Shown here one piece after another: positions 1-33,591 of a stretch of 33,591 nt of DNA (positions are counted from its first letter, which is position 1; the number at the start of each line of letters is the position of its first letter). A program made the translations under genes and the position numbers. Under the pieces are notes generated by a model that saw only the letters and a program-made list of their open reading frames with translations, did not search any database and was not told the origin of the DNA. This DNA comes from a virus: positions 1-33,591 of IMG/VR virus record IMGVR_UViG_3300036900_000084; one strand, 5' to 3'.

Positions 1-127
1 CAACACAGATGGCAAATTAAAATCAAACATTTGCTCTGCTGCGGTTGTGAGCGCATCTTGATTGTCTAACGTAATGATTGGGCGCTTACCAAGCATCATT
101 AGTGCATTTGAGACTACTTGTACTTTA
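1..127. repeat. Left copy of 127-bp terminal overlap
   Basis: Bases 1-127 are identical to 33465-33591. The overlap lies inside the gp11-like gene, which reads through it without a break. This shows that the sequence closes on itself and that the unique genome is 33,464 bp. The length 127 is a common assembler k-mer, so the repeat is probably an assembly overlap on a circular or circularly permuted molecule and not a physical direct terminal repeat. Confidence 0.95.
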
Positions 128-138
128 GTAAAGGCCAT
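1..138 (-). CDS. Tail adaptor protein, T7 gp11-like (N-terminal part, split by window edge)
   Basis: This is the first 46 codons of the gene whose remainder is at 33006-33591. The ATG is at 138, preceded by a G-rich ribosome binding site (AGGGGGTGAT) ending three bases before it. It begins MAFTKVQVVSNALMMLGKRP, the NALxxLGxxPI start typical of the T7 tail tubular protein A (gp11) and related head-tail adaptor family. Joined across the 127-bp overlap the protein is 198 residues, close to the 196 of T7 gp11. In T7 it forms the dodecameric ring between portal and tail nozzle. It lies just downstream of a strong terminator, so its mRNA must come from read-through; no promoter is visible between the terminator and the start. 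Confidence 0.85.
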   Translation of the reverse strand, partial: MAFTKVQVVSNALMMLGKRPIITLDNQDALTTAAEQMFDFNLPSVL

Positions 139-151
139 TATCACCCCCTAC

Positions 152-174
152 AAAAAGGGAGGGCGAACCCTCCC
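152..174 (-). terminator. Rho-independent terminator with UUCG tetraloop
   Basis: On the minus strand, a perfect 7-bp stem GGGAGGG/CCCTCCC closes a TTCG loop and is followed at once by TTTTT. It sits 20 bases after the stop of the 296-residue structural protein and 13 bases before the gp11-like start. UUCG-capped GC stems with a U run are the classic strong intrinsic terminator. The place, after the capsid genes and before gp11, matches T7 T-phi. Confidence 0.9.
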
Positions 175-194
175 AATGCTGTCATGGTTTATTG

Positions 195-1085
195 TTATGG
201 AGCAACTGCAATAGTGTGATAGTTAACGGTAACTGTCATCGGGCTGTCACCGGTTGTGAACGCACCAGTAAGGTTTGACATAAACAACCCTTGGTTAACA
301 ACGAGCGCATTAGCCACCACCGCAATGGATGCTGCGAGCAATCTAAATGTGCTGTCTGCTGCGATGCCGTTCACGGCTGCGGCTGCAACTGAGGCAGTTG
401 CTAAAGTACCGGCACCGTTTACAGTATTGCTATATTGAAGAGCTGCGGCACCACCACCGGCATACTGTGTTGTACCAAAGTTAGCCTCAACTACAACACT
501 ATCAACAACCAACATTAAGTTAGCCCCAGGTGCTGCCACAATTTGCTTAGGGGCTGCAAACATGCCGTTCCATTCGGCGGCTGTCATAGTGACCGCAGCA
601 GATGCACCAACAGTTGGTGCAACGGTTAATGTTGTGCCACTAAATGCAAGACCTGCGCCAAGTGTTACTTCTGATACTTCGGTTGTGCCAGCAGTTGGAT
701 TACCAAGCAATGTGTGTGTTGCAATCTCTTGAATCTTTGCAAATGTCACCGCATTGTTTGTAATGTCAGCAGTTCCAACAGGAGCCGAGCCATTGAAGTT
801 GGCAATTGTAATAACGCCATCAGTATTGGTTACGGAGTTAAATACAACGGTGCCATCTTCGCTGCTTTCAACAATGATAATGTCGCCAGTTACTAAATCT
901 GGCGCCACGCCTTGGTTAGGTACGCCATCATTAAAATATCCTGATGCGCCAATTGCTACTTGCGTATCTGCACTAAAGTATGAGTAAACGCGAGGGGCGC
1001 CAATCACACTTAAGTCTTGCAGGGTTGTAATAGGTTCGTTAGCACTCACGCTAACACGACCCCAGTTTTGTATCGTCAAAGCCAT
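195..1085 (-). CDS. Virion structural protein, probable head decoration or fibre protein
   Basis: The protein has 296 residues, is rich in Ala, Thr, Val and Gly, poor in charged residues, and has no signal peptide. Residues about 105-155 contain the pattern NNAVTFAKIQEIATHTLLGN followed by a TLGAGLAFSGTTLTV-like strand segment. This pattern recurs in phage tail and head fibres that fold as interdigitated beta structure. It follows the capsid gene by 12 bases with a good ribosome binding site (AAGGAGAATTTAAA-ATG) and is the last gene before the terminator, so it should be made at high level with the capsid protein. A head decoration or head-fibre role is inferred from that position. It could instead be a tail-associated fibre. 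Confidence 0.65.
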   Translation of the reverse strand: MALTIQNWGRVSVSANEPITTLQDLSVIGAPRVYSYFSADTQVAIGASGYFNDGVPNQGVAPDLVTGDIIIVESSEDGTVVFNSVTNTDGVITIANFNGSAPVGTADITNNAVTFAKIQEIATHTLLGNPTAGTTEVSEVTLGAGLAFSGTTLTVAPTVGASAAVTMTAAEWNGMFAAPKQIVAAPGANLMLVVDSVVVEANFGTTQYAGGGAAALQYSNTVNGAGTLATASVAAAAVNGIAADSTFRLLAASIAVVANALVVNQGLFMSNLTGAFTTGDSPMTVTVNYHTIAVAP

Positions 1086-1097
1086 TTTAAATTCTCC

Positions 1098-1937
1098 TTA
1101 AGGGTTGACCGATTCGTCGGCATTTACTTGGAACACACCGCGATTGTCTACAACCACAGCCCCTGCATAGAACAATCCATTCACAAACCAAGTTGTCTCC
1201 CTTGGAAGATAGTTAACCTCGGTGCGCATGTCTTGCGCGATTGCAAACCCGGTGGACATTTTATGCCACGCAAACGTATGACGAATGTTGCCCACTAATG
1301 GCAAACCACCTTCGGTCATGTCCGGTATGATGCGAATGTTCATACCCATTAACTCTTTGTACTGCAAAGAGCCGTCCACTACCGCATCATTTGATGTGTA
1401 GAAGCGGGATATAACTTGGTCGGCTGCGAGTAATGCACGCAAGTTATTACCCGACATCGCATTAAAGCGCATTGGTAATGGTACTGCGTTTTGTTCGAAG
1501 AATTGCACAACTTCACGAAGCTTGGCGTATGAGTAGTTTGTGCCACCATCAACAATTGTTTGGCCAGGATTTGCAGCCAAAGCATTGATTACGATTTGGT
1601 CCGAACGTCTACCAATTGCCATTGCAACGAGGGCCGCTAGTTCGCGCTTGGTGTCAAAGTTGACGGTAAGGTCTTGGATTTCATCAACCCCGGTTCCCGC
1701 CGCATATTTTACAAGCGTTGCCGTTTGTGCGGAGAACCCTGGATCTTGAATTGCAATTGTATTTTGGAAGGCTACGGGATTGGCGATAACTTGGCCCACT
1801 TTACGAAACTGAGTGGTTGAACCAACAACATCGGTGCGCATCCTAACAGTATCACGAAGAATAAATCCTTGTGAACGATATTCTATTTTAACGAGTGCGT
1901 CGAACTCTGTCTGTTCGACATTTGATAAAGTACTCAT
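1098..1937 (-). CDS. Major capsid protein
   Basis: The 279-residue protein is recognised as an HK97-fold type phage capsid protein by overall pattern: an N-terminal helix rich in polar residues (MSTLSNVEQTEFDALVKIEY), a long central segment with FRKVGQVIANP, a spine-helix-like stretch around 110-125 (AMAIGRRSDQIVINAL) and a C-terminal strand segment ending VVVDNRGVFQVN. It lies directly downstream of the scaffold gene, as in T7 (gene 9 then 10). The start ATG at 1937 has a GGGGG ribosome binding site 7 bases upstream. A dedicated promoter and a 240-base leader precede it, which fits the need for the most abundant virion protein. No proteolytic maturation site is evident. Confidence 0.85.
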   Translation of the reverse strand: MSTLSNVEQTEFDALVKIEYRSQGFILRDTVRMRTDVVGSTTQFRKVGQVIANPVAFQNTIAIQDPGFSAQTATLVKYAAGTGVDEIQDLTVNFDTKRELAALVAMAIGRRSDQIVINALAANPGQTIVDGGTNYSYAKLREVVQFFEQNAVPLPMRFNAMSGNNLRALLAADQVISRFYTSNDAVVDGSLQYKELMGMNIRIIPDMTEGGLPLVGNIRHTFAWHKMSTGFAIAQDMRTEVNYLPRETTWFVNGLFYAGAVVVDNRGVFQVNADESVNP

Positions 1938-2176
1938 AACGAGACCCCCAAAAAATTAATCCATTAATCTTTCGGCTTTCTGGTTGTGGGTATCGGTATC
2001 CATCAGGTGTTGTGTGGTGTCCTTAGAAGCTCTTACGGTATCCTTCCGGGCGTAAGGTGTGATTTCTTGTCTGGGCACACAACTGTTCCGTCTCGGGCGA
2101 TATTTGTCACATGTTCCAAATAAGCGCGCGGCACCCTTGCACACGTAGCATCCATGCCTTGTGTGCAAGGGGTCCT
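1938..2176 (-). promoter_or_regulatory. Structured 5' leader of the capsid mRNA
   Basis: The 274 bases between scaffold stop and capsid start hold no convincing gene. An open frame of 70 codons (1956-2168) starts with TTG, has no ribosome binding site and encodes an unfamiliar sequence. The stretch is rich in inverted repeats: an 11-bp perfect stem at 2134-2171, CTTACG/CGTAAG at 2032-2056, and paired ATTAAT boxes just before the capsid ribosome binding site. With the promoter at 2183-2211, transcription would start near 2176 and place the long hairpin at the very 5' end of the capsid mRNA. By analogy with T7 gene 10 and other phage leaders this could protect the message from decay or aid initiation; that is inference. 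Confidence 0.5.
2134..2171 (-). other. 11-bp inverted repeat at 5' end of capsid transcript
   Basis: CCCTTGCACAC (2134-2144) and GTGTGCAAGGG (2161-2171) are perfectly complementary with a 16-base loop. There is no T run on either side, so it does not look like an intrinsic terminator. It is placed within a few bases of the predicted capsid transcript start. Confidence 0.8.
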
Positions 2177-2182
2177 AATTGG

Positions 2183-2211
2183 AGTATAGACGCAAGTTTT
2201 ATAACTGCAAA
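2183..2211 (-). promoter_or_regulatory. Predicted sigma70-type promoter for the capsid gene
   Basis: On the minus strand a -35 box TTTGCA (2211-2206) and a -10 box TATACT (2188-2183) are separated by 17 bases. It abuts the scaffold stop codon and reads into the capsid leader. The -10 matches consensus at five of six bases and the -35 at four. Confidence 0.5.
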
Positions 2212-2991
2212 TTATTCGCCGGTGGCACGCTTTAGCCGGGCATTAATGTCGGCACGATAGCCCGGGTCGTTGAGATACTTCTGTGAGTTTGTGGGCACCA
2301 ACATTTCGGCCTCAATGGATGCAACCGTCTCAACTTTAAACGCAGTTGGGGCAACTGTCACCCCCGGTGGTTGGCCGGTTTGGTTGGCGTAGGAGTGGAA
2401 CTGGCGCAGCTCATCTAATAGGTTGATAAACTCTGCCGTGTGGCCTAGCTTATTGATTGTGTTAATCGCCCCCTCTGACAATGTGTTGGACGCCCAGGTT
2501 GCAACCGTTTCAATCTTTTGGCGCCCACCTGTCCCAAGCTTCTCAATCTCTTTACCGTAATCTATTTTGCTTGAGTCCACAATCTTTGAGTAGGTATCAA
2601 ATATGCCATCAACGATATCTTGGCCTAAGTTTTTTTGCTTGGCAAAGCTAATTAGCCCCACCACATGCTCGTTGGATGGGTCAATCTTATCTTGAAACTT
2701 TGTAAGGTCGTAGCTCTCTGGCGCCCGCATGCCAAGCTTGGAGGCTAGGTCTTTGTAGGCCTTGGCTTGGTCGGCAAGCGTTGCGTACTTTGAATCGAAA
2801 TAATCAGGGCGTGTGCCGCTACCCTTAACCCCATCCATGAAAAACCAATCGTCAGTTTGTTGGGGCGGTGGTGTAGTTGGGGGTGGGGCGCTCTTAACCA
2901 AATGTGGGAACAGCCCGTCAGAAGGGGCTTGGGTTGTGGGTGTTGTTGGTGGCGGTGCTTGTGTCACTGGCGCTGTTGTTTCTTGACTCAT
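2212..2991 (-). CDS. Capsid assembly scaffold protein (T7 gp9-like)
   Basis: The protein has 259 residues. The first 50 are rich in Pro, Thr and Gln and look disordered; next comes a YFDSKYATLADQAKAYKDLA segment and SKLGMRAPESYDL, a motif widely seen in phage scaffolds; the rest is mostly helical. It lies between the portal-side genes and the capsid gene, the usual scaffold place. The start at 2991 is preferred over the ATG at 3003 because GGAG lies six bases upstream of it. The gene overlaps the end of the Bbp19-like gene by about 74 bases. The scaffold drives procapsid assembly and leaves before or during DNA packaging. Confidence 0.75.
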   Translation of the reverse strand: MSQETTAPVTQAPPPTTPTTQAPSDGLFPHLVKSAPPPTTPPPQQTDDWFFMDGVKGSGTRPDYFDSKYATLADQAKAYKDLASKLGMRAPESYDLTKFQDKIDPSNEHVVGLISFAKQKNLGQDIVDGIFDTYSKIVDSSKIDYGKEIEKLGTGGRQKIETVATWASNTLSEGAINTINKLGHTAEFINLLDELRQFHSYANQTGQPPGVTVAPTAFKVETVASIEAEMLVPTNSQKYLNDPGYRADINARLKRATGE

Positions 2992-3298
2992 TCTTGACTC
3001 CATTCATGTACTCAATGTGTTGCTGCCCCAGGTTGTGCATGCCCCTGATGGCCTCCCTAAAACCCTCCCACCACAACGCCAAATCCCTGGCATTGATGGC
3101 CTGAGGGTCAAATACTGCTTTCATTAAATATCTATCGCGCCACGCCTCAAAGAGCTTTCGCCCACGTTCATCCACGTGGAACAATTCATAGCATAAGCGC
3201 GACACCTCCTGGTCTGGCCCATGACGCTCGGGGTGTTGTACTTTGTGTGTGTCGTAGATGTTAGCCAGGCTGAGGTAGGGGTTGTCCGCCGGATCCAT
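2918..3298 (-). CDS. Bbp19-like phage structural protein
   Basis: The 126-residue protein has an N-terminal helical part with ELFHVDERGRKLFEAWRDRY and then LALWWEGFREAIRGM. This ordering (a residue-rich LFxxxxGRxxxxxL helix, then WWEGxRxxxR) fits the Bbp19 family of short phage proteins found between portal and scaffold genes in Bordetella phage BPP-1-type genomes; the biochemical role of that family is not known to me. The last 24 residues are Asn/Ser/Thr-rich and are encoded in the overlap with the scaffold N-terminus, which is itself low complexity. It also overlaps the portal gene end by 38 bases, so translation is probably coupled. Confidence 0.6.
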   Translation of the reverse strand: MDPADNPYLSLANIYDTHKVQHPERHGPDQEVSRLCYELFHVDERGRKLFEAWRDRYLMKAVFDPQAINARDLALWWEGFREAIRGMHNLGQQHIEYMNGVKNESRNNSASDTSTATNNTHNPSPF

Positions 3299-4847
3299 TT
3301 TGTAAATTCTCCATCATTGCTTCTTCATTTTCCTGCGCCTTCATGCTCTCGTTAGCCAAGAACTCTTGCATTTGGTCGGATGTATTGATAACTGCCAAGT
3401 CCACCCCCATTTTCTCGGCCATCCATGCGGGAGCCTTGACGGGGTTGATGTAGGTAAGGGCTGCCTCTGGACCCATCATGCCTTGCATCAATTGGAACCA
3501 CTGCGTAAAGTTTGCGATGTCTTGCTGGCCTTGCGACACAGTGAGGGGCGATTTAAAGCGTATCTTTACTTCCTTGCCATTAACCAGAATCTTTTTAATC
3601 AAGCCCTTGCGTGCCAAAATACCAATCACATTCTCAAAGAAGCGCGGCATAAACTCTTGCTGCAAACGCGTAAAGCCTGGCCCAATTTCTTCGGCTAGGT
3701 TGCGCTGGCGAATCGCTAGTTCAGTTGCAGTTTTGTTGGGGCCTTCGATGGGTCCCAGGGGGTCTGCGTACATGAGTTTATTAATTTGCATGCGTAAATC
3801 ATTGGAGGTAAGCTGCATGAAATTAGGATTAGAAGTGTCAGGAAACGGTTGCAAAGGCCACTGCCCGTTAATAGATGGAGCAATTGGTATAACGGTGTTG
3901 GGTTCCAGGCGAAATGTCCAAGGATTAAAAACACCATCGCTAAAGGCCATAATGGGTTTACTGACGTTAAAGTTAGCACTAGCCAACTCAAGACGAGCAA
4001 GTTCGTTGAGAGATAAAATACTAGGTAGTGCATCTATCACCGGCCCCCTGCCCATTTGCTCGTTGTTAATGCGAGTCCAGCGGAATGTAACCATTGGGTT
4101 TATGTCCATAGGCTTTTCTAACAGCAGTTGGTTTTCCCACATGACAACGTACACATACCTGGTCTTAATGTCTTTGATGATTGGGTTGTCTGGCCCCAAA
4201 TCAATACACCCATCAAACAGAATTTTCACAGCCGCATTTGGGTCTTGCTTGTATAGCTCTTGCATCATGGGGGTGAGCTTAATGTCTGGCCACCACATGA
4301 GAATGTCGGCAATCTTTACCTCGTCCCACCAACGCCAGGTAGACTCCAATAGCCCCGAATATGATACCTCGGGAGCTAAGCGGGCGAGCGGCACAGAGTA
4401 GAAGCGAAGGGGATCGTCATCTGGCCCTTCGTGTATCAATAAACAGGCGGTGCCAACACCCAGGTCGTAATAACATTCGTTGATTGCCAGGTCGAAGTTC
4501 GAGCGGTGAATGTAACTAAAGATTGTGCGCGTAAGGATTTGTAACTCACGATTAACGCGCTCGCGCTCTTCTTCTGGCACATCATCGCCAGCTTCCAATA
4601 ACGCCCAATCCTGCTGTGGGGGTGTGAGGGCTGAGTGTATCTTTGACACAAAGCTTTTAAGGGCAGCAACTGCCGTCGTGTCAAACACTTTGGCATTTTT
4701 TTGTGCGCCCTGATACTGACTCGTCCAATAATAAAGGTTACGGTTGGGGACTGTGTAATGGTAGCAAGCTTCCAATAATGCAATCCACAAATCAGACGTT
4801 GAGCGTGCGAACTTAAACCGTCGCAAGTAATAGTCTTCTCTTTGCAT
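3261..4847 (-). CDS. Portal (head-tail connector) protein, T7 gp8-like
   Basis: At 528 residues the protein is close to T7 gp8 (536). It shows family features: an N-terminal segment with LWIALLEACYHYTVPNRNLY, a DTTAVAALKSFVSKIHSALTP stretch typical of podovirus connectors, the central WTRINNEQMGRGPVIDALPS motif (R/GxGP, the best conserved block) at about 260-280, and the C-terminal TATE-like block KTATELAIRQRNLAEEIGP around 370-390, followed by a Gln/Gly/Pro tail. The dodecameric portal is the DNA gate at one capsid vertex, docks the terminase and later the gp11-like adaptor. It begins three bases after the stop of the 98-residue gene. Confidence 0.93.
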   Translation of the reverse strand: MQREDYYLRRFKFARSTSDLWIALLEACYHYTVPNRNLYYWTSQYQGAQKNAKVFDTTAVAALKSFVSKIHSALTPPQQDWALLEAGDDVPEEERERVNRELQILTRTIFSYIHRSNFDLAINECYYDLGVGTACLLIHEGPDDDPLRFYSVPLARLAPEVSYSGLLESTWRWWDEVKIADILMWWPDIKLTPMMQELYKQDPNAAVKILFDGCIDLGPDNPIIKDIKTRYVYVVMWENQLLLEKPMDINPMVTFRWTRINNEQMGRGPVIDALPSILSLNELARLELASANFNVSKPIMAFSDGVFNPWTFRLEPNTVIPIAPSINGQWPLQPFPDTSNPNFMQLTSNDLRMQINKLMYADPLGPIEGPNKTATELAIRQRNLAEEIGPGFTRLQQEFMPRFFENVIGILARKGLIKKILVNGKEVKIRFKSPLTVSQGQQDIANFTQWFQLMQGMMGPEAALTYINPVKAPAWMAEKMGVDLAVINTSDQMQEFLANESMKAQENEEAMMENLQNGSGGQPLPQPG

Positions 4848-4850
4848 TTG

Positions 4851-5147
4851 TTATCCCAATGTGGCAGTGGATGTGCGTTGGGTTGGCTCTGACTCGCCAA
4901 AGATTCCACCCCTAATGCGTGAACGATTGGCGCGTGCAGCGCCCACATTTACCTTGCGTTGGGTGCGGGCAATCTCTGCGTTAAGACGGTCGGATTCCTT
5001 ACGGATTGTTGCCTCTTGCTGCTGTTGGTGCGCTCGTTGTTCGTTGGCGGCACGTTCACCGGCGCGCCTAGCTTTGCGTTGTTCGTTGATACCTAAAAGT
5101 GCGGCACCCCCGCTGATGACGGCTGGTATTGCTGCTGCGGCTCCCAT
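4851..5147 (-). CDS. Small Ala/Gln/Arg-rich protein upstream of portal
   Basis: The product has 98 residues: a hydrophobic, Ala-rich N-terminus (GAAAAIPAVISGGAALLGI, residues 2-20) followed by a charged helix rich in Glu, Arg and Gln (about 22-68) that could form a coiled coil, and a basic C-terminus. The start at 5147 has GGGAG nine bases upstream and lies inside the end of the preceding gene. T7 has a protein of similar size (gp7.3) at the same place before its portal, but I see no sequence match that would establish homology. A small virion or tail-assembly protein is the likeliest role. A membrane role through the N-terminus is an alternative. Confidence 0.6.
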   Translation of the reverse strand: MGAAAAIPAVISGGAALLGINEQRKARRAGERAANEQRAHQQQQEATIRKESDRLNAEIARTQRKVNVGAARANRSRIRGGIFGESEPTQRTSTATLG

Positions 5148-5590
5148 ATTTTAATCTCCCGTATTCCATCCATGAATAGAGTGTCCGGGTGTGTGAGGGT
5201 CTGGTACAATCCTTGTGCCAATGTAGCCCCCATGTTAATCCCGGCCAGATATTGTACAATTGTAGCGCAAGTTTGAAAAATTGGTTTGATGAGCTTATTA
5301 TTGTGCGTGGGATAAGTGACAACCTCTATGACCATATACCTATCCCACTCGTCAGTCAAAGGCTTGGTGCGAAAGGTTGTGCGACATCCTCCCAGGCATG
5401 GATCATGCACCACCAAAAACTCCTCAATCACTTCACACAGCGATACGTGTGTGTAGCCGGGCAACCATTTGTCCCACCAACTATCTGTGTAGCCAAATAC
5501 AAACAAGAAGCGTCTTTGGCGTTTAGATTTTAAAAAGCACCCAGATAGTGCCGACTTGCCTTTGGTCGATTTCATCCATTGTCCAAACAC
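5093..5590 (-). CDS. Conserved-looking phage protein of unknown function
   Basis: The 165-residue product starts with GTG at 5590, preceded by AAAGGA. After a basic N-terminus (MKSTKGKSALSGCFLKSKRQ) comes a compact domain with the blocks FVFGYTDSWWDKWLPGYTHV, TFRTKPLTDEWDRYMVIEVV and QTCATIVQYLAGINMGAT. I know similar hypothetical proteins, with a Trp-rich start, a His and a later Cys in a helix, from the packaging or portal region of other podoviruses. The Cys-His pattern is reminiscent of a papain-like fold, but no catalytic set can be assigned. It overlaps the 98-residue gene by 55 bases and the small upstream open frame by 68 bases. Confidence 0.65.
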   Translation of the reverse strand: MFGQWMKSTKGKSALSGCFLKSKRQRRFLFVFGYTDSWWDKWLPGYTHVSLCEVIEEFLVVHDPCLGGCRTTFRTKPLTDEWDRYMVIEVVTYPTHNNKLIKPIFQTCATIVQYLAGINMGATLAQGLYQTLTHPDTLFMDGIREIKIWEPQQQYQPSSAGVPHF

Positions 5591-5660
5591 ACTTAATTTC
5601 CTTTCGTGGGGGTGGGATTACACGCTCTAATAGCTTGGCTATTATGGCTTTGTGTCTCAT
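5523..5660 (-). CDS. Small open frame (45 aa) coupled to terminase small subunit
   Basis: ATG at 5660 overlaps the TGA of the small terminase gene in an ATGA arrangement, which favours translational coupling. The predicted peptide begins MRHKAIIAKLLERVIPPPRK and ends IDQRQVGTIWVLFKI, a protein-like composition with an amphipathic helix and then a strand. The 3' 68 bases overlap the following gene in another frame. I do not recognise it. It fills what would otherwise be a 66-base gap in a tightly packed operon, which supports it being real. Confidence 0.45.
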   Translation of the reverse strand: MRHKAIIAKLLERVIPPPRKEIKCVWTMDEIDQRQVGTIWVLFKI

Positions 5661-6187
5661 GACTTAATACCTAATGTAGTTTTGATAAGCTCGAGGTCGT
5701 CTTCCATCTTGGTGTTTTGAAGTACGCGCACCCCCGCCTCAACAAGCCCAACCATGTAGTTGATTTCGCTACCGGTGAGTGTGCCACAGCCGACCGCCGT
5801 TTCAATCTTTTTAAGTTTGTCAATTGGGGTGACGGCTTCGTCAAAGCCCGGTATTTGGATGCGACGATGTTCGGTGTAGTTGAAACGATTACGCATAACC
5901 ATAGACCATGCAGTTGCACTAAAATGTTCTTGCCCAATACCTTTCTTGCCCCTGTCTTCCCACCATGCAAGCGCCTTCATCCGGGCAACCGCATAGGCGT
6001 CTGCAAACTCTGGGTATCTGTCCAACCAATTGTAGAATGTTTTTTCACCAATGCTGTTTTCCGCGCAAAACTTCGCCCAACTATCGCCGTTAGCAAAAAT
6101 TTTAATTAATGAGTCCGGGTGCTTGTCTTTGTCGTATTTTAAATTGTAACGATTGCCCGGCTCTCGATAGTCTTTAATCTTTGCCAC
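5657..6187 (-). CDS. Terminase small subunit-like DNA-binding protein
   Basis: The product has 176 residues from a GTG at 6187 that is preceded by AAGGAGG; an ATG further upstream (6283) lies before the predicted transcript start and is rejected. Residues about 24-60 fit a helix-turn-helix of the type IFANGDSWAKFCAENSIGEK then TFYNWLDRYPEFADAYAVAR, which resembles the IA..G.s...ia...gis..tvy.WlkrhpeFa..ya.Ar pattern of phage small terminase subunits. Then follow WWEDRG and a NRFNYTEHRRIQI segment, also typical. It recognises concatemer DNA and recruits the large subunit. It is the first gene of the long late operon, far from the large subunit, which ends the same operon. Confidence 0.8.
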   Translation of the reverse strand: MAKIKDYREPGNRYNLKYDKDKHPDSLIKIFANGDSWAKFCAENSIGEKTFYNWLDRYPEFADAYAVARMKALAWWEDRGKKGIGQEHFSATAWSMVMRNRFNYTEHRRIQIPGFDEAVTPIDKLKKIETAVGCGTLTGSEINYMVGLVEAGVRVLQNTKMEDDLELIKTTLGIKS

Positions 6188-6209
6188 AAAACCTCCTTTG
6201 TCAGTCTGT

Positions 6210-6225
6210 AAAGTTTTATAACTTT
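6210..6225. promoter_or_regulatory. Inverted repeat near late transcript start (possible operator)
   Basis: AAAGTT and AACTTT flank TTAT, giving a perfect 6-bp inverted repeat just downstream of the predicted late start (about 6227). A protein bound here would block the minus-strand late promoter. A small 5' hairpin in the late mRNA is the alternative. Confidence 0.35.
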
Positions 6226-6233
6226 CATTGTAG

Positions 6234-6262
6234 ACTATAAAAAGCGTTTGACCCTCGGTCAG
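6234..6262 (-). promoter_or_regulatory. Predicted late promoter, left arm of symmetric divergent promoter
   Basis: On the minus strand the -35 box CTGACC (6262-6257) and the -10 box TATAGT (6239-6234) are 17 bases apart, giving a start near 6227, 40 bases before the GTG of the small terminase gene. The element interlocks with the plus-strand promoter at 6248-6276: each -35 lies in the spacer of the other. Confidence 0.7.
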
Positions 6263-6276
6263 AGCTTGGGTACAAT
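6248..6276 (+). promoter_or_regulatory. Predicted early promoter, right arm of symmetric divergent promoter
   Basis: TTGACC (6248-6253) and TACAAT (6271-6276) with a 17-base spacer are each one mismatch from sigma70 consensus or nearly so. The start would be near 6283, 25 bases before the first early gene at 6308. It is the best-scoring promoter by eye in the genome. The two arms mirror each other about base 6255 through TGACC-CTC-GGTCA. Confidence 0.8.
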
Positions 6277-6307
6277 GATTCATTTTACATCAGCAAAGGA
6301 AGCAGAT

Positions 6308-6550
6308 ATGAAGATCACCCAACTAATAGAAGCGTTAGAAAAAATCAAAAGTGAAGTGGGCGATTGTGGGGTGGCGATCGAGGTTGAAGAGCTAAACAGA
6401 TACCTACCCCTAATTGCCATAATGGGCAAAGACTTAACAAAAGATGCCGATAAACCAGGCTGTATAATTTTTACTGGCATACACACGGAACGTGCTGTTT
6501 ATACTGTGCGCACCCGGTCAAGTAAAAAAAGCGTCGAAATGGGCACCTAA
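6308..6550 (+). CDS. First early gene, unknown 80-aa protein
   Basis: The start at 6308 has AAAGGA seven bases upstream; an earlier ATG lies before the predicted transcript start. The product begins MKITQLIEALEKIKSEVGD and looks like a small alpha/beta protein with a hydrophobic core (IEVEELNRYLPLIAIMG) and a basic C-terminus. I do not recognise a family. The N-terminal pattern of a helix followed by G-D-x-x-V resembles short phage proteins that begin TVGELIEALEKLPPD..V, but this is only a resemblance. Being first behind the strongest promoter, it is a candidate host-takeover or early regulatory protein. Confidence 0.65.
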   Translation: MKITQLIEALEKIKSEVGDCGVAIEVEELNRYLPLIAIMGKDLTKDADKPGCIIFTGIHTERAVYTVRTRSSKKSVEMGT

Positions 6551-6552
6551 TC

Positions 6553-6762
6553 GTGAAGTTACACGCTGTGGAGTTTACGGTCGATGAACTAAGCACTCTA
6601 CAAATAGCTGTGGTGGTTGCTGCTGCTGAGTTTCTAAAGACGCTCACCAGTAGCAGTTTGCCAATAAACAAAAGTGATAGGGACAGGTATGAGCGCATGA
6701 CGGCTATCCAGAAAAAGATATCGTTAATATTTGGGGAAGCAATAGCAGATGACGAGGTTTAA
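6553..6762 (+). CDS. Unknown 69-aa early protein
   Basis: The frame starts with GTG at 6553, two bases after the stop of the previous gene. The ribosome binding site is weak, so translation is probably coupled. The product begins MKLHAVEFTVDELSTLQIAV and is mostly helical (FTVDELSTLQIAVVVAAAEF, then a polar loop and a second helix with RYERMTAIQKKISLIFGEAI). The helix-loop-helix layout is common in small phage proteins; no function is assigned. Confidence 0.55.
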   Translation: MKLHAVEFTVDELSTLQIAVVVAAAEFLKTLTSSSLPINKSDRDRYERMTAIQKKISLIFGEAIADDEV

Positions 6763-6907
6763 ACTTAAGGGCCAACAATTGCGCAACAAACACATACGTG
6801 AATTGTGGGCGAAATGCTTAGGCGACATAACTTTTAGCGTAAGGTCGAACCCTAACATTAAAAGTCGTCAACTTAATTTATACGTTGTGGACGTTGGGAA
6901 CGGTTAG
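6749..6907 (+). CDS. Unknown 52-aa basic early protein
   Basis: This short frame overlaps the previous gene by 14 bases and has GGGGAAG about nine bases before its ATG. The peptide begins MTRFKLKGQQLRNKHIRELW and continues AKCLGDITFSVRSN; it is basic with a probable N-terminal helix. The overlap and ribosome binding site support translation. No family is recognised. A hairpin follows seven bases after the stop. Confidence 0.45.
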   Translation: MTRFKLKGQQLRNKHIRELWAKCLGDITFSVRSNPNIKSRQLNLYVVDVGNG

Positions 6908-6913
6908 AATCTC

Positions 6914-6941
6914 ACTTCCGCTAATACCTATTATCGGAAGT
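6914..6941. other. Interrupted inverted repeat after early gene cluster
   Basis: ACTTCCG (6914-6920) pairs with CGGAAGT (6935-6941); inside it TAAT pairs with ATTA around an ACCT loop, with one mismatch. There is no T run after it. A TATAAT box begins at its last base (6941-6946), but no -35 is visible, so it may be an operator or a processing site as well as a weak terminator. Confidence 0.45.
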
Positions 6942-6968
6942 ATAATTCATGCTTTGTCAATAAACGCT

Positions 6969-7003
6969 GAATTTAACAGAGAATTTAGCGAATTTGAGAA
7001 TTT
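6969..7003. repeat. Cluster of four GAATTT direct repeats
   Basis: GAATTT occurs at 6969, 6981, 6990 and 6998 in a very AT-rich stretch of the 152-base gap between two early genes. The spacings (12, 9 and 8) shorten towards the next gene. A protein-binding cluster controlling the 7060 gene is possible; simple AT-rich composition could also explain it. Confidence 0.35.
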
Positions 7004-7059
7004 GTACAAAAATTAAGTTAGAATGATTAAAGTGACCTATGGGTCAGGAGGTGATAATA

Positions 7060-7380
7060 ATGAGCAAACCCGAGTATATCCATCTGCGCCGCATCGACAA
7101 AGAGCAAGCCGCAGTTATGCGCAACTTATGTTTAAAGTGGACAGATAAATTTAATCAAATGGTAGATGAAGACTTGGAGCTAATTAAGGAAGCTGACGCC
7201 ATGCCTGTAATGGTTGTGATGACCACCTGGCTAAAGATTATAGTGTCGGCCCATTTTTCTCAAATTCGCCCAGAAATTCTAAAGTCTAACCGAGCCGCCG
7301 CCAAAGAATCATTGCTGCAAATGGTGGTTGCTGTATGTGATGAATATTTTGCAGAAGGAGATCAACATGAGAACCATTGA
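7060..7380 (+). CDS. Unknown 106-aa helical protein
   Basis: The start at 7060 is set by a near-perfect AGGAGGTGAT eight bases upstream; an in-frame codon at 7039 lies before it. The product begins MSKPEYIHLRRIDKEQAAVM and appears all-helical, with a hydrophobic middle (AMPVMVVMTTWLKIIVSAHF) that is amphipathic more than membrane-spanning, and an acidic C-terminus. No family is recognised. It overlaps the next gene by 14 bases. Confidence 0.65.
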   Translation: MSKPEYIHLRRIDKEQAAVMRNLCLKWTDKFNQMVDEDLELIKEADAMPVMVVMTTWLKIIVSAHFSQIRPEILKSNRAAAKESLLQMVVAVCDEYFAEGDQHENH

Positions 7381-7858
7381 GTATGTAACCAAAGACAAAG
7401 CCCATTGGGGCGATGGCCCTTGGCAATCGGAACCCGACAAACGCCAATGGGTGGACAAAACCACCGGCTACCCGTGCCTTATACGACGTGGTGGCCTTGG
7501 TGCGTGGTGTGGCTATGTGGGCGTACCAGAAGGCCACCCACTATTTGAAAAAGCGCACTACGACGACTACGATGCCGTGGGCGTACATGGGGGTGTTACT
7601 TTTACGGACCATTGCCTAGCAGACCACGCCCCCGAAACTGGCATTTGCCATATTGTCGAAGAGGGCGAAGACGATAACGTGTGGTGGGTAGGTTTTGATT
7701 GCAACCACGGCGATGATATTGCCCCCGAGAGCGCGTATCTATACAAGGAAATGAATTTGCCATCCGACCGTTGGGGTGGCGCATCGTATAAAACAATTGA
7801 GTATGTAACTAACGAAACCCTTGGCTTAGCACAGCAACTCAAAGCGTTGGCCGGATAG
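7367..7858 (+). CDS. Conserved phage protein of unknown function (163 aa)
   Basis: ATG at 7367 follows GAAGGAG by six bases. The protein has blocks known from hypothetical proteins of many unrelated phages: a KTTGYPCLIRRGGLGAWCGY segment, VGVPEGHPLFEK, VHGGVTFTDHC and VGFDCNHGDD, then YVTNETLGLAQQLKAL at the end. The conserved Cys, His and Asp residues (GYPC, GHPLF, HGG, FDCxHxxD) suggest a compact, perhaps metal-binding, fold. The phrase TIEYVT occurs near both ends (about residues 3-8 and 145-150), which may be coincidence or a short duplication. Function unknown; the neighbours are other early accessory genes. Confidence 0.75.
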   Translation: MRTIEYVTKDKAHWGDGPWQSEPDKRQWVDKTTGYPCLIRRGGLGAWCGYVGVPEGHPLFEKAHYDDYDAVGVHGGVTFTDHCLADHAPETGICHIVEEGEDDNVWWVGFDCNHGDDIAPESAYLYKEMNLPSDRWGGASYKTIEYVTNETLGLAQQLKALAG

Positions 7859-7886
7859 ATTTTTTAACTACAAAGGAGTGTTTATT

Positions 7887-8111
7887 ATGAGATTTGTTAA
7901 GTTTGGTGAGGATATGCTAAATATTGGATTGGTAAGGAAGATTGGGATTGAAGACCCTAAACACCACGTACACAATGCTTTAGACATTAGCATCCCCTAT
8001 CGTTTCAGCGTCTTTTTAAAGACGAGTGAGCACACATACACAGAGTTTTACACCACAATTGAAGAAGCCCAGGCGCGAATGGATGCACTCGTGGCCCTCG
8101 CCAATTCCTAA
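7887..8111 (+). CDS. Unknown 74-aa protein
   Basis: The ATG at 7887 has AAAGGAG eight bases upstream; the in-frame GTG at 7878 would overlap that site. The product begins MRFVKFGEDMLNIGLVRKIG and reads as alternating strands and one helix near the end (TIEEAQARMDALVALAN). Such small proteins, with FVKFGxxxLNxxxV at the start and a Y/F-rich middle, resemble short phage proteins that carry a strand-rich sheet. No function assigned. It is followed by a terminator-like hairpin. Confidence 0.6.
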   Translation: MRFVKFGEDMLNIGLVRKIGIEDPKHHVHNALDISIPYRFSVFLKTSEHTYTEFYTTIEEAQARMDALVALANS

Positions 8112-8118
8112 CCACCGG

Positions 8119-8145
8119 GGCCGCAGCAATGCGGCCTTCTCATTT
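8119..8145 (+). terminator. Intrinsic terminator-like hairpin
   Basis: GGCCGCA (8119-8125) and TGCGGCC (8130-8136) form a 7-bp GC stem with a GCAA tetraloop, followed by the T-rich TTCTCATTT. It lies between the 74-aa gene and the SPFH gene on the same strand. The interrupted T tract suggests partial termination. Confidence 0.65.
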
Positions 8146-8161
8146 CAACCGGGAGTAACAC

Positions 8162-9082
8162 ATGATTTGGATATTAAGTTTATTAACTATTGTGCTAGTA
8201 ATTGCATTGGCCGCAACATTTTTGGAGGAAAAATCAAACGAACTACGAGTAATTGTGCTTGCGATATATGTAGCCCTTTGTTTGCTTGTGACCTTCTTTT
8301 GTTGCTTCCAACGTATACAACCCGGCGAAGTTGGGGTTATAGTTAACCTTATAGGCTCACACAAGGGTGTGGAGGACAAAGAATTAAATGTGGGATATCA
8401 CTTTATTAAGCCTTGGTGTGATGTTTACCGGTTTCCAATTTATGAACAAAATCATCAATGGACCGGCCCCGACGGGTTCAATTTCCAAACATCTGAGGGA
8501 CTGTCCGTGCACGCTGATATCGGGATTACTTTTAATCTGCAACCTGATCACATTCACGATTTATTCTATAAGTATCGACGCGGTATGGATGAAATTACTC
8601 ATTTATTTATTCGCAATAATATCCGTGACGCTATCAACAAGGCCGCATCTAAAATGACAATCGAGGAGCTTTACGGCAGTAGCAAAGAAAAGTTCTTTGA
8701 TATCATCCAAGGCCAGCTTCGGGAAGAGTTAAAACCCCTGGGCTTCAACATCAACCACCTTTTTATAATTGGGCAATTTCAAGTGCCCGACAATGTAAAA
8801 GCTGCCCTAAATGCCAAGATAGAAGCTACACAACGCGCCCAACAGAGGGAAAACGAATTGCGGGAGGCAGAGGCCCAAGCCCGCAAGGAAGTGGCTATCG
8901 TCGGCGGCGTCGCACAATCCAAACTTATACAGGCCCAAGCGGATGCCCAGGCAAATAAGTTGGTTGCCCAATCATTAACTCGTGAGATGTTACAGTGGGA
9001 AGCATTACGCAAGTGGGACGGGAAGTTACCACAGGTTGTGGGCAAGGATATCCCATTTATTATACAGATGAAAAATGACTGA
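8162..9082 (+). CDS. SPFH/band-7 (prohibitin-like) membrane protein
   Basis: The 306-residue protein starts at an ATG with GGGAG upstream. Residues 2-21 and about 28-50 are hydrophobic and should span the membrane. The SPFH domain follows from about 52 to 220, with the typical opening IQPGEVGVIVNLIGSHKGV, a GYHFIKPWCDVYRFPIYEQ segment and LSVHADIGITFNLQPDHIHD. A coiled coil rich in Ala, Glu, Gln and Arg (about 220-275) and the C-terminal block LQWEALRKWDGKLPQVVG are also family traits. Host homologues (HflK, HflC, prohibitin, stomatin) form ring cages around membrane proteases such as FtsH. A phage copy could shield phage proteins from FtsH or alter the membrane, but that is inference. It overlaps the next gene by 8 bases. 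Confidence 0.9.
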   Translation: MIWILSLLTIVLVIALAATFLEEKSNELRVIVLAIYVALCLLVTFFCCFQRIQPGEVGVIVNLIGSHKGVEDKELNVGYHFIKPWCDVYRFPIYEQNHQWTGPDGFNFQTSEGLSVHADIGITFNLQPDHIHDLFYKYRRGMDEITHLFIRNNIRDAINKAASKMTIEELYGSSKEKFFDIIQGQLREELKPLGFNINHLFIIGQFQVPDNVKAALNAKIEATQRAQQRENELREAEAQARKEVAIVGGVAQSKLIQAQADAQANKLVAQSLTREMLQWEALRKWDGKLPQVVGKDIPFIIQMKND

Positions 9083-9521
9083 GATAGTTAAAATATGCAA
9101 ATTACACGGTGAGCTTCCCAGGGAACTCACCGTTAATAATTCCAAAACTAAAAAGGGAGTTAAGTACACGTGGCTTAAATGTAGGTTGTGTCAACGCGAT
9201 AAAGATAGAGACTATTGGCATCGCAACCGTGACAAGAAAATTCAACAAAAACGTGAATATAACGAGCGTCAGGGCGAGCGCTTGAGGGTTAAGCGCCGGG
9301 AATACGAAGCCGCACAAAGAGCCACATTGTCCAATAGATATGTTGCAAACAAGATGGTTGAGGGTACGACCATAAAGCCAAGCCAAATGCCCATAAAATT
9401 GATAGAATTTAAACGAGTGATTATGCAACTAAAGCGGAGGATGAAAGAAAAGAATGTCGATAAAAAACATAACACAACTAAGGGAACATGCGATCGAGAC
9501 ATTGATGCGATTGGAGGATAA
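9075..9521 (+). CDS. Basic protein with zinc-binding Cys/His cluster
   Basis: The 148-residue product overlaps the SPFH gene (ATGACTGA), so it is translationally coupled. The N-terminus holds CKLHGEL (Cys8, His11) and KCRLCQRDKDRDYWHRNR (Cys36, Cys39), a C-x2-H-x24-C-x2-C set resembling the zinc-binding part of phage proteins related to recombination endonuclease VII or HNH-type nucleases. A long, strongly basic helix (about 44-85, many Arg, Lys, Gln and Glu) follows. No downstream catalytic His-Asn or Asp-His motif is apparent. A nucleic-acid-binding role is likely. The end overlaps the next gene by 68 bases in another frame. Confidence 0.65.
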   Translation: MTEIVKICKLHGELPRELTVNNSKTKKGVKYTWLKCRLCQRDKDRDYWHRNRDKKIQQKREYNERQGERLRVKRREYEAAQRATLSNRYVANKMVEGTTIKPSQMPIKLIEFKRVIMQLKRRMKEKNVDKKHNTTKGTCDRDIDAIGG

Positions 9522-9702
9522 CGACATCGACGTACAGGAGGCTGGGGTCACGGCCAAACTATACGAAAGTGTCATGAGTTCCTTAAAAACTCAAATTGAA
9601 TATAACAAAATGTTGGGCAATCCGTCTGTAATTCCCTTCTTAGAAGGTGAGCCAATTAGAACGGTAAATGCTAAAAAACTACTAGAGCAAAAACACGAAT
9701 GA
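9454..9702 (+). CDS. Small conserved-looking phage protein (82 aa)
   Basis: The protein begins MSIKNITQLREHAIETLMRL. It follows a pattern seen in other phages: two helices (LREHAIETLMRLEDNDI, then VQEAGVTAKLYESVMSSLKT), an EYNKMLG turn, and a conserved-looking IPFLEG near residue 60. Its function is unknown to me. GGAGG lies 13 bases before the ATG, rather far, so coupling to the overlapping upstream gene may help. Its last bases overlap the next gene as ATGA. Confidence 0.65.
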   Translation: MSIKNITQLREHAIETLMRLEDNDIDVQEAGVTAKLYESVMSSLKTQIEYNKMLGNPSVIPFLEGEPIRTVNAKKLLEQKHE

Positions 9703-9896
9703 AATCATATACATGTACAATGTGCCAAGGCTCGTACACGTCTGACAGGGACAGCGCGGACACTGAAAAAGAGTTTGCCGAGCTTTTTGCACCAGACACA
9801 GAAAAGTGCCTGGTGTGCGAACCATGCTACATAAAGGCAATGGAATGGTATAGCCCACACGACACGTCGTGGACCAAATGGATAATCAAACATTAA
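9699..9896 (+). CDS. Small zinc-finger-like protein (65 aa)
   Basis: The frame starts in an ATGA overlap with the previous stop. The product begins MKSYTCTMCQGSYTSDRDSA and carries two CxxC pairs: Cys6 and Cys9, then CLVCEPC at 37-43. This should bind one zinc ion as a small treble-clef or ribbon. The middle is acidic (about 18-36) and the end is Trp-rich (EWYSPHDTSWTKWI). Phage early proteins of this kind often bind host proteins or DNA. No specific role is assigned. Confidence 0.6.
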   Translation: MKSYTCTMCQGSYTSDRDSADTEKEFAELFAPDTEKCLVCEPCYIKAMEWYSPHDTSWTKWIIKH

Positions 9897-10249
9897 TGAA
9901 AAAACGACACCACAAGTTATTTGGCCAAGCCATCGAAGTTAGGCGCGAGCGTGAGCGGCGCATTATGGATGTTCGACATTTTGCCAGACTTCAAGCGCAG
10001 CTACCACTCTATCGGGACATCATAACTAAACTAAACGAAGAATATAATTTTCAATGGTGGTTAGAATATCGCTGGGATACGCCGCAGCTGGGCATGACCC
10101 TGGGCGCTGCGAAGCGCTATAGTAATAACCAAAAATGGCAAGCATGTTATTTTTTTACAAACGAGCAAACTGAAGAAACTTTGCGACATGCCATGGAAAC
10201 ATTAAGGGTGGCGTTTGAGCGCTCAGAAACAAAGTACAGTCTTGTTTAA
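9896..10249 (+). CDS. Unknown 117-aa protein
   Basis: The ATG at 9896 shares its A with the preceding TAA (TAATG), a reinitiation arrangement; in-frame codons at 9869 and 9878 fall inside the previous gene and lack a ribosome binding site. The product begins MKKRHHKLFGQAIEVRRERE, with a basic helix to about residue 40, then an aromatic-rich domain (NEEYNFQWWLEYRWDT, ACYFFTNEQTEETLRHAMET). No family is recognised. Confidence 0.6.
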   Translation: MKKRHHKLFGQAIEVRRERERRIMDVRHFARLQAQLPLYRDIITKLNEEYNFQWWLEYRWDTPQLGMTLGAAKRYSNNQKWQACYFFTNEQTEETLRHAMETLRVAFERSETKYSLV

Positions 10250-10273
10250 CAGCTGCAACAGCAAGGACGCTAT

Positions 10274-10801
10274 ATGCACAACACATTTTTTATTGGCGAC
10301 ACCCATTTTGGCCACGCCAACATTCTACTCTACGAACAAAAGCACCGCCCCTTTGAAAACCTAACCCAAATGCACGAAGCCCTAATCTCTCGGTGGAATA
10401 GCGTTGTGCGTCCATGCGACAAAGTATTCCACCTGGGTGACTTTTGTTTCGGTGCAAAAAACATCGCGTTCGCAGAGCTTCTAAATGGCAACAAGCATTT
10501 GATATTGGGCAATCACGACATCTACCCCACACAAGAATATCTTAAATATTTTAAAACCATACATGGCGCACTCTTTTGGCGTGGGTGTCTATTAACACAC
10601 ATACCGGTACACCCATTCAACTTAGACAACCGGGCTAAGTTTAACATACACGGCCACTTGCACAGCAAACGTATAGACAATCCATTGTGGATCAATGTAA
10701 GCTGCGAACAAAACCATCTGACGCCAATTAGCGCGGATGACATTGTTAAACTACAGGAGCAGTACCATGAGAAAGACCACCAAAGACACAACCAAGTTTA
10801 G
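10274..10801 (+). CDS. Calcineurin-like metallophosphoesterase
   Basis: The 175-residue protein carries the full motif set of the family: GDTHFGH (Asp9, His11, His14), HLGDFCFG (Asp56), GNHD (Asn80, His81), a later His109 in LLTHIP and GHLH (His128, His130). These residues hold two metal ions and the enzyme hydrolyses phosphomono- or diesters; the substrate cannot be told from sequence. The short length and the layout match the phage and bacterial subgroup that begins with F-x-x-D-T-H-F-G-H. AAGGA precedes the ATG. The C-terminus overlaps the next gene by 35 bases. Candidate substrates are cyclic nucleotides, nucleic acid ends or nucleotide second messengers used in phage defence. Confidence 0.92.
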   Translation: MHNTFFIGDTHFGHANILLYEQKHRPFENLTQMHEALISRWNSVVRPCDKVFHLGDFCFGAKNIAFAELLNGNKHLILGNHDIYPTQEYLKYFKTIHGALFWRGCLLTHIPVHPFNLDNRAKFNIHGHLHSKRIDNPLWINVSCEQNHLTPISADDIVKLQEQYHEKDHQRHNQV

Positions 10802-11216
10802 TAACGACGGATTAGCGGCAACATTCATGGGCTTAGAAGAAGCGCTCATGGCCGACACCGTGCAACTAAAAGCAATTGATGAAGACATCAAGACCCTAAC
10901 TACCAAACTTAAAAAACTATCCTTTGATGAAACCGGCACAACCATTTGCGCAAACGGCATAAAGGCTGGCAGGGTTGGTTATGACTACGACAAGAAAATT
11001 ATTTTGTTTGCACGCGCTGAGGGTGGCGTCGCACAGTTGTTAAACCAATCCCCGGCTGTTCGTAGAGAAGTCTATAACACATGTCTAGATGAGCTGTTGG
11101 TCCACTTGCGCCAAAGGTTTGAGGCTCGCGCCAAACCCGTTAACCCATCCAATGCGACCACACTTAATGTAAGCCAACCCCAAAAGAGTGCGGGTCTTTT
11201 CTCACGCCAAGCGTAA
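10767..11216 (+). CDS. Unknown 149-aa helical protein
   Basis: The ATG at 10767 has AGGAG seven bases upstream inside the end of the preceding gene, and is preferred over in-frame 10737. The product begins MRKTTKDTTKFSNDGLAATF. Residues about 25-55 form a probable coiled coil (QLKAIDEDIKTLTTKLKKLS), then a small sheet, a helix with VRREVYNTCLDELLVHLRQR, and a Pro/Asn/Ser-rich tail. No family is recognised. A perfect hairpin follows eight bases after its stop. Confidence 0.6.
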   Translation: MRKTTKDTTKFSNDGLAATFMGLEEALMADTVQLKAIDEDIKTLTTKLKKLSFDETGTTICANGIKAGRVGYDYDKKIILFARAEGGVAQLLNQSPAVRREVYNTCLDELLVHLRQRFEARAKPVNPSNATTLNVSQPQKSAGLFSRQA

Positions 11217-11224
11217 CACCCCCG

Positions 11225-11246
11225 TGGGCTGACACCCGTCAGCCCA
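11225..11246 (+). terminator. 9-bp perfect hairpin after early gene, probable terminator
   Basis: TGGGCTGAC (11225-11233), loop ACCC, GTCAGCCCA (11238-11246). It begins eight bases after a stop codon and is followed by TTAG, with no U tract, so it would be a weak or factor-aided terminator, or an mRNA 3'-end stabiliser. Confidence 0.6.
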
Positions 11247-11260
11247 TTAGTCATCCGTCT

Positions 11261-11266
11261 TATAAT
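11261..11266 (+). promoter_or_regulatory. Candidate -10 element for last early genes
   Basis: A perfect TATAAT lies 15 bases after the hairpin and about 69 bases before the next start codon (11335). No recognisable -35 box or TGn extension is present, so activity may need an activator. Its place right after a terminator makes a new transcript plausible. Confidence 0.4.
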
Positions 11267-11334
11267 GCACACCCGCCCTTATAGTTCTATATTTTCAAAT
11301 GTCGTTCTTTAATTTCACACAAGGAAGTCGCACT

Positions 11335-11697
11335 ATGACAGATGCAAGCGTACAAGCAATCAAAGTTAAACCCAACGCCCTACAAGTCGAACACCCACTG
11401 GCCAAACAATTGGGAGAGTTTTACAAACAATCAACCATCGAAAAAGACAAACTGGCAACCCTTGAAGCCGACAAAACCGAACTTAACAAAGCCCATGCGT
11501 TTTTGGTGGGACAAAACCCCAACACCCCCGCAGGGCCACGTTGCATGCAATTGTTAGAACGGCTAGACAATATGATTAAAAATCAAACCAACATAATCAC
11601 CAACTTAGAAAATATGCAAAACCAATGCAAAGCACAGATGGAGTTCGAAAACGCAAGTGCGATTGTGTCGCAGCTTGGCAAACGCTATGAGTCTTAA
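11335..11697 (+). CDS. Unknown 120-aa helical protein
   Basis: The start at 11335 has AAGGA nine bases upstream; an in-frame ATG at 11299 lacks one. The product begins MTDASVQAIKVKPNALQVEH and is largely helical: LAKQLGEFYKQSTIEKDKLA at about 22-41 and a second long helix with heptad-like spacing around CMQLLERLDNMIKNQTNIIT and LENMQNQCKAQMEFENA, so a coiled-coil dimer is likely. No family is recognised. It overlaps the next gene by 11 bases. Confidence 0.6.
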   Translation: MTDASVQAIKVKPNALQVEHPLAKQLGEFYKQSTIEKDKLATLEADKTELNKAHAFLVGQNPNTPAGPRCMQLLERLDNMIKNQTNIITNLENMQNQCKAQMEFENASAIVSQLGKRYES

Positions 11698-12055
11698 GGA
11701 TGCCCAGATTGCCATTGCCCTAATTGTGGCGCTCATGGCGGGGTTGTTCCTATGGGGGTGGGACTCAACACCCCCACCACCCCAAACTACGCCCATATGT
11801 CTCGACGTTCACATCCAGGAGGAACAAATGCCAGTAATGCTATCAGAGCTTCTAAACTTCGCCCAGCAGTGCTACGAAAGCTACGGCGACGTCCCGGTGT
11901 TTATGAAAGTTGATGACGATCCCGACAACATCTACATGGCCGAAGAGCAACGGGTGATGCGCGACACCAAAAACCACCAAACGGCATTTGTGTTGGCCGA
12001 CTACGAACTGCCAGAGGAAGGGATTGGGCCGAGACTTCGGTTGATCAAGGGATGA
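11687..12055 (+). CDS. Membrane-anchored acidic protein with internal start
   Basis: From the ATG at 11687, inside the end of the preceding gene, the product is 122 residues. Residues about 6-25 (AQIAIALIVALMAGLFLWGW) form one membrane segment with a charged residue just before it, followed by a Pro-rich linker (STPPPPQTT) and a soluble acidic domain with SYGDVPVFMKVDDDPDN, FVLADYELPEEG at the end. An in-frame ATG at 11828 has a perfect AGGAGG five bases upstream, so a 75-residue soluble form may also be made, or may be the main product. The soluble part resembles short phage proteins with a LSELLxxLxxxxxxYGDxPVxM pattern. Role unknown. Confidence 0.6.
   Translation: MSLKDAQIAIALIVALMAGLFLWGWDSTPPPPQTTPICLDVHIQEEQMPVMLSELLNFAQQCYESYGDVPVFMKVDDDPDNIYMAEEQRVMRDTKNHQTAFVLADYELPEEGIGPRLRLIKG
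11817..11830 (+). promoter_or_regulatory. Strong internal ribosome binding site and ATG
   Basis: AGGAGG (11817-11822), five bases, then ATG (11828-11830), in frame with the membrane-anchored protein. This is one of the best ribosome binding sites in the genome and lies between the linker and the soluble domain. Confidence 0.75.
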
Positions 12056-12140
12056 TAACGGTATATTTTATATATGCGTGGGGTGGTAGGAGTCATCACT
12101 TGGCCAAGGTCATTTAGCATGAACCACCACTCTGCGCGCC
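12056..12140. other. Short gap between convergent transcription units
   Basis: This 85-base stretch separates the end of the plus-strand early genes from the end of the minus-strand zinc-ribbon gene. It holds TTGGCCAA and a loose GGTGGT/ACCACC pairing, but no clear hairpin with a T run on either strand. A convincing terminator was not found. Confidence 0.5.
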
Positions 12141-12470
12141 TTACGCCCCTCGTTTAAACCTATCGTAGAGCTTTTCTAGCCGCTTTATCCTTGCCAGCAA
12201 CTCTGGGGCAGGTTCTAGCCCAGCGTTCGCCCTAAGGTCTTCTGCGGTGCATTTGAGGGCATCTAGCGCGTAAGTTAACGCCCAATGTAACTCGACGTGT
12301 TCTATCTCAGTAAACTGCATAAAAAACCTTTTAGTTTTAAAAAACATTTTGCAATTATTGCATACCCAGTAAAAACGCGCCTTGTCTTTAAGCTCTGTCC
12401 AGTTTTTGTATTGCTTCACTTCGATATGCTCACCCCCACACCCCGGACACCTAATGTCTTCTACATTCAT
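12141..12470 (-). CDS. Zinc-ribbon protein (109 aa)
   Basis: Two CxxC pairs, CPGC near residue 8 and CNNC near residue 37, are separated by about 25 residues and fit a zinc ribbon (RCPGCGGEHIEVKQYKNW, then YWVCNNCKMFFKTKRF). A helical C-terminal half follows (ELHWALTYALDALKCTAEDL, ending ELLARIKRLEKLYDRFKRGA). It stands alone after the replication operon on the same strand. Zinc ribbons of this kind bind nucleic acid or RNA polymerase. A regulator of transcription is possible but not shown. Confidence 0.65.
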   Translation of the reverse strand: MNVEDIRCPGCGGEHIEVKQYKNWTELKDKARFYWVCNNCKMFFKTKRFFMQFTEIEHVELHWALTYALDALKCTAEDLRANAGLEPAPELLARIKRLEKLYDRFKRGA

Positions 12471-12523
12471 CTACCTCACCCAATATGTTGACGCTAGCAT
12501 TATGGTCGTGACAAAAAATACGC

Positions 12524-12553
12524 GTGACTTACACCCCCCAAATGTGATATAAT
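12524..12553 (+). promoter_or_regulatory. Extended -10 promoter reading antisense to replication genes
   Basis: TGATATAAT (12545-12553) is a perfect extended -10 element. GTGACT (12524-12529) 18 bases upstream is a fair -35. Transcription would start near 12560 and run into the minus-strand replication operon on the opposite strand; no plus-strand gene follows. An antisense or short regulatory RNA is suggested. Confidence 0.5.
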
Positions 12554-12566
12554 ACTGCCCCCTTTT

Positions 12567-12770
12567 TTATGATGGGTCAGTTGCCGTGATTTTGGTCACG
12601 AGCCTTATTTCGCTTGCCAACTTCTCGTCGTACGCTTGCCACTGCCTAAAGTCATGCACCACCCCCGGGCCTGTTTGGAGCCTTGGGTCGTGGATTCCAT
12701 GCAGTGCCAAACGCCGTATGGCCTCGCGTTCGATTCGTTGGCGCACATCAAGATCCCTCTCGTGTTCCAT
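12567..12770 (-). CDS. Unknown 67-aa protein, last of the replication operon
   Basis: The frame begins MEHERDLDVRQRIEREAIRR with GGGAG nine bases upstream of the ATG, 18 bases after the previous stop. The charged helical N-terminus and the segment PGVVHDFRQWQAYDEKLASE give it a normal protein composition. A competing frame of 72 codons on the same strand (12605-12823) has no ribosome binding site and an odd composition and is judged a shadow. Function unknown. Confidence 0.55.
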   Translation of the reverse strand: MEHERDLDVRQRIEREAIRRLALHGIHDPRLQTGPGVVHDFRQWQAYDEKLASEIRLVTKITATDPS

Positions 12771-12788
12771 TTGCTAGGACTCCCTAGG

Positions 12789-13097
12789 TTAGTCAAGGGC
12801 GTACAAAAGATGCTTGGCGGCATTTTTTGGCCCCTGCTTTGGGATTAACCCGTGGGTGCCAATGCCGGTAAAGTCTCTCTTGCGTGCAAGGCGTTCGTTG
12901 TAGAGACCAGCCTGGAAGTTCACCTCTTGCCAGAACATAAACTCCGGTAGTCGATGTTTGTAGTGATTGCTGGTCTCAAATGAGGCCAGGGCACATTCGA
13001 TAACCTCGGGGGTGTATGTTGTCATTGCTTTGACAATGGATGTCTCTGGCAATCCAAGTGTCAACATTTTACGCACCAGCAGATCGTAGTTTTTCAC
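12789..13097 (-). CDS. Unknown 102-aa protein downstream of the putative initiator
   Basis: I place the start at GTG 13097 because AAGGAG lies ten bases upstream; an ATG at 13067, overlapping no gene, would give 92 residues, and an ATG at 13139 has no site. The product begins MKNYDLLVRKMLTLGLPETS and has helices around SIVKAMTTYTPEVIECALAS and HRLPEFMFWQEVNFQAGLYN. It overlaps the initiator gene end. A partner of the initiator, such as a helicase-loading factor, would fit the position, as with lambda O and P, but no sequence evidence supports it. Confidence 0.55.
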   Translation of the reverse strand: MKNYDLLVRKMLTLGLPETSIVKAMTTYTPEVIECALASFETSNHYKHRLPEFMFWQEVNFQAGLYNERLARKRDFTGIGTHGLIPKQGPKNAAKHLLYALD

Positions 13098-14025
13098 GAC
13101 GCACAAGCTCCTTAAGTTTTTTGATAGCTGACAGTCCAACAGGTTTTTGTGATTTTGTCATTACTGCCCCAGGTTCCCAGGGCTTGAGGCAAATGGCCGG
13201 AACATATGCCGCTTCCGTTGCCTTGGCTGCGTGAAGTTGGCTAATGCACTGAGACAGGTATGAGTGTGGCACCCGGGGTTTATATTTGTCACACGATTCA
13301 ATCAAGTTGTTAAGCTCGGCAACGCTGTGTGTATTAACCCACTTGACCGCAAGGTTTTTATATATACCCAATGCAACTAACTTGTCATATATTACAATCT
13401 CATCGGGGTTGAATTTGGCTACTGCCCTCGCCTCCCTTGTCATAAACACTGGGTGGGTTCCCTGTTTGGCGGTTATATCTCTGACGGCTTGGGTCGCCGC
13501 CCTGCCCATATGTTTGATATGGCTCATTTGTTCTTCCTCTTTTATTAAGTCATATTCATTTCTAATGTGCTTATGATCAAGATCTTGAGATAAACTAGAA
13601 CAGAGCAATGTAGCTTCAGGTATAGAGGGGGACATTATGTCCCTCCGTTGAGCAACTAAGTATTTGTCTGGAATGCAGATGTTATAAGCGTTGCGGCTGT
13701 CCCACCCAACATGCTCTCTTTCAACAATTATGAACCCTAGTTCTTCCAACAATTTGATGTGACGCTGTATGGTTTTGTCGGAAACTGGGTTTGATTGGGC
13801 GAATTTACGGGCTGCTGACCTATTTCTGGCTGCGTTAATTTGGCGCATGGTCGGCTGTTTTAGTCGCTTACATGATATAAGGGCTTTTAGGGTGTGTAAC
13901 ACCGGGCCTTTAATCTTGCCGGTAAAAAATAGTTCGTCAGCATAGGCATAGGAAGTTTTGTTTATAACTTTAAACGACAGCTGACTATTGATGTTTTCAG
14001 CGTTTGTGTTAGAGTGATGGAGCAT
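13069..14025 (-). CDS. Winged-helix protein, putative replication initiator
   Basis: The 318-residue protein has a helix-turn-helix of winged type at about residues 40-115: an AARNRSAARKFAQSNPVSDK segment followed by TIQRHIKLLEELGFIIVERE and a wing strand ending in AYNICI. This arrangement is common to phage replication proteins of the lambda-O kind and plasmid initiators, and also to some transcription factors. The middle and C-terminal parts are basic helices (SAIKKLKELVRREKLRS at the end). It heads a minus-strand operon next to the AT-rich gap at 14156-14332, a plausible origin. No polymerase, primase or helicase gene accompanies it, so it would load the host replisome. Confidence 0.6.
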   Translation of the reverse strand: MLHHSNTNAENINSQLSFKVINKTSYAYADELFFTGKIKGPVLHTLKALISCKRLKQPTMRQINAARNRSAARKFAQSNPVSDKTIQRHIKLLEELGFIIVEREHVGWDSRNAYNICIPDKYLVAQRRDIMSPSIPEATLLCSSLSQDLDHKHIRNEYDLIKEEEQMSHIKHMGRAATQAVRDITAKQGTHPVFMTREARAVAKFNPDEIVIYDKLVALGIYKNLAVKWVNTHSVAELNNLIESCDKYKPRVPHSYLSQCISQLHAAKATEAAYVPAICLKPWEPGAVMTKSQKPVGLSAIKKLKELVRREKLRSAGA

Positions 14026-14155
14026 TTAGAGTACCCCGCTTGTTATTGAGAGCGGTCATCTTTAATTTGATTGTTAGTAAACGAGGTATTGAATCGGCAA
14101 AATTTGTGACTTCGTTAACGTGCGCAGGGACGCGTTTATTTTGTGTGTCAAGCAT
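14009..14155 (-). CDS. Small open frame (48 aa) before the putative initiator
   Basis: ATG at 14155 opens a frame that ends 17 bases inside the initiator gene. The peptide begins MLDTQNKRVPAHVNEVTNFA and continues DSIPRLLTIKLK, basic and soluble. The ribosome binding site is weak (GGA seven bases upstream). It would be the first gene behind the minus-strand promoter at 14190-14218 and is compatible with a leader peptide or a small regulator. Not recognised. Confidence 0.35.
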   Translation of the reverse strand: MLDTQNKRVPAHVNEVTNFADSIPRLLTIKLKMTALNNKRGTLNAPSL

Positions 14156-14194
14156 ATAAATTCCAAACTTAAGTTCTAGTGATTATTTGATTGT
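14065..14194. repeat. Pair of 10-bp direct repeats near the putative origin
   Basis: ATTTGATTGT occurs at 14065-14074 and at 14185-14194, 120 bases apart, in AT-rich sequence upstream of the putative initiator gene. Two copies are too few to call iterons. The second overlaps the minus-strand -10 box. Confidence 0.35.
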
Positions 14195-14218
14195 AGACTG
14201 TGTATTGACATATGCCAC
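14190..14218 (-). promoter_or_regulatory. Predicted promoter for the putative replication operon
   Basis: On the minus strand -35 GTGGCA (14218-14213) and -10 TACAAT (14195-14190) are 17 bases apart. It faces the plus-strand promoter at 14205-14232 with only two bases between the -35 boxes, so the two cannot be used at once. Confidence 0.5.
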
Positions 14219-14232
14219 GAGTGTGGTAGGAT
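14205..14232 (+). promoter_or_regulatory. Strong plus-strand promoter, not followed by a plus-strand gene
   Basis: TTGACA (14205-14210) is a perfect -35 box; TAGGAT (14227-14232) follows at 16 bases and is preceded by TGG, an extended -10. An inverted repeat TGACT-TTACAT-AGTCA (14232-14247) covers the expected start near 14239. Downstream on this strand there is only a hairpin and then the antisense of minus-strand genes. Confidence 0.6.
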
Positions 14233-14238
14233 GACTTT

Positions 14239-14332
14239 ACATAGTCAGTTCTCATGCGCTCATCCAAACTTTTGTACGGTAGGATGAGCGCACAATCTAA
14301 GTGAATTTACCCCATTTTATCATATAGATCAA
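14239..14332 (+). ncRNA. Candidate small or antisense RNA with 11-bp hairpin
   Basis: A transcript from the promoter at 14205-14232 would contain the perfect inverted repeat TGCGCTCATCC (14255-14265) and GGATGAGCGCA (14282-14292) around a 16-base loop. GGTAGGATGA, part of the right arm, is also present at 14226-14235 across the -10 box. The 3' end is not fixed by a U run; the coordinates are nominal and end before the convergent gene. An alternative is that the hairpin is the end of the minus-strand operon that stops at 14333. Confidence 0.35.
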
Positions 14333-14758
14333 CTAATCTTTGGGCATTGGTAGCATCCTGCCAATGGTTGAATAATTACCCCTTTTAATCAAAGTTTGGA
14401 TAACATCTGCCCAATGCACGATTATTTTGTCCATTGTTTCATGGTAGAAAAGTAACTCCTCTGCATCCAGCGTTAGCCCATACTCCATCAACACTTGGTC
14501 GATTAAATCGTGTTTGTGGGCCACAATGCGATCTAGCCCAAAGCACAGCATTGTCTTGGCGCGATCGGTTTGCACTTGCTCGTTGTAGATACGAAGCTTT
14601 TGAGCGTTGGTGAGGACGCGCTTAGAGTCTATTGTCATTGAGGTGCGGATTTCCTCAAGTCCCTTGAAGACAGTTATGGCAAGCGCACGTCTTAAGACAT
14701 GCGCGTACGTTTGCTCGATCGCCAGTTTAACAACCGGCTTTTGGTCTTTGTCTAGCAT
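14333..14758 (-). CDS. Unknown 141-aa helical protein
   Basis: The product begins MLDKDQKPVVKLAIEQTYAH and seems entirely helical, with YNEQVQTDRAKTMLCFGLDR and TLDAEELLFYHETMDKIIVH as clear amphipathic segments. It is the last gene of the three-gene operon headed by the ribbon-helix-helix protein, six bases after the previous stop. No family is recognised. It ends next to the inverted repeat at 14255-14292. Confidence 0.6.
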   Translation of the reverse strand: MLDKDQKPVVKLAIEQTYAHVLRRALAITVFKGLEEIRTSMTIDSKRVLTNAQKLRIYNEQVQTDRAKTMLCFGLDRIVAHKHDLIDQVLMEYGLTLDAEELLFYHETMDKIIVHWADVIQTLIKRGNYSTIGRMLPMPKD

Positions 14759-14764
14759 TTGATC

Positions 14765-15142
14765 TCAACTTAATTCTGGTGATAGTTTCAAAAGCTTAGC
14801 ACTCAATTCCTTCACCAGCATTTCCACAACCACAACTCGTTTGTGTAAAAATTCGACATCTACATCCGAGCGTTTGGCTAGCGCATCTAACACGGCAGTT
14901 TGGCATGAGAAATAATTATTAGTTACTTCGTCAAGTCGATCCCCAACCATGCAACTATGCTCAGCCATTCGCAGTTGGATAAGACGGGTTAGATCAGATT
15001 TTGATTGGGCAATTGTCTCCCTAGTCTGCGATTCCACAAATAAAATTTTTTGATACAAAACGTCTAGCAAATCAAATTTAGATTTTACCGGCTTTTTCTT
15101 TTTTACAGTAACTTTTTTAACAACCTTTTTACTTGCGGCCAT
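14765..15142 (-). CDS. Unknown 125-aa protein with Lys-rich N-terminus
   Basis: The first 22 residues are strongly basic (MAASKKVVKKVTVKKKKPVK), followed by helical segments (SKFDLLDVLYQKILFVESQT; EFLHKRVVVVEMLVKELSAK). The Lys/Val/Ala tail is like the DNA- or RNA-binding extensions of histone-like proteins, and the rest could dimerise through coiled coils. The start overlaps the previous stop by 14 bases, with GGGAAG upstream. Function unknown. Confidence 0.6.
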   Translation of the reverse strand: MAASKKVVKKVTVKKKKPVKSKFDLLDVLYQKILFVESQTRETIAQSKSDLTRLIQLRMAEHSCMVGDRLDEVTNNYFSCQTAVLDALAKRSDVDVEFLHKRVVVVEMLVKELSAKLLKLSPELS

Positions 15143-15320
15143 TCTTGCTTCCCTCTTTGCGCTGCTTAATAATTAACATGCGTAAGTATGCTGACAAGTC
15201 CATGCCCAGCGCTAACGCATCCACCCTACACTCTTCGTACAGGCTCACTTCAAGTGCCACCGAGTGACGCTTCATTGGCATTAAATATTTGCCAGGTCTT
15301 TTGGTTTTGGAGTTTGACAC
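15129..15320 (-). CDS. Probable ribbon-helix-helix transcription regulator
   Basis: The 63-residue product starts at a GTG with AAGGGG five bases upstream. After a basic N-terminal arm, residues about 19-54 read RHSVALEVSLYEECRVDALA then LGMDLSAYLRMLIIKQRK: a strand, a helix, a G-M-D-L-S turn and a second helix, the layout of Arc/CopG-type regulators. Such proteins dimerise and insert the paired strand into the major groove. It is divergent from the ERF gene; the shared region holds a perfect palindrome and tandem repeats, so autoregulation and control of the recombination operon are likely by inference. Confidence 0.6.
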   Translation of the reverse strand: MSNSKTKRPGKYLMPMKRHSVALEVSLYEECRVDALALGMDLSAYLRMLIIKQRKEGSKNGRK

Positions 15321-15329
15321 ATATGCCCC

Positions 15330-15367
15330 TTGACTTTAACTGTTAACTGATGCAGTATGAATCATAC
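15330..15367. promoter_or_regulatory. Divergent control region between RHH regulator and ERF operon
   Basis: The 38 bases hold TTGACT (15330-15335, a plus-strand -35), tandem heptamers TTAACTG-TTAACTG (15336-15349) and the perfect palindrome GTATGA-A-TCATAC (15355-15367). On the minus strand TATGAT (15366-15361) inside the palindrome is a good -10 for the regulator gene. Heptamer tandem repeats and palindromes are typical operators for ribbon-helix-helix dimers. Confidence 0.55.
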
Positions 15368-15392
15368 AGTAACCAACAAAGAAGTGCAAATC

Positions 15393-16004
15393 ATGAAAGA
15401 AGGCAAGGTCTTTGAGTGTATAAACAAAGTGCAAGGTGCGTTGGCTGCAACCGGCATTGCTAAAGACTCGTACAACCCCGCTCAGAAGTTTAACTTCCGT
15501 GGGATTGACGCAGTCTACAAAGCATTAGCCCCTCTACTGGCCGAGCATCGTTTGTGTATATCGCCAAACATAATCTCACGAGAAGTTACCGAACGTACAT
15601 CAAGGCAGGGTGGTACGCTCTTTTGTGTGATTCTGACGGTTGAATATACGTTTGTGTGTGTTGAGGATGGATCGTCACACGTGTGTATCATCCTGGGTGA
15701 AGCTATGGACTCTGGGGATAAGGCGATATCAAAGGCCATGTCTTGTGCATACAAAAATTTAGCTCTGCAAATCTTTTGTGTGCCAACATCTGGCGATAAT
15801 GATGCCGATGCCCATAGTCCAGAGGTCGCACAGTCTGCACCCCCGGTTGCGTCGTGGGTGGAGTTGAACGACCTAATTTTTGATATGGATGTTGCAGATG
15901 CAACCGTTGCCAAATGGATTGCAGATGCTGGGTGTGTAGGAACTATTAAAGATCTACCGGATGCTGTAGTTGTCCAAATTATTAACAATCTAAAGGGGAA
16001 ATAA
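15393..16004 (+). CDS. erf: ERF-family single-strand annealing recombinase
   Basis: The protein has 203 residues from ATG 15393. An in-frame ATG at 15357 would give 215, but it lies in the palindrome and near the expected transcript start, and family members usually begin close to the VFECINKVQGAL helix. Family blocks are clear: FNFRGIDAVYKALAPLLAEH, ISREVTERTSRQGGTLF, GEAMDSGDKAISKAMSCAYK and FCVPTSGDNDADAH. ERF (P22 Erf) forms rings that anneal complementary single strands, used for genome circularisation or recombination-dependent replication. The C-terminal 60 residues form a separate small domain. It is followed directly by an SSB-like gene, the usual partner. Confidence 0.93.
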   Translation: MKEGKVFECINKVQGALAATGIAKDSYNPAQKFNFRGIDAVYKALAPLLAEHRLCISPNIISREVTERTSRQGGTLFCVILTVEYTFVCVEDGSSHVCIILGEAMDSGDKAISKAMSCAYKNLALQIFCVPTSGDNDADAHSPEVAQSAPPVASWVELNDLIFDMDVADATVAKWIADAGCVGTIKDLPDAVVVQIINNLKGK

Positions 16005-16541
16005 GTGTTTAAATATCAATACCAACCAAATGATGGCACCAAGGTGGGCTTTAAAGTGTTAGCCGAGGGTCCGGCTCAGTTTATGATTACTAAGATAACT
16101 GAGAACGACGACAACGGTTATCCGCTCAAAGATAACAATGGCTTTCCTAAGTTCTTGGTTGAAATCAAGGCCAAAGATTCACGCGGGGATGTGGGTCTAA
16201 TTGAAGAGCAGTTTTCCGGATCAGCCAAAGCTTCATGGAAAATAGGCGAACTGCTAGAGTCAATTAGTATGGGACAGGATTACAATCAGGCTGGTGAGTT
16301 AGATTTACAAAAGCTTATTGGCAAACGAGGTCGTGCAATTATTTATGTTAATAGTTACAATAAAAAAAATGGCACCGTTGGGCAAAATATGAAAGTTCGT
16401 GAGTTTATCAATCCCAACCCCCCGGCGACACAGCAAGTGCCTGTGCAACAATTGGCGCCACAGTTGTACCAATCACCACCCGTGCAAGCCTATCAACAAC
16501 CACCGCAAGATGATTTTGATGATCAGGACATACCCTTTTAA
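16005..16541 (+). CDS. SSB-like single-stranded DNA-binding protein
   Basis: A GTG start at 16005 abuts the ERF stop, with AGGGG upstream. The product begins MFKYQYQPNDGTKVGFKVLA. Of 178 residues, about 1-130 look like a beta-rich domain (FLVEIKAKDSRGDVGLIEEQ; GRAIIYVNSYNKKNG), then a Pro/Gln-rich linker (PPATQQVPVQQLAP) and the acidic tip DDFDDQDIPF, which closely matches the SSB C-terminal tail (DDDIPF) that binds replication and repair partners. The N-terminal domain differs from E. coli SSB but resembles other phage DUF669-type proteins found beside Erf. Role: coat single strands and hand them to ERF. Confidence 0.8.
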   Translation: MFKYQYQPNDGTKVGFKVLAEGPAQFMITKITENDDNGYPLKDNNGFPKFLVEIKAKDSRGDVGLIEEQFSGSAKASWKIGELLESISMGQDYNQAGELDLQKLIGKRGRAIIYVNSYNKKNGTVGQNMKVREFINPNPPATQQVPVQQLAPQLYQSPPVQAYQQPPQDDFDDQDIPF

Positions 16542-16560
16542 ATGCGCAAGGAGCTAAGTT

Positions 16561-16809
16561 ATGGATCGACTAGGCAACAGTTTATGGATGTTAGAAGAAG
16601 TGCTGGCTGAGCTTGACATGCTCTCCATTGGTTTGGAAAAGACCAACCAATGGGAGCCACAGGCGAAAGTACAGCGCATAGCGGCAATAGTTAAGAGGAT
16701 TATAGGAGATAGAAATGGATTTCAATCAACGTCAAACACTCAGCAAATGTTACAGCAATCCAGCGGGGCATCACAAACTAGTTGTGACAACCTGGAAGCT
16801 CACGTCTGA
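16561..16809 (+). CDS. Unknown 82-aa protein
   Basis: The ATG at 16561 has AAGGAG seven bases upstream. The N-terminal 50 residues (MDRLGNSLWMLEEVLAELDM onward, then VQRIAAIVKRIIGDRNG) are clearly helical. The last 30 residues are Ser/Gln/Thr-rich and are encoded where the next gene overlaps in another frame, so the tail may be poorly constrained. It belongs to the ERF operon. Function unknown. Confidence 0.55.
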   Translation: MDRLGNSLWMLEEVLAELDMLSIGLEKTNQWEPQAKVQRIAAIVKRIIGDRNGFQSTSNTQQMLQQSSGASQTSCDNLEAHV

Positions 16810-16951
16810 TGAAAAAAAATGTGCTACACAATTAATGTGCCAATATTGCGCCGGGTTATTTAACGCATCCGACGTTACGCAGCTCCATCAACAAAGGTGT
16901 TTGCAAACTTACGTGGGACCGTCAGCGCAGGATTTCCAAGCGTCTCCTTAA
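16715..16951 (+). CDS. Small zinc-finger-like protein overlapping terminase 3' end
   Basis: The ATG at 16715 has a perfect AGGAG six bases upstream, inside the previous gene. The 78-residue product begins MDFNQRQTLSKCYSNPAGHH. It contains CQYCAGLFNASDVTQLHQQR followed by Cys: C-x2-C-x12-H-x3-4-C, a plausible zinc finger. The last 25 codons (16875-16951) are antisense to the end of the large terminase gene. If real, both strands encode protein there. The good ribosome binding site and Cys/His motif argue for it; a shorter functional product is an alternative. Confidence 0.5.
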   Translation: MDFNQRQTLSKCYSNPAGHHKLVVTTWKLTSDEKKCATQLMCQYCAGLFNASDVTQLHQQRCLQTYVGPSAQDFQASP

Positions 16952-18206
16952 ATGCCATAGCCATATAACGTGCTGCATCAGCTGGGTGTGATGCCCAGTT
17001 GTGCAGCGGCTTTGATTTAAATGTTCTGTTAATTTCATCATACTCCCGCCTATACTCTCGCAATGCTGTAAGCAAGGGTGCGGCATAACGTGAGTGTATG
17101 CGCATACGTGGAAACAATGTTCGAAGTGCCGCTATTCCATCATCCACCAATGCGTTTGGTATACGCTGAAAATTAATACCAATGTTTCTTGCAGCCATCA
17201 TTCGCGTGTTTGCATTTGCGCCCCACTCACGTTGCATGATGTCATGGGGCGCAAAGTGGTAACGGTAACGGATACTTAACTCTTGCGCAACTTCATCTAG
17301 TTTGTGCTTGAAGTAATCCACCCCCCGGTCGCGCTCTTCAATGTAATAGATGACATCCACATAATCGCCGTTTAATTGAAACAGTATAATTGACGTAGGA
17401 TCTGACACTCCAATGTCCCATGCTGTAAACACCGGCGCATGGGTGTTGATTTCAAATTCGCCATAGCGTTTTTGATATTCCATAAAATCTATTTCTTTTG
17501 TAAAGTAGGCACCTTGAATACCCACGTTCCAATCCAAAAACCACTCTTGGCGTATCATCTCATCGGATATGCCGTTCATGCGCTCTTGTTCGATTTGCTC
17601 GGGTGTGATTACGGGCATCCCGTCAAGCTTCTTAGTATCTGCAACAGTGTACATGCGCACAAACCAAGCGGGGTTGTTTAATGCAGATTGGAATTGATGA
17701 TAGGCATGATTCTTGCCTCGGGGTGTTGTTTGGCAAATTATCCAGCCGTTGTTCTCTAAGATCATCGGGGATAGGTAACTAAAAATGCTTGGGGAGTGTA
17801 GACCATATTCTGATAGCACGATTCCAACGGCGTTGGTGCCCATCACAGAGTCGTAGTTGCTGCCCCCTAGTACATAGATGATCGAGCCATTAACGAGGGT
17901 GATGGACATGTCAGTGCCGTTAATGCTGGCTATGAGTTCTTTGGGGATCATCTTTAGAAATGGTGTACCATCGCCTATCATGCCCTTCCATATAACTTTC
18001 TTGGCTTGCTTGTGTGAGGGCAGCATATAAAAATAGGTGCCGATGCGCTCAATAGCCGCGCCCCACATAAGGTTCCAGCAGGTTAAATCTTTCCCGGCGC
18101 GTCGATGTACCAAGTAGAAGATATACCTATAACGCTCCACAAAGAAAGCCCGTAGCAGCTCGCTTTGATATTCTCTGGGGTCATAGGTAGGGTAGTGTAT
18201 AATCAA
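16875..18206 (-). CDS. terL: Terminase large subunit
   Basis: The 443-residue protein has both enzymatic halves. ATPase: Walker A HRRAGKD at 34-40, a Walker B-like VGIVLSEY at about 127-134 with Glu133, and the coupling motif TTPRGKN at about 160-166. Nuclease: TAWDIGVSDP with Asp264, HDIM with Asp322, and HPADAARYMA with Asp410 as probable metal ligands. It cuts concatemers and pumps DNA through the portal. The start is TTG at 18206; no ATG or GTG is available before Met47 and an in-frame stop lies nine codons upstream. TTG overlaps the TGA of the lysin gene. It ends the late operon and overlaps a convergent frame by 77 bases. Confidence 0.95.
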   Translation of the reverse strand: MIIHYPTYDPREYQSELLRAFFVERYRYIFYLVHRRAGKDLTCWNLMWGAAIERIGTYFYMLPSHKQAKKVIWKGMIGDGTPFLKMIPKELIASINGTDMSITLVNGSIIYVLGGSNYDSVMGTNAVGIVLSEYGLHSPSIFSYLSPMILENNGWIICQTTPRGKNHAYHQFQSALNNPAWFVRMYTVADTKKLDGMPVITPEQIEQERMNGISDEMIRQEWFLDWNVGIQGAYFTKEIDFMEYQKRYGEFEINTHAPVFTAWDIGVSDPTSIILFQLNGDYVDVIYYIEERDRGVDYFKHKLDEVAQELSIRYRYHFAPHDIMQREWGANANTRMMAARNIGINFQRIPNALVDDGIAALRTLFPRMRIHSRYAAPLLTALREYRREYDEINRTFKSKPLHNWASHPADAARYMAMAFKETLGNPALTVPRKFANTFVDGAA

Positions 18207-18700
18207 GCACTGGCGGCCTTTTTGGTGGCTTTAAAGCCCATATATTTATTATATGCTTCCACCCAATGTGCAATGGTGCCCTTGGGGGCTGTGTCGTAAT
18301 ATTGTTTCCACACCTTGGCGCACTCGTCAACTGTCTGTGGCATCCCTTGGCGATGTTGCTCAAGTCGCCATTTGTAGAATGTGGCACACATGGCTGCTGC
18401 ATACAGTAAGTTGGTGCGCAGCATTTCGGCGCAGGGCTTGGTACTCATGGCACATAAAATCATTAAACGGCTAGTTAGCATTGATTCATTGGGTAAATAC
18501 TGCGTCCAAATCTCATCGTGACGACTTCCTTCCATTTGAAATATGCCAAGCGCTGGGCCGCCATTTGGTTGTGACAAATAGGTGCCACCGGCTGATTCGT
18601 ATGCAAGGGTGCCAGTTAAGAGTGTTTCAAGGCTGCCAAGCGCTAGGGCATCTAGCGCTGGCATAATAACGTAGGTGCGGGCATCACGGTAATTAATCAT
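18203..18700 (-). CDS. Lysin, lytic transglycosylase-like
   Basis: From ATG 18700 the product is 165 residues. TLAYESAGGTYLSQPNGGPA followed by LGIFQMEGSRHDEIW (about 32-66) is a clear match to the goose-lysozyme/SLT-type active site: catalytic Glu35 in ES, then G-x-A-L-G-x-F-Q-M. Similar short proteins are annotated in many podoviruses as transglycosylase or lysozyme. It has no signal peptide, so a holin would be needed; none is recognised in this genome. Because the gp16-like ejection protein lacks this motif, the enzyme might alternatively be a virion protein that opens peptidoglycan at infection. It overlaps the preceding stop and the terminase start. Confidence 0.75.
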   Translation of the reverse strand: MINYRDARTYVIMPALDALALGSLETLLTGTLAYESAGGTYLSQPNGGPALGIFQMEGSRHDEIWTQYLPNESMLTSRLMILCAMSTKPCAEMLRTNLLYAAAMCATFYKWRLEQHRQGMPQTVDECAKVWKQYYDTAPKGTIAHWVEAYNKYMGFKATKKAASA

Positions 18701-18818
18701 ATGCTTTTTTGCTTGTATTTTTAGCAGCCACTTTTTCGGCAGCCTTTGCAACTTTAGCAACTTTCTTGGCGACTGATTTAACCTTCTCTGCTTTTTTGGC
18801 TTCTGCTTTCTCTTTCAC
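18693..18818 (-). CDS. Histone H1-like Lys/Ala-rich peptide (41 aa)
   Basis: A GTG at 18818 has AAGGA seven bases upstream, directly after the previous stop. The peptide begins MKEKAEAKKAEKVKSVAKKV and continues with AKVAKAAEKVAAKN: almost only Lys, Ala, Val and Glu, like the tails of histone H1 and bacterial HU-type proteins. An open frame upstream would extend it, but overlaps the neighbouring gene. It could neutralise packaged or ejected DNA, or bind nucleic acid in the cell. It overlaps the lysin start by 8 bases. Confidence 0.5.
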   Translation of the reverse strand: MKEKAEAKKAEKVKSVAKKVAKVAKAAEKVAAKNTSKKAYD

Positions 18819-18828
18819 TTTTTCATCC

Positions 18829-19158
18829 TTAAAAATCTTTGTCTTCACGACTGTACAATTTTTTAGATACCACATTACCCGCAGCGTTCGGGTTTTGGTA
18901 GTATCCGCTCTTGGCCATAGTAGAAAACGCCTTACGTGCGGGCGCAGCTTCTGAATAGCGCTCGGTACGTTTGGTGTCACCCACCACTTTATGTTCTAGC
19001 ACAGTTTTATGATTGCCGCGAGCCTCGTTGCCAATCATAGATGCAGTACCGCGAGTCATGCCCACAATTACTTCGCCTGGCTGGTAGACATCCTTACAAT
19101 ACTGTGGGCCATTTAAGTGGCGTGCTTTGTCTGGATTGTCGGTTGTTATATCTCTCAT
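18829..19158 (-). CDS. Unknown 109-aa late protein
   Basis: The start overlaps the previous stop as ATGA. The product begins MRDITTDNPDKARHLNGPQY and includes EVIVGMTRGTASMIGNEARG and RAFS-like ARKAFSTMAKSGYYQNPN; it is polar, rich in Gly, Lys, Arg and Asn, and looks partly disordered. No family is recognised. The position in a string of small late genes between the fibres and lysin suggests a minor virion or assembly protein. Confidence 0.6.
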   Translation of the reverse strand: MRDITTDNPDKARHLNGPQYCKDVYQPGEVIVGMTRGTASMIGNEARGNHKTVLEHKVVGDTKRTERYSEAAPARKAFSTMAKSGYYQNPNAAGNVVSKKLYSREDKDF

Positions 19159-19400
19159 TTAAACTCCCCAAAGTTTTCGTGAACGGGCGCAAAGGGTTGG
19201 TGGCCATTTCTGGACGCCTGCACCTGTGCATTTGGATTCTTGTCGGCAAAGGATGGGTGCATGGTTGCGCCATTGTTCATAACCTGTGTGCCGTCAGCCA
19301 AAGGATTTCGTGTGGGGGCTGGGTAGGCATCTCCCGGGTGTGCGTTCACATTATGCACATTGCCAAATGGTTGCTTTTGGTTAACTAGGGGTGTCTTCAT
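19155..19400 (-). CDS. Unknown 81-aa Asn/Pro-rich late protein
   Basis: The ATG at 19400 has AAGGAG eight bases upstream and overlaps the previous stop. The product begins MKTPLVNQKQPFGNVHNVNA and is rich in Asn, Pro, His and Gly with hardly any predicted secondary structure (DAYPAPTRNPLADGTQVMNN). It may be an extended, disordered virion component or linker. Not recognised. Confidence 0.6.
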   Translation of the reverse strand: MKTPLVNQKQPFGNVHNVNAHPGDAYPAPTRNPLADGTQVMNNGATMHPSFADKNPNAQVQASRNGHQPFAPVHENFGEFK

Positions 19401-19552
19401 TTTCGTTTCTCCTTAGCGTTCTTGGGCATAACATTGTGCTCGTGTCGACTGCCTGTATTATCGGCAACTCGACCAGCTTTTTTTGCGGCATCCAATGCGT
19501 CGTCAAAGGCATTTTTTGCAGCAGGTGTTTTGTACATTGTTTTTTTAACCAT
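19397..19552 (-). CDS. Small basic late protein (51 aa)
   Basis: ATG at 19552 shares a base with the previous TAA (TAATG) and the gene ends in an ATGA overlap with the next. The peptide begins [20 protein letters not shown] and ends MPKNAKEKRK, strongly basic with one helix. It is too short for common gene-calling cutoffs but the exact overlaps on both sides and GGGA upstream support it. Function unknown. Confidence 0.6.
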   Translation of the reverse strand: MVKKTMYKTPAAKNAFDDALDAAKKAGRVADNTGSRHEHNVMPKNAKEKRK

Positions 19553-19686
19553 TACTTTTTCCCTTTATTGGATTTACCAGCCTTGGACAAAGCTATCGCA
19601 ACAGCTTGTTTTTGGGGGCGCGCTTCCATCTCGGTCTTAATGTTAGATGAAATTACGCTCTTACTCGATCCCTTTTTTAATGGCAT
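19552..19686 (-). CDS. Small conserved phage protein (44 aa), MPLKKGSS type
   Basis: The peptide begins [20 protein letters not shown] and continues [20 protein letters not shown] recognise this as a widespread tiny phage protein (pattern M-P-L-K-K-G-S-S-K-x-x-I-S-x-N-I-K, then P[12 protein letters not shown]) of unknown function that often lies among late genes. The Lys/Ser start and the short amphipathic helix suggest nucleic-acid or protein binding. AGGGG precedes the ATG, which overlaps the upstream TAA as TAATG. Confidence 0.75.
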
Positions 19687-19904
19687 TATCTACCCCTCCC
19701 ACCCTTGTTCAACAACTTGTTAGCTTTGGCATCAATTTTACGCTCGGTACCTTTAGATATTATACCTCGTTTTTCCATTTGTGCCGCCCTACTTTTGGCA
19801 TTGGCTGCGTGCGACCTATCATTTACTGGATACTTGCGCTCACTTGGGATGGCAAAATCTTTCTTAGGTAGTGAGTTGCGTTCTTTGGTTGTTAGCTTGG
19901 ACAT
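19686..19904 (-). CDS. Small phage protein of DUF6582-like type (72 aa)
   Basis: The start has AAAGGAG six bases upstream. The sequence runs [20 protein letters not shown], then [20 protein letters not shown] and KADA-like [13 protein letters not shown]. The pattern L-T-x-x-x-R-x-x-L-P-x-x-D-F-A-x-P, then Y-P-x-x-D-x-x-H-A-x-x-A, is common in short phage and prophage proteins that I associate with DUF6582. No activity is known to me. The number of the DUF is from memory. It leads the cluster of small late genes after the adhesins. Confidence 0.7.
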
Positions 19905-19922
19905 TGTTTTCTCCTTTGTAGA

Positions 19923-20732
19923 TCAACTGTATTCCCATATGCGAATTAGGCCACTGCCCCCGGCACCCCCGGAATCATTTGTGGCCAGGCCATTGGCGGC
20001 ACCACCTGATCCACCTGATCCACTAAAAGTAACACCAGGAAGTCCGGTTTGCTGGCCCACGCCCCCCTGTATTCTGGATTGGCCGCCAGCACTGAAAAAG
20101 CTAGAACCACCAGAGCCACTGGCCGCTCCCGCCACATTTGAAACTATGCCCGGCAATCCTGCCCCACCTGTAAAGTTTAAATCACCACCAGAGGAGACGC
20201 CACCAGCGCCCCCGGTTCCGGCCCAGCCATATACAACATTAAATCCAGCGCTGCCACCACCACCAACACCTCCACCAGCGGACATATTGACAGTTACACC
20301 ATCGGTAAATGTTGTAGCCGTACCAGAGCTGCCGGGGTTGTTGCCAGGGGCGCCAGAGGCGGCGCTACCTGCAACAGTATAGGTGTACGACGCCGCTAGT
20401 GGGCTAAGTAGTTTATAACAATAGCCCCCGGCACCCCCACCACCACCCGCTGATTGGATGGCAGTATCTGTAATGCTACCACCGGCGCCACCGGCACCCA
20501 CACACTCAACGACTATAATTCTGGTTCCGGCAGATGGTGTATATGTTCCAGCAATACCGCTGCCAATATTTAACATACGAATAAAAACACCAGTGATAAG
20601 CAGTCCAATTGTGCCAGCGCCAACAATGGGCGAGTTAGATACAGAGCCAGCGACAGCAGGGCTTATAGATACACCAACACTTGTAACCGTCCCGCCGGTT
20701 GCGTTAGGAATGGGGAAAGCTGAATTTGTCAT
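19923..20732 (-). CDS. Second Gly-rich adhesin, paralogue of tail fibre tip
   Basis: The 269-residue protein has a short N-terminus (MTNSAFPIPNATGGTVTSVG), a brief hydrophobic segment around 45-60 and then a Gly-rich domain with many GGxGG blocks (GGGGGAGGYCYKLLSPLAAS; VSSGGDLNFTGGAGLPG) to the C-terminal GGAGGSGLIRIWEYS. The end of the tail fibre has the same layout, YTP-AGT, then GGGGGAGGY, then GTATTF, then the same terminal pattern ending EYS, so the two arose by duplication. It lacks the T7-type virion anchor. Gly-rich domains of this kind can pack as polyglycine helices and bind receptors in phage adhesins. AGGAG precedes the ATG and overlaps the fibre stop. An assembled tip or an alternative receptor module are both possible. 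Confidence 0.75.
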   Translation of the reverse strand: MTNSAFPIPNATGGTVTSVGVSISPAVAGSVSNSPIVGAGTIGLLITGVFIRMLNIGSGIAGTYTPSAGTRIIVVECVGAGGAGGSITDTAIQSAGGGGGAGGYCYKLLSPLAASYTYTVAGSAASGAPGNNPGSSGTATTFTDGVTVNMSAGGGVGGGGSAGFNVVYGWAGTGGAGGVSSGGDLNFTGGAGLPGIVSNVAGAASGSGGSSFFSAGGQSRIQGGVGQQTGLPGVTFSGSGGSGGAANGLATNDSGGAGGSGLIRIWEYS

Positions 20733-20742
20733 AATAGTGCTC

Positions 20743-23655
20743 CTAGCTGTATTCTTCGATTATAAGTATCCCGCTGCCCCCAGCACCCCCGGCAAATGTA
20801 CCGGCATTGCCATACGTTTGGGCGCCGCTGCCCCCAGCACCACTATTGGCTGTAGCAGAAGCTCCAACAGAAGGGTTGGCGGCACCTATGGGCGCCCCAC
20901 CACCAAGCGCGCTATTACCGCCAAATCCTGCGGCATAAACACCATTTGGGTAATTAGCAACGCCTAATGTTCCCGGGCCACCAGGTTGATTGGTAATGCT
21001 GCCACCGGTTGCGCCAGCACCAGATCCACCTAGCGCTATAGCTACGGTTGTTGATCCAACGCCATTTGCACCTGGATTACCACCGGCAGCTGATAGGGCG
21101 CCCCCGCTAAATGTAGTTGCAGTGCCAGCGGCACCAGATGTGCCACCGCCTCCTATGGTGTACAAGTACGTGCCTGTGACGCCTAATAATAAATGTTCAA
21201 GATAACCACCGGCGCCACCACCACCGCCGACAGATATTTGTGTGCCACCAGAGGATGTAGCAGTACCTCCGCCACCACCCCCACCAAGCATGCGTATGTA
21301 CGCTGTATTTGTTCCGGCAGTTGGTGTATATGTTGCGGCGGTACCGGTTAAAAACCTTTGAACATTTAACAACCTACCAAGTGAAGGGGTTGTTATTACA
21401 TTACCACGATAATTTATGAAATAACCTGATGTTGTAGAGTCGGCGACAAAGACTGGTTTTTCTATTGAGCCAATTGCCGTTGGCATTGTGGCTGTTAACA
21501 AGCCTGGAGTTACGTCTGATGCCCACATGACTGTTCCGGCAGTTAAACCAGAAAAACCATTGCAATAACCAGATGTTGTAATTATAAAATTATTAGCATC
21601 AATTACTGATGTAACAATGCCTATGGCCTCGGCGGTGATAACGCTATTGGCCAGTACTAATGTATACACGGAACCGTTTAGATAAATTAATTGTTGCACA
21701 GTAAATCCATGCGCGGTTTGATTTATACTTTTTATTACGGCTGACGTTGATGGGGCCACAATTGCCAGTGCATTATCTATGCCTTTCAAATTTCCAGTAA
21801 CGCTGTCAGCTTTATATGCAGACGTTCCAACCGGCGTATAATTCACGGGTGTGAAATTCGTATTAGCTTCTACACCGTCTGACAATGATACTAGTGTCAC
21901 TTGCGAGAAGCTGGCACCATTTAAAAATATTGGGAGTATTCCATAGCTTGCGCTATCAATTAAAAATTGAACGCCCGTACCATCAATTGTTACAGTCGAA
22001 CCCGGATTGAAACATCCTTGCAACACAGCCAACATTGTACCGGTACTCGTTGTTTGCATAAGGGTATTGCCCATGTTTGCAATTGGGGCTGTTAAGATGA
22101 AAAAGTTTTGAGTAACGGCTGAGTTATTAATAGATGTGGTATTAATAACATTAGAGTTTACAATGGCACCCCTAATGTTTGTAAATATAAATGCTGGTTG
22201 TGTGACAACTGATATACAGTTTTCAATTAGCACAAGTTCGCAATTAATATTTGTACCGCTACCGGTTGCAACAAATTGCACCGTATCTTTAAAATCGACA
22301 TTGTCAAAATGTATTGTTGAATCTTGAAACGCCGGGAACACTAGATTAATATTTCCAGCTGCATTTAACACAATGTTTTGTACATGCGTGATTGGCTCGG
22401 TTGTTGTGCCAAAACTTGCGTCTAGCAACACTTGCCCGGATACATTCACAATGCTAACGCCGGTGCCGATGCCGGATATGTTTATGAAGGGTGATAGAAT
22501 TAAATCACCGACAATGTTAAACACACCGATCATGCCGATTGTGTTTGGGCTAAGAGCGCTTGCTGTTGGTAATACAAACTGCCTAGCATGCTCATATGTT
22601 GCAAATGGATTAACAATTGTGCCATCACCAGTGCTGTCACTTCCAGTGCTAGAGACATAAATGGTGGGCAACAGTACAGCGGTGCTTGCAGCATCTACAT
22701 ATTGTTTGGTTGCAGCAGCGAGCGCTTGAATGGGGTCGGCTGGTAACAGTAAGTCTGTACCGCTTTCAGAAAACAAAGAATCGGCAATTGAGCCGGTAGC
22801 CGTTATAAACTTTGGTATTGTGTTAATTGTTGTTGGAAATGGAGTGGTGGCAACATTCACATAACCCAAAACATTTGGCGCAATTATACTAAGTACTGTA
22901 CCAATTGCACCCCCGGCTGTGGGAAATCTTTGGCCGTTTAGATTTAGATTTGGTGCATTGAAATTTAAGTCGGTTGAGGATGATAGCCCCCACGCACCGG
23001 CAACCGAACTAATAACATCTGACAATATCTGTAGGTTGGTTTGTGCAATGTCATTTTCACCCGTTGATATATCTGTGCGTACCAACCTATTGCTGTCAGT
23101 AAATTCACCCCCAAGACTTCCAACGGGAAACTCTGGCAAGGTTGCAAAGATTATTTCTGTATTATCGGCATTTTTAAGCCATACTGAGGATGGGGGTAGC
23201 ACGGGCAAATAATTGTCAACATTAGGCTGTATGATGGCGTTAAGGTTGTAATGTACCCCCACCGCTTCATCGTACATTTGGCGTTGTTGATCCATTAGGA
23301 TGATTTGGTCAAAGTCAAAGTTCACCATGCTGGATGTGAATGGGCCACCCTGGATGTAAAAGTTTAACCGCTGGTCTGGTTGGTTTCTCACAAGCGTTAT
23401 AATGTCATTGGCTGCCGCTGGCACAAGGAGTGTGATTGTGCCACCCACCAATGGTGGTGGATTGATTGAAACAGTGTAATCAATGTTATAAGTTAATATA
23501 TCCACCAAATCATCGGGCTTTGCATTAGGCAGACGTTTGTATACATTAATGTCGGTTGGGAAAAACATTAGAAACGGAAATGTAAAAACCGTTTGGCTAG
23601 CGCTCGCAGAATATTGTATGCGCGGCAGAATATCGTTTACTATTATGTTTGGCAC
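20743..23655 (-). CDS. Tail fibre/tailspike, T7 gp17-like anchor with beta-helix and Gly-rich tip
   Basis: The 970-residue protein starts at GTG 23655, with AGGAGG eight bases upstream. Residues 1-150 match the T7 gp17 N-terminal anchor (IQYSASASQTVFTFPFLMFF; LVRNQPDQRLNFYIQGG; DFDQIILMDQQRQMYDEAVG). About 330-560 begins IYVSSTGSDSTGDGTIVNPF and continues with short repeating strands, like pectate-lyase-type beta-helix tailspikes; an enzyme active site is not visible. From about 765 to the end lies a Gly-rich domain (IRMLGGGGGGGTATSSGG; VGGGGGAGGY), ending ILIIEEYS. It should bind the tail through the first part and the host receptor or capsule through the rest. It follows the gp16-like gene, as in T7. 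Confidence 0.88.
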   Translation of the reverse strand: MPNIIVNDILPRIQYSASASQTVFTFPFLMFFPTDINVYKRLPNAKPDDLVDILTYNIDYTVSINPPPLVGGTITLLVPAAANDIITLVRNQPDQRLNFYIQGGPFTSSMVNFDFDQIILMDQQRQMYDEAVGVHYNLNAIIQPNVDNYLPVLPPSSVWLKNADNTEIIFATLPEFPVGSLGGEFTDSNRLVRTDISTGENDIAQTNLQILSDVISSVAGAWGLSSSTDLNFNAPNLNLNGQRFPTAGGAIGTVLSIIAPNVLGYVNVATTPFPTTINTIPKFITATGSIADSLFSESGTDLLLPADPIQALAAATKQYVDAASTAVLLPTIYVSSTGSDSTGDGTIVNPFATYEHARQFVLPTASALSPNTIGMIGVFNIVGDLILSPFINISGIGTGVSIVNVSGQVLLDASFGTTTEPITHVQNIVLNAAGNINLVFPAFQDSTIHFDNVDFKDTVQFVATGSGTNINCELVLIENCISVVTQPAFIFTNIRGAIVNSNVINTTSINNSAVTQNFFILTAPIANMGNTLMQTTSTGTMLAVLQGCFNPGSTVTIDGTGVQFLIDSASYGILPIFLNGASFSQVTLVSLSDGVEANTNFTPVNYTPVGTSAYKADSVTGNLKGIDNALAIVAPSTSAVIKSINQTAHGFTVQQLIYLNGSVYTLVLANSVITAEAIGIVTSVIDANNFIITTSGYCNGFSGLTAGTVMWASDVTPGLLTATMPTAIGSIEKPVFVADSTTSGYFINYRGNVITTPSLGRLLNVQRFLTGTAATYTPTAGTNTAYIRMLGGGGGGGTATSSGGTQISVGGGGGAGGYLEHLLLGVTGTYLYTIGGGGTSGAAGTATTFSGGALSAAGGNPGANGVGSTTVAIALGGSGAGATGGSITNQPGGPGTLGVANYPNGVYAAGFGGNSALGGGAPIGAANPSVGASATANSGAGGSGAQTYGNAGTFAGGAGGSGILIIEEYS

Positions 23656-23672
23656 GTCTTAGCCCTCCTTGG

Positions 23673-26600
23673 CTATTGTCTTTTCTCGGCAGCTTCCTTT
23701 CTGGTCTTTGGTAATCCAAACTGTGCAATCATCTTGTCAACTGGTTGGCGCAAATACCATGTACCAGAAAACGGCACTAACAACCGAGCCGCACGTTGGG
23801 CATCTTTTTGGTTCATCTCACCATTAACTAATGCACTAATGATGTTGTTGCCCATGTCGGCCAATCCAGAAGCTGGCCCCAAGTCTAGCGCACCAAATGC
23901 TTTGCGCTTGTATCTGTCTGGTTGCAACTTGCTCAAGATTGGCATATCAATTCTAGCGTTTAGCCGTTGCAAAGCGTCCCACTGCCACCCAAGCACCCCA
24001 CTATTGGCCAATGCCGAAGTTGATATGGCAGGGAGGCTCAGGTCTACCTCTTCACCCTTGGCCAACTGGCGAATAGGGTCAATCATTGATGCCGAACCAA
24101 TCATGGCCAAAATTCCAACCATTTTCTGTGTGTCAAAGTCGGTTAAGACCGGCGCCGTATAATTAAGGGTAGCTGCAAAAATCCAACTAGTAAATTGTGT
24201 AACCATCGAAAGTAAAGGATCTCTAAACGCGTAGGGTTGGTCTACTAAGTCAGGGCGCAAGATTATACCGCGCGTTTCCTTGGATACTGAAATTCTAAAC
24301 ATGTCAGCTGCTGCCCTATCGTCCCACATATGGAAGTTTGCAATAAATGCCCCATCCACATCTTCGCCATGCTTTTTGTATTGCTCAGTAATGCGCGCCG
24401 CCCACTCTTTAGGGTTTAATTTAATCTCATCTAAGCGGCCAATTTCTAGTTTGTTTAATTCTTCACCGTTTAGATATTTTTTCAATACACGAATTGTTTT
24501 AGATTGCGATGCAAAGGCCACCATAGTTTCTTGCATGTCAGATAATAGGTTGGATAAGTTCACGCTCTGTGAAAGAGACGCCAAGTTGGATGTATACTTC
24601 TCGGCAATTGTTTTTGGTTGGTACTGGCTACCATACCCAAAGAACGCTTGCATACGCGCACCCGTGGACACGTTAAGCCCTAAGCCGAGGTCTGCAAATG
24701 CACCCCTAACGTATCCACCTTCAAGGCCGCCTAAATCCTTGGCCTTTCCAGCCATCACCGACTTCATGCGGTTAATGGCCGGTATTACCCCATCTGCCAC
24801 ATATTCAGAAACCATGAATTTTAAAAGAGGTGTAAAAAATTCAGATAGCTGTAAGATTGGAACATTACCCAATAAAGTCCCAGCGCCAAATTGTTTGATG
24901 CCATTTACGGTTCGATACACCCCCGTACTTCTGTCAACATAGTTACCCAAATACATTGTGTACATCTTGCCCATTTGTGTTTCGGTGCGACGAAAATCTG
25001 CATCTAGTTTGGATAGTGCTTTCTTTTGCGCCTCTCCATCAGTAATCTTGAGCGCTTGTTTGCGAAGGAGTCCATATTCGTATTTAAGTTCACCCGCAAT
25101 GCCGGTAAAATCTTTTGCACCGTAACTTTGTAGTAAGTCTTGAAAGTATGTACGCTTGGACAATTGGTCAACATATATGCCAGATAAGGTGTTGATGTCA
25201 TTTAACAACCACTTCTCGGCATATGAATCATTCCACAACAGAGTGCGCGACTTCATAATATCGTTGCCGCCATCCTTAACCGCATCAAAGATTGCACCGG
25301 CTATTTGCTCTTCGTTTAGTTGTAGCACATTGTCACGCACGCTTGATGCCACATCCTGGATGTCTTGAACATTTAGTGTGCGGCGAAGCTTGGGCAATTC
25401 ATCTGGATTAACCAATACATTCTGGCCTTTTTTAGTTTTGCGATATAGATTGGCTGCAATACCTTCTGATTCGATTCTACCGCTTAAATTACCGCGTTCG
25501 TTTTTAAGTTGTTCGCGAGCGCGCTTTACTTTCTCATCTAGCTTGGCTTTGGTGTTAAAGTCAAAGCCTTCTTGCTCGGACGCTATGCGACGCTCTTCAA
25601 TTGCCTTTGCAAGCTTGTCTTCTGCCGCTTTCACAGGCTTTGCCAAATCTTCTAACACCTTTAGCTCGTCTGCATTATAAATCATCTTTTCTTGCAGCAT
25701 GTCCGGTGTTATCTTTCCCGACAATATTTCCTCTTGCACTCTTTCGTCATACAACTCTAGCGCCTTGCGTTGTTCGACTTCCTGCAATTGTAATATGCCA
25801 CGTTGTTTGGCAATCTCAGCGTCGCTGGCATTAATCTTGCGCAAGTCGTTAACCATTTTTTCGCGTTGTTGTAAAATGGTGTCAAGCTCTTTGTCGATTG
25901 CTTCGCGCTTTTTGATATAACCTTCGATTTGATATTGGGAATATTCTTTCTGTGCCTCTTGTGCCTTTTTAACATTGGCGTCAATCTCGCGCCGCTCAGC
26001 ACGCAACGCCTTTGCTTTGGCCGATACCTCTTGTAGTTCGGATGTCTTGCCAACCTTGTCTAACGCCTTGATGCCTTTTTGTGAGCGCGCCAATTGGTTT
26101 TTTAGCCGGATGCGCTCGTTACGAAGCTTGCGTACATTGTTGTTGGTTTCAGTAACATAGTTTACAACATCGCCAAAAAAGCCTTCTGGATCTTGTACAA
26201 TCTTTTCTTTGTCATACGCTCGGTTTACATAATTGATAATGTTTGTAAACTCTTGGCCTTTAAGACCTGGGAAGCGCTTTTGTGCTTCTTCAAACAATGG
26301 CTTGTATACTTCCTTGAGCCAAAGCTCTGCCGCCCTATCAACTTGGTCAATGCCAGTCTTTGCACCGCGCCTAATGCTCTTGGTGACCATTTCGTTAAAC
26401 TCGGCTTCGGCTATATGCTTGCCGGTCCACTCTCCGGCGGCTGCCCGCACATTCTTGGCACCCCCTTTAATGCCAATGTAATCTAGCCACTGGCTGTGGG
26501 TGAACACTTGGGCCTGGGCACGCTTGCCATCCCATAGTTTTACAAAGTCACGCGCCGATGGCATGCCAATCTTTTCTATATCACCTTGCGCCATTCTAAA

Positions 26601-27659
26601 TGGGTGTGGCATGAGTTTGTCGGTAAAGTCTCTGAAAACTGAAAATTTGCTGGTAAGCCCTTCGATGACGGGAGCGCCCCATCGGGTGAACATATTGTTA
26701 GCCAGCCAATTATTTTTAAAATACGCAGGAGCAATGCTGTCAAGTATAGCTTGCACATTCTCCACTTCGGCAGCACCAACACCCGCATATAGTGGGCGTG
26801 CAATTGGCTTGCCCACAGAGCCATCAGGAAGTAAATCATATTTTACCTCTATGTCATCTTTGACCGCTGAGAAAAACGCCTTCATGCCCTTTTGCTCGGC
26901 TTTGGCGCCCTTTGTTGCAAATGCACCCAAGGCACCCCCAAATGCACTGGCAAACAATGTTTCAGCCATTGTATTGTATGCCCAGTCTTGGAAGTCTTCG
27001 GTGGCCTTAGTGCCGCTTAAAACAGTATTTTGTAATGCAATTGATGGAAGTAATGTGGCACCCGTGCGAACGGCATTTCTTAATATGCCCTGTCCAAACT
27101 GCGCATACTTAACTGTTTGGGCGGCTGGAAATAGTATTGTGGGGTCTGCAATGGATGCACCCAGTGTGGATGTAAGATTAGATAGCCATCCCGAGCGCTC
27201 ACGAATATCTATATCAACCATTTCATCAAACACTTTGGCGCGCACTTTGTCGGCATCCTTTGCGTTAGGTGCAGATAAAACGGCGCCCCAAAATTCGGAT
27301 GGGACGTCATCTAGCTTGCCTTCTTCGACCGGGTCGTAGCCTTCTTCCCAACCTAGTCGTTTATTGAACGGATTAAAATCATCTTCTTGTAGGGCTTTAA
27401 TCGCACGGTAAGGGGCGTTAAACTGTCTAAAGTTCGCGCTCCATGTTTGCCCGGTGGTTGGAGCATCGGGCACCATTGGCGCTTGTGCGCGGTTTACGGG
27501 GGTCATATGGGAGCCAACTAGGGATGGGTGCGAGCTTGGGCGCACTCCATCTGGGTAGAAGCCAATGTTTAATTCGTCTGAGCTGTCAGTTTCATAAAGC
27601 TTTGTAGATTGGCCCTCTAGCTCTTCTTTACGGGTGATGCCTTTTTTGCGCTTAGTCAT
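23673..27659 (-). CDS. Internal virion (ejection) protein, T7 gp16-like
   Basis: At 1328 residues the protein matches T7 gp16 (1318) in size and place, between gp15- and gp17-like genes. It has a hydrophobic helical segment at about 150-240 (LGASIADPTILFPAAQTVKY; TLFASAFGGALGAFATKGAK), a long coiled-coil part at about 500-700 rich in Lys, Glu, Gln and Arg, and a helical C-terminal third (MVTQFTSWIFAATLNYTAPV). In T7, gp14, gp15 and gp16 leave the capsid to form a trans-envelope channel and begin DNA translocation. T7 gp16 carries an N-terminal transglycosylase; I do not see its ES and GxxQ motifs here. The start overlaps the gp15-like stop (ATGACTAA). Confidence 0.8.
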   Translation of the reverse strand: MTKRKKGITRKEELEGQSTKLYETDSSDELNIGFYPDGVRPSSHPSLVGSHMTPVNRAQAPMVPDAPTTGQTWSANFRQFNAPYRAIKALQEDDFNPFNKRLGWEEGYDPVEEGKLDDVPSEFWGAVLSAPNAKDADKVRAKVFDEMVDIDIRERSGWLSNLTSTLGASIADPTILFPAAQTVKYAQFGQGILRNAVRTGATLLPSIALQNTVLSGTKATEDFQDWAYNTMAETLFASAFGGALGAFATKGAKAEQKGMKAFFSAVKDDIEVKYDLLPDGSVGKPIARPLYAGVGAAEVENVQAILDSIAPAYFKNNWLANNMFTRWGAPVIEGLTSKFSVFRDFTDKLMPHPFRMAQGDIEKIGMPSARDFVKLWDGKRAQAQVFTHSQWLDYIGIKGGAKNVRAAAGEWTGKHIAEAEFNEMVTKSIRRGAKTGIDQVDRAAELWLKEVYKPLFEEAQKRFPGLKGQEFTNIINYVNRAYDKEKIVQDPEGFFGDVVNYVTETNNNVRKLRNERIRLKNQLARSQKGIKALDKVGKTSELQEVSAKAKALRAERREIDANVKKAQEAQKEYSQYQIEGYIKKREAIDKELDTILQQREKMVNDLRKINASDAEIAKQRGILQLQEVEQRKALELYDERVQEEILSGKITPDMLQEKMIYNADELKVLEDLAKPVKAAEDKLAKAIEERRIASEQEGFDFNTKAKLDEKVKRAREQLKNERGNLSGRIESEGIAANLYRKTKKGQNVLVNPDELPKLRRTLNVQDIQDVASSVRDNVLQLNEEQIAGAIFDAVKDGGNDIMKSRTLLWNDSYAEKWLLNDINTLSGIYVDQLSKRTYFQDLLQSYGAKDFTGIAGELKYEYGLLRKQALKITDGEAQKKALSKLDADFRRTETQMGKMYTMYLGNYVDRSTGVYRTVNGIKQFGAGTLLGNVPILQLSEFFTPLLKFMVSEYVADGVIPAINRMKSVMAGKAKDLGGLEGGYVRGAFADLGLGLNVSTGARMQAFFGYGSQYQPKTIAEKYTSNLASLSQSVNLSNLLSDMQETMVAFASQSKTIRVLKKYLNGEELNKLEIGRLDEIKLNPKEWAARITEQYKKHGEDVDGAFIANFHMWDDRAAADMFRISVSKETRGIILRPDLVDQPYAFRDPLLSMVTQFTSWIFAATLNYTAPVLTDFDTQKMVGILAMIGSASMIDPIRQLAKGEEVDLSLPAISTSALANSGVLGWQWDALQRLNARIDMPILSKLQPDRYKRKAFGALDLGPASGLADMGNNIISALVNGEMNQKDAQRAARLLVPFSGTWYLRQPVDKMIAQFGLPKTRKEAAEKRQ

Positions 27660-29985
27660 AGTATTGATCTTCCCCGAGCGCCTCGCGCATCTCTATAATT
27701 TTAGCGCGAAGTTCGTCTGCAGCTTTTCTGTCATCATATGCTTTGTGTTGGGCTTCTGATTCACCGCGTGTGGATATCTCATCAAGTAGTTTCATATCGT
27801 TTTCATTAAACATAAACCTAGCGGCTGATGTGTCTGTGTCAAACACTTGCTGTGGAAGATTCTTGCCATCTGCTAAAAACAATACGCCATAAGTTGGTGG
27901 TAGCCCGCTTTGCGAAAGCATTGTGTATTTGTCACTTGAGGTAATTATACGCCCGCGTATTTCGTTACCCTCGGCGTCAATACGAATAGCAGGAATAAAG
28001 TTAACCTTGGGCACGTAGTACTGTTTAAACTCGCCTTCATCGCCGAGCCACACCGCGTTAAAGCCTTCTGGCACAGGCACTTTAACTTTTACAATTTCGT
28101 TGCTGGCAATACGCTTATCAGATAATATGTTGCCCTGTGGTTTAATTATGCCATCTGGAAATTTAAAGTAAAAACCGGTTGTTGAATCTGGATCATCAAA
28201 CGACTGCTTTTGCTCAATGAACAAGCGCTCGAGTTTATCTACCAAAACATTTTGTATATAGGTTTCGTTATTGCCATTTGGCCAGGTTTTTTCAATTGGC
28301 AAATATGTAACCATCTTTTGGCCATTAACATTGGTAAAGCCGTATAGACTTTGAATAACTTGTGTGGCCAGCTTTTCAGATGCCGCCCAATCGCCGCTGG
28401 CAACGTAGTTGCGCTTCATGGCGTTAAGGAAATCAGAAGCTATGCTTGGCGGTACTTGGTAGCCATTAAAGCCCGCTTGTGTTTGTGCCCATGCTAGTTG
28501 ATCGGACGTTGACTTCTTGCCGTTTGTCTTAAGCTCTTCTTCGAACATTTCTTCACGACGTTTAATGTCTTCGGGTTTTAGGTTGTCAACATTCTTGGTT
28601 GCATGCTCCCATGCTTCCAATGGGGTGGCATTGGCTGCTAACTGGTCGTTAATTATTTGGGCTTTCATGGCTGTTTTACTGTCGATGCCATCAACTGACA
28701 ACGGATTGTCTTGCAGTAACGACCTAAACAATTGCGCCGATTGCACGGCAACCTGAGCATCGTTACTGTTAATGCCAGCCTTTAGCTTGTTATTAAAGTA
28801 TGGCACCGTGGCTTGCACTTCGCGCGCAACCACGGCCTCGTCTGCCAAGTTGGGAGTGCCGCCCCCGCTGAGGGCTTTGACACGAGCATTAAAGCCGGTG
28901 TTAATTTCATCTGGTGTCATATTGGCAAGGGCAATTGAATTGTTAAAGTTTTTATTAAAATATTCAATTGCGCTATTGTCTTTTGTATTTTGTGCCAGCC
29001 ATTTGGCAACTGTTACCTCGAACTTCGAGTAACCAGACGCTGACAAATCCTCCTTGGCGGTAATCATGTCAGTTGGTGTTAGGCTGCCCTCGACTAACTT
29101 TTTGGTATAGTTATTTGTGACAATTGAATCATTGGCGTTAACCATACTTGAATATTGACTGTATGCCCCATATAAAGATTGCATACGCACTAGATTGTCA
29201 GCGGTTGGCGGAAGATTGGCCGCATCTTTTAATACTTGCTCTGCGCTGCCACTCTCAATTGCCTGGTTCATTTGAGCGCGAGATTTGGCGCCAATGACCT
29301 GCTTATCAACTTCGGTTAGAATTTCTTTCCGTGCGCCCTCTGAATAGTTCGTGCGCCCAAAGTCAGAGTTTAAAGAGCCTTTAACCTTGCTAACGGCCTC
29401 GTCACCCCCGGCTTCATCCCCATTGGCAATTAAGTCGGTCGCGTTCTTGATGCCAGAGTTAATCGACTGTTGGAATGTTTCTTTCTGGAATGTTAGGGCG
29501 CGCTTAAATACTTCTTCCTCTAGTTTATATTTGGAGGCTAAAAACGATTGTTCAAGTGCTGGCTTTAGAGCGTATGCAGTCTCACGAGTTAAGGTCGGCA
29601 TATTCTCTTGCATATATTGTGTGACAAACTTTTCATATGCGGCAACTGATTGGGCGCTTGGGTTTTTAAAAGCTTCAAATGCCGCCTTATTAATAACATT
29701 GGTGCCATTTTGTAAAGCGATATTGTATTCTTGCTCGTGGTAGGCTTTGTTAAATTCGGCATCAGATTTAGTGAACGCCGGTATCAAAGTGCGCCCAGGG
29801 ACGTTCCCTGCTTCGCGCCCAAGCTCGCGCGAGCGCTGGCTGGCTGCATTTTGTGCAACCTCTATGCCCAGGTCTGACCATATGTTGTACGAGTCTGATA
29901 GCCCCTTGGTGGCGCGTGCAAAGCCCGTTGCGGTCTCGCCAACTTCAATCTGGGTGCTGCGTTGGTATTCTGGTAAATCTGCCAT
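27652..29985 (-). CDS. Internal virion protein, T7 gp15-like
   Basis: The 777-residue protein is close to T7 gp15 (747) in length and lies in the same gene order. It opens MADLPEYQRSTQIEVGETAT and is mostly helical throughout, with clear segments such as NKAAFEAFKNPSAQSVAAYE, FKRALTFQKETFQQSINSG and a charged C-terminus (AHKAYDDRKAADELRAKIIE). No membrane segment or signal is apparent. In T7 gp15 forms the periplasmic tube of the ejectosome and helps pull DNA in. The start overlaps the preceding stop as TAATG, so the three core proteins should be made in a fixed ratio. Confidence 0.78.
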   Translation of the reverse strand: MADLPEYQRSTQIEVGETATGFARATKGLSDSYNIWSDLGIEVAQNAASQRSRELGREAGNVPGRTLIPAFTKSDAEFNKAYHEQEYNIALQNGTNVINKAAFEAFKNPSAQSVAAYEKFVTQYMQENMPTLTRETAYALKPALEQSFLASKYKLEEEVFKRALTFQKETFQQSINSGIKNATDLIANGDEAGGDEAVSKVKGSLNSDFGRTNYSEGARKEILTEVDKQVIGAKSRAQMNQAIESGSAEQVLKDAANLPPTADNLVRMQSLYGAYSQYSSMVNANDSIVTNNYTKKLVEGSLTPTDMITAKEDLSASGYSKFEVTVAKWLAQNTKDNSAIEYFNKNFNNSIALANMTPDEINTGFNARVKALSGGGTPNLADEAVVAREVQATVPYFNNKLKAGINSNDAQVAVQSAQLFRSLLQDNPLSVDGIDSKTAMKAQIINDQLAANATPLEAWEHATKNVDNLKPEDIKRREEMFEEELKTNGKKSTSDQLAWAQTQAGFNGYQVPPSIASDFLNAMKRNYVASGDWAASEKLATQVIQSLYGFTNVNGQKMVTYLPIEKTWPNGNNETYIQNVLVDKLERLFIEQKQSFDDPDSTTGFYFKFPDGIIKPQGNILSDKRIASNEIVKVKVPVPEGFNAVWLGDEGEFKQYYVPKVNFIPAIRIDAEGNEIRGRIITSSDKYTMLSQSGLPPTYGVLFLADGKNLPQQVFDTDTSAARFMFNENDMKLLDEISTRGESEAQHKAYDDRKAADELRAKIIEMREALGEDQYYD

Positions 29986-30479
29986 TATAGATTTTTACTC
30001 ACTGTCTTTTCTGGCATCTTATTGCCACCAAATATTTCGTTAAATGAAAACATGTTTAGCCCAGACTGTAGTTGTTTGGCAGCCCGGTTGGACTTAAGCC
30101 CGGCATGCTCGATGCGCTGTAAGCGTTTTAGGCTGTCAATGTAATTGCGTCTAAAGTCAGTGTTTAATTTGCGGGCGCGCTCATCTTCTCTGTAGGCACG
30201 ACCGGATGCTTCCATGATGGTGCGAGCCGAACCTTGACCCGCATTGGTGCCACGAGCGGCAAACACTGCCCGTTGGGTTGCCATGTTTTCTTGTAGGCGC
30301 GTTAAGTCTCCAAGCTGTTGCTGGGATGCAACTAATAACTCTTGTTGCATGCGCAAGTTAAGCTGCCCTTCTTCTAGTTTGTAGCCCAGGCCCTCAATCT
30401 TGTTTTGCTGTTTATTGGCATATAGATTTAGGCCGATACCGGCAGCTTGGGTCGCTAATAATAAATATGGGAACGCCAT
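29985..30479 (-). CDS. Internal virion protein, T7 gp14-like
   Basis: I place the start at ATG 30479, one base after the previous stop; a longer frame from 30512 begins inside that gene. The 164-residue product has a short hydrophobic N-terminus (FPYLLLATQAAGIGLNLYA, residues 3-21), a long Gln-rich helical part (LNLRMQQELLVASQQQLGDL; ENMATQRAVFAARGTNAGQG) with conserved-looking ARGTNAGQGSAR, and a basic C-terminal helix. The R-x-G-x-x-x-x-x-G-S motif is common in podovirus gp14-like ejection proteins. In T7, gp14 forms the outer-membrane pore of the ejectosome. T7 gp14 is 196 residues. Confidence 0.75.
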   Translation of the reverse strand: MAFPYLLLATQAAGIGLNLYANKQQNKIEGLGYKLEEGQLNLRMQQELLVASQQQLGDLTRLQENMATQRAVFAARGTNAGQGSARTIMEASGRAYREDERARKLNTDFRRNYIDSLKRLQRIEHAGLKSNRAAKQLQSGLNMFSFNEIFGGNKMPEKTVSKNL

Positions 30480-30480
30480 A

Positions 30481-33006
30481 CTAGGTCTCCATCTTGTACG
30501 AAAACGCCGCAATCGTAATTGGGAGCGGGTTTGCTTGTATAATCTCTAAATCATAGCTAAAGCTGTCCCATCCTTCCATTGGCGTATATAAATACACCCC
30601 CGTCTTTGGCTGCGGCACTTCATCTAGCACCACCTCTTGCATGTCAATTGTTGGAATGTTGCCACCCTGGATTGTCACCCCAATTGAATCCACGTACGCT
30701 ATGTACATTGCCCGGATGTGGGTGGGGCTGTATAACACCCCCATGACACCGGGAACTGACACAGGAAGAGGTACACCCTTGACGATAAACTGTGTGCCAA
30801 CTATAACTTCCAGCGCCCCAATCTCAAGTGTGATGGAGCCGTTAAAAACAACCTTATCAGTTAGCACATAGCCATCGGCCACAACCTTAACCACGCAACC
30901 GTTCAAATACTCAAGCCCGGTAATTACAGTTGTTGGCACGCTAAATGTTTTAACCTCCACACAATCCTGTCGAAAGTCAAAACTCACCTCTTCAAGATAT
31001 ATATTTTTGAAAAATGGCCAACCACTAACTGTGCTAGATACGCCCGCAGATGATATTAAGATTCGATTGGTGTCTGCATCAGCGTCCACCTTGTTGGTGT
31101 AGAGTGCAATAGTATTTGCATCCACACCCCGGCCAAACCAATATTGGGTAGTGTTAATCTGTGGGCTGGTTGTTGGCAATGTACCAATTGTTGCAAATGA
31201 CACTAGCGTTGACTGCGTTAACGATATACCGTGGGCAACTGCTGTTAGTGTATTGGCAACTGAACTAAAGCCGGTGATTGCAACTGCTGGAAGTTGTGCT
31301 GCAACTTCACGAACCACCAATATCCAACACCTGTCATTACCGGTAGTCACCCTTACAAATGATGATGGAATATCTAAACCATTGGAGTTAGTGTCGATCA
31401 CTTGCTGCGTCTTTGTGTCCATCAAAGACCAGCCCTTGACGTTTTGCTCTAGTAAGCTTTGAAACACCGCCATCGTGCCATCGGAATTGATAAAGAGGGC
31501 ATAGAAGCCATCTGTTGCAGTTGGTTGTGCAAAGGCTGCCATATCAATTACTTGTCTTATAAGATTGCTAGAGGGAACCGATATACTGTTTGTAACAAAT
31601 GCGGATTGGGTTATCTCCCAAATCATATTAATTACGTTATAAGCTTTATCTACAAATATAATCTGATTGTCTAAAAATATAGGTTGAATTGGAATTGCGC
31701 CAAACTTTGATTGCTCCGGGAAGGTGGCGTTCGTGGGTGTGATTGGCACTTCATTTAACACCGGGCTTGACTGGGTGTTAGTGTTAGTGTGTACAACCAA
31801 TGTGCGCGCTGATGTTAGCGCTTGTATAAAGCCCACACCCGAGCCATTTGGATAATTGGATATGGCATCATCATCTAGTTTCATCGAGTCATCAAAATTA
31901 TAGACATCGTTGACTACCGACAACCAGCGACCGTTTGGAATTGAGACCGTGCGCGCAAATACACTGCGTGATTGGTAGCTAGAGGCAAGGGCGGGCCACC
32001 CCCGCAAATCAGACCACGCAGGTTCACCCAGGAAGGCCAGGTTGCCAGGGATTGGGTCGGTGGATGTAAAGTCATCCACGGTAAAGCCCGTCACAGAGGT
32101 TGTGCTTGAAAAGCCGGTGATTCGCATCACGCCACCATTGCCGGTAAATAATCCACCAATCATCGCGGGTGTAAATATTGCAGCGCTCGCAGTTAGTGTT
32201 ATGTTACCGGTTGTTGCGCTAGGCGTAAAAGTAATTGCATCGTAACCGCCGCTAAAATCATAAGCTGGATAAAATTTAAAATTAATCGGACTAAGCGTCC
32301 AGGTGTTTTGTAGTGACAAAGTATTAACGCCAGCGCCGCCAGAGATAACAGTATAATAATTGATTCCGGCAGCAGCATCTTGTGCTGTACTATAAACTCT
32401 AACATTTGTAGTGGTCTCGGCTTTAATAAAATATGTAACGCCCACATAAATTGCAGGATTTGTCACAGGCAGTGTGCCTGTTGTTGTAAAGATGACAGGG
32501 TACACAACCTGGACGTCAATTGGTGTTGTGAGCTGTAGAAAATTGTTAACCGTGTCAACGCCAGAGATTGTATTTGGTGCATTGGCAGAGCGCACTAATT
32601 GATACGGCCTGATACGACTAGATGCTATGATTAACCTATCTTGTATTTGCGTTGGGCGTATGTTCTCAATATCTTCGGCAGTGTAGGGTGAGACAATAGC
32701 ATCTTCTACTAATATATTTTCAAGATATATTTGCAGCGTTAAATCTTGCCACACTAAAAGATAGGTGGAATTATCATCGTATATTAAGACACTTATTTCA
32801 GCCTCTAGCGGTCTGTTGGCATCTGTCAATGTAAGATTGGTTACATACTTGCTGCCCCAGCGCCCGGTAAAGCCGCCCTGTGGAATCACAAGCCCATTGC
32901 GCAGAAACTTAAGGGCTTTGTAGTAGCCCTCCCAGTCGGTACGCTGTTGTGTTTTGGGGTCTATTTCCCCGAGCGTGAAGTTGGCCTGATCATACTTAAC
33001 TTCCAT
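30481..33006 (-). CDS. Tail nozzle protein, T7 gp12-like (tail tubular protein B)
   Basis: The 841-residue protein starts at ATG 33006, sharing its A with the gp11 stop (TAATG); a start at 33111 would lie inside gp11. It begins MEVKYDQANFTLGEIDPKTQ, then KFLRNGLVIPQGGFTGRWG, the opening typical of podovirus tail nozzle or stabilisation proteins (F-x-x-G-E-x-x-P, then N-x-x-x-x-P-x-G-G-x-x-x-R-x-G). The rest is a beta-rich repeat protein with several Thr/Val-rich segments (TTPIDVQVVYPVIFTTTGTL; AVAITGFSSVANTLTAVAHG). T7 gp12 (794 residues) forms the hexameric nozzle below the gp11 ring. Confidence 0.85.
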   Translation of the reverse strand: MEVKYDQANFTLGEIDPKTQQRTDWEGYYKALKFLRNGLVIPQGGFTGRWGSKYVTNLTLTDANRPLEAEISVLIYDDNSTYLLVWQDLTLQIYLENILVEDAIVSPYTAEDIENIRPTQIQDRLIIASSRIRPYQLVRSANAPNTISGVDTVNNFLQLTTPIDVQVVYPVIFTTTGTLPVTNPAIYVGVTYFIKAETTTNVRVYSTAQDAAAGINYYTVISGGAGVNTLSLQNTWTLSPINFKFYPAYDFSGGYDAITFTPSATTGNITLTASAAIFTPAMIGGLFTGNGGVMRITGFSSTTSVTGFTVDDFTSTDPIPGNLAFLGEPAWSDLRGWPALASSYQSRSVFARTVSIPNGRWLSVVNDVYNFDDSMKLDDDAISNYPNGSGVGFIQALTSARTLVVHTNTNTQSSPVLNEVPITPTNATFPEQSKFGAIPIQPIFLDNQIIFVDKAYNVINMIWEITQSAFVTNSISVPSSNLIRQVIDMAAFAQPTATDGFYALFINSDGTMAVFQSLLEQNVKGWSLMDTKTQQVIDTNSNGLDIPSSFVRVTTGNDRCWILVVREVAAQLPAVAITGFSSVANTLTAVAHGISLTQSTLVSFATIGTLPTTSPQINTTQYWFGRGVDANTIALYTNKVDADADTNRILISSAGVSSTVSGWPFFKNIYLEEVSFDFRQDCVEVKTFSVPTTVITGLEYLNGCVVKVVADGYVLTDKVVFNGSITLEIGALEVIVGTQFIVKGVPLPVSVPGVMGVLYSPTHIRAMYIAYVDSIGVTIQGGNIPTIDMQEVVLDEVPQPKTGVYLYTPMEGWDSFSYDLEIIQANPLPITIAAFSYKMET

Positions 33007-33591
33007 TAGCCACCTGCAAAGGTTGATATGTAACGCTTGGAAATCATTGGCGCATTTTGTAGTGGTGTGTTTGGTCTGTTTTGCGCATCCGCAGCTAACG
33101 CCATACCCCAACGCTTTTCGCGCTCAGGTAATAAGGCTTGTTGGTATTGGACAGACTGTGCGTTGGTTAGCGTTAATGAGAGCGCCAAGTCAACGGCAAA
33201 AAAGTACCAAAAGTAATCTGGGAAGTTTTGCAACACTGGCATGAAAATGTATTCCATAAACAGTGGTTGGCCTTGATTGTTAAAGTTACTATAAAGCTTA
33301 TAGTTTTCGTAAACTTCGTAGTCATACATTTGCGGCCATAGATGTACAAGCTTTAAATAGTTTGGCGGAATCTCATAGGCATAATTCCAATAGCCACCCA
33401 CGGGTGCTGGCACAGTTAGCGAGAGTTCGATAATGGTTGTTGCAAAGCGCCAAAAGCCGGTTGACAACACAGATGGCAAATTAAAATCAAACATTTGCTC
33501 TGCTGCGGTTGTGAGCGCATCTTGATTGTCTAACGTAATGATTGGGCGCTTACCAAGCATCATTAGTGCATTTGAGACTACTTGTACTTTA
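33006..33591 (-). CDS. Tail adaptor protein, T7 gp11-like (main part, 5' end beyond window edge)
   Basis: The frame runs off the right end of the window. The first 11 bases of the gene are missing here but are present at 128-138, after the overlap. The full product is 198 residues. Landmarks are MMLGKRPIITLDNQDALTTA near the start, FWRFATTIIELSLT around residue 55, and PPNYLKLVHLWPQMYDYEVY at about 82-101, where the aromatic-rich loop matches the family's YxxPxDxLRxxxxxxx region. The C-terminal helix is charged (LLPEREKRWGMALAADAQNR). Its role is the ring adaptor between portal and nozzle. The TAA overlaps the next start. Confidence 0.88.
   Translation of the reverse strand, partial: KVQVVSNALMMLGKRPIITLDNQDALTTAAEQMFDFNLPSVLSTGFWRFATTIIELSLTVPAPVGGYWNYAYEIPPNYLKLVHLWPQMYDYEVYENYKLYSNFNNQGQPLFMEYIFMPVLQNFPDYFWYFFAVDLALSLTLTNAQSVQYQQALLPEREKRWGMALAADAQNRPNTPLQNAPMISKRYISTFAGG
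33465..33591. repeat. Right copy of 127-bp terminal overlap
   Basis: This copy is identical to 1-127. In an annotation of the circular genome one of the two should be removed. Confidence 0.95.

Follow-up and report, generated by a model that had tools for sequence, protein, structure and literature searches.

Gene layout of the phage genome

We analyzed the virus record IMGVR_UViG_3300036900_000084 from IMG/VR over its full 33,591 bases (hereafter, the window). The window bears a 127-base terminal direct repeat (1-127 and 33465-33591) and therefore closes to a 33,464-base circle, an indication that the genome is closed and complete. On the minus strand lies a structural block of T7-like morphology, headed by the gene for the small terminase subunit, TerS (5657-6187, minus strand; PHROG 309/1482). 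It includes the portal (3261-4847) and major capsid (1098-1937) genes, followed by tail tube A and B and then fibre genes, which span the record ends, and it closes with TerL (16875-18206, minus strand). TerS and TerL, first and last in the block, are thus separated by more than 20 kb around the circle.

On the plus strand, a block of small genes occupies 6308-12055 and includes a Band 7 (SPFH) protein and a phosphoesterase-like protein. Its first gene (6308-6550, plus strand) encodes 80 amino acids and has no assigned function, and no lysis or polymerase families were seen among the plus-block genes. The region from 12.1 to 16.9 kb contains a candidate O-like initiator that starts near 14 kb on the minus strand, as well as Erf and an SSB-like gene that start near 15.36 kb on the plus strand. 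No RNA polymerase was recognised in the large ORFs scanned, in agreement with an earlier note on this DNA, which had assumed that the phage has none of its own.

The earlier note described the minus-strand genes as a late operon of 22.8 kb. The length holds if the circle is closed (6187 to 16875), but the block is interrupted by a strong intrinsic terminator on the minus strand, GGGAGGG-TTCG-CCCTCCC-TTTTT at 174-157, between the gene at 195-1085 and the tail tube gene. The terminator lies 18 bases 5' of the tail tube gene start (near 139) and leaves no space for a promoter, so expression downstream needs either read-through or a promoter inside an upstream gene. In position, it resembles a leaky terminator after capsid genes.

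The mirrored pair of promoter sequences at 6234-6276

TerS and the plus block diverge from a 120-bp gap, and the promoter pair at 6234-6276 sits within it. Both start codons, GTG at 6187 for TerS and ATG at 6308 for the first plus-block gene, have good ribosome sites (Shine-Dalgarno matches of 8 and 6 bases, respectively) and fall outside the promoter boxes. The presumed early arm (6248-6276, plus strand) consists of a -35 box TTGACC (6248-6253), a 17-bp spacer and a -10 box TACAAT (6271-6276). The late arm (6234-6262, minus strand) consists of a -35 box CTGACC (6262-6257), again a 17-bp spacer, and a -10 box TATAGT (6239-6234). Judged as sigma70-type promoters with 16-18 bp spacing in each direction, the plus arm matches consensus at 10/12 positions and the minus arm at 9/12, and transcription is predicted to start near 6283 and near 6227, about 56 bp apart. 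The two arms are interleaved and mirrored about base 6255. On the symmetry axis lies the dyad TGACC-ctc-GGTCA (TGACCctcGGTCA, 6249-6261), which supplies both -35 cores. The boxes, the 17-base spacers, the reflection and the dyad had all been described in the earlier note, and every coordinate proved exact; the AAAGTT-ttat-AACTTT inverted repeat that it placed at 6210-6225 was likewise present, in the TerS leader just 3' of the minus start. We also considered the TGACC dyad as an intrinsic terminator and dropped this idea, as the stem is only 5 bp and the T-run is five bases off.

Our main reading is that 6234-6276 would act as a functional, mutually exclusive pair of sigma70-type promoters, to which we assign a probability of about 0.55. 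The minus arm faces the head, tail and packaging block, which runs from TerS to TerL. Since each -35 box lies inside the spacer of the other arm, one polymerase should exclude another, as had been proposed, and host RNA polymerase would occupy one orientation at a time. This exclusion may carry functional weight. If it is real, 43 bp of symmetric DNA would tie two opposed gene programmes together with no additional protein. Counting against this reading are the weak minus arm (9/12), an alternative minus -10 box nearby (TACAAT at 6232-6227), and the fact that the geometry is not kept in the relatives found.

Taken singly, promoter-like matches were near chance: positions 1-12000 held 25, compared with 18.6 ± 4.1 in shuffled DNA. 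The plus arm was one of the two best matches in this segment, whereas the minus arm was one of 23 and stood at chance level, so by itself it means little. The pair as a whole behaved differently from its parts. The window contained one mirrored 17/17 interleaved pair, whereas dinucleotide-shuffled versions averaged 0.02 (such a pair turned up in 3 of the 150).

The background score of the minus arm is what would be expected if only the plus arm were real and transcription of the late block began at a different promoter, such as one built on the alternative -10 box at 6232-6227 or one dependent on a phage activator. The late promoter of phi29 offers a precedent, as it likewise has a poor -35 box and requires protein p4 (PMC3100819). 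Under this explanation, it would be a coincidence that the four boxes mirror one another exactly, and we consider the explanation rather unlikely.

The dyad itself could instead be mainly an operator, bound by a dimeric regulator that represses both arms, with the likeness to a minus -35 box arising as a by-product of the palindrome. TGACC half-sites do recur in the window as TGACC-tatg-GGTCA at 7033-7046, just 5' of the ribosome site that serves gene 7060 (7060-7380), which we considered as a possible regulator and whose predicted structure had a pLDDT of 53. Two or more such copies also arose in 12 of 100 shuffles, and the copy at 7033-7046 is possibly due to chance. The arms of the dyad are only 5 bp long, and two -35 boxes in this arrangement would yield TGAC..GTCA anyway. 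Among distant relatives of the phage, strong dyads do occur at the TerS node, and one relative (L021) has TGACCN(2-6)GGTCA in the same TerS-side gap, away from any core promoter; the other relatives' gaps lack it. On balance, we regard a primarily operator role for the dyad as improbable.

Recurrence in IMG/VR and layout in distant relatives

We scanned IMG/VR for the pattern ANTNTA-N9-TGAC-N5-GTCA-N9-TANANT, to which the site in the window conforms, together with a single control pattern with the same letters and both spacers set to 19 instead of 17. The 17-bp form gave 97 matches and the 19-bp control 10, a roughly tenfold difference that became about fourfold after dereplication by clustering of flanking DNA (33 versus 8 families). 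Most of the 17-bp families (29/33) lay outside ORFs of at least 140 amino acids and four lay inside; the control showed the opposite distribution, with 2/8 outside and 6/8 inside (Fisher p = 0.001). This location criterion is crude, since the TerS frame is open 5' of its likely start and the window's own site would therefore count as inside an ORF. Positions left free in the pattern also favored consensus in the 17-bp form, both at T1 of the -35 box (50/66 versus 6/16 in the control, p = 0.005) and at T3 of the -10 box (38/66 versus 2/16, p = 0.001), with the two arms of each family counted separately and thus not fully independent. Position A5 of the -10 box showed no enrichment over the 19-bp control.

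Measured against one control spacing, the architecture thus combines a preference for 17-bp spacers, intergenic placement and consensus bases at free positions. It looks like a recurrent phage element, to judge from these pattern matches, present in dozens of unrelated phages. Its recurrence at the correct spacing makes a real bidirectional promoter likely at 6234-6276, and the matches name other phages where exclusion can be tested. The neighboring genes elsewhere are varied (L121 has holin and terminase genes, L101 an anti-restriction protein, L145 an exonuclease and L159 RtcB), so a general early/late role is not implied. In L121, which belongs to an unrelated family of three phages, the mirror architecture (8447-8489) lies between a holin gene on the minus strand and a terminase gene on the plus strand.

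No close relatives of the phage were found by DNA-level search or by protein searches with TerS or the first plus-block gene. Searches with the portal and major capsid proteins, together with TerS alignment, yielded distant relatives only, whose TerS proteins are 30-40% identical. In L002, L014, L019/L020, L021, L023/L024 and L034, TerS is divergent from either the gene that precedes it or the closest promoter that faces away. The interleaved mirror pair was absent from L002, L014, L019, L021, L023 and L034. Where a divergent gap exists, its promoters are back to back or separate, with -35 to -35 distances of 8 bp in L034 (back to back), 13 bp in L002 and more than 200 bp in L021. The conservation of the symmetry, for which the earlier note had proposed a search, was therefore not seen in the relatives found, none of which is close.

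These layouts bear on a simpler account, in which two ordinary divergent promoters happen to overlap because their gap measures just 120 bp, each is used as required, no meaningful exclusion takes place, and timing is set elsewhere, by a late activator or by genome replication. The relatives manage with back-to-back or well-separated promoters, so interleaving is not needed, and little basal competition was found at published bidirectional promoters (PMC12825309). Set against this are the rarity of exact mirror pairs in shuffled DNA and the excess of the 17-bp mirrored form over the 19-bp control in phage DNA (about tenfold, fourfold after dereplication). We see the chance overlap as a minority explanation, with perhaps one chance in four of being correct.

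Several of the relatives show a bias toward the early-facing side. In L002, L014 and L023, the promoter that points away from TerS comes near to consensus (11/12 in each) and is clearly closer to it than its partner; in L034 the two arms have equal scores, and in L021 both are good. In both L021 and L034, two ATGTACAT palindromes spaced exactly 24 bp apart straddle the away-from-TerS promoter (L021:4246-4277; L034:1742-1773), and neither locus has a further copy. The two are likely an operator pair. Other dyads at the away-pointing promoter are TGATGTA-gta-TACATCA in L002 and TATGTGT-N9-ACACATA in L023. Given such dyads at the away-pointing promoters, the group probably shares regulation of the early-facing promoter by a protein that binds a dyad; it does not share the exact symmetry. 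We also considered the TGACC dyad as the group's conserved operator and dropped it: TGACCN(2-6)GGTCA occurs once in about 475 kb of relatives, in the TerS-side gap of L021 apart from any core promoter, and is missing from the other gaps.

The same gap of L021 contains a further feature. Between the divergent early-facing promoter and TerS, a pattern scan found a sequence at 4380-4425 that has the positions conserved in type III hammerhead ribozymes (GCGG CTGATGA GTC-GTAA-GAC GAAA TATC-GAAA-GATATA CCGC). Rfam did not report this sequence, and its predicted minimum-energy fold differs.

Possible control of direction and comparison with known switches

The earlier note suggested that a factor binding the TGACC dyad could flip the direction of transcription. 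This does not fit the geometry. The dyad is centered on the promoters' own axis, and a symmetric dimer bound there would hit both arms alike; it cannot choose a direction, and an off-axis element is needed. We found a candidate for an asymmetric operator in the palindrome ATGATTCAT at 6275-6283 (11 bp with flanks: AATGATTCATT), which lies over the end of the plus arm's -10 box and its predicted start. The motif ATGAWTCAT occurs three times in the window, against 0.40 expected: at 6275-6283, at 15357-15365, and within an ORF. The second site belongs to the palindrome GTATGAATCATAC (15355-15367), which covers the -10 box TATGAT of a predicted minus-strand promoter (15390-15361) for the gene at 15129-15320. 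A palindrome common to both nodes arose in 16 of 3000 shuffles.

The gene at 15129-15320 (minus strand) encodes a ribbon-helix-helix (RHH)-like protein of 63 amino acids that we consider a candidate regulator. Structure prediction gave two confident helices and did not resolve the strand. The best fold matches in the PDB were the RHH proteins Rv0298, CopG and Arc, all at E of at least 0.35, and Pfam returned CopG_antitoxin at E 0.16 and no match to RHH_1 (PF01402); none of the PDB or Pfam matches was significant. Searches of phages and genomes gave no sequence relative within the limits applied. The link between ATGAWTCAT and this protein is a lead found post hoc, with the RHH assignment drawn from weak matches.

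These elements can be placed in a possible sequence of events. The slightly stronger plus arm would fire first and express the small plus-strand genes, and the weaker minus arm would feed the morphogenesis block from TerS to TerL; this order and these roles are suggested by gene content and relative box strength. What sets the direction would lie away from the axis rather than in the central dyad. A phage repressor binding ATGAWTCAT over the plus -10 box and start would stop early transcription and thereby free the minus arm. That the RHH-like gene has this palindrome over its own promoter points weakly to 15129-15320 as the repressor, which would then be autoregulated. The repressor step is doubtful. 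A broader hypothesis would be that phages repeatedly use the -35-interleaved mirror promoter as a one-polymerase direction element, distinct from the -10-sharing class, and that in this phage it marks the boundary between early and late genes, its direction being set by an autoregulated RHH repressor that binds off the axis and governs a second node as well; we offer this as speculation with the odds well against it.

That 6234-6276 serves as an early-to-late switch, as had been claimed, is partly supported; that it is a single switch is not. Erf/SSB (about 15.36 kb, plus strand) and the O-like initiator (14.0-14.3 kb, minus strand) start from other intergenic nodes, so that with replication and recombination genes placed separately this locus would be one switch point and not the sole one. 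Nor is an early/late junction without a phage polymerase unusual: phi29 switches from early to late transcription at divergent promoters with the host polymerase, through p4 and p6 (PMC3100819). At its A2c/A2b-A3 region, as is presumed here, early and late genes lie on opposite strands with their promoters in one region (PMC3100819). The reliance of phi29 on host RNA polymerase also fits the layout of the window, where no polymerase gene was recognised in the large ORFs scanned. Regulator sites in phi29 overlap the early -35 boxes, and the late -35 box is weak (PMC3100819), features to which the present locus may be likened. In contrast to the present pair, no interleaved mirror geometry is described for the phi29 promoters, and their switching is the work of an activator/nucleoid complex.

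Bidirectional promoters of E. coli, described by Warman, Grainger and colleagues, resemble the pair in having pseudo-symmetric DNA and two exclusive orientations of RNA polymerase, and activating one side can repress the other (PMC12825309). At five that were tested, basal firing was too low for competition, which was seen only at raised activity (PMC12825309). In these promoters both directions use a common -10 element, and the starts are separated by 10, 18 or 23 bp (PMC12825309); at 6234-6276, by contrast, the -10 boxes neither coincide nor overlap, the -35 boxes interleave, and the predicted starts are about 56 bp apart. The Pc/Pr promoters of pLS20 are another case of overlapping divergent promoters of unequal strength, for which exclusion of RNA polymerase has been argued and which form a switch with RcoLS20 (PMC4207663). 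Theirs is a plasmid conjugation switch with DNA looping, and its promoters do not form a mirror-symmetric pair that separates early from late phage operons. Bidirectional promoters and divergent early/late switching are thus already known, and the new part is the -35-interleaved geometry. Bidirectionality would then be reached in two ways, through a shared -10 element, which has been described, or through interleaved -35 boxes, which the papers found do not treat as a class.

The window contains a second interleaved divergent pair, this one non-mirrored, at 14190-14232. Its promoter-like boxes are TTGACA-16-TAGGAT on the plus strand (14205) and GTGGCA-17-TACAAT on the minus strand (14218). At 14255-14292, 3' of its plus promoter, lies an 11-bp perfect inverted repeat, TGCGCTCATCC-16-GGATGAGCGCA, within a 307-bp gap that has no plus-strand gene; it is possibly a small RNA or an origin element.
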